DNA of 64,000 nt from assembly GCA_012845835.1 (NCBI GenBank), contig JABAKD010000018.1, positions 434,001 through 498,000 of the forward strand. The letters run 5' to 3'. This DNA is from Undaria pinnatifida. Its lineage: Eukaryota > Sar > Phaeophyceae > Laminariales > Alariaceae. The position numbers were made by a program, and so were the translations under genes. Of this stretch, positions 1 through 64,000 are shown one piece after another; within the stretch, counting starts at the first letter, position 1; every line of letters starts with the position of its first letter. Under the pieces are notes generated by a model, which was given only the letters and a program-made list of their open reading frames with translations, made no database searches and was not told where the DNA came from.

Positions 1-560
1 GGCATAACCCGCTTTATTTAGAACCCCTAGGCCTCGTTCCTCTGTTCATTGCGTTGGGGCTTTTTCATTTTTTACTCAAAGCTTTTATTTTTCTGTTCAG
101 GGTATGGAGCACCTCAACCGGGAGCCCTTGTCCAAACAGCATGCGCACCGTTCATCAACAATGGACGCATGCTACTGATAGTAACGTTTGCACACTAATA
201 ACAAGGTTTATACCTGTGTACCATTAATAATAATAATATATTACTAATAATATTAGAATCCTATGTATAATATTAGTATACCAGGTACTGTGAATAAAAT
301 TTGTACCAGGTATACAATTCATAATATGAGCATACTATAAATAATGCCAGTATACTGTACTCGTACATAATTTGTCGTTTTCAAGCAAGCGGTTGCGTTG
401 ACATATACTACCTGGCTTGATGTAAAGGAAAGAAACACCACTCAGCGGTCATCTACTACACGCTAGGGCATGTTTTCATGAGAACCACTCACAAGAGCAC
501 CAGACATGGACGCGACATCTACAGGACCACAACATCTTCGACGACAGTGGGGAGAAAACA
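1..560. other. AT-rich non-coding stretch
   Basis: No reading frame longer than a few dozen codons. Positions 220-360 are rich in TAATA and GTATAC words. I see nothing else that can be named. Confidence 0.5.
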
Positions 561-564
561 GGGC

Positions 565-1128
565 GTATAATCGTACACTAGATAACGACAATGTGAAGAA
601 GAAATACGGGCAGTTATGTTAACACTGCGGTAGACCACACTTACCAATCTATTACACAAGGTATTTCGTGCCTCCGGCGGTTTGCATGATCGCCTGACAA
701 CCTATACCAAACCCAGTAGCACATGCCTAACAAAGTAGAGTCACCCTCGCGTTCAACAGTGGTGACGTCGCATGCCCACGTCACCTCGCTTGGTGTATTT
801 GTAAGATGTATCTCTGTCCAACGGCACAGCGAAAATCATACGCGTAAAATCGTATATGTGAGACAATAATAATGTGAAAAGGAGGTACGGACAGATATTT
901 TAAAATTGCGGTAAACCGCACTACCAACAAATTCGTAAGGTGTTCCGTACATTACGTCTGCATGATCGCGAACTATGACTAACGCAGTAGCGTAATTGAG
1001 CGCGTGGACACTAAGCGTTCCTTTCAAAACAATATCGATTCGCATTTCTCCCTTTCGTTCTCAACGGCGGTGACATTGCATGACCACACCACCTCGCCTG
1101 TTGTATTTGGCAATACGTATCTCTAATA
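565..1128. repeat. Diverged tandem repeat, two units of about 280 bp
   Basis: Two successive units align along their length. Unit 1 (about 565-835) begins CGTATAATCGTA and unit 2 (about 840-1128) begins CGTAAAATCGTA. Both continue with AATGTGAARARGARRTACGG, a GCGGTAGACCAC/GCGGTAAACCGC block, a TGCATGATCGC block and a GGTGACRT.GCATG block near the end. The units differ at perhaps a quarter of positions, so this is an old duplication. No coding potential is evident. Confidence 0.6.
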
Positions 1129-1349
1129 ATTAGCGATGCCAGAAAATAATGGTATCTACATTATTGTACCTATCGATTGAAATATTCCAACTTTCGATCC
1201 ATGTACAATATCGAATTATGAAGCTTTTAACACGATGTTTACTACACCTAAGAACTGGGTTGCATACTACGTAAAACATCAAGCCTTCTAGAATAATAAA
1301 CATTACCAGGCGGGTGATATAACGGGGTGTCTTCTTGCTGCAACTGTCA

Positions 1350-2660
1350 CATTCGTCCCCTTTAAGGGTTTATAGTTTCCGCGCCCACATTGAAATGCTC
1401 GCCCCCTCCCATCTCCCCCCGATCCGTCTTGTTCAAACGCCCCACCTGAAATCAAAATCTACCAGAGTAGTAAACACTACCAGCCAGCTGATATCATTTC
1501 AATATCCATGTAGCCATTCATGCCGTAGCTCCAACCCATCTCCGCGCTCCGCCCCCCCCACCCCTTTTGTTCCCCACCCAGTTCGTTCAAACGCCCCACA
1601 TACAATCGAAATCGGCCAGAGTAATAAACACTTCTAAGCAATTGATATCACGTCACTATCTTTCTAGCCATCCATGACGTAACTTTTTTCATCCCCCCTC
1701 CCCCCCTCCAACGCCCCCTCCATCCCCACACCCCGCATGATCGCCTAGACCCAGCACCGCGCGTATTGCAAGCCCCTACTTATATGCTTAATACGCGCGA
1801 TCGGAGGATCACACACAATGTTGCGAAGATCAGTGTCGACTAAATCCTTGACCTCATAGCTGGAGTGTATTTTAATATTATATGTGACCTAAACCTCTTG
1901 AAAACCCCTCCCCTTCCCCCCCTTCGTTTTTTTTTTTGTCCTCGCTTTCTTTTACTTTAACCGCCCCACCTCATATCGAAATCCGCCCGAGTAATAATCA
2001 CTTCCACGCCATGGATATCGCCTCGTTATTGTTTAGAGCCGTCAATGCCGCTGCTGCAATTCCCACCCACCCCCGCCCCCAACGCCCCCTCCTTCCCCAC
2101 CACCCGCACCATCGCCTAGTCCTAGCACCCCGCGTACATAATAGCAAACCCCTACATCTATGCGACCTAAAGCCCTCCCCCCCCGCCCCCCGCCTCCCCC
2201 GCCACGTCCCCCGCCCCCTCCCCCACATGAAGAATTTATAGTTTCCACGCGCAAACTGACCTGCCCCACCCATCCCCTTCCCCCCCTCCCACCCTCCCGC
2301 CCCCCTTTTGATCAAAAATCAGGCCCCCACGTCCTTAAAACCTCCGCCCTCCCCTCACCGGTTATTCGACTTACAGTATTCACTTGTTAAACTGATGCAT
2401 TTCCATCCACAGTTGTCAGATTTTGTCCCCTTCAGAAACGGGTTTTTTAGTTTCCGCGCACAGACTGCCTACCATCACTCTGTTGACCCTGAGAGCTGCA
2501 CTGTAGTTGCAAGGGGAGTCGCCGACCTGTATATTTAATGTGGACACACAACCCGTAATACGCGCGATCGGAGTATCACACACAGCTTGCAAAGATGAGT
2601 TTCGACAAAATATTCGATCTCACAACTGGAGTGTATTTTGATTTTTATAATAATACTAGT
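1350..2660 (+). repeat. R1 repeat array (one full copy plus partial 5' units)
   Basis: Full copy at about 1880-2655. It starts ATGTGACCTAAACCTCTTG, continues through a pyrimidine-rich body (TCGAAATCCGCC, CTAGCACCCCGCGTA, TATGCGACCTAAAGCCCTCC, TTTTGATCAAAA) and ends with ACGCGCGATCGGAGTATCAC then CTGGAGTGTATTTT. Upstream, 1370-1870 holds two shorter, more diverged units of the 5' body and, at 1795-1870, a partial copy of the terminal segment directly in front of the full copy. Other copies lie at 30185, 31370, 32336, 52128, 56583 and 62080. The apparent open frames here are low-complexity Pro/Arg/Gly translations of C-runs and are not genes. Confidence 0.75.
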
Positions 2661-3038
2661 AGGTCTACTTGTATACTATTCATAATATGAGCATACTATT
2701 ATTTTTTTGTATACTAGGTAAGTAATAAGAGAAATACTAGTTGAAACCCTTTTTTTTTTTAGGCTGTTCACTTAATGACTCCGTACCGCACTCCCATCAA
2801 ATGTTTGGAGAAAACGAATAAAAACGAAAATGGACATCTTCCCCAGATGAACAACAATACCTCAGACTAGGTACTACCTACCTCAAACGAATTATGCTGT
2901 AGGTTTTCTCGGGGACGGGTTTGAGTGTGCACACGTCTAGCGACGACGCGTCTACGAGAAAAGCTCGACGTGCGAAATCTTCCCAATGAACGCGATGCTT
3001 TCATAGCGTTTTTACGCCCCATGCTTTTCGAGGAATTT

Positions 3039-3174
3039 ATGCCCTGAAAATCACCCCCAGAGAGGTTGTTGTATTTGTGCACACTGTCACATACAGAATT
3101 AAGTACATGCCCTGAAAATCACCCCCAGAGAGGTTGTTGTATTTGTGCACACTGTCACATACAGAATTAAGTAC
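3039..3174. repeat. Perfect 68-bp tandem duplication
   Basis: The 68 bases at 3039-3106, starting ATGCCCTGAAAATC, are repeated without a mismatch at 3107-3174. The identity shows a recent duplication or an assembly duplication. Confidence 0.9.
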
Positions 3175-3226
3175 ATGAACAAACATATTTCAGAATTATC
3201 CCACGGTAGGGTAGTGTGTAATGTTG

Positions 3227-3487
3227 ACAAGTGCTACGGTGTAGAGGGAGCACTTTTCGTCTGAAAAAATGTTTCAGAATGACGGGTCTCCTTAACCCAA
3301 TATCGTCGAACAGTAGCTATTTTGTTTTGGGTGATTCTCGTCGTGTACCTAGGGCGCCATGAGAATTTCCATCCGACAGCAGTTTTGTTTTTCTCCAATT
3401 CAGTTGTTTGGGAGACGTCTCTTTAAAGCTTCCAAAATCGAGGAAGCCTTGGGAAAGAAGTGGCACACCTTTTTCGTAGCACGCGTC
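3227..3487. mobile_element. M1 MITE-like element, copy 1
   Basis: About 260 bp bounded by inverted ends. The left end reads GTGCTACGGTGTAGAGGGAGCAC; the right end reads GTGGCACACC...CGTAGCACGCGTC. Typical inner words are ATGACGGG.CTCCTTAACCCAA.ATCGTCG and CTCGTTGTGTACCTAG. No transposase is encoded, so it would need to be moved by another element. Copies recur at 5286, 6202, 10204, 13196, 13659, 22691, 38639, 43003 and 55017. Confidence 0.7.
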
Positions 3488-5285
3488 GGTTCCACTTCTT
3501 TGGCGTATATGGTGTTCCACTTCGGCTCCTCAAGTAAGGACTACCGTTGTGTCGGAAAATAACGTTAGAAGAATATTGGTTTTCAGGCCTAGTAGCACAT
3601 AGATTTGTTGGCAATGATCGCGTGATTGGATATACTTGTCGTTCGTTTTGGTTGCGTCATTGAATGCTTTGTCGAAGCCATGCTTTGGATGAGTTTATAT
3701 AGCTGCTCACAGCGTTATGAATAGTAGCTCGCAGGCACTTTCACTGAACCCGCACCGAAGGATGGCTCCTCCACAGGATAATCAAATCCCGTCAATCTAT
3801 CGAAACGTGCCCCGTCCTCGAGAAAACGTTTCGGCCAAAAAACGGTATACCTCTTGCCTCCGATCAACACTACGGTAGGAGGGTAACCACAATTGTTCAC
3901 TACCGCGTCTTTTCCAGTGGCGCGAGTGACTCTGTACCTCACTGTGTTGCAGTGTAGCAAACCGCCTCTTTTCGTATTTATATCGGAAATGCTCAACAGC
4001 ACGAGAAGAAAGCCTGTGACCGCAAGGAACAGAGGAGGTCGCTCGCGCGACTGACACCGACCCACTGAAAAATAAAAGTGCCCGAAAGGGGTCGTCGCCC
4101 CTACCGTAGCGTTGGTCTAAACTCTACCGTAGGACGCGTCCAATGGCGCCGGCAGCCTCGGTTTCAACTTCGATCATGAATCTTGTCTTCGCAACGTGGA
4201 CGTGAACGCCACAGAAACGTCAGGAATCGCGCTCCAAAGTGACCCAGAGGCTCGACACGAGCTACGACAGAGGCAGCACTTTGTGGCTGGATCGTTTAAT
4301 CTGAATGACGGGGCTCCTCAACGGACACTCTCGCCGGAATTTGATTCTAGTTTTTATGCAGAATGTTTTTTGGTGTAGTTCATATTGTAACACCTGTTGT
4401 TTACCGGGGAATAATTTTTTTTTCGTCCATATCAGTGTTTGGGTTAAACCCATAGACCTTGAGTCAACAAAACGGTGTATAACGCCACCGTAACCCGCGT
4501 GTCACGGTTTAGCAAGTATATCTGTCCCCCGTTCTTCGTTTCCGTTTTGTTTGTATTGCCATGTTTTGCCGAATGTGTCTAGGCTGAAGCGAGCCGTTGC
4601 CGATTTCAACACCACCAGCGTATCCGACATATTCGTGGTCAACTTCGGGGCGCACTACCACGACACAGCCGAGGGAGACGCAAGCTTCAGGGCCGAGATG
4701 GCTCCAATTCTTCACGACATGGCTCGTCTCGGGGAAACCGCGACGGTCATATGGAGGTATTATTCAGCTTGGGCTCTCGTCGTTCTCGAAGTACATGGTG
4801 TTGCCACTTTTGCCCGAAAAAAATTATTACCAGGTATGCAACTTATGTATATCCTTGATGTAGTCGGGTGTCGTTAACTCCGAAGTGCCGTAGCCGAAGT
4901 AGACCAACTTCAAAGCTTTTCGGCCGACGTAAACCGGACTATTTATTTATTCGTTCGTATCTCGGGGAAATGACCACCATCGATATCTGGTGGTACGTAC
5001 GTAGGCAACCTGTTGTTGCATGCTACGATAGATGTAGCGCGTTTTGGCCGAGATACTTATGTGTATGTATATGTATATGTATATGTGTACATATGATTGA
5101 TGAGGAGTTGCTGCCCAGAATGGTGGTAGTCGGACACGACGCTACGGTAGACAAAAGCACTAGCTTGGTTTTAAGACTCTAAATGAACCACTTGAGGAGT
5201 TCCATACCCCACGCCCAAAAGCAGGTTTTGAATAAACTAAAGGTGCAACCCGACGAACAAGCCGATGGCCTAGGCATACACAATC
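3488..5285. other. Non-coding stretch with M1 fragments
   Basis: Contains partial M1-like pieces: minus-strand pieces around 3840-3900 and 4080-4140, and a plus-strand piece near 4290-4340. A TATGTATATGTATATG stretch lies at 5057-5090. The longest frame (116 codons, minus, 3715-4065) has a hydrophobic start but its body reads through an M1 copy, so I do not call a gene. Confidence 0.5.
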
Positions 5286-5535
5286 GACGCGTGCTGCGGT
5301 AGAGATGCACCACTTTTTCTGTCAAGTCCCTCTAATTTGGAGCTTAAAGGCCTTCTCTGAAAACTGATTTGGACAAAAATAAAACTGCTACCGGATGAGA
5401 ACTTGCACGGCCTAGGAACAAAACGAGGATCGTGCACACAAATAAGTGTCTATTTTCGACGTTTTGGGGTTAAGGAGCCCCGTCCTTCAGAAACTATTCC
5501 AGACCAAAACTGCTACCTCTATCGTAACATGCGTC
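5286..5535. mobile_element. M1 MITE-like element, copy 2 (reverse orientation)
   Basis: Left end GACGCGTGCTGCGGTAGAG..GCACC and right end ACCTCTATCGTAACATGCGTC are inverted copies of each other. The length of 250 bp matches copy 1. The inner GTTTTGGGGTTAAGGAGCCC block is the reverse complement of the M1 core. Confidence 0.75.
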
Positions 5536-6201
5536 AAACTCGAAACACTTCAAAACCAGAGCATCATTCGAACGGCCTTAGGTTAAGCAGCCCCGCCATT
5601 CAGCAAACGGCTCTGCCAAAAAGTGCCGTTAACACCACCTGTATCGTAGCATGCGTGTCATGACCTAAGGGGCTCCTACTTTGAGGGGGTTCCCAACATC
5701 GTTGGAATCCTCTTCGTCGTTTTCATAAATCTGTTTTTTGTACATGTTCCTAGGCCATGCGACTGTCCGTCGGGTTTCCCATACCGTGGGATGGCGCTAC
5801 GTAGGGGATCTCACGGAGTGAAGAGCCTTAGTTGCAGGATCTTTAGGCGACACCCTTACTGTAACGTGCCGTTCCTGCCACGGGGTTTGATGGGGGAGCG
5901 AAATATAGAAGTACCCGCTGCCACGCAAATTTGATGGTGGCTTTTAAAATTTGATGCCAGTGGGCGAGACGCTTTGGGCATGACTTGGAACAGCATTGCT
6001 GATGCGATACTTCACTTTACCCCACCTATGAGATGAGCCGAGTCTACAAGGTTACGGTGACGGGTTCACCTTGTTGCAAGAGGCGTGGTACGATAAGAAA
6101 GGTAAATAATATGTTTCCTCGAGAGAATTTGCTGGATGACGGGATTCTTTAGCCCGAAAACGTCTGGAATTTAATTCTGGTTTTTCGATACGATATGAAC
6201 A

Positions 6202-6454
6202 TGCCTGCTCTGATAGAGGTAGCAAATTTCGTCTGAAACAAATGGTTTGTGAATGACCGGGCTCTTTAGCTCAAAATAATCAGAAATAGGCCATTTGATT
6301 TTTTCGTCATTCTCGTTGTGTACCTAGGCCATGAGATTGGCATCCGGGAGTAGTTGTTTACTTTCTCAAAGCCAGTTTTTGGGGGAGGTCTTAGACTTCA
6401 AAATTGAGGAAACCCCAGCAAACAAATGGTGCACCCTTTATCGGAGCACGCGTC
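6202..6454. mobile_element. M1 MITE-like element, copy 3
   Basis: Begins ATGCCTGCTCTGATAGAGGTAGC and ends GTGCACCCTTTATCGGAGCACGCGTC. Contains the family core words GGGCTCTTTAGCTCAAAATAA and GTTGTGTACCTAGGCCATG. Length 253 bp. Confidence 0.7.
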
Positions 6455-6603
6455 TCATCGCTGTGTATACCTAGGCCCCGGTTGTTTTCATCGGGGTACC
6501 GTCTCAGCTTGCCGAAAAATCGGTTTTTGGGTGAGGCATGGAGCTCCTCAAAACCAGAAGGAGCCTCATTAAAAAACGACGCTAGTTCACCTCGTTTTTT
6601 TTT

Positions 6604-6938
6604 AGACCAAGGCTACGGTATTGGTAGGGGGCATGTCACGATGGTGTTATGATATAGAGTACAGTATGTTAGAACAAGGCTACGGTTTTAGTAGGGGGGA
6701 TGTTACGATGGTGTTATTATATAGGGTGCAGTAGGTTAGAACAAGGCTACGGTATTGGAAGGGGGGATGTTACGATGGTGGTATGATATAGATTACAGTA
6801 TGTTAGACCAAGGCTACGGTATTGGTAGGGGGGATGTTACGATGGTGTTATGATATAGAGTACAGTATGTTAGACCAAGGTTACGGTTTAAGTAGGGGGG
6901 ATGTTACGATGCTGTCACCAATATGTTAGGATCATGTT
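6604..6938. repeat. 67-bp minisatellite, four full units plus a partial
   Basis: Units start at 6604, 6671, 6738, 6805 and 6872, each 67 bases apart. Each starts AGAMCAAGGYTACGGT and contains GGGGGGATGTTACGATGGTG. The last unit degenerates after about 50 bases into ATGATG-rich sequence. Confidence 0.9.
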
Positions 6939-6944
6939 AGGATG

Positions 6945-7178
6945 ACGTCAGGATGGTATTATGATTGTGTTATGATGATGTTGTGATGATGGCTTTGATG
7001 ATGCTATGAGTATTATGTGAAAATATACACCCAATTTTTCTACCGGGTTTGAGCTATCATATCATATCATATCATATTTTACCATACATACTATTAATAT
7101 CGTATCGATACCATCATACTCGCACGGGTGGGGTTTTATCATAGCATCATCATAACATCATCATAACGTCATCATATA
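6945..7178. repeat. Long imperfect inverted repeat of ATGATG/CATCAT
   Basis: The arm at 6950-7015 (GTTATGATGATGTTGTGATG) is inverted at 7130-7178 (CATAGCATCATCATAACATC). Between them is (ATATC)n at 7060-7078. The arrangement could form a cruciform or fold as RNA. Confidence 0.6.
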
Positions 7179-7294
7179 CTTAACTTGAAAGAAGGCTTTA
7201 GGCGATGGATTTGGCGCAGCCGAGCTTACTCTTCCATTGCGGATGTATATGTCAGTGTTAGAACAGAGATCGAACGCTCAAGACCGCAACATAA

Positions 7295-7325
7295 AAGGGG
7301 GGTCACTCTCGCGAGTGACCCCTGT
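7295..7325. repeat. Hairpin GGGGTCACT/AGTGACCCC
   Basis: A 9-bp or longer stem, GGGGTCACT to AGTGACCCC, surrounds a CTCGCG loop. Related hairpins occur at 12885-12908 and, as the CACTCGCGCGAGTG palindrome, near 13047. It appears to be a dispersed palindromic repeat; a terminator role is not supported because no gene lies beside it. Confidence 0.6.
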
Positions 7326-8719
7326 AGCCACAGGAGGAAATGGGCCTCAAACGTTACCCCCCTGCCGTTGTCTTGGTGTATATCGTACAAAATCTACGTT
7401 TCAGAGGGCCTCTTGGTTTCACGGCTGGTACCCTTTGGCCAGAGTGGCTGCCCCACTTTAGTCCACGTTTGCGGTGTGTTCGTCTGGGTTTAGGCCGCTC
7501 ACATGTCGGGAGCGGAGCCCCGGCTCCTGCTTTGTTGCATGCTATACTATAAGCGGTAGAGGCGTGCACCCCGTGTATTTCGGGGATCGTCACATTTGAG
7601 ACCAACCTCTCACCCAAACTCGGACACATGGACAAGCACTATTAACTTTTAACCGATGGACGATGGATCCGAGGTTTAGAAGCCCGTTTATTTACGGAAG
7701 CAATTTGCCCCCGAAAAAACGCTACCTAAAAATACCGGACCGAGCAAAGCTACGGCTAAGAGGGGTACCTCTTTTTTCACAGCCGGTTTAGAGACAATCG
7801 CACCAGTGAATCTGTACCTCTTTCTTCACAGCCGGTTTAAAGCCACTCGCAACAGTGGCTCTGTACCTCTCACTGATGAAACCTCTATACGAAGGCAATA
7901 GACTATATGTTCATCGAAAGCGTTGGTTATCATGCCATTGCAGACTCTAGTCTCGAAAACTTGTCATGCCGCGCGAATGCTCAAGGTGGCAAGGAACAGG
8001 GGGGTCTCTCGGAGCTAATGAAAAGCCAAAACATCACTGATGAAACATGCGCCAAGGGCCAACACTGCGTTTGGTCCACCATGCACCATTTTCTGTATTT
8101 CTGTTTCGCCAGACATGGACGGCCACGAAGTCGTTGTTGCGCTGCTCCCCCCAACAAAGCAATTCTTTATGTATATCTCGAAGGGAGCACAGCGCCTCAT
8201 ATTGGCGGTCGAAATTGAGGTGCACACCCTACACATGCCACGAAATAATTTGTGCACTGATCGCGGTGGGGCTCCTCAACCCAATATCGTCGGAGCTTCA
8301 CAGTTTCGGCAGCAGGTTTTCGTCGCTGTCGCAGGCGATGGGACTGGTCACCGGGTAATACTTCAGTTTACTCAACACAAAATGAGGGGGTCGGGTAAAG
8401 AGCTCCTGCTTGTTGTAACAAGCGGGAAAGCCCCTCAGAAACCAAAGGAGGGCGCACATCGCCATCGCAGTGTGCCTGCCCCTGCAATTGCCCTAGTCCA
8501 TGGTTCATACTGATAGTTATCTCTGCGTTCTACGTTTCGTTCCTCGCTGTTGTCATGCTTCCTGCCCCCCGCAGAGAGATCGCGCCGACGCATTTTCCAT
8601 CGAGAAATGCCTCGTACGATAGCTTTCAGAGTCTGCCCAACAGCGAAAAGACCGGGGCCTGCTGCACGGGGACCCCACCTTCGGTGTTGGATCGCAACGT
8701 GGTGAGTCATCTCACGAGC
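7326..8719. other. Non-coding stretch with short repeat fragments
   Basis: Two near-identical 60-base blocks lie at 7775-7830 and 7835-7872 (CTTTYTTCACAGCCGGTTTA...CTGTACCTC). An M1 core fragment lies near 8267-8300 (GGTGGGGCTCCTCAACCCAA). The 157-codon frame at 8040-8513 spans that fragment and resembles no protein family I know, so it is not called. Confidence 0.45.
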
Positions 8720-8962
8720 GCCACGGGTGGGTGTGCGGCAGGAGCTTCTGAGCGCCTACCGTGAGGAGCTCGATGCCTCACCCAACGCTACATGACTTCG
8801 ACGGACATTCTTTCGCGCAACCCAACCAACATTTTCATGCGCAAGTCCAAAAGTCGTGAAGTTGTCATACTAACCGATAGTTTCACATCTCAGGAGCTCA
8901 ACCGATCAGATCAAACAACTGATCCAAAAAAATACAACCTCTACCGCACTATAGAGGGATGA
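8720..8962 (+). repeat. M2 dispersed repeat, copy 1
   Basis: Shares GTGAGGAGCTCRATRYCTCACCC, TTCGTTCGCGCAA-type and ACCGCACTATAGAGGGATGA blocks with 10628-10886, in the same order and orientation, over roughly 240 bases. It has no coding potential. The common 3' end ACCGCACTATAGAGGGATGA suggests a defined element boundary. Confidence 0.65.
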
Positions 8963-9319
8963 GTCCAACGCCGTTCTGGCGTAGCTTTGTCCATCCAACG
9001 GCGAACCCCTTTGATTTGTTTGGCAGTGGGTGGAAACTTACCTCCGCGAGAACGGGCTGGCGGACAGAGTGAAGCTCCTCAAGATCTACCGCATGTCCTA
9101 CTTCCGGGGTTCCGCACACCACACGTGCCACGAGGCATCGGTGAGCAACCATACCGTGTCCGGGAGCAAACGTATTCGTTGTATATAAGTTGAATGAGTT
9201 GTATGAGCAGTAGTTAGTGCGTTTCGACCTCCTCTTGGCAGAAATGCGTTGCGAACTTGACGTACGGTTTGAATGTGCATGTCGTTCCGCTCACTTCCCA
9301 AATCACGATACGACAATAG

Positions 9320-9920
9320 GGGTACATCTGTGTGGTTTCTATAAAATGCCGGTAGATGCCAGCGCTAACGCAATTAATACCAGACCCTGGTGTAGCGCCG
9401 GTACTGGTACTGCTTTGTCGGGTTCCAGCCGCGCCGAGAGACTTTACAGGCACTCTACTAATTGGCACTATTGAACCGGCAATATAAGAGTGTCGTGCCA
9501 AACTACTTAATCGGCGCTATACCGGCCATAAGCACTATTATACAGGCACTATAGGACGTGCCATACGATGACAACGGCACAATGCCGGCAAAAGGCACTA
9601 TTCAATCGGCAATACATGGATGTCGTGCCAAGCGACTTCACCGACACTATATCGGCCATAGGTACTTTTCAACCGGGACTATATTGAGGCCCCCACTTCT
9701 TGCTGTTCACACTTTTGTGTCAAGCATTTGCACAGGCACTAAAACGGCCAGCCGGAACTACAAAGGGACCACTACCTATAGTCCCGGTATGTACCGGCCG
9801 GAAATGCCGGCACGATACCAGCCACGGGCACTACTACTCAGTTTACTGCCACTACTTGTTGTTTCCATATGTGCCAAGCGGTTTCACCAGCACTATACTG
9901 GCAACCGGCACTAAAGAAAG
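9320..9920. repeat. GGCACTATT-type degenerate minisatellite
   Basis: Two 128-bp-spaced units (9465 and 9593) share GGCACTATTSAAYCGGCAATA, GTGTCGTGCCAA and CGGCCATA. Related words (CAACCGGCACTA) continue to 9915. A further fragment of the same family is at 39540-39700, and the larger relative is at 55.3-58 kb. Confidence 0.65.
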
Positions 9921-10203
9921 AACCAGTTTCGGACAGGCAATGGTTCACAGGCGGAATCCTCAAGCGAGGAACAGCCCGCAATATGATTGTACCACAAGCA
10001 GTTTGAGACGCGTGCTACGATAGAAGTACTAGCACCTTCTATATAAGTAATATTTTGAACGGCGGGGCTCCTCTACCCAAACTTGTCAGAATGTCCTTCT
10101 GTTGTGCAGAAAAATATTATGTTCATGTGCCTACGCTATGGGTTTGGTCATCGTGTTGCACTTTCAGTTTCCTCAGAACACGCCTGTGGGTGGTGAGGCT
10201 TGG

Positions 10204-10446
10204 CACATGCTACGATAGAGGTGTACCTCTTTTTGGCAAGAATGGTTTCTGGAGGACGGAGCTTGTTAACCTCAAAAATCGTAAGAACACGCCATATTTT
10301 GGCACAATCCTCGTTGTGTTCCTAGCTCATGGGTTTTTGTCTCCAGCAGCAGTTTGAGTTTCTCCGAATCAGTTTTTTGGGAGGTCTTGAGCTCCTAAAT
10401 TGAAAGCATCAGGAAAAAAAGTGGTTCGGCTGTATCGCAGCACGCC
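10204..10446. mobile_element. M1 MITE-like element, copy 4
   Basis: Starts CATGCTACGATAGAGGTGTACC and ends TGTATCGCAGCACGCC, imperfect inverted repeats. Inside are GTTGTGTTCCTAG and TTTTGGGAGGTCTTGAGCTCC. Length about 243 bp. Confidence 0.7.
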
Positions 10447-10627
10447 TTTTTTTTATAGAGCTCAAATCAGCTGAGAGCCCTCGGGAAACAAAAAAGGCGC
10501 CCCTTTAGCGTTCCGTGTTTATTGTCAACAGCACGTGTTGTATTGACAGTAGGCAATGGCGTTGGGTTTGGGATGGGCAAGTAACTAGTTCGTTTTTTCA
10601 ACGTCAGGGGTTTGGCTTCGAGACACA

Positions 10628-10886
10628 TTCCACGGCAAGGGTGCAGCAGAAAGTCCTCTCAGTCATCTCGTTACGTGAGGAGCTCAATATCTCACCCGAG
10701 ACATGACTTCAAAGGCATTCGTTCGCGCAAACCGGACCCAACATTTCCATGCGCCAGTCCTACAGCACATGTTCTCGTACGTTGTCATTATACTACCTGA
10801 TAGCTCCACGCGTGAGGAACTGAACCAATCAGAAACGTTAAACGCTTGGCCCAAATAGTGCAGTTCTTACCGCACTATAGAGGGAT
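10628..10886 (+). repeat. M2 dispersed repeat, copy 2
   Basis: Second copy of the 8720-8962 repeat; both end ACCGCACTATAGAGGGATGA. The two copies are alike enough to align by eye through almost every 20-base block. Confidence 0.65.
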
Positions 10887-13195
10887 GACTCGTGAGGTAG
10901 CGAGGCGGATATTTATAAAGCCTCGTATAGCTAAGGTGCTACTCATTCCATAGAATGCGTCGTTTTTGCAAGACCTCATCGATTCATGGCTCCCCGATGA
11001 TGCCCCTGTATGCGATTTTTCCTTTCAAGCGCCACGGCCGGCGACGCCAGATTAAGGGTCGCCAACACACGTACAATTGTGGACTGTTTCGTCGTCTCCT
11101 CCGTTCTCGTAACGTCAACATTGTCTGTATATGTTTGGCTATCGTTTTGTATGCCTTCTGAATGCTTCCCTGCACACTATATATTTTGCTCCGGCCCTAT
11201 TTCAACAGCCGACGACGCCAAATGAAGGGGCACCAAGGGATGTAATCTGCCCCGCGACGAAAGAAGTTACGGATTGCAGGCATTTTTCCGAGACCGGGGT
11301 GGTTGAAGCTTGGAACGGGCTCATGCTCAACCACCTATGTCCGTCGTGATGTCGGTTTCCGCCGGGAAGTGGCGGAGGGCGTTCTCGAACGGCTAATCAG
11401 ACAGGTGTCAATCTGTCAGGGTCGCGGTTGATCGGTTAAGTTTTCGTCGCAGAAGGGGGGCGGGGGTTTGATATAGGTGTAGTATAAACGAAACACAAGC
11501 TGATGCATGCTCCATTAACTTTGTCTGCAGTAAACGTCGACGGAAATTTTCGGAAGGAATGGTGGTGCCAGCGTGCCAGCATAGAGTCCAACCCCTTCCA
11601 GCAGACGGGGAGGGTGCGGGACGGAACGAGCACAGGCCATCTGGGGGAACACCCTTAACCATGAAACTACCAACCAGATGTCGTATTTCTGACTCAAAGT
11701 CGGCGTGCCCGGGGTGCTGATTTAGGTGTGTCGTGAATGCGTGGAAGGGGCTTGTCGTCGATCAGGTACACGTCCGGGGCAAAGTTGGTTTCGTGACGAT
11801 ATATTCACAGATCCGCACCCACGGTGCGAAATCGTTCTGGAAAAAGCATGGGATGTATGCTTGGACCGGGAACCCGCGGAACGGATAAGCTGGCCACACG
11901 ATTTTCGATGTGTCAGCCGCAGGTAAACAACATGACGTTGGTGTGTAGGGCGCCGATGCGAGGAGTGTTGAAGTGAAGGGGGGCAAGAGACGTGTTCATC
12001 GACATATACCTGGCGGGCGGGGTCGATTGGCAAACTGAGTAGGTGGGCGGGATGGGGAGGTCAGGGGGGCCAATATGTGCTAGCCAAAGATCTCTGTCGT
12101 TACGATTCCGCATGGGCGGCGGATGTTGGGGCTGCCGGAGCGAGGAGTGGGGCGTACGCGTTCATTCAACGATAATTCGCGATTGATTTCGAGTAGATCG
12201 TTTTTGGCGGGGAGTCACTCTCAATGTATATCGACCAAACAAGCGATGCGGGAGGTCTCATCATCGAATTACCAAAAACCGTGCAATGTTCAATTTTAAG
12301 TGATTAACATGCACGCGATAGTAGGCGTAGGAGACGTCAACTTCGGGGTCAAATGGCTTCTGTTTATATGGTGGCTTTTATAGGTTTATCAATCGAGGAA
12401 CGGTCCAATACATTCGGAATCCCGTTTTTCTTTCTCGATATTTTGGGTTGTCAGTCGATGTTGAGTTAATGCCAACTGCTGTAGCGGGGTAACGTTTGGG
12501 GGAGGGGGGGGAGGGAAGGAGGGGGCGGGGGGGGAGGGAGGTTGTGATGGCTCGGGGGGTCACTCGCCCGAATTTCCCCCTCCCCGTTCTCATCTTTTTT
12601 CTAGCCTTCGTGAGCTGCCTCAAACTGTCTTATGTGCACCCGCAAGATGGAAAGATGATATATAAGCTGCACCAAGCAAGTCGCGTAAAGTTGTTTTCCC
12701 AGGGGGATACATAGTAACTCGAGTTAGAGCAGTAATATTATAGGCTTGAACAAGGTAGGGAAAAACGGGGGTGTCCCCGTACCATACTCTTGGTTTGAAG
12801 TGTGGGTTTATCGAAGGCCAATGAATGCTACGGTAGGTTTCGGGGTCCCTTATATGGGCCCTCTTTTGCAGTAGCTCGGGGCTCGGGGTCACTCGCGAGA
12901 GTGACTCCACCCCCTGTTCCACATGCGGTCAACGTCCTTTCGCGCTTTTAAAAAATCTCGATGTGAACATATCCACGTGGGACGGTTGGCGATGCCGCGC
13001 CAAACAAATCGCGGAACGAGGTTTTCCCGAGGGTGAGGTGCAGAGCCACTCGCGCGAGTGATCAACACACGATAGTGAAAGGAGGGGTATATCGTACCAG
13101 TCGTAAGATCCCCCCTGGTACCGTAGCTTTTGAATCCAGTTGAAGCAAGACGTGGGGTGAGGTACAGTATGTAGAAGATCTTCAGGTGATGATTG
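10887..13195. other. Unassigned stretch, no supported gene
   Basis: Several overlapping 60-100-codon frames on both strands, none with a recognisable motif. A purine-rich tract (GGGGGAGGGGGGGGAGGG and following) lies at 12495-12542 and a GGGGTCACTC/GAGTGACTCC hairpin at 12885-12908. The tract at 11400-12120 is less repetitive than its surroundings and could be decayed coding sequence, but I cannot name it. Confidence 0.4.
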
Positions 13196-13556
13196 ACACG
13201 TGCTGCGGTCACAGGAGGTAGCACTGTTTTTTGTGGCTGGAAGGTTTTCGAAACGGCGGGCCCCGTAACCCGCCTTGACCCCAAAAACCCCGGAAATCCT
13301 TTCTCTTCGAAACTAAAAACAACAAATCATTGGGTAACTACAGTAAGCCGTGGTGTTGTCCCACCGCGTTGCACTTTCCTTTTTTTATTGCAGATAAAAT
13401 AAATCAGTTTTGGTTTGGGGACACGATGTGTTCCGGCAATGACGGAGGTCCTTGAGTAAGGACCACCAAAAACGTAATGGCGCACCTCCAACAACGTAAA
13501 ACGCGTCCGTCTTTGGCAAAAGACAACCTTGGTGCACCTCGGTCGTAGCGTGCGTC
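13196..13556. mobile_element. M1-like composite element
   Basis: The left edge ACACGTGCTGCGGTCACAGGAGG and right edge GGTGCACCTCGGTCGTAGCG are M1 ends. The interior also holds an extra internal M1 end (ACGTAAAACGCGTCC at 13494). At 360 bp it is longer than the family norm and probably contains nested or fused copies. Confidence 0.5.
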
Positions 13557-13658
13557 TCAAAAGCATGCTACGCGCGCGCGCCGAATATCGTTCAGCGGAC
13601 GTTACACTGTACGTAGTTCGATACGTCTATGCTACCCCGGCGTCTCGGACGGCTGTAT

Positions 13659-13940
13659 GACGCCTGCTATGACAGAGTGTTTTCAGAGGCAGCACTTTTT
13701 TTGGCAAAACGTTTATTTTTGCTGGATTACGGGTCTTTCCATAGTCGTCAGAAATTCTTTTTTGGCCTGCGATCTGCGTATTGCTTACACCTTTGATATC
13801 CTAGCTCAAGGGGCTGACCATCGGGGATGGCAGGTTTGCTTGTCTCCTGATCAGTTTTTGGACGAGACATGGAGCTCCTGAAATGAGAGAAGCCTCCCAA
13901 AAAAAAAAAACACCTGTGCCGTACAAGTAGCATGTGTGTC
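13659..13940. mobile_element. M1 MITE-like element, copy 5
   Basis: Begins GACGCCTGCTATGACAGAG and ends GTACAAGTAGCATGTGTGTC. The interior has the TGGCAAAACGTTT, ACGGG.CTTTCC and GACGAGACATGGAGCTCCTGA words of the family. Confidence 0.6.
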
Positions 13941-14345
13941 GAGCATCGCCAGTGTGTTGCCTTTGACCAGGCTTACATTTTGGAATTGTCGTGAACGGTC
14001 GACGCTTTTTTTCGATCTGCTTCTCCCCGAAACGAGTCCTAGTCTATACATGGTGGGTTGCTCAGTTTCAGCGCCCGCGCTAGAGGTGAGAGCTGATTTT
14101 TTCTTCTCCTGTGCTTGTCGGGTATTTGAACCGCCGCCATAAAACTGTCCAATACGCTATGCCAATGCCAAAACGTGTTTTTATTCGCGTTTGTGGGAGC
14201 AACGCAACCACTTGGTGCGCGAGGGTAACCCCCCCCCCTTGCAGCAATCTTCGTCATAGGTTGAATAGGCCAGTTGTGTGTTGTGTTTCTCGCGTGTGCG
14301 ACACAAGTGTTTTACGGTAATTATTTGCCACTTAAGTACGAGATA

Positions 14346-15765
14346 CAGTAGGTGGCCCTTTATAGTGGCATATAGGGGCAAGACCAAATGGTGCCACTAT
14401 TCGGGGCAGTGCCACTATTCGATATAGTGGCACTATTGCCACTATTGCACGGTCAATAGTGGCAATATTGCCACTATATCGAATAAGAAGATTCGATGTT
14501 CACGATATCGACGGCGGTTCATTGGATCTACACTCGCATGCGCTGTTACATGCGGGTAAAGCCGTGTAATGCTGCACTCCTCGTGGTTGAGCATTTGCGT
14601 GCGGCAGTATCCGCATGAAACACATGAAATGACACTTGGTTATCCAAGGGTCGCCGAGCCTTCTGCGGTCAAAACCTATTTTTCATTTTTCAGTTCAGGC
14701 AGACCACCGAAACCACGCCCAAACGTACTGAAGGAGGCACATCATTTATGTTTTGTCCGGCGGACCATGTAACATGGGGTTCAACGCACGCAGAAGAAAT
14801 GACAACAGCAACGCAGAGACGCGAACAACTGAAGCAACCAAGCTTGAAGAGCCAAACGCTCTCCACCCCGGCGCATCAACCCAACCGCCACGATGCTCTG
14901 CAACTACGTACGAGCACTTTTGGTGTAGGCGTCAGCCGACTGATCGCACTAGGAGTCGGCAAGCGTTCTAATGTCCATCTGCCGTGCCGGTCTGGCTGAG
15001 TGCGCTGCGAAGAACACCATCTTCGCCTTGCGGAGGTAATGCCCGGCTTCGCCAATGCCACACGACTCTGCGTACTGTTCTAGAGGACCAAAAAGTTCAG
15101 CCAGTTCCGCAAACGACGGCGGCGCCTTCTTCCCCCCGCCCCTCGCGCTCTCAGAAGCTTTGGCATTGTCTGGCTCGTCGTCACTGTCCGCCTCTACCTC
15201 GTACGTGTTGTTAACCTTCTCCATGAAAATCTCTTCTGCGTCTTTAGACAGAGTGTCAGCAAACTCGGCTTGCTCCTCCAACCCGGCCCATCCCTCCACG
15301 GCCTTGGAGGCACGCTTAGGCTGATTCGAGGAGTCGGGTGTCTTTTGCTTTTTGGCGATGCACGGGTTGACGCGGTGTATTTCTCTGCCGCCCTCCTCCT
15401 CTGGTTCACCACATATTCCATGAAGCCGGCCGCCGCAGCCAAGGCGACATCCGTGCCCGTCTTTCTCTCCCAGTGGTCGGTTTGGGAGTTTACACAGTTA
15501 TAGGTCCGCGCAGGCTGGCATGATACGTGTGGCGCCCACTGCTGAGGGTGCGTGTGGGCAGGTGTGGTCCAGCAGTAGTGGGGGCCCGCTGTTTGGAACT
15601 GCCACTATTGGGTGTGTGAGATGCCCAACATGCCACTATTGAGGGCCCCGTCCTCAATAGTGGGAAAGTGCCACTATATCGGGTTGAGATTTTGCCAGGA
15701 TATGTTTATGCCACTATTCAGGGCACTTCACTATTCAGGTTGCCACTATAAAGGGCCACCTACTG
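14346..15765 (-). mobile_element. TA-flanked DNA transposon, Tc1/mariner-pogo-like
   Basis: The two ends are perfect 25-bp inverted repeats beginning CAGTAGGTGGCCCTTTATAG, and each is bounded by TA (14344-14345 and 15766-15767). A TA duplication with CAGT-type ends is the hallmark of the Tc1/mariner superfamily. Subterminal regions on both sides carry multiple GTGCCACTATT words. The 1420-bp interior has an acidic minus-strand frame but no recognisable DDE catalytic core, so the copy is probably a deleted, non-autonomous one. Confidence 0.75.
14949..15450 (-). pseudogene. Acidic ORF inside the TA-flanked transposon
   Basis: An open minus-strand frame of about 160 codons with a Lys-rich start (AKKQKTPDSSNQPKR), an acidic middle (EADSDDEPDNAK) and a hydrophobic/basic tail ending in DIRTLADS before a stop at 14949. 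A second frame upstream (about 15400-15510) reads DHWERKTGTDVALAAAAGF and may be the N-terminal continuation after a frameshift. Position and strand suggest it is what remains of the element's own protein. I do not recognise a catalytic triad or helix-turn-helix, so the role is unassigned. Confidence 0.4.
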
Positions 15766-15767
15766 TA

Positions 15768-16776
15768 CTCGAAAACCTTTCGCCGGTTTGGTGTTAACTG
15801 CGCTTTTCGCAAGATCACGTATGTGTATGTTGTTTGGTATTCGCTTGTGCTGTAGCGCGTAAGTTTACTGCTGTTCATGGAGTTTCCTTGGTACATTATT
15901 TTTATCCACACGGAACGGCACCAACAGTGTCGACATATAGCGATGTCACACGACAATATATAGGGGACACGCGTGCCAAAGAAAAGCGTAGCAAGTCTTG
16001 GGGAAACCCATAACTGACAGACTCGTCGGTTCTTCAACCTACCAACATGCCTGGCACAGTTGTGTTGGACAGTGTCACTTGACCGTGTGAGACAGTATCA
16101 CTTGACAATTTTACATAGTAGGCCGTTAGAATTTTCGTCGGGCTGCAATTGGATCTTCGCCAAGAGACTCAGTTTTAGGATAACGTATTGGGAGCCACTC
16201 CGGTGAGGAGCCGCGGATCAAACTGTTGCTACCTATATATCGTGTTGCTACACTCTGTCGGGTTTGGACACGCTCTACGAAAGATTATAAAGGTACGACA
16301 TCACTTTTCGTCTGAAATGGTGTCTTAATGACGAGGCTTCCTTAACCCAAAATCGTCGGGAAAGGGCTGTTTAACAGGGTGTTGGGGAGGGAGGTGGCTC
16401 GCCGATGTTTGTCGTGTTTGTAAACGATTGAGTAGGTTTGAATACCTTACCACCCAAAATTCTCGGTTTCCACGAGGCATCGTGTGGCACACAGAACTGT
16501 AGCAGGTGCAGTCTTGCACAAAATACGCCGAACTAAACGATCCTAGGGATCTGGAGGTATGCTTGTTTTGCACCACAATTTCTGACTGAACGTGGGCGAC
16601 TTATCGACTAAGTATGGTAGCTGTCCAGTACGCTGGTGTCTTCATTACAAAAATCGAACATAGAGCAGCTGTTCCCAAGCGCTCGCGCACCAGGGTATGT
16701 ATGTAATTGTATATATAATATGTGTAAAACATTCACAGCAATTTCTACAGCAACACAAATAACGATTTGCCGAACA
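15768..16776. other. Unassigned stretch before the copia LTR
   Basis: No supported gene. A TGTCACTTGACCGTGTGAGA/GTATCACTTGACA short repeat is at 16072-16110, and an M1 core fragment (GAGGCTTCCTTAACCCAAAA) at 16332-16352. Confidence 0.4.
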
Positions 16777-17183
16777 TGTTAAGAATATTCGATGATACTC
16801 CTGCAGCTCAGGCTGCAAAGATTGGCGCTATCAGTTGTTAAACTGACCGAGCAGACACACTGTGTGTCGAGGATGTGAACAACCGATTACTCTTGAAAAA
16901 GGCTCTGGGGGGTAACAACGGTTTAGGACGATGAACAGGGATAAGGTCAGATGCGGTTCGACGAGTTATCGTGGAAGGTGTGCAAACGCTCCAGTTCCTC
17001 AATCATGATGGCCTCTTGCAGCAACGTGTATCGACGGCTTGTCGCTGAAACTCGTCGACTACAAGAACTGCTGAAAGGTCTCCTAAATATACCGATATAT
17101 ATATAAAGCGGTGCAGTTAGATGAACCGCAACTAACGAAGAATTGACTCAGTAGGCTACGTACATAGTGCTTATTTCTCAACA
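16777..17183 (-). repeat. 3' LTR of copia element A
   Basis: Direct-repeat partner of 22146-22540. Shared blocks include GGCTGCAAAGATTGG, CAGATGCGGTTCGACGAG, CTCGTCGACTACAA and TTGACTCAGTAGGCTA. The minus-strand start is TGTTGAGAAATAAGCAC, directly after the polypurine tract. A TATATATATAAAG stretch at 17094-17107 gives a TATA-like box on the element's strand. Confidence 0.85.
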
Positions 17184-17559
17184 TTCCCACTCAAGGCAAG
17201 TCGCAATGCACAAACAAGGAGTGTCCCAGGGCGATTGAACTTGATTTAAGTCCTGATCATGGCTAACGATTTCCAGTACTTGTTGGAAGCGATAGAAACG
17301 TTACTAAAGCGCCGATCATGGCTAACGATCATCAGCACTTGTTGGAAGCGAAAGAAACATTACTATAAAGCACCGATCATGGCTAACGAATGCCATCACT
17401 TGTTGGGAGCAATGCTGCTTCACTAGAAGACTGACAAAGTAAACAAAACCATTTAGCTCGTGCAGTGTAACTCCCCCATTTCCGCATGTATAGTCTAGAA
17501 AATCACGAAAAAAGGAAGACATCGTTTGATTGTGCAATGTTCTAAATTTCAGGCCCTGA

Positions 17560-17740
17560 ATCCGTTGATAGCGCTGCCTTTGCTTGATGAGATGATTGGT
17601 GCCAATGTCAGCAAGCTGGTCTTCTGCCTTCACAGGCGTGCCATTACCTTGTTCGAGGTCGTTTTCCACTGCTCTTTAGCCGGTAAAGTCATTGCCTCTT
17701 CTACGGTGTTTGGAGTTATTTCCGCATGCTCCTCGGCCGA
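17560..17740 (-). pseudogene. RT start fused to RNase H end (copia A), RT core deleted
   Basis: One frame reads NTVEEAMTLPAKEQW, which matches the copia reverse transcriptase N-terminus (EAM...W..A). Within the next 40 bases another frame reads VKAEDQLADIGTNHL, matching the RNase H C-terminus (T.DQLADIFTK.L). The normally intervening 300 or more codons, including the YVDD box and RNase H catalytic acids, are missing. This is an internal deletion with a frame change at the junction near 17630-17669. Confidence 0.7.
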
Positions 17741-18319
17741 ACAGCTTTGAATGGCCGTCGCGGCGTAGGCGTACTCAACGGCAGAATCTTCTCTGTACGT
17801 CTCATTCGCAGTATCTAGCAGGGTTTGATTGGAATACAGCGTCAGCCTTCGGAGCTCAGACAGCGCTAACCCGGTGGCGATCGCCGCTAGCTGGTCAGAA
17901 TCTGAATGGTTGTGAGAGTTACGCCGCCCACACAATATCCTTCATTGCCGGCACGCGTAGCCGCAGGAGTCGCCTCAATACGCTAGTGACCCAGCCAGAG
18001 GTGTTTCCAGGGACGCTCCCGCGGGTAACACCACCTGCTCCTGTGGTTCGAGAACAACCTCGTTCGAAACTCCGTTTGTAGGATCTTTCCCGGGCATCGC
18101 CCCTTCTTGCGGTGGACCGGCAGGTCCTCTGTCCAGTGTGTCCCTTCAAGTGATCTCGCCGACCCGCTCCAAGCGGTAAGCCACCTGTGTATTGTCTGAA
18201 AGCCCGCCCATGACTATGTGGTCAGCAGAAGCACCGGGAATCGGTTCCAACACGTGAGTGTAATTGCGAAGATCGCGCAGAAAGTAGTCGTCTGTGATGT
18301 AGTTGTGGTCATCCTTGTC

Positions 18320-18660
18320 ATTTTATGGCGGATTAACATGCTGCGAAGTTTCTCCCAACGGTGGCGAGAATGGGTACGATGGGGTTTCGATGAAGATGAC
18401 TTTTCGGCTCTCCATAATTCGCCGGGTGGCCGTGTTGTACACTCGATCGCTGTTGCCGTTGTTGCCGTATCCAACCCCCGTCCTTCCACCGCCCTGAGTT
18501 CAACAAATTTGGAGTACATCTCAATAGGCACGAAGGCCCGGCCACTGATGACTCAGAGAGTCTCAGGTCCGGCTCCATCCTGTGTAGCATTTTGTACGGA
18601 AACCGCATGCCGGTTGCAGAGTGCGGCGCGCTGCGCAGAAACACCGCCGTGAACATCAAT
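18320..18660 (-). pseudogene. Copia A integrase C-terminal domain fragment
   Basis: Successive frames show PYKMLHRMEPDL and then VGYGNNGNSDRVYNTATRRI followed by MESRKVIF. This is the GY...YRVYD..TR.I..SR.V.F signature that closes copia integrases. At least two frameshifts interrupt it. Confidence 0.7.
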
Positions 18661-18770
18661 TCTCCTCACAGAAACTATAGCAGTCCGGCGTCGGCAAGCG
18701 TACACCGCACCATTGCTGCCAGATTAATTTTAACGCGTTCGGACATGCCGATCGAATAGTATTAAGGGGC

Positions 18771-19183
18771 TGTTACAGACATAGGCCACCCTTTGCAGGT
18801 TTCTCTAATAGGCAGGGTCCACGTTGGTAACTCACTTGTACGAAATAAGATCTTGTCTTAGTTCCACACACGCCACCGACGAACTGAATAGCGTTCAATT
18901 CCGCGAGGCAAAAGCACCATCCCCTTTCTCCTTTGCGCACATGCCTTCAAAGGCATGTCAAACCCTTTATATCAAATCGTACCAAATATATTACGCCTTG
19001 TTAGGCTCCCATTCGAATACAATAACACTAGCCCACCCTGATGAGCCGTATATGCAATAATATGGAAGATTCGGGGAAGCACCTGTTCCACCATTTACAA
19101 CATGACTCGAAAAGGTGGCTCTTCACAACCTACTCCCCCACATCTACTCTTTGAGGCTACGAAGTGTCAGGGAAAACGCTACA
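18771..19183. repeat. R3 repeat inserted in copia A integrase
   Basis: Aligned with 55472-55895 through TGTTAMA..., GCAGGT.TCT, ACTAGCCCACCCTGATGAG, GGGAGATTCGGGGAA and the CTCCTCAAAACC/CTTCACAACC blocks. It sits where the second half of the integrase catalytic domain should be. Starting TG and ending CA at about 410 bp, it could be a solo LTR of another family, but I could not confirm a target duplication. Confidence 0.55.
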
Positions 19184-19379
19184 GCAGAAAACCCCGAACG
19201 AAGAGCGGAAGGCGGGAAAAGGGCTGTAGAACACTCCAGCGTATGGTGGGATTGACAGGCGCGAGAGCAATCGCTTCTATAGATTAGCGTGGGAAACGGG
19301 GGCAGAGAAAGGTAAGACGGGAGCTATGCAAAAAAAAAGAAAAAATAGCAAAATGCGAAAGAGGTGGGGTCAATTTGCC

Positions 19380-19769
19380 ACGGCATGATGGTGCTGATGT
19401 ACTCGAGTGACACCCCCGTCTGAAAGCAGTTCTCCTGGATCTCGTTGCTGACGAATTCGCCGCCTTTGTCTCCCGTCAACCGCTCGACGCGGTAACAACT
19501 TGAAATTGCCACAGATTGTGTATCAATACCTGGAATGAGCTGAAAGCTTCGTGCTTGTACTTAAGCAAATGTGGCTCTGTCCACATGGTGTTCTCGTCGG
19601 ATATCATTGTAATGTACTTGTAGCCCCCGACGCCTCTGTGATTAGAGGTCCCATCTATGAGAAACGAGTTAGAAAGGGAGTTTAACCTCGTGTTTGGAGG
19701 TCTTTCGATGCGTCGGCTGGTAACACTTGCCCACGGAGCACACATCGCAGTCTGGCACAGGCCCGTCAA
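19380..19769 (-). pseudogene. Copia A integrase catalytic domain, 5' part
   Basis: Frames read YKYITMISDENTMWTEPHLL (the first Asp region) and then ERLTGDKGGEFVSNEIQENC (the second Asp, D-x-G-G-E-F). The reading stops at STIMPWQ, where the PQ.NG motif should follow, so the Glu-bearing part is missing or displaced by the R3 insertion. Confidence 0.75.
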
Positions 19770-20121
19770 AACTCACGATGTTGTTAGCAAGGTTGTTAAG
19801 GAGGTTTAAGCTCTTGCGGTTGAGATGCCCTAGTCGCCGATACCACAGGGTGGCGTTTGCCGCAGCCTGTATTCCCAGCTTTGGCCTGTTGCCACCGCCG
19901 GCGACGTCGAGCGAGAAAGAATAAGACCCCAGCTCTTTGGGCGGAAATGTGTGGTTGTGTGTTTCCAGCTTTGGGTTGGTCATGTCAAAGATAGACACCA
20001 ACCCGTTACGCGCAGCTTGCTTGACAGAGAATAGGTTACGCCCTAGGCCGGGCACAGTCAGACACGGAAGTTGAATTGACCGTTGCACTCCTTTGTTGTC
20101 GACGACGTGGCCCTGGAGCAC
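19669..20121 (-). pseudogene. Copia A GAG-pre-integrase region
   Basis: 150-codon frame. Its N-terminal half matches the post-protease segment (LTVPGLGRNLFSVKQAARNG). The C-terminal half carries the HHCC zinc-binding region: LWYRRLGHLNRKSLNLL followed by CDVCSVGKCYQPTH. It overlaps the next integrase frame, indicating a frameshift. Confidence 0.8.
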
Positions 20122-20151
20122 TCCCTGCGCAGTGCCATTCTATTCCCCCCC

Positions 20152-20394
20152 CTACGGCGGTTGAGATTTTCGTGGCACGTCCGAGACCGTGTACCCTCCC
20201 AGTCTGTCCCGAAATACGGGGGTTATGACGTCGACGAAATATTGTCCCGCCTCGCCACTATCCACCAGAACATTTACGGAGTCGTTGCTGCAGCCTGTCC
20301 TCGCGGTGGGACCGATGGTCAGAGCCGAGCCGGTTTCCGTACTGGTGATGCCTCCAAGACGTCGGGCTGTCCATAGGTGTTCTTGACCCTTCAA
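20152..20394 (-). pseudogene. Copia A aspartic protease fragment
   Basis: Contains NVLVDSGEAGQYFVDVI, the D-S-G active site of a retroelement aspartic protease. Flanking segments lie in other frames (20258-20569), so the domain is broken by frameshifts. Confidence 0.65.
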
Positions 20395-20919
20395 ACATGA
20401 ATAGAGTTGAAAACGAGACCCACAGACAATAGAGAAAAGCCACCATCACTAGAGCAAGTGTCATAGCCGTCAAACCCCCGACGATGTGCTCTCGGAATCC
20501 CAGTTGCTGGGCCGGTTCTACCTCGACCATGAAGAGCGAGTAATCCGTCCCTTCTCCGCTGACGCCCATGAAAGATCCGAACAGGCCACCTGTGTCGACT
20601 GGTTCATCCGTGGCGCCGAATGACCAAAATGTTTCATCCTCCGTCGGCGCTTCTACTGCGGTGAACGAGATCGGGTGGTCGATGTGGTTGGTGGCATAGT
20701 TGGTGTTAACATAATTTGCCCTGCCGACACCATGCTGGGTGCGGCAGTCCGCACCGCTATGCGTAGTGCTCTATTGGAAGAGCACCACTGATTTATATGT
20801 CCCCCTCTCCACGTGTCTCATGATCTTGCTTTTTCGTGTCGAGGCAAGTGTTGTTTTTCCTGATGTTGGTAACCCACCGGATAGGACCCCCACCGGTGCT
20901 CCTAGTTCAAAATGGCACA

Positions 20920-21480
20920 GTCCCGCGTGACGTGTCCAAATCATTTGCAGTATTTGCACTGCACATCGCTGTTAGTGTGCCCCATCAACTGCATGGCAAT
21001 GCCGTGGCCTGCGACCGGCTTAGCGTTGACAGAGCGTGAAAGGTTGTCGACGTACATATTGTGTACCATGTGGCAAATGTCGTCTAGCCCAAAGTCCCGC
21101 CTCTCGTAGCTGCCGGTTCGTAGCCTCTCGTATTCGGGTGGAAGGGATTGGAGAATGATTTCCTCGTGCCTCTCATCGTGTCCTGTTGGTCTCATTTCTT
21201 CCAGGAGGTCACGGTATTCGTCCAGAAAAAAAAAGAAGTCGTCTGGCTGACCGGGCTCCATCATCGTGTTGACGAGGTTCTCGTGGTTCGCCCTTCTGGC
21301 TTCCGTAGCGTAACCGATATTCTTCTCAGTCCAGACTTCCACGCCAGCTGACATATCCCGCTCTATCTTCTGGCCGCTTTCCCTCGAACTTCATGACAGC
21401 GTTGTTGGGGGAGCCAGGTGTGGTGAGAAGTATATAGCACACTCCAGAAAATCTTGGTTTGCCTGTAACCTGTTCTGCTC
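20920..21480 (-). pseudogene. Copia A gag with stop in the zinc knuckle
   Basis: The frame at 20941-21354 (minus) encodes a helical Gag segment (DEYRDLLEEMRPTG, ILQSLPPEYERLRTG) and reaches the CCHC knuckle CKYCK, where a TGA (plus 20941-20943) occupies the residue before FGHVTRDC. C-x2-C-x4-H-x4-C spacing is retained through the stop. A further upstream frame (MAVAEQNRLQANQDF near 21430-21490) is the likely Gag N-terminus. Confidence 0.75.
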
Positions 21481-22145
21481 AGCTACAGCCATGAACGTCG
21501 CGGTGTCGATTCTGCCCAGAGTATATGGTGATGGCTAAGCCTTGCCTTGAAACACCTTGATTGCGGCCTCGCTGCAGAAAGATAGGCAGACGCGCAGCTT
21601 GCTCTTGTGTTCTTGAAAAGGCTTCTTGTTCCTGCCGGCAAAGACGGGGCAGTTCTTGATGACCGCCTGGGGTTGGTTGGACGCCACACTCTATGGTGAC
21701 CACTCGACGATATATCGAATCTGTTCCTGCAGCATATAGAATATGAATATAGTAGACAAGCGAACCCGAGTCTTGGTCGGTGTACTGTATAAAGCAAACA
21801 AACAAAGAAGCAAACCGACCTGGACAGACAAACAAACAATCAAACGAACAGGCAAACCAACAGACAAACTCGCCCGAGTCTATTGGAACATACAATAGAT
21901 GAAAGACGAACCCGAGTCTCATTCGGGGTGCTCACAAAAGGCAGACACGCGTCCGAGTCTGTGTTGGGCCCCTGAATCGCGGAACCGAGCTGTGTCGTCG
22001 GATCGATAAACAAAATAAAGCTTAGGAGGTTATTTGTGAAAAGTCAAAATATAGTTGAGAAGCGTTGTGTAAAAATCCCTAGCTGCTGCTCCTGCTTCGG
22101 GTCCACGAAGGTTCCCGATGTAAACGATGCCTCACAAACCTCCTA

Positions 22146-22540
22146 TGATTATTCGATCATACTCCTGCTGTAGGCTGCAAAGATTGGCACTCACAGTTGT
22201 TTAACTGGCCCAGCAAACACGCTGTGTGTCGAGGAAGCGAGGAATCGATAACTCTTGAAAAAGGCCGCTTGAGGGAAACCAAGGCTTAGGACGATGAACT
22301 GTGATAAGATCAGATGCGGTTCGACGAGAGACCGTGGACGATGTGAAAACACTCCGGTTCCTCAATCATGTTGGCCTCTTACAGCAACGTCTATCGACGG
22401 CTAGTCGACGCAACTCGTCGACTACAATAACTGCTGAAAGGTCTTCTAATTTCCCGCTTAAATACGGTGTAGTTGGTTGAACCGCAACTGACAAAAATAT
22501 TGACTCAGTAGGCTATGTACATGGTGCCTATTTCTTTACA
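22146..22540 (-). repeat. 5' LTR of copia element A
   Basis: Pairs with 16777-17183; roughly 80% alike by eye. On the minus strand it starts TGTAAAGAAATAGGCACC. The immediately internal sequence has no convincing initiator-Met primer-binding site. Confidence 0.8.
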
Positions 22541-22690
22541 GTAAAGGTGTCCACGTTGACTGCCGGCGGACGCTTGAGGCAACTCGAATGGAGTCGGAGC
22601 GTGGTACCAATACGATAAGTCGCATTTTCCTTCACCAACAAATATATGTATACTCCGGAGTATATCTTAGTACGCGCGTTTTTCATGGAC

Positions 22691-22892
22691 ACGTGCTCAA
22701 CAACGGTAGAGGTGCAACATTTCTTATGTGAGAAACCCATGGGCCTCTGAGGTACACAACAAAAAACATACGTCAAATTGAAGAACAAGAGGTAACTTCC
22801 GACAATCTTTGTCTAGAAGAAGTTCCATTCTTCATAAAACGTGTAAGACAAAAGGCGGTATAACGTAATACCTCTATCATCGTAGCACGCGT
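22691..22892. mobile_element. M1 MITE-like element, copy 6 (shortened)
   Basis: Left end ACGTGCTCAACAACGGTAG and right end CCTCTATCATCGTAGCACGC are M1 termini. At about 200 bp it is shorter than other copies. Confidence 0.55.
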
Positions 22893-23177
22893 TCGCCATA
22901 CACTGAAAACACCCTCGGCCGCCTAGTAATACCAAACAAATAGCATGCAAATTACGACTGACGTTCCGACGGTTTTGAAAACGCCACCTCAATCGTGGCA
23001 CGCGCTCATGGGGGTAGTTTCACATCATAGTTGCGGATACAAAAACATCGCACACCGTTGAGGTTTGCGCGTGGGCTACGGCAGAGGGCGGCGCATGGTA
23101 CGATACAGGTGTGTCATATTGCGCTTGGGTTCCCCACCTGTGAGGAACGCTATGCCACGCCCAAAGACCAAGGCCGC

Positions 23178-23246
23178 GGCAGGGGGATCACTTTTTGTTT
23201 GTATTTCAGTGGATCGAAATCACTGGCATGGGTGATCCCCCCTGTT
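23178..23246. repeat. Nested hairpin CAGGGGGATCAC/GTGATCCCCCCTG
   Basis: Outer arms at 23180-23191 and 23232-23244. An inner CAGTG/CACTG stem surrounds GGATCGAAAT. It is probably one of the dispersed palindromic repeats that also occur at 7295 and 12885. Confidence 0.55.
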
Positions 23247-23798
23247 GCTTTGCGGACTCTCAATTTATTTTATTTTATATTTTGAAATAAAATTCGAAAG
23301 GCAATGGTAAGCTATGCGGCGCAAAACAACTACCAGGTACCTAACATATTTTAGTCGGTCAAGTGCAAAATCACTCGGGCGAGTGGCCCAAACCCTGTAA
23401 TGAAAAACGGGGAAGGCGCCTCTTAGGTTAGCCCTTATCCACACCTAAAACCGAAAAAATATTGAAGAACAATCGGCGCGTGCTACGATTGAGGTAGCAT
23501 TGTTTGGAGAAAATAGTTTCGGAAAGGCGGGGTTTCATCCACCGAAATAGTCAAAAGTTCATGTTGGTTATATAGCACTACCCACTGAGCCATATATGGT
23601 CGTAGCAAGGATCTCCGGGGCTCACCCCTTGCCACGCACTACAGTAGTACTCAGGAGCAAACTACAACAACTATTCAACGTCTCCAGCGCGCACGCTCGC
23701 AAAGACGTAACTATGAATTCGATAAGGGACTCGCGAACATGTGTTATATTGGTTATATAGCCCTACCCACTAGTGTATTCTTGGCAATAGGAGGTCTG
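23245..23798. other. Region upstream of copia B, possible 5' LTR remnant
   Basis: Contains a truncated M1 end at 23475 and two related blocks about 180 bp apart: TTGGTTATATAGCACTACCCACTGAG (23563) and TTGGTTATATAGCCCTACCCACTAG (23750). The second lies just before a primer-binding-like site, as the end of a 5' LTR would. I could not match it to a 3' LTR after 29473. Confidence 0.4.
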
Positions 23799-23829
23799 GT
23801 ACCAGGAGCCAAGGATATCTGCACAGGCG

Positions 23830-24300
23830 ATAGACTCAACCGATGGGATTCACCAGCTGAGGAGTGAGCTTCAGCTGATGATGAAGAAGAAACAAGCATC
23901 GACGATGCAAGACATGCGGGAGATGATGGCCGAGCTCATGGGGAAGAACGGCCCGTCGAAGCCTAGCAGTGCTGAGGGCAGCGCTGCTTTAGGAGGGACA
24001 GGCGAGGGGCTGAACCCACTGCCGTAAGAGGGGACGGCAGAGAGGGCAGGGCTGCTGTATGGGAGCCCACGAGGGGCTGAACCCACTGCTGCACGACAAT
24101 ATTCTGCTGCTGCTGCTGCTGCTGCTGGAGGTGGAGCGAAAGAAGAACGACAGCAGCAAGAGAAACGACGTTTCGTGAGAATTCGTCGCGTAATGTGGGA
24201 GAGACGGAACGCAGAAGAGCTGCTGTTTCTGTGAGGTTGGCCCAGTCAGGGGCCAGCTAGATCAGCAAAGGGGAACCGAAGAATGGAGTTAATAACCCGG
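23830..24300 (+). pseudogene. Copia B Gag N-terminal segment
   Basis: An open stretch reads LRSELQLMMKKKQASTMQDM and then REMMAELMGKNG, an amphipathic Met/Lys/Glu-rich segment, then a Gly/Pro linker and a stop near 24028. A (CTG)8 tract at 24104-24127 and a repeated AGGGGCTGAACCCACTGC (24006, 24072) show local slippage. Confidence 0.5.
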
Positions 24301-24307
24301 CGGTGAG

Positions 24308-24802
24308 TTGGGGATTGAACATTATATGTTGCCTCTACCTAGACTTGTTCTCAAACACATCGCTGTCCCAATATTTAGTGGGAAGAAACCCGACCTCGCT
24401 GCCTGGACCAAAGACGCCAGGCACTACGCGAAAATAGTAGGTTTCCTGTACGTTTTTGTGTCCGATCTACCGCAGTACATCTCCGTGGGGGGTCTAGATA
24501 CCGAGAACGCACTACTCATCGACATGGGGTACAGCCGCGAAAGTGTATATACACATGCACTGGCGTCGAACTTCCTATCGACGGCTCTCGAGAGCAAGAG
24601 CGACAAGAGTATTATGCACAGGTGTAGCTCGCCGAGAGAAGCGTGCGGCGCGCTCCTTGCGTGGTACGGCCCTCAAACGACGGGGGCCAAGTCGGACCTC
24701 TCCCGACGCTTTAATAGTTTTATTATATCGCCGGGGAGCAACCCTCTCGGGGAGAAAGGCAGGATCGAAGATCTTGACACAGGAATGCGTACAACGAACT
24801 AG
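24308..24802 (+). pseudogene. Copia B Gag central domain
   Basis: 164 codons. FSGKKPDLAAWTKDARHYAK resembles the opening of copia Gag (F.G...Y..W.......). The frame leaves the Gag reading at 24802 (RIEDLDTGMRTTN) and continues in another frame at 24830. Confidence 0.65.
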
Positions 24803-24829
24803 CCTTCGACGACAACGTGCTGTATACAA

Positions 24830-25339
24830 TTGCCATTGAAGCTCTGCCTGCCTAGTACGAGGTGGAGGCAAGGAACCTTGCATCTCATAACGGTATCGGC
24901 CACGGTGACATTATCAAAGCTGTCCGATAGCGGCACCACCGATTTTTCTGAAAACAGGAAGAATAATTCCAACGCTGGCCATGCCAGCCATGTCATGTTC
25001 ACCGGTGGCGGCGGCGGTGGCCGCAAAAAAGGCGGCCGCGGTGCTCACGGGATAAGTAGAGGCCGGGGTAAAGGAAAAGGCGGACGTCGAGGACAGCAAG
25101 GACGCGGCGGTAAAAGCACCGACGAGGGCGGTGGTGGCTCGGTCGCGGCTGCCGGTGGCGCTGACAGCAGCGCCAAAACCGCCGAAGGTGGTACCTCCGA
25201 GGAGAGAGGCTACAGGTGTGGCAAGAAGGGCCATTGGAGGGTCGACTGCACGGAGGAGCTATGCAGTCGATGCTACGGACGGGGATGTCTGCCGCAGGTC
25301 GAAAAAGGATGCTGTGCTGGCGGTGTTTTACAACGATGA
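24830..25339 (+). pseudogene. Copia B Gag C-terminus with altered zinc knuckle
   Basis: Gly/Arg/Lys-rich nucleic-acid-binding tail (GRGKGKGGRRGQQGRGG) followed by YRCGKKGHWRVDC. The spacing is that of a C-x2-C-x4-H-x4-C knuckle, but the first Cys is Tyr (codon TAC, one change from TGC). A second Cys cluster, CSRCYGRGC, follows. Confidence 0.7.
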
Positions 25340-25485
25340 CAATGATGATACGGTCGGGGCTTCAACCTTCAAGGCCGGACAGACAGGCGAGTGCAGTGAT
25401 GTTTTTGGGGGAAAGGGAGAAAGGGGGGTCGGCTTGGCAAGTAGGGGATTAGGCCAGGCTTTGCGATAGTGGAACGTCTACTCAC

Positions 25486-25791
25486 ATGACGCCTTCAGAA
25501 GATGGCATAATATACTGCAGAGAGTGCAGTTTCAAACAGCGCATTGCGGACGACTCAACCCGCACGATCGAACGATATGGCAATATTAGCTTTGTATCTC
25601 GGTCCGGAAACGGTCTCGTGCGAGTAATGCCGACTAATGTTGCACACTTGCCAGACATCCGATACTATCTCTTTTCCCTACCCACTCTCGTGAAGAACGG
25701 TCACGTTTTCGAAGAGCGTTCCACGGGGATTGTAGTCAAACTCAAGTCTGAGTGCTCGATCACGTTTCCGTTGACCGTGTACAGCTTTTAA
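25486..25791 (+). pseudogene. Copia B protease C-terminal region
   Basis: 101 codons matching the segment after the protease active site: an ADDSTRTIERYGNISF strand followed by NVAHLPDIRYYLFSLPTLVK, which aligns with the conserved NVLYVP.L..NLLS...L. The DSG active site itself is not visible upstream in frame. Confidence 0.65.
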
Positions 25792-25866
25792 GGCTACCGG
25801 ATCGACTGCAGTACTAGGGAAGATGTCTGTGCTGTACTCGCCCCGGGAAAATCGCCCAACAAGCCA

Positions 25867-26079
25867 GTGGTTAACATTAACGACTACCACTACGCGGCCG
25901 GACACTTCCACGAGGCACTGCTCCGCAAGATCGTGGATCAGCAAGGGATCTCCCTCGACGGAACGCTGCTGGAGTGCAAAAGGTACCCCATGACGAAGGT
26001 CTCCGCCGAGGTATCAAGCAGACCACATACACTCGAGCAGGTAAGAATCTCGGGAGGTTTTTTTGTGAATTTGAGTGGG
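25867..26079 (+). pseudogene. Copia B GAG-pre-integrase region
   Basis: INDYHYAAGHFHEALLRKIV followed by GTLLECKRYPMTK matches the H..LGH.....L......G......C..C..GK zinc-binding segment with one Cys replaced. The frame then shifts (GIKQTTYTRAGKNLGRFF) into the start of the integrase core. Confidence 0.7.
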
Positions 26080-26336
26080 AGTCGTTCTACGGTAGCCTCC
26101 TTTTCTTTTGGTTAACGAAATCGCCGGTGTCAAAACCAGCTCCCGGTTGTATCCCCTGAAATACGGTGTCCCTCGACGCCCTCCCCGACGTCGTCGATCG
26201 ATAGACCTACCTCTGCACACGAGACCAAATATGGATACCCTTTTACAATAGTATCCTTCCTTGTGTCGAGCAGCCATGAAACGTTCGTTAAAGAAAATCG
26301 CTGCTTTTTGGGGGGGGCTGTCGTGAAATCAGTCGT
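26080..26336. mobile_element. M4 miniature element inserted in copia B integrase, copy 1
   Basis: 257 bp. Starts AGTCGTTCTACGGTAGCC and ends GGCTGTCGTGAAATCAGTCGT, which are imperfect inverted repeats. Flanked on both sides by GGG (26077-26079 and 26337-26339), a 3-bp target-site duplication. Across the insertion the integrase reads NLSG before and GPKVV after, the expected SGPK joint. No coding capacity. Confidence 0.8.
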
Positions 26337-26339
26337 GGG

Positions 26340-26810
26340 CCTAAGGTGGTCAAGTCTCACGAGGGGGAGATATGTACGCTCATCGTGCCCGACGATATTT
26401 CACAGTTTGCGTGGGTGTATTTTACGCGCCAATAATCGGACGCCGCGGACACGTTCGAACAGTTCCTCGCGGATACTCGTGCAGACGGTGTCCCTTCATG
26501 GGTGGTGAACGTCCGATCCGATGGGGGCAGTGAATAATGTGGGGGGGAGTGGGGCGACATATGTAGATCGTGATGCATCAAGCATGAACAAACCACGGCC
26601 GAAAGTCTCAAACTCAATGTGGTATCCTAGCGCGCGATAGGTTTGACTGGAACGGTCGCAGTCGCGGGTAGAATTCAGGCTCGTGAGCGTTTCCCCAGAG
26701 CGCAGTTTCCGGCAACGGAATCGTTGTGGACTGAACCGTCGCACTGGGCGTGCGATGCTTTGAACCGCACAGCAACGTCAGCTAACCCCGCAAACAAGTC
26801 CCCGTACGAG
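26340..26810 (+). pseudogene. Copia B integrase catalytic core
   Basis: Reads EICTLIVPDDISQFAWVYFT (first Asp region), a TAA stop, SDAADTFEQFLADTRADGVP and VVNVRSDGGSE (second Asp, SDGG.E), then CIKHEQTTAESLKLNVVS and finally NRTATSANPANKSPYEM. This is the complete DD.E core layout of a copia integrase with stops and frameshifts. Confidence 0.8.
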
Positions 26811-26813
26811 ATG

Positions 26814-27060
26814 AGTCGTTCTACTGTAGCCCCCGCCAACTTTTCTTCAACAAAATCGCCGGTTTCAAAACCGGCTCCCAGTCGTATCTCCTGAGATACG
26901 GTGTCCCTCGACTCCGACGTCATCGATCGATAGACCCGTGCACACAATAACATACTTGGATACTTTGCTGTCAATTGTATCCTTCCTTGTGTCGAGCAGT
27001 CATGAAACGTTCGTTGATAAAATCGCTGATTTCGGGAGGGGCTATTGTAGAATCAGACAT
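26814..27060. mobile_element. M4 miniature element inserted in copia B integrase, copy 2
   Basis: 247 bp and clearly homologous to 26080-26336. Ends AGTCGTTCTACTGTAGCC and GGCTATTGTAGAATCAGACAT. Flanked by ATG duplications (26811-26813, 27061-27063). It splits the PYEM/WYG integrase motif: PYEM before and the Trp-Tyr-Gly codons after. Confidence 0.8.
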
Positions 27061-27437
27061 ATGTGGTACGGTACAACCCCCCGGTAGTTCTTCTGCCTTT
27101 CCTCAAGCCTGGCTTCGGCAAGTTGAAGAGGGAAAACAAGCCCCAAGCAAAATCAACGGAATGTTTGTACCTGGACCCTGCGCCAAGTCACCCCCGAGAC
27201 GCCGTACGAGTGCTGAACAAACACCGTACTCTGCTTATCACGCGTCATGTCTCCTGGCAACGCGTGACGCTTGCACCACCAGTACCTGCTCAGGTTCATG
27301 ACTCCCTGTCTCAGGAAAAGGAGGAGCCCGAAGCCGACGACGAAAGAACGTCAAGTCTAGGTGGGGGGGAGGTGATGAACGTGCAGGACGAAAGTCTGGA
27401 TCGCCTGATCGACCTCGACGTGACATGGGAGGGGTGA
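27061..27437 (+). pseudogene. Copia B integrase C-terminal domain
   Basis: A 124-codon frame from 27063 contains LLPFLKPGFGKLKRENKPQA and AVRVLNKHRTLLITRHVSWQ, matching the integrase tail (G.....YRVL...T..I..SR.V.W). It then runs into an acidic linker. Confidence 0.7.
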
Positions 27438-28063
27438 TCTGCACGCGTTCTTGCAGGAACGCTCACAGGAGACACCTGCAGCCGGCGATGCTAGCGACGG
27501 GACGGTCGAGTCCATACACTCGTCTCAAAGGGGCACGATGGACGCCTCCTCGGTCCCGGCAGTGAGGGCCGAAACAGTCAAAACGATGCGTTCGTCTCAA
27601 GGGAAGGCGGTGGACCACGCCTCTACGGCCCCGGCAGCGAGGGCCGGAAACGACTCAGGCGCAGCAGCAGCCTGTGGCACCGACCAAGGGAACGGCGATG
27701 ATCCCCTCGCGATTCTATCGGGGAGGGAAGCTCACGAGCTCAGTAGCTGCTCAGTAGCTGGGGAGACGGCTACCCCTGACAGTAATGGGCCGGACCCGGG
27801 GTCAGAGCCAACGCCTGTAGGATGAATCTGTTTAACGTCACCGTGTGATGGAATACGCGATGTCTGCGGCAGTGCAAAGGTGGACGGGGTTTGGGAGTAT
27901 ATTGGAGAATGCATCCTCGACGACGGAGGACGCAATGGCCACGATGGCTGGAGGACCTGCTATGGAAGACAGTGAAGGGGAGTTGCACGTGTGCATGCCC
28001 AGTGGGCAGTCGGTAGCAGATATAGAACGTTCAAAGTACAAGCGGCGTGGTGTGGGGCTATGA

Positions 28064-28620
28064 TGAGTAAATTGCACCGTCACAAAACGACCGGAACATA
28101 CGAAGCCGCGGCACCGCCGCGAGGATGGAAACCTGTAAGTGCGAAATGGGTTTTCTCATACAAGACTGATAAAAATGGAATGATAGCCAAACGAATGCAA
28201 GACTTGTGACTAACGGCTTTAGCCAGAGGCAACACTTTGATTTCTCCCAAACGTTTCCATTAACCCCATCGTCAGCGTCAATTGTAATTCTGGTGGCAAT
28301 TGAAAATGAGCAAGGTCTGAAGATCTTTCAATAAGACGCTGCACAAGATTTGGTCCGCGTGAAACTACCCGATGGGTGTGGTGACATGTCAGGAAAGATT
28401 GTTCTCCTGAACATATCACTATATGGTCTAAAACAGAGAGGACGGCAAGTGGCCGAACTACTGGTAGAGGCCGTGGTAGAATACGGTATGGAGCAGTTTA
28501 AGACAGAACCTTGGGTTTTCCGTATGGTTGTGGATAGCAAGGTGGAACTGATTATGGCCGTTCATGTAGATGACATTGATTGCAGGATCGGACAAGGCAT
28601 GCACAGACTTTCATGCCGCA
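28064..28620 (+). pseudogene. Copia B reverse transcriptase
   Basis: The RT start reads GWKPVSAKWVFSYKTDKNG and the centre GKIVLLNISLYGLKQRGRQV. The catalytic box appears as AVHVDDID near 28557-28580 (F/Y-V-D-D in active enzymes). A stop at 28207 and another near 28332 break the frame. Confidence 0.8.
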
Positions 28621-28675
28621 TTAAATAGTAAGATTCCCACGAATATCCTCGGCGAGGTAATTTGGTATACTGGTT

Positions 28676-29473
28676 GTGCTTTCAAGCGTAACTGGGAATT
28701 GGGCACGTTTGATATCACGCAGAAAGCTTTCGCTGAAAGCATGCTGTAAATCGTTTGATGTAAACTCGTCCTCTGACATCCCCGCGACCCCTGGCTTTGA
28801 ACTAGGTCCAAGGGAGGAGGGCGAACCAAAGGGAGATTGGCCGCACAGGGGGGCTGTGAGCAGTCTGATGTGGCTGTCGACCGTGACACGGCCAGGCATC
28901 TCGAACGCGGTGCGTGCTGTGGCGCGCCATTCTCACAACCCCACCGACAGGCACTGGAAAGCTGTTCTGAAGATCATGGCATACCTCCACGGGACAAGGG
29001 GTGTGCGTTTAACTTTTGTAGGGGGTTCGGGATTGGATCTGACTGCATATGGTAATGCCGACTACGCCGACCAATCTAACGACAGGAGCTCGGTGTCGGG
29101 GACGGTAATTACCTTGCCGGGTGCTGCCGTCAGTTGGGCAAGTAGCGCACAGATGTGCGTTCCGTTGTCTACAGCAGAAGTAGAGTATGTAGCCCTGGGT
29201 GAAGGGGTGAAGGGGGCTCTGTTTATGGGGGCAGTGTTATCGTATATTTGTCCACAGCTAAGCGGATCGTGTGTCCGAGTTTTTAATGATAACCAGGGGG
29301 ACATAGCGCTGGCTGAGAACCATCTTACTTCTGCGCGGATCAAGCACATAGATGTGCAGTTCCATTTCGTCCGAGGTTCACTTCGTACCAAGAAAATTGG
29401 CGTCCAATTCGTAGCTTCGGGAAAGCAGCACGCGGATATTTTTTGCGAAATCCTTTGCTGCGACCCCTTTTAA
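28676..29473 (+). pseudogene. Copia B RT end and RNase H domain
   Basis: A long intact frame of 265 codons. It holds the copia RNase H acids: GNADYADQSNDRSSVSG (Asp), PLSTAEVEYVALGEG (Glu) and VRVFNDNQGDIALAEN (Asp), then RIKHIDVQFHFVRG and a degenerate end KQHADIFCEILC. A PPT-like GAGTAAGGGGTG follows at 29512-29524. This is the best preserved domain of the element. Confidence 0.85.
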
Positions 29474-30184
29474 ATATCACCGTAAGTTTTGTTTAACCTA
29501 CCGTTGAAGCATGAGTAAGGGGTGTGAACATTATTCGATGAGTATCCATGTTTGAGTCATGCGAGGAACATTTTGGCCGGCCGCCACCCCACGCTACTTT
29601 CGGGGGCATGGGTAAGTAGGGCGCTACTTGGCATTCTAGTTTCTGGCCATGGCCGTCGTTTGAATGCGGCCATTGTTACAATCGGTTTGGATGATGTAAG
29701 ACATACTGGGGGTTTTGACCTGGTGGCCGGGTTTCCTCTCGCTGGGCTGTCGTTGGCTGTTCTTTGGTCCTAGCTTGTTGTTTTGGATGCCTGTTCGGTC
29801 TCGTCACTGCTGTGAAGAGCCAGGGAGGGTGTTGGTTTGGATCGCCACAGCACGACGGATACAAATGTTGTAGAAGGTTGCGTATCGATTTCTAGGCGTT
29901 TTAGCAATTTTGATCATGAGAGACGAGCTCCAGCAATCCGCTTTCTGCTCCTTCTCTCCTCTCCGTCCTCTCAACACAACGAAGATAAGAACACTCATCA
30001 AACCGTGAGGTGGTCAGGGCATCCGGGCTCGGACCCTCGACGAACAACTCATGTGCATGTTGTGGGGTTCGGGCTGCTTTCCTAGAGCATGGGGGGCGGG
30101 ACTCTTGGCATTGTCAAGTTCACCAGTTTGCACCTGCCATTAATCGTGAACCCCTGTCCACTAGACTACACTCCTACCACGAAT
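29474..30184. other. Downstream flank of copia B
   Basis: Probably begins with the 3' LTR (TGTGAACATTATTCGATGAG just after the purine tract), but no matching 5' copy is visible. No supported gene. Confidence 0.4.
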
Positions 30185-30620
30185 TGACCCAAAATAAGTT
30201 GCCCCCCGTCCGCCCCCCCCCCGCCCCCCCCCGCTCTTCCCCCCCCTCCAACCAACCCCGCTCCCTTTTGATCAAAACCAGGCCCCCACGCCCTTCGAAC
30301 CTCCGCCCTCCCCTCACCGGATATTCGACTTACACAGAGGATTCACTTGATAAACGGGTGCATTTCCTTCCACAGCTTGTCAGATTTTGTCCCCCTCAGA
30401 AACGGGTGTTACAGTTTCCGCGCACAGACTGACTAGCATCACCCTGTTGACCCTGATAGCTACACTGTAGTTGTAAGGGGAGTCGCCGACCTATATCCTT
30501 AATGAGGACATACAACCCGTAATACGCGCGATCGGAGTATCACACACACAGCTTGCAAAGATGAGCTTCGACAAAAATTTCGATCTCACAGCTGGAGTGT
30601 ATTTTTTTTCATTTTTTATA
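30185..30620 (+). repeat. R1 repeat, 5'-truncated copy
   Basis: Starts in the C-rich tract and contains TTTTGATCAAAACCAGGCCC, CAGATTTTGTCCCCCTCAGA, GTTTCCGCGCACAGACTGAC and the complete terminal segment ending GCTGGAGTGTATTTT. Confidence 0.8.
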
Positions 30621-30654
30621 ATAACAAATTTAATGTACGATGTGTTTTTTTATC

Positions 30655-31365
30655 TTTCATTCCTGAGCGAGCGTAGCGGGCGGAGAATATCGCCCGCGGA
30701 GCGAACCACCTTGTACCATGTGCATACCGTGGTACCTTGTGGTGTTGCATCATACCTGTACACGTACCAGGTACCTAGTACCCAGGTACAGCAGCAGTGT
30801 TTGTGTTCTTCGCATTCAACTGATATTTCCACCCATCCATTTTATAAGCAAATTTCAGGGACGTCAGCCGTGAGTTCGACGAATTTTAGGTCAATACTCA
30901 TCTTTGCAAGCTGCGTTGTTGGTACTTGTAATGTACAATATAAATGAGTTTTTATTTGGAGGTTTGTATTTTTCTATTTTTGGTCCACTATAATGGTAAG
31001 TGTTGGTATTTTTACTTTGGGTGGGGAATCTTGAGCTAGATCTAAACTCACATCTATTTTATAAACATATTACTGTAGTTTCCACTGCATGTACTGATCT
31101 TATCATATGTATGGTAAGCGGCTTATTTTGTTTTTTCTCTCCCCCAGGCTTTAATATCGGGAAGAGTACGATTACAGAATATTACTAGTTATCTTACATA
31201 TTACTCTTAATACCGCATTCGAGAATTCAAGTCGGTAACTCCCCCCCCAAAAAAATACAAACTCTGTACGCTGTCACTCTCAACATTTTATAAAAACAAT
31301 ATTTTCAGGACTTGAGGACTTCAGCAGGTGTGAGTTAGACGAAATTTGAGTCAGTTCACATATAT
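30655..31365. other. AT-rich spacer with R1 tail fragments
   Basis: Contains a CGGGCGGAGAATATCGCCCG hairpin at 30677-30696 and diverged pieces of the reverse-complemented R1 end near 30860-30910 and 31320-31350. No gene. Confidence 0.45.
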
Positions 31366-31369
31366 TATA

Positions 31370-32310
31370 AAAATTAAAATACACTCCAGCTGTGAGATCG
31401 AAGATTTCGTCGAAACTCATCTTTGCAAGCTGTGTGTGATACTCCGATCGCGCGCATTACGAGTTGTGTGTCCTCATTAAGGATATAGGTCGGCGACTCC
31501 CCTTACAACTACAGTGTAGCTATTAGGGTCAACAGGATGATTTTAGTCAGTCTGTGCGCGGAAACTATAAAACCCGTTTCTGAGGGGGACAAAATCTGAC
31601 AGCTGTAAAGGGAAAGGGGGGCCTGGTTTTGATCAAAAGCGAGCGGGTTTGGAGGGGGGCGGTGGGGGGGGGGGGGAAAGGGGTAATTTGTGCATGTAAG
31701 CTATAAATCCTTTCGAGGGGATAAATCTGACGGTTTTGGCACCAGTATATTATTGGGGGCGCGGGGGGGGGGGGGGGGGGGGGGGGGGGGAGCAGCTCAA
31801 TATTTGCCTGGAAACTATACATTATTTTGAGGGGATAAATGTGACATTTTTGGAAATAATACATCAGTTTATCATGTATATCCTGGGGTAATTCGTACAA
31901 TCAGTGAGTAAAGAGAGGGTGGAGTGTTCGAGGGGGTGGGGTTGGGATGGGTTGGGGGGGGAGGGTGGGGGGTGGGGGCGGGGGGCGGGGGTGGGGGGGG
32001 AAACGGCTTTAGGTGAGGGGTTTGTTATACGTGTGGTGCTAGGTCTAGGCGAAGGTGCGGGTGATGGGGAAGAAGGGGGCGTTCGAGGCGGGGGGGGGGG
32101 GGGAACACAGCGGCATGGATGGCTCTCGAAAGATAATGAGGTGATATCCTGTGCGTGAAGTGTTTATTAATGTGGCGGATTTCGATATTTGGTGGGGCGT
32201 TTGAGTAAGGGAGAGCAAGAGGGGGGGGGGGGGGAGATTTTTTAAGAGGTTTAGGTCACAAACAATATTCAAATACACTTCGGCTGTGAGATCAAAGATA
32301 TGTATCAGCT
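31370..32310 (-). repeat. R1 repeat, near full-length reverse copy
   Basis: Starts with the reverse-complemented tail AAAATACACTCCAGCTGTGA, runs through G-rich tracts and the reverse of the 5' body (CTTTAGGTGAGGGG, AAGTGTTTATTAATGTGGCG, GAGGTTTAGGTCAC), and ends with a second partial tail, CAAATACACTTCGGCTGTGA. The tail therefore occurs at both ends in the same orientation. It includes an unbroken run of 28 G at 31763-31790. Confidence 0.8.
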
Positions 32311-32335
32311 TTTTATACGCGTGGTATATTGATAG

Positions 32336-33505
32336 CTACACTGTAGTTGTAAGGGGAGTCGCCGACCTATATCCTCAATGAGGACACACAACTCGTAATA
32401 CGCGCGATCGGAGTATCACACACAGCTTGCAAAGATGAGTTTCGACGAAATCTTCGATCTCACAGCTGGAGTGTATTTTCATTTTTTACTATATATTTTG
32501 AAGCTGCTTGCTGGCACTTGTATTGTACTATGTGGGTAAAAAAAATGGAAGGGTCCTATTCTTTTATTAACAAACGCTTTTCTCCACTGCGATACAATGA
32601 TCGGTGTTAGTATTTTTACTTCAGACAGGTAGGTGGGGAATTTTGAAGTAATCTAACATCATATATATTATATGATTTTGTTATTATATGTGACCTAAAC
32701 CTCTCGAAAACCCTTCCCACCCCCCCCCCCCCCCTCCCCCGCCTTTTTTTTTTTTTTCTTCTTTTTTCTTGTTCCCATCGTTTCCTCCTGAATAAACGCC
32801 CCACTTACTATCGAAATCCGCCAGAGTAATAAACACTTCCACGCCCTGGATATCGCCTCGTTATCGTTTCAGAGCCGTCCATGCCGCTGCTGCAATTCCC
32901 ACCCACCCCCGTCCCCAACGCCCCCTTCTTCACCGAACACCTGCACCATCGCCTAGACCTAGCACCCCGCGTATAGCCAACTCCTACATTTATGCGACCT
33001 AAAGCCCTCCCCCCCCCGCCCCCGCCCCCCCCCCCCCCCCCCACATTCCCCCTCCCCCACAAGAAATATTTAGAGTTTCCACGCACAAATAGACCTGCCC
33101 CACCCGTGCCCTTCCCCCCTTACCCCCCCTCCCGCCCCCCTTTTGATCAAAACCAGGCCCCCACGTCCTTAAAAACTCCGCCCTCCCCTCACCGGATATT
33201 CGACTTACAGGATTCACTTGATAAACTGATGCATTTCCTTCCACAGCTGTCAGATTTTGTCCCCCTCAGAAACAGGTTTTTTTATAGTTTCCGCGCACAG
33301 ACTGCCTAACATCACCCTGTTGACCCTGGTAGCTACACTGCTTGTAGTTGCAAGGGGAGTCGCCGACCTATATCCTTGAATTTGGAAACACAACCCGTAA
33401 TACGCGCGATCGGAGTATCACACACAGCTTGCAAAGATAGATGAGTTTCGACAAAATATTCGATCTCACAGCTAGCTGGAGTGTATTTTAATTTTTATAA
33501 TAAAT
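32336..33505 (+). repeat. R1 repeat with direct terminal copies
   Basis: The terminal segment GATAGCTACACTGTAGTTGT...CTGGAGTGTATTTT is present at 32336-32484 and again at 33330-33490 in the same orientation. Between them lies the full R1 body starting ATGTGACCTAAACCTCTCG at 32687. Contains an 18-base C run at 33025-33042. This is the clearest example of R1 as a body flanked by direct repeats of about 150 bp. Confidence 0.8.
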
Positions 33506-34316
33506 GTATTTCTGTACGGATGGATGGCTTGGTAACGGTTGTTGGTACTCATGGTTAAGTGCGTATTATCCATCAAAACCACCAGTCAGTGTGTATGTTC
33601 TGATGCGTCATTGAGAGAGACAAGCTCTATGGGTACGAACGATTAATAACACTATTAATAGACGGAGATACCGGGTACTACACATTGCACATACAGCGAG
33701 GTGATTCGGGCGTGCAATTAACCGCGTTGAGAACGTGGAAAAAACAAGATATTCAAGCCAGCAAGCCAGACGAGTTGTGAAGTGAAAAAGAAGGTACAGA
33801 GTAGTCCCTGGTGCCGGGCTGCCGGTCTACGCAGAGAGATGCGCGGGCCAACGCTCAGCAAGATCAAGATTCGGATGGAACGTGCTATGACGAACGGCGG
33901 TACATACTTGGTATCATATGTTAATTTGTTTCCACTCGAATTTCCATCTTGACTCTCTACAAGTTGTGCGCAGTTTGAAGACGCGTAGTCTAGTGAACGC
34001 ACCAAGCTCGGGCTGATTGACTAGTATGTCACAGGAGATGATGCCAACCCATCAAGGAACCCAAGGAGTCTTACTACGCATGGGGAAGCATCAACATATG
34101 CGAGCACTGAACCGAGCTGAACAAGGGGCCACCACGCTGTGTACCCCTGGAAATACAAAGTTCTCCGCTTCTTGTACAGCGGCCCAGGTTTATATGAACT
34201 CCCAACGTCCCATTTAGAAAATGCCCCCAGCGTTGTTCTTGCTTGTTCACCAGGTTGGATACTTCTCTGCGAGGGCGAACTAAGCCACGCACTCTGCTCT
34301 GCGCCACGAGGGGCCC
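33506..34316. other. Putative 5' flank of the tyrosinase-like gene
   Basis: No repeat family recognised and no supported gene. A 210-codon minus-strand frame (34021-34653) overlaps the proposed first exon; it lacks any motif and has Ser/Gln/Pro-rich composition, so it is treated as a shadow. Confidence 0.35.
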
Positions 34317-34512
34317 ATGACCATGGAAAGACGTGGTGCTGGGCGGCATTCAAATGTGTCTGCTGCTGCTGTGTCAGTGTTGCTCGTCTCGATCCAGTGT
34401 GCAACTGCCCGAGCTGACCCCACAGGGACTCTTTTTTTGAACACAGGCACTCCCAGGGCGATGGGAGCAGGGCCGACAGTCGAGGTGTACCCAGCTGGTG
34501 GGGCACACAAAG
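34317..34512 (+). CDS. Proposed first exon with signal peptide
   Basis: ATG at 34317. The frame starts with a basic stretch (MERRGAGRH), a hydrophobic core (VSAAAVSVLLVSIQC) and an A-x-A type cleavage site (ATARA before DP), a textbook secretory signal. It ends at a good donor (AAAG before GTAAGC, 34513) in phase 1. That phase fits an acceptor at 38407 (TTCTCAG) whose first two bases complete the codon. It is linked to the tyrosinase exons by phase and logic only; no transcript evidence is available. Confidence 0.45.
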
Positions 34513-37500
34513 GTAAGCAGGTCTCGGGGCGTTCGCCCTCTTGCGGTGTGCTGTTTTGCACGATTTATTCCTGATCATAGGCTGTGTACTTCCGCTGCTG
34601 TGTACTGCCGTGTACTTGTAACTTCGAAAAGTCTTGATGGCCTGCCTCTCCAAAACCGAAAACCAGATCTCGGTTTAGCACATTTCCAACTCCTAAATGT
34701 TTTTTATATTTTGTTATACGTTCAAGTGTTTTGTCCTCACTTCGGGACTGCAGTGCTAAAATGATTTTTAAGTACGAATAATTGCGAAAAACAAGCGCCG
34801 TTCGTATTTCGTACATGTATCCGTATGATATCCGTAATCATGCGTGCACAAGGTGTTTGCGGCCGATGCCGCCCGCTCAACGAAGCGAGCCCAATGCCTT
34901 CGTACCCTGGTACCGTGCCTTGTAGCTCACCTACTTCTGCTGTAGTACCAGTATCAAGTACTACTGCTGTACGTAGCATGTAGCATACCTGCCACCAGTA
35001 TCAAGTGTTACTGCTGTATCAGCACCAGGAGCGATTGCTTTGACAAGGAGGGGGCAGAAGGACAGCTGTCAGAGAGAAGATGAATGTCTTCGCAACACCT
35101 CGTGGGAAGCAAGCAGAAGCCAGCAAAATTCCTAAAATACGAAAACCCCATCTTAAGCAGGCAAAAAAAGCAGGGTGGTGTTCGGTAATCTATCCGTCGT
35201 TGTTTTCACCGCCCCGTCTGACGGTCCCAGTATTCCGCCGTCTACCGGCATGTTCCCGTGTTACCGTCTAACGCCAAGGGCGTTACCGACGAAAAATGAA
35301 AAACCGTCTACCGTCAAGAAACTACCGTCACATTTATTGCCGTCAGACGGAATTACCGTTAGATTTATGTTTAACCGTTTACCGGCAACTAAATACCGGC
35401 AACTGTAGATACCGCCAAGAGAGTACCGCCAACACTAGATACCGCCCAAAACGCACCGTCAGTAGTTTGTTGTACTGGATGCCGCGCGACATGTGGCGGA
35501 TGTTTTTTTTTTCTTATATTTTTTTGGTCAGAAGGTTCCACTGGTTCCCTTTCGGGAGAACCTTGTATGCGTGTGTAGACGTGTGGACAGGGAGCGTCGC
35601 GCACCTGCCACCACTCGCACACCACATCACGCCCAGCGTGGTCAGCAGAAGTATGAGCGTGCGGACAGTAAGTTGTATTGGGGGTGGGTCTGCTGCCACT
35701 ACAAGTGAGGACAAGTGAAGAGGCTAGGCCTGCTGCTTCGTCAGTCCCGTCTGCTGCTTCGCCAGACCCTAAGAAAAGAGAAGTAGCTTGCCCGCTTGTT
35801 GTGTAGGCGCCTTTTTTTTGTTCTGCTGGTGGTTGTTGTTTGCATGAGACTGCTCAACCCAGATGTGAGGAAAAGAGAAGTAGTTTATTGCCCGCTTGTG
35901 TAGGGACTTTTTTTTCTGTTTTTCCAGTGGTTGTTGTTTGCATGAGACTGCTCAATCCCGATGTGAAGAAAAGAGAAGTAGCTCGCCCACCTGTGAGGCA
36001 CGCACGTATCCAACAGCAATAGCCAAATACCGGCATTTCTCGTGTTGCCGTTTACCGCCAAGGGTTACCGCCGAAAAACGAAATACCGTCTACCGTCAAG
36101 AACTTACCGTCGTGTTGCATTACCGCCGAAATATTACCGGCATGTTTTAGGTTTACCGTTTCCGTCAAGGCAGTTACCGTCAGATATCGAAATACCGTCA
36201 ACCTTCGAAAAATTACCGTCGTGTCCTATTACCACCGACGTAGTTACCGGCACATTTTGGTTTTACCGTTTCCGTCAAGGCAGTTACCGTCAAATAACGA
36301 AATGCCGACTACCGGCAGCAAAACTACCGGAAAATGGCAGTACCGCCCCGTCTGAGACCGCCTAAAATATCGTTACCGAACACCACCCCGAAAAAAAGGA
36401 GTTACCTTGTACTTTTCACGAAAAACACAACATATCGCGTTTGTTTGCTCGGACTCCGACGTTTCGCTGCACAACCTCCACCTTCTTTAAGAAAGAAAAG
36501 TTTGAAATTCGTCAGCTGTGAGTTGGATCAAATGGGTCGAAACTCACCGTTGTACGCTGTGGGGCACTTCGGTCGCGCGTTTTTACTCTTTGAAGATGTG
36601 TGAGTCTCCTGCATTTTGTCGGCGGTGATTGCCGTCCATAATCGTTCTGCCTACTCATACTATGTAACTCGTATGGAGAGCTACAAGAGCTGAACCTAGT
36701 ATACCTATCTGTTTTCCCACATATGATTTCCCCCTGACCTATGCATGTACGCTATGCCGTTGCTTCCTAGAGGTCAGGTCGTTCCTAGCGATCTGAAAAC
36801 AGTCACTATTTCGTAGGGCTGGGCACTGGCTAACTAAGTCAGTATCGATCATGCTGTGGTAAAAACCAATCAGTGCACTGAACTGCAGCAGTGTACTGGC
36901 CGAGCGAAGCGAGTAACGTCGAGCGAAGCGGGACTGCCGAGCGTAGCGCGACCAATAGACCCCCCCCCGGCTGGTGAGAGTGGGGTGCTGGAGGCGCCGC
37001 CGGAGCGCTCAAAAGTACGCATTTTCGCTTCATTTCCCATCACAATCGGGGCTCAAAAACTGTATTGGCCGGACGGGGGTGGTTGCGGTCATGTACACAG
37101 AAAAAATAAAGAAAAAACCAAGAAATATATATGCAACGTGTAGCGATGATGTGACGTTCTTCATGTTGGTGTTCGCGCAAGTGCATTATAAGTCGTTCTC
37201 ACGTATCATACTTTAACTGATATTTTATATTTACTGTTATTCCATCGCTCCTACCCTTCAAGTCTTAGGGCACCGAGTACTAGGCTCTCACCAGCAAACT
37301 CAACACAGGAACGCACAGACAATAAAAAATCCCCAAAAAAATGAAGAACAAAGAAAAAAACGAATGAACGCTTCTCGTACAGGTAACCGGTATCAGGTAT
37401 CAGGTACTCAGCGCAGGGGAAAATCCTAACATGAACAAATGGAAGAAAGGAACGCGTGAAAAATCTCAACAACCGGGGTGGCGGAGATGTTTTGGCGTAC

Positions 37501-40500
37501 AAACAGGGAAACAGGCGAAAGGAAGAAACGCGTGAAAAGGAGCCGGGGGGGTGGCGGATATCTTTCAGCCAACACGCAAAAAAACTATTGCCCAAAATTT
37601 TTCGAGTGAACAACAAAGAAAGAGGGAAAGAACACAGAGCTGACAAAAGACAACATAGTAAACATAGACGAGCAGCTAAAGGATACGCCGCAACTCCGTA
37701 TTACAAACCAGGTATCTGCAACAACAAAAATACACGACAGTCCTTAAAAACGAGGAGTACAACACTTAAAGAGGGAGGAAGAGAGGGTTTGAAGGGGGGG
37801 TTGGGGGAGAGCCGGACAAGTACTGTAACTCATTCGCCAGCATTGGATGGGTTTCCGTACTATAACATGGCGTGTTTATTGGACGTGTCAAATACTAAAT
37901 ACTATTAATAGCGAATATACTGGCCGGGTCAATCAGTCGATTAGTACTGCCAGTAGACTACTACGTCCAGTGCACACTGAGCCAGTGCCCAGCCTTACCA
38001 TTTCATGACGAAAAGTGGATTCGTGACGTCACCACATCTTTTTACCATCTTTGTCGGGAATTGTTTGTGGCTATTCTTGTCGCGTTGTGTTTGTCACGCA
38101 TTGAGCGCTATCTCGAGGGACTTTGTTTTTTCTACAGCCGTCCACTTTTTCGGCTCGTGGCGAAAAAAAAAACGAATAACACGATTTCGCCAAAACGTGT
38201 CCCGTTCTTGTGCTGTCGCTATTCGTGACAGATGATCGCGTTTATTGTTTGTTATATACCTTACCCTTACCCGGCCCCCATTGCCGCCACCGCCAACGCC
38301 GCCACCACCAAACCCGACGCCACCGCCACCGCCACCGCACCCACCGGCACCTACACCGCGGCAACAAGATGGAGATCCGCTTGGGAAGGACTCACCGTGG
38401 TTCTCAGGGTCGTCGAGCAAGGACGGTCCTGGCGATGTGTCTCTGGGGCTGGCGGTGAGCAGCGAATACAAGGCCATTACCGGCTCTCCCTGGCCTAACA
38501 TTGTCGAGCCGTACCGCAAGACGACTCTTACCGCCATCTCGCAGCTTGGTGATCCTGAAAGGGACTTCTACACGTGGTCGTTTGAGGATGGCACCACCTT
38601 AGAAGGAAGGTGAGACGCTCGCTACGGTAGGTGTAGTGACGCGTGCGACGGTAGAGGCACTGTACCTCTATTCATCGAGAACTTTTTTTCCTTAATGACG
38701 GGGCTCCTTAACCCCGAAATCCCACCCTATACTAAATTCAAGTAAAATTGTCCGCAAGAAGGGTTTCCAGTAGTGAAGGCGTTAACCCAAAACCTTCAGA
38801 ATATAATTATTGTTTCCTAAATCTGAAATATTTTCACACCTGGGTCATGGGTTTGGTTATCCGGTTGCTCTGTCGCTTTGCTCAAACTACGGATTTGTGT
38901 GGGGTATAGAGCTGCTGGAGTGTAAAGCGTAGGAAACAAAACGGTGCACCTTTCAATCGCATCATGGTGCCTAGCGCTGTGTTTGCCGAAACGACTCGGG
39001 TTTAACGTGGGGCACCTCAACTGAAGAGCTGATCAGTAAACTGGATACCCGCTTTAAGAGCGCCTCGTGACAAGCGGTAGCAAACGCCCTTAACTACACG
39101 TTGCTCTTATCTGTAGTGGGAAATGTGCATAGCTTTTAGGATAGGCGTGACATGCCGATTTGACCGCTCTCAAGTCCCGAACGCTCTTTTCCGGGGCGCT
39201 CTTAACCCCGTGTAGAGCCCTTAATCCCTCCCTATACTAAATTCAAGCAGTTTTTTCCCCAGAAAGGGTTTCCAGTAGCGAAGGCGGTAAATCGGGGTAC
39301 CCACAGTAGCACTGTTTATGCGAGAACGGTTCGAAATGACGTTGGCCTCCTCAACTGAACAACTATACAGTACCAGATCGACGTTTTGGATGGGTGGAAA
39401 TATCAGTTTCGTGTGCAGAACACACAACAGTAGTATAGACCTGTCATTAGCGGAGGGTTTGAGAGAACCCTCGATAGTTTCTACCGTCGAGAGACGCGAT
39501 ATCGGCTGACTATGTTCAGTTCTTCATGCCGTAGTGATCCCTCTACAGTGCCGTTGTGTGCACTATAGATGGAAATACCAGCACTGTGGCGACAACCGGC
39601 ACTGCTCCGCAACGCTGCCGCTACTTGTAATTTCCCATCTGTGCCAAGCGATATCAAAGGCACTATATCGGGCAACCGGCTCTACTCAACCCGCTCTATT
39701 GAGTCACCTATACTGTCCATGCGTATTCGTGTAAACCAGGGCTTTCCGCGGGTGGGATTACTTCTCGCGGGTCGGTTCGGGTCAGAGTGACCCGACCCAA
39801 TCGGTGATGTTTCAAACCCTGGCGTCCCGACCCAACCCCACCCGACCCCACCCGATCCGACCCGACCAGACCCGACCCGATCCGTGAGATTCCAAACACC
39901 TTCCGAAAACGCCTGGCGAGACTTTAAACCTCCTCACCCGTGAAAAACCCTGGTTGTAGCGTAGCTGGTAGGCGGTAGGATTGTTTAACTAGCTTAGGGC
40001 ACATTTGACACCACAGCGGATTATTGGGTGGGTGGCGCTGCTCCTCGCGCCAGGAGCTTCAGAATTCCTGGGCTCACCGCTATCGCAGCATTCATATGTT
40101 GTGCGCACACAGGTGTGGGCGTGATGGTCGGCGTGTGTGACTGCTAGTGAATACGCCATGTAGATCGTATGCTACCTCTACTCCCTTCCCCGGGAAGCTC
40201 CTCTCCTGGCACCAGCCCCAGGTCGTTCTTGCCCCAACCCAGTCACTCTGCCCCCCTAGCCCCTAGCCCCCCCTCCCCGCTCCGGTAGTGTACGCGAGCA
40301 TTTTTTCTTATTATATGAAATAAAGAGTGAAAACCGAGAAATCTCTGGGTTAGAGTTAGGGTTAGGGTTAGGGTTAGTGCTACTGCTGGGACTGTTGCCT
40401 GCTCGCACTCCGATGCGACTGCTTGCTACTAGGCTAGCCAGCTAGGTCGGGAAGATTCCACAACACCTCCGCAAGGGCGTGGCGCAATTGCAGTTCCAGA

Positions 40501-43500
40501 CTTGTATTCTAATTTCTATGTAGTTTTTTTAATTATTGGTGTAGGCAGTCCCCCCGCTCGCGACATCCGTTATTTCCTACTACCCCGCCTCCGTCCACTT
40601 CAGCCCCTCACCTCTACCCACTCCACCCTTTCCCCTTCCCCCGCCTCCTTTTTTCCATATTTTTGCTAACCCCTGTTTCCCCCTTACACACGTTACTTAT
40701 TTACCCCCACCGCCCCTGCCCCCCCAACCGCGATCCACGTATTTATCCCCACCGCCCCTGCCCCCCTAACCGCGATCCTCCCGTCGCCCCCTCCCCACCC
40801 ACTGCCACCCCCCCCTAGTCACCAATCGCTGCTACCTCCCCTCCGCTTCACCTCCTTACCCCTCCCGCGCTCCACACGCCCACTTGCCGGTTAGTTTTCT
40901 TGTACTTTTGTCAGAATGCGCGTAGTCAGGCTCTATCAAGAGTCCTAACTCGAGAGACCCCCTCCCACCCCCCCCTCCCCCCCCAAACACCCTTCCATTC
41001 CCATTCTACGCTACCCCACCCGGCCCGGGCTCCTGAGTCTCCCTTACCTTTCCATCTTGTCGCCCCCTCCCCCAACCCTTCCCCTAACCTTGATCTTTTT
41101 CACCTACAACCTCACCTCCCCCACGCTCTCCTTGCCAAACCTCCATCCCAATTCTTACCTACCCCCCCCCCCCGTCTGACCCCATATGCTCTGCATGCTC
41201 CATACCCCCGACCCCCATACCCCCCCCATCCCAACCCCACTCTGCCCCTCCCATATCCGCCACCCCACCTTTCCTGACCGTATCTATCCTTCGCTTGTGT
41301 CACCCACCGCCCCACCTACCCCGCCCTCTCCGTACCGCGCCCCACAATCGTTGCCCTCCTAACCCATCCACCGCCATCCCCCTCGGTTATTTCACCAGAC
41401 ATAACCACCCTACCTCCTATGCCCCCCCCCCCCTTAACACTACGAGTCGCCGAGTATCCCACGGTCCTTCGCGCTTGGTAGAAGCGTATCTTCTTGCTTT
41501 GTGAGAGCCGGACGTGCTCCGTCCACGACGTTATGGGGATGCGAGGGTCTTTGCTCCTAAGGACCACGGCCATGCGTGGTGTGACTATACCCCCCACCCC
41601 CCCACTCGCCCACCCACCCGCTCTCCCCCACGCAATTCGGCAACTCATCACGCGGTGTGTACAGGCACGTAGCGCATATATTCACGACGATCCACTCCAC
41701 TCCACCCCACCCCACCGCGCCCATCCGTACCCGACCCAGCCCGACCCGACTCCTGCCCCAACCCTTCCCCGCTTTGCCCCGCTACTCTGACCCCCCACCG
41801 TATCGATTTCATACCCCACCCCACCCCACCCTACCCCGTCGAACCCCTCATATGCTACCTGAGCCCAGCGCCTCATATGCGAGGGTCTATGCTCCTGAGG
41901 ACCACCGCCATGCATGCTGTGATTATCCTCTCACCCACCCATCCGCTCACCCCTCCGCCAATCGTCGATTTACCGCCCGGTGTGTACAGGCACGTGGAGC
42001 ATATGTTCACTACTGTTGGTCGGCAGCAGGTCACTCTATCACAGTCGTTCGCATCTACCGGAGAAACGTACACCACGGAGGCAACCATCATGGTCAAGGT
42101 GCGAGGCACTTGAAAAATCGAATATTCTCGTACAAGATGCGCCAGTAGTATTGAAACGCGTACAGAACAGGCCTCTTGTTATACATGGTACGGCACAGCG
42201 GTGCAATATTTTGTTTTTTGGAGTGTCCTCACTTGGACTTCTGTACCTCTCAGCCGAAACCAGATTTCGAGTAAACTTAAAATGCAAACCGGTGAACTAG
42301 CCTATGGCCTAGATGTACCGACGAAAAAAAACGGGGGAAAAAAAGGCGTTTCCGATGATTTTCGGTTAGGGAGCCACATCTTTCTCAGTTTTTTTTTTTG
42401 CCGAACAATGCTAACTCTATCGTAGCACGCGTCTTGTGTTACCAGTTTTCTTTTTGTTGCCGAACAGTATCAAGTCTATCGTAGCACGCGTCTTGTGGTG
42501 TGGCTCTCGTGCGGTTCCAATGTTATGAAATAGTATAGAACGGGTAACATATTTTGTGGCCCTTGTGTGGTTCCAGTATTAAGATGTACTTGGTAGTATA
42601 GAAGACGCGAAACATTGTGCCACCCGCTTGTGGTTCCAAATTTAGGATACATGGTAGAGAATGCGGAACATGGTGTGGAACACGGATTATTGTGCAACCG
42701 GCCTGTGGGTCCAGTGTTACACTGGAGCCGCCTATGCTAGACATTATGCTGTTTGTCGCGAAGCGAAACGTGTGATATTGGGGCCACCATCATGGTCAAC
42801 GCGCGAGGCCTGGAGAAAGCGAATTATTCGTATGGAGAACAGTATGGCCGGCGCTTGGTTCCATTATTAAGATGTAGTGTACAAAATATTATTGATTGCA
42901 TGGCCCGTGTGCGGATGCCATGGTTGGACTATTAAGTTAGCTCTACAGTTAAAATAAACGCGAAATAACGCCAATGAAAAAACAAGAATATGGCATATCT
43001 ATACCAAGATAAGAGGTGCACCATTTTTTTTCATGAAGCTACTCATTTAAGAAGCTCTGCGGTCCCCCCAAAAACTGATTTTGAGGTCAAACAAAGGTCA
43101 TTTTGTGGTAAAAAAAACCCATGGCCTGTGTATACAAGAAAAAAGTCGTAGTGCAAAAACAAGAATGAAAGAAATTCCGACGGCTTTGGGTTAAGGAGTC
43201 CCGTCGAAATCCAGAAAAATATTTTAGCAGAGAGAAGTGCATCCTCTATCGTAGCGCGCGTGAAATACATATGGGAGGGTCGAAAAATAGCAAGTTTTCA
43301 CCTTCCAGAGAGACGATATGGCGCGGCCCGCATGTTATTCCACCGTTACTGCCGCCGCCTGTGAGGGGCCTGCTGTGAGCCTACAAGCGAAACGCGGAAG
43401 GCAAGGTTCAGGCCGCCGTCATGGTTGAAGTGTGAGGCGTGTGGAAAAAAAAAGTTCTTGTTAGGTGTAAGCGTAACGTATGACGTGTGACGTGTGACAT

Positions 43501-46500
43501 TCAGGCCACGACCAGGGTTAAAGTGGGAGGCATGTAAAAAGAACAAATCCCGCTAGATATTTTCTTTCTTGTAAACGCGAAACGTACTGTTTGTCGACGA
43601 GCGAAACGTTCACCATTGGGGCGACCGACCATCACGGTCAAGGCTCGAGGCATAGAAAACCCAGTAATTCGTAAAGGGTATACCATGGAAAACGAAATGT
43701 TGTGTGACCATGGAAAACGTAATGTTGTGTGACCCGCGCATGGTTCCATTGTTAGGATATATTGTAGCAAAGGCGGCGTATTGCGTGGCCCGCGTGTGGT
43801 GCCAGTTATTTTTACTAGCAAGATACCTCTGGAGTTAAGATATACTCAAATTAACGCAATAAAAAACACTAATGACGTAAACTAGGATGAGAGGTACACC
43901 CGTTTTTTTATGGGGCTCTTCACACGAAAAAACACGCTACAGCGTAGATCCCGCGTAGTGCCACTATTCAGAGCATTTAGGTATAGCTCTTAGTTTTGAG
44001 CAGCAGAGCTGTTCAGGGGTCGGATCACGTCTCGCGGGTCGGATCGGAGCAGGGTGAACTGATATGACCCGTCCCGTGAGACTTGAAAACCTCCCGGCCG
44101 GACCCGAGCTGACCCGTGGTATTTGGACCACCTCCTGGCCCGACCCGACTCAACCCGCGAGTTGTTGAAGACCTCCTGTTCCGACCTCTGGGCCTAGCCA
44201 TGCCCCGTGAAAGTACCCGAGAAAGACGCGAACTGACGACTAAAAAATGAAATATATGCGATATCAGGGTAAATATTCAATGCAGTTAGCTTTTCACGCT
44301 CGAGAGAGATTGTGTGGTGCAACCTGCGTGTTGACCCATTAATACTGGAACCGCATACCTATTCAGAGAACCCACATGGTTAAAGTGTGAGGCATCAAAA
44401 ATAAAAAAAATGATTCCTATTGGATGGATGTACTGTAGTATGGTGAACGCGAAACTTCGTGTGACCTGCGCGTGGTTCGAATTTCCATCCGTGAACTCCC
44501 GCCATCTCACAGGTTTCGCTGTCCCCCTTTCTACCTTTCTACCAGTAATTGGTGGTAATGAGGCCCGACCTCAATATACCTGCAGGAGTCTAGTTTGCGA
44601 CGCTCTTGAACAATTGTGAAATATTAGCTGTGTTATTGCTTGACTATTGATAGCTCCAAGAGCGAGGCGGACCTGCATCCATAGGTTAAGTCGTTGTGAG
44701 GCAAGAAATAAAGACTACTTCATATTATGTGCAAGCGAAACGTACAATGCTCAGGCTGCCACCATGGATAAAATGTGAGGCATGCAAACAAAGAATAATA
44801 AAACTCGTATTTCATGTAGCAAGGGTTCAGCGAAAAATACCGTGTGACTAGTGTGTGGTTCCGATCTCCAAACCGTGCAACTCCAGCCATCGCACGACTT
44901 TAGCTGTCGCGCGTTCTGGAACCTTCCCGTATGTTGCTGACGCAGGCCGCGCTAGGAGTGGCACCTTTTGGTCACCGGTAAATTTGTGAATGACGCTGGG
45001 CTCCTTGACCGTAGATTTAGGGGAGGCCATTCTTTTTTTGCGTTCCGATGCTACTTTACACCTAGGCCGTGGGATTGATCTTCGGGTGGCGCTTGCTTTT
45101 TTGTGTCAAGTTATTGAGTTCGTTTTTGGAGGGGTGGGGGTGTAGAGCTCCAAGAGTGAGTGAGGAGTCTCCGAAAACAAAAATTCGCACATCTACCGGA
45201 GCATGTGTTTTCTGTCACCTAAGAACAGCATTTTTAGGAAAAAAATAGCATTTTTTTTTTCTTTTTGCAGTTCACTCCTTTTTGAGGTGGAAAAAACTGT
45301 GACCCGCACGGTGTCTGTCATCTGACAATGTGCGGCGTGAGCGTCGATCAAACCAAACGGCGAATCAGCAGCAAAGTAAGGACAGCGCCAAATCAAGAGT
45401 AAACGTATGACAACCGAATTCGGATTAACGCACGAACAGCCCTCCCGAACACCAACAACCCCATACCCAATTATTGTTGTTGTTTCTTACCTTTGCAGTA
45501 CGTACGGCGAGAGATCCGGCAGCTGACGGATAGAGACAGGGAGGCGTTTCTGACCGCGATGGAAGTCATCTACCGCCTTGACCCCAACGTCGGGAGAAGC
45601 CGCTACGGAGACGAGTTTAAGGTGGGCCGACGACGTATGGGAAGAACGCATGCCGTCCCCTTCCTTCTCCCGCGTACGCGAAACCGTCGAATCTCTCTAC
45701 TGCGATGGAGAAGGGGAATCAAGTACACCGCTCCCTTCCCCCCCGAAAGGCGACCCCGCCCCCCCCGCCGCCAGTGCGAAGCCATCACAACTCCCTACGG
45801 GATTTACTACGGGTGTGCGCGTCTGTTCGTTGTCATCAGTTGGTCTGGTCTGGGTCAGTTTGGCTTGTGTTTTGTTTTGTTTGGTTTGGTTCGTTTACTG
45901 CCGTTTTGAGACACGACGGAGGTTGTCTGCGTCCTTGACCCCGCCATCGGTAGAAGCCGTTGCGGATACGAGATCTGGGTGGGTTGATGATACAAGAAGG
46001 GAACTCCTCACCCGCCCGCGCTTTGAGTGCATGAAGTGTCGGCCTGGTCGGTGGAATTCCGACGTGCTCTGTCCCGCCATGGCAGGGGTGCGAGAGTGTT
46101 TTGTCTTCAAGACTGCGGCTATGCACGGAATTAACTACACCCCCACCAGAGGGAAACTCCCGCCCCTTGTTCCCTTGGCGAAAAAAAGTGGAACCCCTTG
46201 TTGTTTGCTTATAGCGCAGGCTTGCGTTGTTGTCGTGTTTTGGTGTAGTTTGATTGACAAGGGAGAAGAAAGTATTCCACATCCCCCCTCCCCTACCGTG
46301 TGAAGATACTGCAACTCCCTATGGATGCTTTGTAGGCGGGGTGTTTTGTAACGAATGCGTGCGTGCTTGTCGTCGTGGCCTGGTCTGGCTTGAATGACAA
46401 GGGGGAGGATGTGTATGCCATTCTCCTTTCGATCGCCCACCTCCCCTGTGTGGTGCAGCGCGACTCCCTACGGCTATGTGTAGCGAAGAGGTTCACAGTT

Positions 46501-49500
46501 GTCCTCGTTGTATGGTTGCCCCATGTTTCCATGGTCGCTGTTTTGTCTGCGTCCGTCATATTTCCCTCCCCCTATCGTCGCCCCGTCGTTATTTTCGTCA
46601 TGCGGTTAGCTCCTCGTTGTTTCTCTCGCCCCCCCCCCCCCCTTGCATGTTTCTGCGCTTTCCGCTGTCTGCCCATCCCGATTGTTGGATTGTCCCGTGC
46701 TTTGCGCGCTCCGAAGTTTATCTTGTTTCCCAAGTCTTTGTTTTTGTTCGTCCCGTTTTTTCCCGTCCCGAGTTTTCCCTTGCCATCATTTGCCCTTCGT
46801 GTTTCTTGTTCGTTCCGTTGCTCGCCTCGTTGCTGTCCATCCCATTTTTGTTCTTGTTTTTCCCGTTTTTGGCACGCACCGACTTTTTTTCGTCCCGTTT
46901 TATACTTATGGCGTTGGTTTGGTCGCCGCTCTATCAATTAAAAAAACAAATCCAGTCCCTTCGTCTGCCAGCCCGGTTTATCTTTCTCATCCCGCTGTCG
47001 TCTTGCTCGTCCCGTATTTTGCTTACCCCCGTTCCTTTTCTCTTCTCCATTCCCTTTTTTGCGTGCCCGATTGTGCTCTTATCCCGTTGTGTTCTGGTCC
47101 CTCAATTTTCTCGGCCCGTTTTTTTTCGCGTCACTGTTATTTTTTTCTGGCTATTTTGGCACGTCCCGTGTTTTGGTCGTCCCTTTTTTTATTCCGTCAG
47201 GTCGTATTCCCTCAACCTCTTTGCCGTGTGTATTTCGCCCCGTCGTCTGTCCGTGCCGTTGTTTTCTCGAGTTCTGTTGTGGTTTTGCTCGTCCCGTTGT
47301 TTGCTCGTGCCCGGTTCTTTTGCTTGTCCTCGTTGCGTTTTCCTATTGTCCAACGCTGTGCCCGTCCAGTTTTGTGCTCCACTTGTCGATGTTCGCCATG
47401 TGTTTCGCAGCGTTTTTTTTTTCTCCTCCCGGATTCTCCCGTTACCCGTGTTTTGTTCGCCCCGTGTCTCACCCGTCTCGTTGTTTTACTCGACCCACTT
47501 TCCATTTTCTTTCCTCTCCCCGTTTTCTGCCTGTCTCGTTTATTTCGTCTCGTTATTTGCGTTTTTTGTCCCGTGTTTTTCTCGTCCCTCGTTCTTTCCG
47601 CCCCCCCGTCTTCCGTTGCCTCGTTGTGTTGTGTGGTTGTCCATTGTGTGCTGGACCCATAATTTTGCACGGCCATTTTTTTCCTCTCGTTCCAGTTTAT
47701 CCGTGTCTTTTCTTTTCTCATCTCTTGCTATGGTTTCTTGAAAAGCATTGCTCTCTTTATCCTGTTGTTTCCTAGCCTATCCTATGCTTGTTACCCCTTC
47801 TCAAAATTGGCTTCGTCACGTTGCCGTTTTTTGTTATCTTGCTCGTGTTCCCAGAGCATCCACTACTTCGTTCAGATGCATCTTGAGGGAGCCGGAATCA
47901 CCGACTGCGACCACTGGCACGACGACGCGGGTAAGCTAGTTTGTTGTGGTTTTTTTCACGCCGTACGACAACTGGTTTAGCCTGGTTACAGTTTTGTTTT
48001 ACGCCTTGAGATAACTTGGTTTTCCCGTGTTTTTCTTCTTTTTCTTCTGCGAATGTCTGACACACGCCACGGTAAATGTGAACCGTTTTCCTTCTGAGGG
48101 CGGCGGCTTCAGCAGCTCTACACCCAACACAATAGTGATTTGGATAAACATGAAACGCCCTGCTCCATGAACAATCCAAGGCCTAGCTAGGTATACGACG
48201 AAAGTAAACTGCCGAAAAAAACCCCGACGTAACTCCGATGATTTTGGGTGGCATGAAGCCCCGTCACTCAGAAAACGCTTCAGCAAGAAAAAAACGCTCC
48301 CTCTATGGAAACCCTTCAGAGCCACTGAGAAGAGCATCCCACGCTAAATTCAAGTAAGTTGCACTGAGAAAAGCATCCCACGCTAAATTCAAGTAAGTTG
48401 TTTCCGAAAACGTAGAGGTGTACAATTTTCCTTCTGAGGGTCGTCGCTTGAGGAACTCTATACCCCACCCCCTCCAATCTTATTCAGAGCAAACTAAAAT
48501 TGCAACCCGATGGGGGATCTTAAGGCCTAGCTAGGTATACGACGAAACCAAACTGCAAAAAAAGAAAGCCGACGAAATCCCGGCGATTTTGTAGTTGAGG
48601 AAGCACCGTCACTCAGAAAACGTTTCAGCTCAAGAAAGCGCTACCTTCATGGAAGCCCTTTGGAGCCACTGAGAAGAACATTCCACGTTAAATTCAAGTG
48701 CACAATCCAATGTATAAACACATATTGCTCAATTCAAAACGAGAATGGCATTCCGACAATTTTGGGTCAAGACTGCCCGTTTTTTTTTTCAGAAACCGTT
48801 TTTTGCCCAAAACTGCTGTCTCTGCCGATGAATGCGTCGTTTATTAATATTATTGGCGAACTTTGGAGCTGATCCTGCCCCCACATGGTCAAATAAAAAA
48901 CAACATTTTGTTGAAAGTTGTAAAGCGGATGTGTACGTGGACACCCCGTCTTTGTCGTACACTTACTTGGACCTACACCAGTTTTTTTTTTTCTGTGATT
49001 GTTGAAAGTTCGACGCCGGTAAAACACATCCTGTGTTTTAAGGCATTACAGTAATATGTACCAGCCTCCGTGTTGTTGACAAATTCGTTAGAAGTTGGAA
49101 AAAAACGTAACCCTTAGAATTCCAATAACAATACCCTGGTACTAATTGATTGTTTTCGGGGGTGGAAGTTTTACGTAGTAACCCCGTCTTTTTCAGACAA
49201 GTTACTTGGAATTGGAGTAGTTTTTTTTTACGGTGACCATTGGAGAAACGACGCCGGCATGACGCATTGTGGTTTTTAACGCCTTACAGTAGTATGTGAC
49301 AACTCCCATGTTGTTGAGAAATTTCTTAGAATATTTGCAAAACCGTTGGAATTACACTTTTTTTAGCCGGGTAGTTTGTTTTTTTTGTTGCGGGGGAATT
49401 TTGAAGCTGGTGCTGCTGCGCATTGTCGGACGGGGGAAAAAATGATACTGAAACTGAGTTTTAGTAACCCCCTCATTTTCGGGCAAATTACTCGGATTTA

Positions 49501-52500
49501 GACTTGCTCGTTCTTTTTTATGAATGTGACCACTGGAAAAACAACGACGGCGTAACACATTGTACGTTTTAACGCCTTGCAATGTTGTACAACAACCTCC
49601 GTTTTGACCTCCGTTTTGTTGTTGGCAAGTTCCTCAGGCTTTGGGTGACACCCTTGGAATTTTGACATTTCATGGTGATTGATTGTTGTTTTTCAGGTGG
49701 ACGTTGAAGCCCATGCTACACATTGTTGGATGGAAAACGAAGTATTGATGAAAGTGACAAGGAGGCGTTTAGCAACCCCGTTTTTTTCGGAAACTTACTT
49801 GCAAATAGGGTTGTTCGTTTTTTTTGTGACTGTGGCCGTTGGAAAATCGACACCCGTATAACACGTTGTGCGTTTTCACGCCTTGGAACACTGCATAGCA
49901 TCGCCCGTTTTCTGATGGACAAATTCCTTAAAATCCGGGTAAAAACTCGTGAAATATGACCAAAAATACGTGAAATTTGACCAAATCCTTGAAATATTAC
50001 CGAATCCCTGAAATTTGGGTGAAACAAAAGATAGTTGACAAAATCTTTGGAATTGGACGAGTTGCTTAAAATATGGGCAAATCCTTGGGATCATAGTAGA
50101 TACAGGAGAGCGCACAAAAAAGACAAAAGCGAGCCACATTCCTGGAAAGGTCGAAACGACAAAAAAAACGGGGCGTTGCGATTTCTGTGCGAATCGAGAA
50201 AATGACGGGGGGTTTTTATAACCCCAACCCTACGTCTTTTTTTTTTCTTGATTTGATTTTAGTAAACACCCCCCCCCCCCCGCTCTGGCTCCTTGAGAAA
50301 AAATATGGTTAATATATATATATATGTAAAACATCGGTCGCCCCGGTGGCGTATCAGGTTATCGTCGAGCCTGGTATAGGTCAGTTTCGTGAGTTCGAGC
50401 CCCGCCGATTGCATACTCGTATTAAATCATTGGGACTTTTTCTTGTGCACAAATTGACTTGCGGGAAGCGCGAGAGCGTGAGTTAACAACTCTCGATGAA
50501 AAATCGACGAGCAGTGGGATTGCTGAACCCTATGCGCAAGAAAAATTAAAGGCAAGAACTGGGGGGGAAAAGGGACGACACCTGTGACCACGGCTTGTCC
50601 AGAAGCTGGAAAGTAGAAGTGTGAGAAAATAATAAGAATAATAAGAATAATACTATACATATATATATTGCCCCCTTGGTCGTTACAGCACGTTTGTTCT
50701 TGCGGTGGTGCAAGAGTACGTTCAACCTTGACGCGTTTTCGCCCCGCATTCCCGACGGGGCCCTCCAATCGATGGCCTTGCCTTCTATTTAACCCGCATC
50801 GGCGACTAGGCATCATGACGCACCACGTCGGGTTCACTCTGCTGTTCGAGCAAGCGCTGCAGGTCATCGATCCCTCCGTCAGCATCCCCTACTGGGAGTA
50901 CACCATAGAATGTGAGCGAGGACAAGGGATGGGGTGGGAGCGGTCGGTGGTGCCCGTCATAGCTGTCAGGAGACGACACGTCCACCCCTTGACCGACGGC
51001 AACGGCCGACGGCAAATTTTTCCCGATATTTTTGTTTGACTTACGCCACGCTACTTGGTTTTAGCGTGGATAGATCGGTTTGACACCCTTGACCGTTGGA
51101 CTTTGTCTCCTGACTGACCGTTGATTTACTTTAACTGACGCCAAAGTAGTAGGTTTTGGTGTGGACAGATCGGTTTGACACCCTTGGCCGCTGGGCGTTT
51201 TTCGTTTACTGGCTGTTACTTTATCTTGACTGGCGCCACACTACTAGGCTTTAGTATGGATAGATCGGTTTGACGCCCTTGACCGCTCGCTGGACGTTGT
51301 CTCTAGACTGACCGTCTCCTGACATATTTGATGTCAAGTCCCAGTTAAGTCATAGCTTTGATGTTTGCCTTAACCCTTTTGAGGCCCGTGAATAGGGACA
51401 AAAAAACGACTGACTGCGTCATTTTCAAGCTGTCTAGACCGTGAGCACGCAACGGTATGAGTACGATCCTGTTACATGCTGCGCGCGTCCCACACGAGAG
51501 AGTGTTTGCATGTTTATTGTTCGGACGCCAACTTTATTCATCGCGAACTATTAGTGGCCGACTAACCCCTTCAGAGCCCCGAAATCCCCCCTATACTACT
51601 TCCATGTAGTTTGACCTCGAAAACGGGTTTCCAGTTGTATAGGCGTTAGGTCGTGATCGTCAATTTCCGTCGCCAATGTTTCCCTGTGAGGTCTCCAAGT
51701 GGTTGCGTAAATTTTCGTGCTATGAGTATGATAGTGGGTTCTGGAGAGGATCCACCACATTGGATACGGTGCGCTGTTCGAGCAAGCGCTGCAGGTCATC
51801 GACCCCTCTGTCAACATCCCCTTCTGAGAACACACCGTAGATATAATGTGAAGACTGTTGGTATTGTTTTTGGCCAGCGTTGACCCGTTTGGGGCCTAAT
51901 TTCGGGCTTACGCAATTGAAGGGGGGGGTGACCGCGTGCACGTGATTCGATGCGAGTCGACGAGAGAAGAAGGGGCCTCAGTATTCTCGCGATAAAAATG
52001 AAGGCACACACCGTAGTGGGGAGGGGGAAAAAGAGCCTGCTGAGTGACCCAGGATCTGAAGTTACGTCTAGGGACGGATGAAGATAAAGAAACCGTGCGA
52101 GGATAATGATGGAATGCACTCTAACATTTTCCGTGCACAGAGTGGTTTGCATCGCCCTGTTGACCCTGGTACAAGCTAGTTCTAAGCGGAGTCGCCGACC
52201 TACTGTATAGCATTAATGAGGACACACACAGTTATGTCGGAGTAACACACACAGCTTGCAAACATGAGTTTCGACGATTTTTTCGATCTCACAGCTGGAG
52301 TGTATATTTATTTTTTTATGATATAGACTTTATGCATATGTATTTTGAACATTGGTACGTGCTTTCCCAACACTAAGAGATGCATGCTACGGCAAGAGTT
52401 GAGCCATATATTTTCTGAGGCTACTACTCACGTGAGGAGCTTCAGAACCAAAAGAACGGCTCATCCATACCGTAGAAGGCGTTTTGACGTTGTCTCATCT

Positions 52501-54978
52501 ACCTGTGTTGCGGCGATTTTGATTTGTGCGGCGTCGCCGGGGTCGGACTCGCACGGCTTCTCCGTGAATTGTCAGCGCAAAAATTTCGTTGCATCACCGT
52601 AACGTCTCGGCATATCAATCGGTGTTTCGACCAATGAATCAGCCCGACGCATCAATGTTTGGCCAATGAAACATGCCGAAACACCAGAATTCGGCCAATT
52701 AATGGGTTTGATCCCTTCTTTGGTAAACTCTACTGCTGCTGTGCTAGGTGATTAGTGTTTGCTGCGCAGCGTAGCTGGGGTTGGGAATTTCGGGTAACAT
52801 CCCTATGCTGTAATATGCCTCAAAATACTAGTGGTACTACAGTAGTGCGAATGTTGTTTCATTGATTTCTGCGACATTCTTGCGTAATTCGGGTGCAACC
52901 TTCACTGCTGTGTTCGGCGCCTCGGCGACTCATTTTTTTCGTAGCCTCGCTGGGTTTGGACTCGTACGGCGACTCCGTGATCTTCAGCCCCAACTGGCTG
53001 GGTGCTGCTTCGCCCGACAATGACTTCCACACCATCTCGGAGGGTCGCTGGGCTTTCCTTCCAATCAAGACGGTAAGGGTTTCCTACAAAGGGGAACGGA
53101 TTCGTGTATGGGGGGGGGGGCAGGGTGCAGAACTTTTGTCTCGGTCCGAAATGTTAGGGTTTCCTCTATACGGGAAGTGATTCCTATTTTTTTGTTTGGA
53201 GGTGCGGCGTGCATTACCTCACCAGACAGCATTTTGCACACCATCAGTAAGGGCCGCTTGGGCGTTTTTCCCGGTCACGTAGGTTAGGGTTTCCTGTGGA
53301 AACAGAGGCGGGGGGAAGAGATTCATAGAGGCTTAGGGTTCGGGGGGTGGGGCAGGGGAGAAAATGTTGCCACCAGATATGACCTTCGGCACTGCCTCTG
53401 AGAGTCGCTGATCTTTCCTCATTGGCAAGCAAGTGCGGGTCTCCTGTATAGGGGAAGGGATTCATGTATAGGGCGGGGTGGTGCTGAGCGTTTACTCCGG
53501 TCCATAAGAGTAGCGTTTCATACATAGGAGTGTGAGATTTATCGAGGGTTTTTGTTGTTTAATTGGGGGGGTGAATGGTCCCGCCAGAATAACCACGTCA
53601 TCAACGAGGGCCGCTGGGCGTTCCTCCTAGTCACACAGTAGATAAGGGTTTTCCTATGTGGGGAAAGGGACTCGCACTATTCGCGGGGAGGGGGCGGAGC
53701 TTTTGCCTCCGTCCAAAAGTTTGGCGTTTTCCTGCAGAGGCGAGGCACTCGAGAGGCAATTTGTTTTGTGGGGGGCAATTATCTGACCGGACAACGATGT
53801 CGACACCGTCATCATGGGTCATCAGGCCTTCCTATCGGTCAAGCAGATAAAGGAGTTTCGTGTGTAGGAGGGGTGGAGGGGTGGAGGGGTGCGAGGGTGC
53901 CGAGCGTTTCACCCGGCGGAGGCGGTAAATATTTATTATGTTGGGGAAGGGACTAAGGGAGATAGTTTGGCGGGGAAGGAGGGGGTGTGGAGGGCGGTGA
54001 GCGTCGGCGTTTTTCTGGTAAAGGTTAGCGTTTCCCTTTTGGGGGGTGGGATCTGTGGAGATGGTTGGAGTTGAGCGGGGGGGGGGCTGGTCGTTTTCTC
54101 CGGTGAACGCTACAAGTACGGTTTAGGTTTTTGTTCTTGTTCTTGTATAGGAAGCATTATATATTGTCCACAGCTGCACGAGCTTCGCCGCGCTCTTTGG
54201 AACACGGAGTGCTTTTGCGTTTTTTTACTTGTTATTGCTCATATTATTGTTCTGGTTCTTAACCTTGCTCAGTTCTTGTTCTTCTGCTTGTATAGGAAGC
54301 GTGGCCAACCGTCCACAACTCGTACGTGCTTCTTCGCCTGCTGTGTTTTCGGCCACGTTCGTGTTCGTGGTCTTATACCATCATTAATGTCCTACAAAAG
54401 TTCTTAATGTCGGTAATGTTCTGGTTTCTTGTTCTGGCTTTGGTATATGACGCGTGATAAACCTTCCACAATGGGTACGTGTTTCTTTGCGTTCATGCTG
54501 TCGTTATCGGTCTACAGTACTTGATATTCGCTTTTTGAAAGTTCATGTTATGTTGAAGTTCTTAATATTTATATTTTTTTTGTTTTTTATCTGAATATTT
54601 TTAATATATATAAATTATTTTCTTGTTCTTGTTCTTGTTCTTGTTCTTGTTCTTGTCCTTGTCCTTGTTCTTGTTCTTGTTCTTGTTCTCGTTCTGGCTC
54701 TTGTATTAGAAGCGTGGTCACCCTTCCACAACTCGTGCAGGTTTTTCTTGCTCTGTACAACACCGACGTCTCCAGCTCTTGTATTTGTTCTTGTTCATAT
54801 TTATTACCAACTGCAATATAACGTAATGCTTTTTGTACTTTTTATTCTGCTTGTTCTTGTTCTTTTTCTGACACAGGATACATGGTCAACTGTCCACAAC
54901 TCGTACGGGCTTCTTCGGGCCCCGTGGAACACGGACTCGACGCCCTACCTTACCCGTCATAACACCACCAACAGCAAG
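34317..54978 (+). CDS. Secreted tyrosinase-like type-3 copper oxidase gene, spliced and incomplete at 3' side
   Basis: Eight exons (34317-34512, 38408-38609, 41990-42098, 45499-45621, 47855-47930, 50810-50911, 52945-53072, 54877-54978) join with compatible phases into 346 codons. The parts are a signal peptide, an N-terminal beta-type domain (about residues 66-165) and a tyrosinase common central domain. Seen in the latter are YVRREIRQLTDRDREAF, HYFVQMHLEGAGITDC, DHWHDDAGIMTHHVGF and ALQVIDPSVSIPYWEYTI. The H-x8-H spacing followed by LLFE and PYWE is the CuA half of the type-3 copper site, which binds O2 for oxidation of phenols to quinones. The CuB half (H..VH, then HH...D) is not found before 64000, so the gene continues beyond or is truncated. 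Introns are 1.8-3.9 kb and full of repeats. The exact 5' exons are less certain than 41990-54978. Confidence 0.75.
35205..35470. repeat. TACCGNC-word minisatellite, block 1
   Basis: The words TACCGTC, TACCGCC and TACCGGC recur every 10-25 bases for some 260 bases (for example TCTACCGTCAAGAAACTACC). Confidence 0.7.
35765..36000. repeat. 98-bp tandem repeat
   Basis: AAGAGAAGTAG recurs at about 35776, 35874 and 35972, and GTTTGCATGAGACTGCTCAA at 35840 and 35938, giving a 98-base period. Confidence 0.8.
36010..36362. repeat. TACCGNC-word minisatellite, block 2, with 110-bp higher-order unit
   Basis: Same word family as 35205-35470. TTACCGGCAYRTTTT.GGTTTT and TTTCCGTCAAGGCAGTTACC recur 110 bases apart (36134 and 36244), so the short words are organised in a longer unit. 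Confidence 0.75.
38408..38609 (+). CDS. Tyrosinase-like gene, exon 2 (N-terminal domain)
   Basis: Encodes SEYKAITGSPWPNIVEPYRK followed by TTLTAISQLGDPERDFYTWS, and ends TTLEG plus AG of an Arg codon at a donor AAG/GTGAGA (38610). The downstream exon supplies the missing G. The 5' edge is uncertain: the frame is open upstream through a Pro-rich CCGCCACC tract to 38245, and TTCTCAG at 38401-38407 is only the best acceptor by phase. Confidence 0.65.
38639..38967. mobile_element. M1 MITE-like element, copy 7
   Basis: Left end ACGCGTGCGACGGTAGAGGC and right end GGTGCACCTTTCAATCGCATCATGG. The interior has ATGACGGGGCTCCTTAACCC and CATGGGTTTGGTTATCCGGT. At 329 bp it includes an extra inserted block near 38724-38800. 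Confidence 0.6.
39786..39895. repeat. CCCGACC word repeat
   Basis: Runs of GACCCGACCC, ACCCCACCCGA and GATCCGACCCG. A related block with spacer words (CGTGAGACTT.AAAACCTCC) is at 44030-44170. Confidence 0.7.
40350..40377 (+). repeat. Short interstitial telomere-like repeat
   Basis: TTAGAG followed by three TTAGGG units and TTAG. It is too short to be a telomere and sits inside an intron. Confidence 0.8.
41525..41990 (+). repeat. 325-340-bp duplication carrying a copy of the exon 3 acceptor
   Basis: GCGAGGGTCTTTGCTCCTAA (41541) and GCGAGGGTCTATGCTCCTGA (41879) begin two units. The first unit ends with TGTGTACAGGCACGTAGCGC at 41656, a degenerate copy of the true acceptor/exon start TGTGTACAGGCACGTGGAGC at 41981. 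Confidence 0.75.
41990..42098 (+). CDS. Tyrosinase-like gene, exon 3
   Basis: 109 bp, phase 2 in, phase 0 out. Acceptor TGTGTACAG; donor GTCAAG/GTGCGA. Encodes HVEHMFTTVGRQQVTLSQSF and then STGETYTTEATIMVK, an edge-strand pattern typical of the domain preceding the tyrosinase core. The final K joins directly to YVRRE of the next exon. Confidence 0.75.
42490..42705. repeat. About 61-bp tandem repeat
   Basis: GTGTGGTTCC-like words recur at 42506, 42567, 42627 and 42700 with intervening TTAGGATRTA and GTATAGAA blocks. Further single units occur near 43730 and 43795. Confidence 0.65.
43003..43260. mobile_element. M1 MITE-like element, copy 8 (reverse orientation)
   Basis: Starts CCAAGATAAGAGGTGCACC (degenerate end) and ends CATCCTCTATCGTAGCGCGCG. 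Contains GGCTTTGGGTTAAGGAGTCC, the reverse of the M1 core. Confidence 0.65.
45499..45621 (+). CDS. Tyrosinase-like gene, exon 4
   Basis: 123 bp, phase 0 both sides. Acceptor CTTTGCAG; donor TTTAAG/GTGGGC. Encodes YVRREIRQLTDRDREAFLTA then MEVIYRLDPNVGRSRYGDEF and K. The VRREIR.LT..DRE.F..A pattern is the conserved helix that opens the tyrosinase common central domain in this eukaryotic family. Confidence 0.85.
45622..47854 (+). other. Intron 4 of the tyrosinase-like gene
   Basis: Carries a degenerate copy of exon 4's 3' half (45921-45990) and a second GTGCGAG.GT repeat piece (46088-46130). Repeats around ACTCCCTAYGG lie at 45789, 46312 and 46463. A 1.1-kb pyrimidine-rich minisatellite (46690-47800) follows. 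Confidence 0.65.
46690..47800 (+). repeat. CTCGTCCCG degenerate minisatellite within intron 4
   Basis: Words such as TGCTCGTCCCGTTTTT and TTCCCGTTTTT recur every 15-30 bases. The plus strand is poor in A, so stop codons are rare and all three frames stay open for hundreds of codons (one for 421). The resulting Phe/Ser/Leu/Arg/Pro/Cys-rich translations are artefacts of composition. The repeated word resembles the acceptor tract TTGCTCGTGTTCCCAG at 47839-47854. Confidence 0.75.
47855..47930 (+). CDS. Tyrosinase-like gene, exon 5 (CuA histidines)
   Basis: 76 bp, phase 0 in, phase 1 out. Acceptor GTTCCCAG; donor GCGG/GTAAGC. Encodes SIHYFVQMHLEGAGITDCDH then WHDDA and the first base of Gly. The H in VQMHL and the second H of DHWHD are the expected first two CuA ligands; the Cys two residues before may form the thioether or disulfide seen in many tyrosinases. 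Confidence 0.85.
48070..48700 (-). repeat. Two tandem M1-derived half elements
   Basis: Both contain TTTTCCTTCTGAGGG, GGCCTAGCTAGGTATACGAC, GTCACTCAGAAAACG and TTCAAGTAAGTTG-like ends, about 340 bp apart. The M1 terminal inverted repeats are degenerate here. Confidence 0.6.
48850..49960 (+). repeat. Diverged tandem repeat, four units of 240-307 bp
   Basis: The block CGACGCCGGTAAAACACAT recurs as CGACGCCGGCATGACGCAT, CAACGACGGCGTAACACAT and CGACACCCGTATAACACGT at about 49010, 49249, 49541 and 49848. Each is preceded by an AACCCCGTCTTT-like block and a T-run and followed by ACGCCTTACAGTA-like sequence. Confidence 0.75.
50335..50660 (+). mobile_element. tRNA-derived SINE, copy 1
   Basis: Head CGGTCGCCCCGGTGGCGTAT resembles a tRNA with an A-box-like GGTGGCGTATCAGG and a B box GAGTTCGAGCCCC (50391-50403). 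The body (CACAAATTGACTTGCGGGAA, GGGACGACACCTGTGACCAC) matches 56277-56575. It ends in an AATAATAAG simple-repeat tail (50624-50655). The internal pol III promoter plus repeat tail define a SINE. It sits in tyrosinase intron 5. Confidence 0.8.
50810..50911 (+). CDS. Tyrosinase-like gene, exon 6 (third CuA histidine)
   Basis: 102 bp, phase 1 in, phase 1 out. Acceptor GCGACTAG; donor AGAAT/GTGAGC. Encodes IMTHHVGFTLLFEQALQVID then PSVSIPYWEYTIE. The second His of THH stands at x8 from the HWH histidine. LLFE and SIPYWE are the classic segment that closes the CuA half of tyrosinases. Confidence 0.9.
51040..51325 (+). repeat. 95-bp tandem repeat, three units
   Basis: Units begin at about 51043, 51138 and 51233. 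Each contains the block GATAGATCGGTTTGACRCCC and a CTGACCGTT-like end. Confidence 0.9.
51751..51853 (+). pseudogene. Degenerate duplicate of tyrosinase exon 6
   Basis: The block GCTGTTCGAGCAAGCGCTGC is identical to exon 6 and is followed by a near match over the next 50 bases. The Trp codon of PYWE is TGA, and the donor is changed (TAATGTGAAG). It would truncate the protein if spliced in. Confidence 0.9.
52128..52315 (+). repeat. R1 terminal segment alone
   Basis: Runs from TTTCCGTGCACAGAG to GCTGGAGTGTATATTTATTT without the R1 body, as a solo terminal repeat would. Confidence 0.75.
52945..53072 (+). CDS. Tyrosinase-like gene, exon 7
   Basis: 128 bp, phase 1 in, phase 0 out. Acceptor TTTCGTAG; donor AAGACG/GTAAGG. 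Encodes SLGLDSYGDSVIFSPNWLGA then ASPDNDFHTISEGRWAFLPI and KT. This is the post-CuA insert that in tyrosinases separates the two copper half-sites. Confidence 0.85.
53196..53870 (+). pseudogene. Four degenerate copies of tyrosinase exon 7 3' end
   Basis: Copies at about 53201-53299, 53371-53451, 53579-53661 and 53781-53867. Each keeps words of GACAATGACTTCCACACCAT, GAGGGTCGCTGGGC and the intron start GTAAGGGTTTCCT. Spacing is 150-212 bases. All are frame-disrupted. Confidence 0.85.
54149..54772 (+). pseudogene. Four degenerate copies of tyrosinase exon 8 5' end
   Basis: Copies at about 54151-54212, 54295-54345, 54449-54490 and 54710-54770. Each starts after a CTTGTATAG-like acceptor and keeps GTCCACAACTCGTACGGGCT-like words. 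The tract before each is TTGTTC repeats, most extended at 54622-54700. Confidence 0.85.
54877..54978 (+). CDS. Tyrosinase-like gene, exon 8 (last exon seen)
   Basis: 102 bp, phase 0 both sides. Acceptor TGACACAG; donor AGCAAG/GTATTT. Encodes DTWSTVHNSYGLLRAPWNTD then STPYLTRHNTTNSK, the segment that in this family precedes the CuB part. No following exon is recognisable in 54979-64000. Confidence 0.85.
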
Positions 54979-55016
54979 GTATTTAACGCAGACTATTAAT
55001 ATTGGAGGATACTGGT

Positions 55017-55281
55017 ACATGCCGCGGAACGGTTAGAGGTGCGCCATTAGTGTTCTGAGGCTCTTGGCCTGATGTGAGGAGCTCTATACCTCTCACCCTT
55101 CAAGAAACGATATTGAGCAAACAAAAAGCCCAACCCGATGAACTCGTGGCGGACTAACATATATTTTTGACAAAAAAAAAAGGTATTCCGACGTTTTTGG
55201 GCTATGACATAAGAAGAACCGTCGTTCAGAAAATGTTTTAGCACGTTCAACACGTGCTATATAGCTATCGTAACACGCGTC
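55017..55281. mobile_element. M1 MITE-like element, copy 9 (reverse orientation)
   Basis: Begins CATGCCGCGGAACGGTTAGAGG and ends TATAGCTATCGTAACACGCGTC. The interior GAGGAGCTCTATACCTCTCACC and TTTTGGGCTATGACATAAG are M1 words. Confidence 0.65.
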
Positions 55282-55471
55282 CAAGGCTTCCCAGTAGTGC
55301 CTGTAGCCCAGTATACCGGCACTACTCAGGGCACCGGCACTATTGATAATACGGTTTCTTCCAGTATTCCCGCACTATTCACGGCACCGTCACTATTGAG
55401 AATATATCTACTATCAATACACTAGACACCGGCACTATTGCGAATAGGGCTACTATCAAGACACTGTTAAA

Positions 55472-55905
55472 TTAATGGTGGGGGACACAGAGTGCCCCCT
55501 GCAGGTCTGCCAATTGAGCAGGTCCTCGGAGAGTACTCACTTTCGTTTCTTGGTAGAGATGTAGGTTTATTCGTTTCCACCAGAGCCCGGGATAGCTTCT
55601 GAGGTCGGAGGCACGTGCCTCCGATCTAATTCCTAACTTTCCCGAATATAAACCGCCAACCTTATCATACGAAACCCATCCAAATCATATCAAATTCGGA
55701 TAATTACAGGTCTTTCGAGGCCGTATCTTGACACTAGCCCACCCTGATGAGTCGCATATGCAGAAATATGGGAGATTCGGGGAAACTCCGGTTCTACGAA
55801 CTAGACCATGAGTCGAAGATGCGGCTCCTCAAAACCCACTCCCACACCTCTAACCGTCTGGCTATGGAGCCAGGAACACGCGAAGAAAATCAGTAGAAAT
55901 AAACG
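55472..55905. repeat. R3 repeat inserted in the minisatellite
   Basis: Starts TGTTAAATTAATGGTGGGGG, contains ACTAGCCCACCCTGATGAGT and GGGAGATTCGGGGAA, and resumes minisatellite after about 55905. It is homologous to 18771-19183 inside copia A. The size and TG start are compatible with a solo LTR. Confidence 0.6.
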
Positions 55906-56276
55906 GGCTGACACTATTGGGAATAGTGCTGCTATCAATGTACCGGCACTAATCAGGGCACAGGCACTATTGGGAAGATGAGTACTACCAATATACCGAC
56001 ACCGTTCAGGGCACGGGCACCATTGAGAATTTGGCTACTATCAATAATATCGGCACTATTCAGGGCACGGGCACTATTTGGAATATGGCTACTCTCTATG
56101 TACCGGCACTAGACAGGGCACCAGCACTATTGGGAATAGGGCTACTGTCTATATACTGGCACTACTCAGGGCACTGGCACTACTCAGGGCACTGGCACTA
56201 TTGGGAATAAGGCTACCATCAATATACCGCACTCTTCAGGTATTGAAATAGGGTTAGGGAATGGAGTAGTATTAGC

Positions 56277-56575
56277 CGGTCGCCCCGGTGGCGTATCAGG
56301 TTATTCTCGAGCCTGGTCTAGGTAAGTTTCGTGAGTTCGAATCCCGCCGAGAGCATACTCGTATAAATTCGTGGGGACTTTTTCTTGAGCACAAATTGAC
56401 TTGCGGAAAGCGCGCGAGCGTAAATTTGCAACACTCGATGGAAAATCGACGAGCAGTGGGACTGCTGCACCCTATGCGCGATAAAAATTGAAGGCAAAAA
56501 CCGGAGGGAGAAGGGACGACACCTGTGACCACGGCTTGTCCAGATGCTGGAAATTAGATGCGTGTGAAAAAAACA
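56277..56575 (+). mobile_element. tRNA-derived SINE, copy 2
   Basis: Same head (CGGTCGCCCCGGTGGCGTAT) and body as 50335-50660. The B box here is the canonical GAGTTCGAATCCC (56333-56345). The tail is A-rich (GAAAAAAACAAAC). Confidence 0.8.
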
Positions 56576-56582
56576 AACATGT

Positions 56583-56915
56583 ATTATAAAAATTAAAATA
56601 CACTCCAGCTGTGAGATCGAAGAATTCGTCGAAACTCATCTTTGCAAGCTGTGTGTGATACTCCGATCGCGCGCATTACGAGTTGTGTGTCCTCATTAAG
56701 GATATAGGTCGGCGACTCCCCTTACAACTACAGTGTAGCTATCAGGTTCAACAGGATGATTTTAGTCAGTCTGTGCGCGGAAACTATAAAACCCGTTTCT
56801 GAGGGGGACAAAATCTGACAGCTGTGAAGGGAAAGGGGGGCCTGGTTTTGATCAAAAGCGAGCGGGTTTGGAGGGGGGCGGGGGGGGGGGGGGGGAAGGG
56901 GCAATTTGTGCATGT
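56583..56915 (-). repeat. R1 repeat, reverse 3' half
   Basis: Runs from AAATTAAAATACACTCCAGC to the G-rich tract after GGTTTTGATCAAAAGCG. Nearly identical to 31373-31680, including GCGGAAACTATAAAACCCGT, so the two copies share a recent ancestor. Confidence 0.85.
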
Positions 56916-58129
56916 TTATATATATAGAGCTACTATGATATCAATACTTCGAAGTATGCTGGCATTATTCAGGGCACCAGCACTTTTGGGAATAGAGCTA
57001 CTATCAATATACCGGCACTATTCACGGCACCGGCACTATTGGTAATTGGGCAACTGTCAATATACCGGCACTGTTGGGAATATGGCTACTATTTTTTTAC
57101 CGGCACTATTCAGGGCACCGGCACTATTCACGACACCGGCACAATTGGTAATTGGGCAACTGTCAATGTATCGGCACTGCTGGGAATAGGGCTACTATTT
57201 ATATACCGGCACTATTCAGGGCACCGGCACTATTGGGAATAGGGCTACCATTAACATACCGGCACTATTCAGGGTACCGGCACAATGGACAATAGAGATA
57301 CTATTAGTATTCCCGCACTATCGAGGGCACCGGCACTATTGGGAATAGGGCTACTATCAATATACCGGCACTATTGAGGGCACCGGCACTATTGGGACTA
57401 GGGCTACTATCAATATGCCGGCACTATTTTGGGCGCCGGCACCATTGGGAATATGTCAACTATCAATGTACCGGCACTATTGGGAATAGGGTTACTATCA
57501 AGATTCCCGCACTATTCAAGGCACTGGCACTATTGGGTAGGGATACTAATTATATCAATACACCGGCACTATCGAAGGCACCGGCACTGCTCAGTATGTG
57601 GCTACCATCAATATGCTGGCACCATTCAGGGCACCGGCACTATTTAGTGCACCGGTACTATTGGGAATAGGGCTACTATCAACATACTGACACTATTCAG
57701 GGCACCGGCACTATTGGTATTTGGGCAACTATCAATATACTGACACTATTCAGGGCACCGGCACTAGTGGGAATGAGCTACTATCAATATTCCCGCACCA
57801 TTCAGGGCACCGGCACTATTGGGAATATGGCTGCTATCAATATACCCGCACTATTCAGGGCACCGGCACAATGGGGAATAGGGCTACAATCAATGTACCG
57901 GCACGATTTAGGGCACCGGCACTATTTAGCACTATTTAGACCAGGGCAACTATCAATGTACTGGCACTGTTTAAGGCACCGGCACTATTGTGAATTTGGC
58001 TGAGACACCGAAGGGTCCAACACCATTGACTCCTACACAACCGAGGTTACTCCGAGACTTGTAAAGTTTACCCTGCACAGTATATTGACCTGGCTGTCTT
58101 TGCAAACCTTTGCAGCAAGCTGCTAGTTT

Positions 58130-59160
58130 ACGAGGCACCTGCCGTGCATCGTCCGCATTGTTCCAGGTGCACACCTTATATACATCGGACTTCCACCTCC
58201 GTTCTCTCTGTATGACTGGTTCCGACACGTCACCTCCAGCCGCAAGCTTCGGAGGCACTTCCTATCCTCAGCGAGTGCAGAGCGTACTCTTCGGGTTTAC
58301 GCCCCGACTTTTCAACTATCTCTCTCAACGCTCATAACGCCTGACCACATATATCCCCACACACTTCCTTGCTCTCCCTGAATGGTACGAGGAAAGTGGC
58401 GCGTGTTCAGGTAGAACCGCAAAAACATGACGATAGTGTTAACAATAGAACAACGGCTCCGCCACCTTTACCCAACTCAGAACACGGGCCCCGAACCTCG
58501 CTCCGGGTACGTACAATGACGCTTCCAACTTGAGCCTGGTCGCCTTTATGACCGCGAATTCGCACCTCAACCCGATCAACACCACTTCATTGAAGACGCC
58601 TCAACTGTCTATCGCCGGAGAAAACAAAAACGCAACGTCACTTCGCGTGAGACAATGCGCTGGGTTCACCACACCTGAGCCATTGGCAAATACCTCATCG
58701 GACCTGGGTAAGATAAAAATAGCTCATGCCCAGACATAGCCGAAACACTCTACCCCCAGAACCCCAGGAAGATATAAGTTCCTGCCCCTTGATCAACATA
58801 TCTCACGATATGGGGAGCCGAACCCGCGGCCGTGTTCCCCCCAATGTATGCGATCGTGAGATACCTTGCAATACATTCTTGATCAACAGCGACCCGATCG
58901 ACAGCTCGATGCCAACATCAACCCGATGGAAATATTGGATCGCAGCTAGCTTACTCGAAATGGATCCGGCTTCATTGTCCTGTGACGCACAACCCCAAGC
59001 AGCGAAATCAATAGAAGCCCACACTATGGCCTCCTCCGACTCACATGGTCGAATATACCGGTCCTGTGCGGTTAACCCGCAAAAAGTGCACCAAGACCGG
59101 AAACCCGACGCGTAAGTTCTTTCAGACGATCGCGCAACTGATCGGCGGAGGTACTAGTGC
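58130..59160 (-). pseudogene. Decayed tyrosine recombinase (Crypton/DIRS-type)
   Basis: The core-binding part reads SSERTYASGFRSWCTFCGLT, then IVWASIDFAAWGCASQDNEA and LAAIQYFHRVDVGIELSIGS. The catalytic part shows Arg-x-(D)E (QVR then DEVFANGSG), NPAHCLTRSDVAFLF in an alternate frame, RIRGHKGDQAQ (the beta-hairpin Lys), ALHSLRIG (H-x-x-R) and RRWKSDVYKVCTWNN (Trp and Tyr nucleophile). All signature residues are present but spread over at least three frames with stops, so it is a fossil. Confidence 0.8.
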
Positions 59161-60581
59161 CCGAAACTCCTGGTTGAGAAAACGACGCCAACCTTGACCG
59201 TACAGCTGGGCGTCGTCCGCTGAAACCCGAGTTCGTTCGGTCGCCAAATTTGGCTCCGCCAACTGACGGATCCCGCACCCATTTTCGTCGTCATCCTTGA
59301 ACGATTTGGCAGAGCTTCCACTTTTTCCCGCTCCCGTCTCCGTCTCCCGACGCGGAAGCGCTCGGTAGCGTGTGAACACCAGGCTTGGGTTTTTTGTGTG
59401 CGGCCTCGCTGGCGCCTCCTCCGCTTTCCTTCTGTTCCCCGAATTTGTCGGCCGGATCGTGGCGGTACTTGCACGGATCTCCCTTTCGCTCGAACCGGCA
59501 TCCCCGCCGGAAGGCCCAACCGAACCACGGAAGATGAGCGGAGTCTTCATCCTTGCGCGCATGTTTGACCGAAAGCCCTCCTTTTTCACGAGGTGCGACC
59601 GGTTCGTTGTGAATGTCGACATGCCCCGGCCCACCAGCGTCAATATTGGCGCCAATATTTTCCCAGGTGGGAACCACCGCTCCTGGCAAATGGTCGATTC
59701 CCGGCGGCTCGTGCAAGTTAGACTTAACGGAGAGAGCTGCGTCGTGAACCGCGGTCAACCAATCTTCGAGATCTTTGTTGATGAAGCAGGCTATCCTCAC
59801 CTTATGGACCGGAATTTTAATCGCTTGGTGGTTAGCTTCGCCGTGTGATGTCACCATGTCGACATCGTCCTGGAATGCCGGGCGTAGCTTCTCCGTCCGC
59901 GCCTTTCCCCCCACCAAATTAATGTCCCGCCCGATGACGAGAAGCAATACCTTCGCCACAATGGCGAACTGCTTTTCGATGTCGATGGTGCCAGCAGTTC
60001 CCGATTCCGTCCCACGCGGAATGAACGCGGTGACATCAAGCCCCGATGAAGCGTTGACCTGTTCCACTACCGCAGCAGATGCCAGGACGGTATTCTTGAA
60101 TACCCCTTGCAGCTGGACCCTCCACAATTCACACCCCTTTGGTTTCGCACCACAAAGTGTCCAAAACGCTCGAAGGTTGGGGTTCTTCCAAGCCGTGATC
60201 CTCTCCTTCGGCAATATCGTATCTGTCATGCTACCGCGAGCAGAAGCCGCACCGTTATGCTGCCCCTGGTAACTGTTCGGCTAGTTGGCGTCTTGGTTGG
60301 CTTGGATGTCATCCGGCACATTCTGGAGGTGCCCGAGCATGTCCTCAATCTTTTCGAGCCGCTTCCCCTTTCTCGGCGGTACTGTCCTCAATATTTTCGA
60401 GCGGTCCCCCGTACTCGGCCGCACCGGCCTCGATCGCGCCAAGCGGATCGTCAACCGCCTCGCGGTGCGCAGCGTATTCAGCTTGGCGGACTGAACGTTC
60501 GCCCGCGTTGCTGCTAGCACCACCCGACCGGCTGCTCGCACCACTCGACTTGCCGCTCATCGTGGTCATCTCTGGCCACAC
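59122..60581 (-). pseudogene. Gag-like ORF with CCCH-type cluster next to the recombinase
   Basis: A largely open minus-strand region, about 480 codons over frames changing near 60345, 60281 and 59290. The longest frame is 312 codons (59291-60229). It starts with a low-complexity Ser/Gly segment (GKSSGASSRSGGASS) and has a coiled stretch (KIEDMLGHLQNVPDDIQANQ). A conserved-looking middle begins ITAWKNPNLRAFWTLCGAKP. The zinc cluster is CRFERKGDPCKYRH, where Trp stands at the position expected for the first Cys of a C-x8-C-x-C-x3-H finger. Function not established; structural protein of the same element is the likeliest reading. Confidence 0.55.
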
Positions 60582-60769
60582 CGTGTCCTTGAGTCGGAAT
60601 TAAACATCTTTTTGAGAAAAATGAACCCGCGAACGTGATACGAGGCCAGAATTCATAGTGAGTGCACATTGTAAAAGGCCGGCCATAACTTTGCACAACT
60701 TCGCCTTAGAAACCAGGGTGGCTCGCCATCACTGTATATGCGGAAATAAACGCACTTTTGGTTATTTTC

Positions 60770-61290
60770 GCTGGAGCAGCCAGCATGGGCACACACGCAT
60801 GTCATATTCGTGTATGTACTCCTTTGGTTATCAAGCGAAATGCTCGGTTGTTACCACCGCCTTGTTTGCGAACTGGTGTTTCAGCGTGGAAGTCAGTCAA
60901 TTCGGTTCAGAATATGAAAAATTTCTGCGCCCCATCACAATCGCGCAAGGGGTATCCGCAATAAAACTATTTTCCCTGTCTGACATCCATTACCACCAAC
61001 ACAAGGTCAACCATATCGAGAAATGCGCTCGAGCCGCCAGCATGGGCACACACGCATATCATATTCGTGTATGTATGTACTCCTTTGGTCATCAGGCGAA
61101 TTTGCTCGATCGTTACAACTGTCTTGTTTGCGAACTGGTGTTTCAGCGAGGAAGTCAGTCAATTTAATTCAGAATATCCAATATTGTTGCGCCCCGTCGC
61201 AACCGCGCCAGGGGTATCCGCAATAATACTTGTATTTCCTGTCTGGCAACCATTACCACCAACGCAAGGTAAACCACATTGAGGAATGCA
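60770..61290 (+). repeat. 257-bp tandem repeat, two units
   Basis: CAGCATGGGCACACACGCAT starts at 60781 and 61038. Both units continue with CTCCTTTGGTYATCARGCGAA, TTGTTTGCGAACTGGTGTTT and GCGCCCCRTC.CAAYCGCGC. The last block recurs alone near 61461, 61591 and 62497. Confidence 0.85.
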
Positions 61291-62079
61291 ATAGTACTGC
61301 AATTCCATCGTCGTCTTGCCACGACGTCGACATCACACGTATGCATGTACCCGCTCCGCTGCTATACCGGCTGAGATTAATTGACCACATTTTTTTTTCG
61401 TATGCCACTTTTGTTTTTATAATGCTGTTTAGTTACGAAACAGTGTGAACATATGAATCTGCGCCCCATCGCAACCGCGTGAGAGGTACGAGCAAGATTA
61501 TTCAGTGACACTGCACAGCTATTTATATCGAGCATATACGTACTGCTATTCAGCAGACAAAACAATGAGGTCATTCTGAAACATTCTGCGCCCCGTCGCG
61601 GCCGCACGAGAGGTAACCAGCCAGAATATACAGTTTCACTATACCCAGCCGCATTTTAGCGCTGAAATATATGTTTAATTTTTTTTTACGCACTGCCGCA
61701 ATATGTGAATTATGCCACTCACTTTCTTTCACCCAACAAGATGCAATTTGTGCCCTTGCGGTTGACGATCTACAAGTATCCACGCTCAAGACCTCTCGAG
61801 CATTTGGCTGTGAAGGTTTCTCTCACCCAACCATGCAGGTGGGAACTCACTCATTCATATTGCCGTATTATATACTTGTGTTCGCGCTCAAGACCCCTCG
61901 AGTCGATCGTTTTGGTTGTGAAGATTATCTCTTACCCAGCAGTACCCATGGGGAATCACTCGTTCATTATGCTACACAATATTTATCGTGCACGTACGAT
62001 CGCTTTGGCTGTGAAGATTAGCTCTTACCCAGCAGTCCGCATGGGGAATCACTCGTTCATTCAACCACATATATCCCCC

Positions 62080-62455
62080 CCCCCTCCCCTCCCCCCACCC
62101 CCGCCCCTTTTGATCAAAACCAGGCCCCCACGTCCTTCAAAACGCCGCCCTCCCCTCACCGGTAATTCGATTTACAGGATTAACTTAATACACGGATGCA
62201 TTTCCTCCCACAGCTGTCAGATTTTGTCCCCCTCAGAAACAGATTTTATAGTTTCCGCGTACAGACTGACTTACATGACCCTGTTGACCCTGATAGCTAC
62301 ACTGTAGTTGGAAGGGGAGTCGCCGACCTATATCCTTAATGAGGACACACAACCCGTAATACGCGCGATCGGAGTATTACACACAGCTTGCAAAGATGAG
62401 TTTCGACAAAATCTTCGATTTCACAACTGGAGTGTGTTTTTATTTTCAAAATAAT
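62080..62455 (+). repeat. R1 repeat, 5'-truncated copy
   Basis: Begins in the CCCCTCCCC tract and contains TTTTGATCAAAACCAGGCCC, CAGATTTTGTCCCCCTCAGA, TACACTGTAGTTGGAAGGGG and the tail AACTGGAGTGTGTTTTTATTTT. Confidence 0.8.
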
Positions 62456-62459
62456 GTAG

Positions 62460-63000
62460 ATCGTGCGCGTACACGTCGATCTGAAATTTCAATCTGCACC
62501 CCACCGCGAAAGCGCGATAGGTACCAGCAAGAATTTTTCAGTTGCTCGGGATAAGCGATATCTTGCACGCGCAATGTGTGTTGCGACGCCTTGCCGCAAC
62601 GTATGAACTCCAATGCAATAATAAGTATAGTACTACATCACAACTCACCCAACAGCAGTATTGTGGGGCGTTCTTTTTTGTTTGTGGTCAACTTACAGAG
62701 TATATGAATTAGTCTTGCGCCCAACGCGACGTGAAGCCATATTTAGTTGACACACCAACCGCCTGCTGCTGTAACTTTTTAAGGGTTACCGCTAGATGTG
62801 ATCGAATTGCGATAATATCGCTGACATTTCAACCAAGAGTAATCCAACGCGCTTGTCTGCGGGTCCTTGTGTTCAAACACGCCATGTACGTTTCAACCAA
62901 CAGCGATCCAAGGCATTTTTCTGCGGGTCCTCGTGGCCAAACGCACTGTGTACGATATGAACAAGTACATTTTTGGCACCAAAGGTTTCTCGTTTTTCAC
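62460..63000. other. Non-coding stretch
   Basis: No gene seen. A 70-base direct repeat lies around 62822-62960 (TTTCAACCAA.AG.RATCCAA.GC, GCGGGTCCTYGTG..CAAAC). A GCGCCCCATCGC-type block is at 62495. Confidence 0.4.
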
Positions 63001-63008
63001 CTGATATC

Positions 63009-63560
63009 TCGTTGCCGTGATCTGTGATGCGCATGTGCTTGATCAGTGTGTTGAATTTGTTGCCATTTTTCCCGCTTTTGTTCTGTTTTTTTCTGCACAA
63101 GCAACACAACTCGCGCGAACCGTTTCCAAACGCACACACACGCTCTCGGCCCACCAGTTACGGGCATCGTCGTATCTCTGCCTCGATCGGGGGAAGAATC
63201 TCGATGCCGTGATCTGTGATGCGCATGTGCTTGATCAGTATGTTGAATTTGTTGCCATTTTTCCCGCTTTTGTTCTGTTTTTTTTTGCACAAGCAACACA
63301 ACTCGCTCGAACCGTTTCCAAACGCACACACACGCTCTCGGCCCACCAGTTACGGGCATCGTCGTATCTCTGCCTCGATCGGGGGAAGAATCTCGATGCC
63401 GTGATCTGTGATGCGCATGTGCTTGATCATGATTTTGCATTTGTTGCCATTTCCCCGCTTTTGTTTCTGTTTGTTTTTGCACAAGCAACACAACTCGCTC
63501 GCACCGTTTCCCAACGAGCACGCACGTTCTCGGCCCACCAGTATCGGGGATTGAGGAGGC
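63009..63560 (+). repeat. 192-bp tandem repeat, nearly three units
   Basis: GATCTGTGATGCGCATGTGC starts at 63019, 63211 and 63403, exactly 192 bases apart. Units 1 and 2 are almost identical; unit 3 has more changes and stops at about 63555. Because 192 is a multiple of three, both strands keep open frames of 189-190 codons. I see no domain in either translation. Confidence 0.9.
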
Positions 63561-63569
63561 AAGTAACAA

Positions 63570-64000
63570 CCCGTATCTGCACGTAATATCATACCGGTCA
63601 AGGCGAGGCCCGTTGTCGACGCTTCGGCGCCCGCTTCCTGTGCCGCGTACGAAGCGTTTCGCCTTTTATGTTGCTTCTTGCTCTCGCAAATTCCCCGATT
63701 CGCCGTCTTGCGATGAACTCGAAATCACGAAGTATCCCGTCCAGTCAGCGACCGCTGTCCTGTCGTAAACAACAGCTCTGTCTGTTCGCGTGTTGTACCA
63801 GTCTGACAGCACCGTCCCGTGCGGTATCCACTTACTTGGTATTTCAACAAGCGCGATCAACCAAACAATGCCAGCTGCTGTTGTCAAAGTAAGCTTCGTA
63901 CGGTATCCGCCACAGAAACTATGAACCAACACGCCGAATTCTCTTTATGAACAACAAACAACATACTATTCTTATCGGTTCCCCGATCCCTAATACGGAG
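63570..64000. other. Unassigned end of window
   Basis: Overlapping frames of 74-88 codons on opposite strands with no recognised motif. Nothing further can be supported. Confidence 0.35.

Follow-up and report, generated by a model that had tools for sequence, protein, structure and literature searches.

In the window, by which we mean the whole 64-kb stretch of DNA analyzed, the introns of a tyrosinase-like gene hold degenerate copies of the edges of neighboring exons. The reading we prefer, with a probability of about 0.75, is that this locus grew by many rounds of local, same-orientation duplication, and that exon edges were not sought by the process. The copies share the strand of the gene, with donor-side copies lying 3' of their exon and acceptor-side copies 5' of it (15 and 6, respectively, among the 21 aligned, an alignment that excludes a unit at 48.98 kb), and they are decayed, being about 54–80% alike within families.

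The tyrosinase-like gene

Seven exons of the gene, E2 to E8, were found on the plus strand between 38452 and 54978, and their compatible phases join them into a single open frame of 266 aa; E3 to E8 correspond to exons 3 to 8 of the first-pass annotation of this DNA. All seven end at a GT donor and six of the seven begin at an AG acceptor, the 5' end of E2 not being fixed. Exon E2 (38452..38609) codes for a PKD-like part, and is recognized by its open frame, the donor AAG/GTGAGA, a phase that fits E3 and a match to Pfam PKD_4 in the joined protein. The remaining coding exons are delimited by splice ends and phase: E3 (41990..42098, with AG/GT ends), E4 (45499..45621), E5 (47855..47930, carrying the motif DCDHWHDDAG), E6 (50810..50911), E7 (52945..53072) and E8 (54877..54978), the last one found. 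Pfam matches of the joined protein were PKD_4 (32.1 bits, cut-off 27), PKD (28.9 bits, cut-off 23.5) and the tyrosinase domain (31.4 bits, cut-off 22.6), and solved structures of tyrosinases and hemocyanins also match it. Since a simple motif search downstream found no exon resembling copper-B (CuB), the gene is probably incomplete in the window and would continue past E8.

One scan each of a viral contig collection and a genome contig collection found no relatives of the 266-aa protein, and Rfam and tRNA scans found nothing. The window has a base composition of 49.6% G+C; PMC6418280 gives 54–56% G+C for brown algal genomes, and reports a tyrosinase gene in them.

Exon-edge copies in the introns

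Each exon, extended by 120 bp at both ends, was used as a query against both strands of the whole window (nhmmer), and the best match per exon query in 100 block-shuffled versions of the gene region ranged from 4.3 to 6.6 bits (4.5 for E3). The copy counts of the first-pass annotation were all reproduced by these searches and by alignment: one acceptor-side and six donor-side copies for E3, one copy each for E4 and E6, one acceptor-side and four donor-side copies for E7, and four copies for E8. The copies are also more similar to the exons than shuffled sequence is, with scores above the shuffle maxima, in the case of three weak E3 copies by way of a profile.

The strongest match is the acceptor-side copy upstream of E3, which takes in upstream intron as well (41539..41734; 67.2 bits, with 47 of 68 exon and 92 of 113 intron positions identical). 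The donor-side copies downstream of E3 scored 17.2, 16.1, 10.0, 6.4, 6.2 and 4.5 bits, and the three weakest are unsafe when taken singly, as one does no better than the best shuffled match and, on the minus strand at 34.1–34.3 kb, an unrelated place scores 5.4 bits against the same query. A profile was built from E3 and the three strongest donor-side copies (42765..42829, 43594..43676 and 44737..44809, all aligned), with the weak ones left out. It recovers the latter, at 43381..43461, 43503..43548 and 44348..44402, with 31.9, 31.7 and 20.3 bits (E 4.8e-9, 5.4e-9 and 1.9e-5), against a null maximum of 9.7 bits.

The single donor-side copy of E4 (45902..46020; 31.5 bits) is identical at 56 of 76 exon and 30 of 42 intron positions. 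That of E6 (51753..51851; 51.9 bits) represents the 3' part of the exon, with 75 of 91 exon positions identical, and ends 4 bp past the donor (4 of 4 intron positions identical); it includes a 30-base identical run, lies 932 bp from its source and has no matching intron beyond those 4 bp. Four aligned donor-side copies follow E7 (53204..53324, 53365..53526, 53561..53733 and 53787..53916), with scores, from the highest down, of 46.2, 40.7, 25.2 and 18.0 bits. Upstream of the same exon is an acceptor-side copy (52503..52637) that scored 15.8 bits over query positions 100–245, where the exon occupies 121–249, and its local alignment covers 52503–52581 only. The four aligned copies belonging to E8 are all acceptor-side (54127..54208, 54256..54336, 54419..54487 and 54659..54767), and scored, from the highest down, 27.4, 21.6, 13.7 and 11.8 bits.

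Exon E5 probably has edge copies as well, on marginal evidence. A four-unit tandem array on the plus strand (48975..49940) shows strong unit-to-unit matches, and a profile of its units reaches 10.1 bits against the E5 donor (window E 0.02, null maximum 9.9), so that the units are probably donor-side E5 copies; for the unit at 48.98 kb, the alignment with E5 spans only 12 bp. For E2, no local copy was found at E<0.01, and in the window this query mainly matches an intron repeat present on both strands.

The first-pass annotation had described all copies as frame-broken, which overstates the decay, given that 7 of the 21 have neither indel nor stop over the aligned exon part, some of these parts being only 20–36 bp. 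Its statement that each copy carries the splice site stands for the 12 of 21 in which GT or AG is kept and falls for the rest, and as to the neighboring intron, which each copy was also said to carry, the match of the E6 copy is just the 4 bp mentioned above. In the codon-position comparison, agreement with the copies was 436 of 627 cells at positions 1 and 2, 188 of 317 at position 3 and 407 of 671 at intron positions; these sums cover E3, E4, E6, E7 and E8, leave out E5 and the acceptor-side copies of E3 and E7, and are drawn from copies that are not independent. E3 and E8 show the effect clearly and E7 slightly, whereas E4 shows the opposite. Taken together, this fits an exon under constraint whose copies decay freely, and the time since duplication would accordingly be long.

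Direct copies across the locus, their probable origin and alternative explanations

The window was cut into 150-bp tiles, and each was compared with the flanking 3 kb in both directions. Of 328 tiles within the gene, a direct copy was seen for 162 and an inverted one for 5 (E<1e-3), while four versions of the sequence shuffled in blocks (341 tiles per version) gave zero copies on either strand. This excess of direct over inverted copies, and the position of the exon-edge copies next to their source junction, lend good support to the earlier proposal that repeated local tandem duplication was the source. Direct-only bias is strong in the gene and rightward of it (35 direct and 0 inverted of 54 tiles at 55.2–58 kb; 41 and 0 of 118 at 58–64 kb), weaker at 1–14 kb (98 and 32 of 278), and absent at 30–38.4 kb (56 and 53 of 166). 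The last region (30000–38400), where, unlike in the gene, direct and inverted copies are about equal, is probably transposon sequence. Between 14 and 30 kb there were 18 direct and 10 inverted copies among 318 tiles.

Local direct copies are spread evenly through the introns, and account for 46% of the bases in introns and 54% of those in exons, with the reservation that the shuffle breaks simple repeats and that some of the 46% may be of low complexity (e.g., TTCTTG at 54620–54704). Splice junctions fall within them at 7 of 13 places, compared to a mean of 6.06 under circular shifting, and 40% of 436 shifts are as high; at E<0.01 the figures are 8 of 13, a mean of 6.5 and 29% of shifts. Because junctions are covered like shifted positions, and introns like exons, the exon edges appear to have been caught up in a general process rather than to have been its special target, and the earlier idea that it was exon-intron junctions that were being duplicated is not upheld. 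An alternative would be a process aimed at splice junctions, such as breaks tied to splicing or to R-loops forming at exon boundaries, by which boundaries are preferentially duplicated. It could account for the clear junction copies at five of the seven exons (a sixth probably having them too) and for the E6 copy stopping at the donor, but purely intronic arrays of like kind are also present, and junction targeting was rejected by the circular-shift test, although one gene gives that test low power; we consider this alternative improbable.

Purely intronic examples include a tandem duplication at 48072..48699 (plus strand; 280 aligned bases at an offset of 340, 77% identical), in which a younger 39-bp duplication is nested at 48323–48400, and a plus-strand tandem array with a period of about 95 in the intron after E6 (51027..51364), detected by tandem repeat search and self-alignment. 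Nested tandem duplications of young age occur in these introns, with 38 of 39 and 24 of 25 bases identical. In some pairs, the ratio of aligned length to offset is close to that of a head-to-tail arrangement (0.98 for 48927/49164, 0.82 for 48072/48412 and 0.77 for 53003/53365). The median offset over 44 pairs, from which zero-offset artifacts of chaining had been dropped, is 611 bp, and in many pairs the offset far exceeds the aligned length, so later events must have been superimposed on simple head-to-tail duplication. The E6 copy argues against simple tandem duplication in its case, and would not be explained by a single event of about 930 bp.

For that copy, a short piece 932 bp away and without flanking similarity, templated insertion during break repair would be a fitting source, with nearby sequence being copied into introns in short stretches. 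Such repair copies in both orientations. As a general explanation it is very unlikely, given the near absence of inverted copies among the tiles of the gene. Another alternative is an ordinary dispersed repeat or transposon family that once captured exon edges, which we regard as highly unlikely. Parts of the introns next to E2 and E8 do have matches elsewhere in the window, on one or both strands, but every exon has its own unit, and all matches to the edges of E3, E4, E6, E7 and E8 above the shuffle maximum lie in the adjacent intron and on the same strand, with the exception of the 5.4-bit minus-strand match of E3. To this extent, and within the 64-kb window, the ordinary transposon family considered in the first-pass annotation shows no sign of being the source of the copies. 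The suggestion from the same annotation that the copies are decoys, that is, functional or alternative splice sites retained for splicing regulation, is scarcely plausible, since the 12 copies keeping GT/AG and the 7 that are open might favor such a role, but this retention is at background (973 of 1906 other dinucleotides, or 51%) and shared constraint is not evident among copies that differ as much as these do.

Under the preferred reading of unaimed local duplication, stretches of about 25 to several hundred bases would have been duplicated in tandem, in many rounds over a long time, presumably by slippage or unequal exchange. A duplication spanning one splice junction would place an extra exon edge inside the adjacent intron, and as the outer, functional junction would still work, the mRNA need not change; the copies would be spliced out harmlessly. 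It is because single-junction duplications would leave the mRNA unchanged that the extra edges could survive and, being unconstrained, decay. Donor-side copies would then trail an exon downstream and acceptor-side copies upstream, and the sides on which they are found are those that contiguous duplication predicts. Duplications of whole exons may have been removed by selection. No copy with both junctions of an exon was found, and in the upstream E7 copy the profile alignment passes through nearly the whole exon. In a model of random placement, eight events would produce no whole-exon copy with a probability of 0.006 if units equal the nearest offsets, 0.09 if they do not exceed 200 bp and 0.29 if the limit is 150 bp, and as the outcome depends in this way on the assumed unit length, selection against whole-exon copies is suggestive at best.

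Comparison with known systems and other features of the window

The first-pass annotation knew of no standard name for this pattern, but one exists in lancelets, where repeats that extend across a splice junction, whether 5' or 3', and sit in the adjacent intron are called 'mirages' (PMC3087553, PMC3902484). In the literature searched, which leaves most subscription papers outside it, the pattern was found only for lancelets. Judging from the sequence, mirages would be the closest known system, and the exon-edge copies appear to share their anatomy while differing in age, extent and surroundings. According to these papers, mirage units likewise span the junction and adjoin their source within the intron, are similar in length to those found here (150–160 bp in the lancelet globin genes; PMC3087553), and keep the AG/GT signals in many, but not all, cases. 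Both the 5' and the 3' boundaries are duplicated in the present gene (15 donor-side and 6 acceptor-side copies), and there are tandem units spanning the exon-intron boundary, which for E3, E4, E7 and E8 combine exon and intron sequence (for E6 just 4 bp of intron), in head-to-tail arrays that are near-regular for E7 and less so for E3 and E8. Further traits by which mirages are recognized are normal mRNA splicing despite the repeats and copy numbers that are unstable between haplotypes or somatically; the sequence analyzed here represents one haplotype, and its seven exons join in an open frame. In contrast to the units of BflGb6, given as 81–100% alike in PMC3087553, those here are older and lack such homogenization (0.54–0.80 alike), a trait that is not strictly defining; the mirage units of PGBD5 are described as imperfect in PMC3902484. 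A further difference from the cases described there is that five or six of the seven exons of one gene are touched, and that its introns also abound in local duplications of other sequence.

Intron gain by tandem duplication (Hellsten et al.; Gao and Lynch, as presented in PMC3443670 and PMC4974935) also involves local tandem duplication that takes in exon sequence and splice signals, but in those accounts a new intron is made, whereas here existing introns lengthen. Several of the purely intronic arrays are intronic minisatellites or tandem arrays of the usual kind. The exon-edge families differ from these in having some units that take in the edge of an exon. Most of the units have also decayed beyond what a standard tandem repeat search picks up, and such a search did not list the copy families of exons 3, 7 and 8 as such.

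The gene offers one example of introns lengthening without transposons and catching exon edges as they grow. A wider proposal, which is tentative and rather doubtful at present, is that direct-only local duplication is the main source of intron length genome-wide, so that most exons would trail decayed edge fossils that record earlier exon sequence and feed new introns or exons. If general in this genome, the process would carry the mirage phenomenon beyond lancelets into another lineage, and the copies would serve as dated fossils of exon sequence. Such copies are a trap for gene prediction, as they resemble exons with splice sites.

Elsewhere in the window are remnants of copia-type retroelements (19672–21390, minus strand; 28661–29470, plus strand), with a GAG-pre-integrase match just under the Pfam cut-off and a weak gag match; judged by eye, the frame at 28.7–29.5 kb resembles the RNase H of copia elements, and it has no match in Pfam. 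Two other open frames lacking Pfam matches resemble, by eye, part of a mobile-element tyrosine recombinase (58806–59153, minus strand) and an esterase exon of another gene (4494–4874, plus strand), and no local copy pair in the pair list starts within the latter. A satellite-like array with a unit of about 53 bp (CCGGCACTATTGGGAATAGGGC...) follows the last exon found, at 55285–57995, and has direct copies but no inverted ones. Neither a satellite pattern nor a retroelement ORF had matches in the viral contig collection. A young tandem array occurs at 63006–63542, with 2.8 copies of a 192-bp unit and 94% matches.
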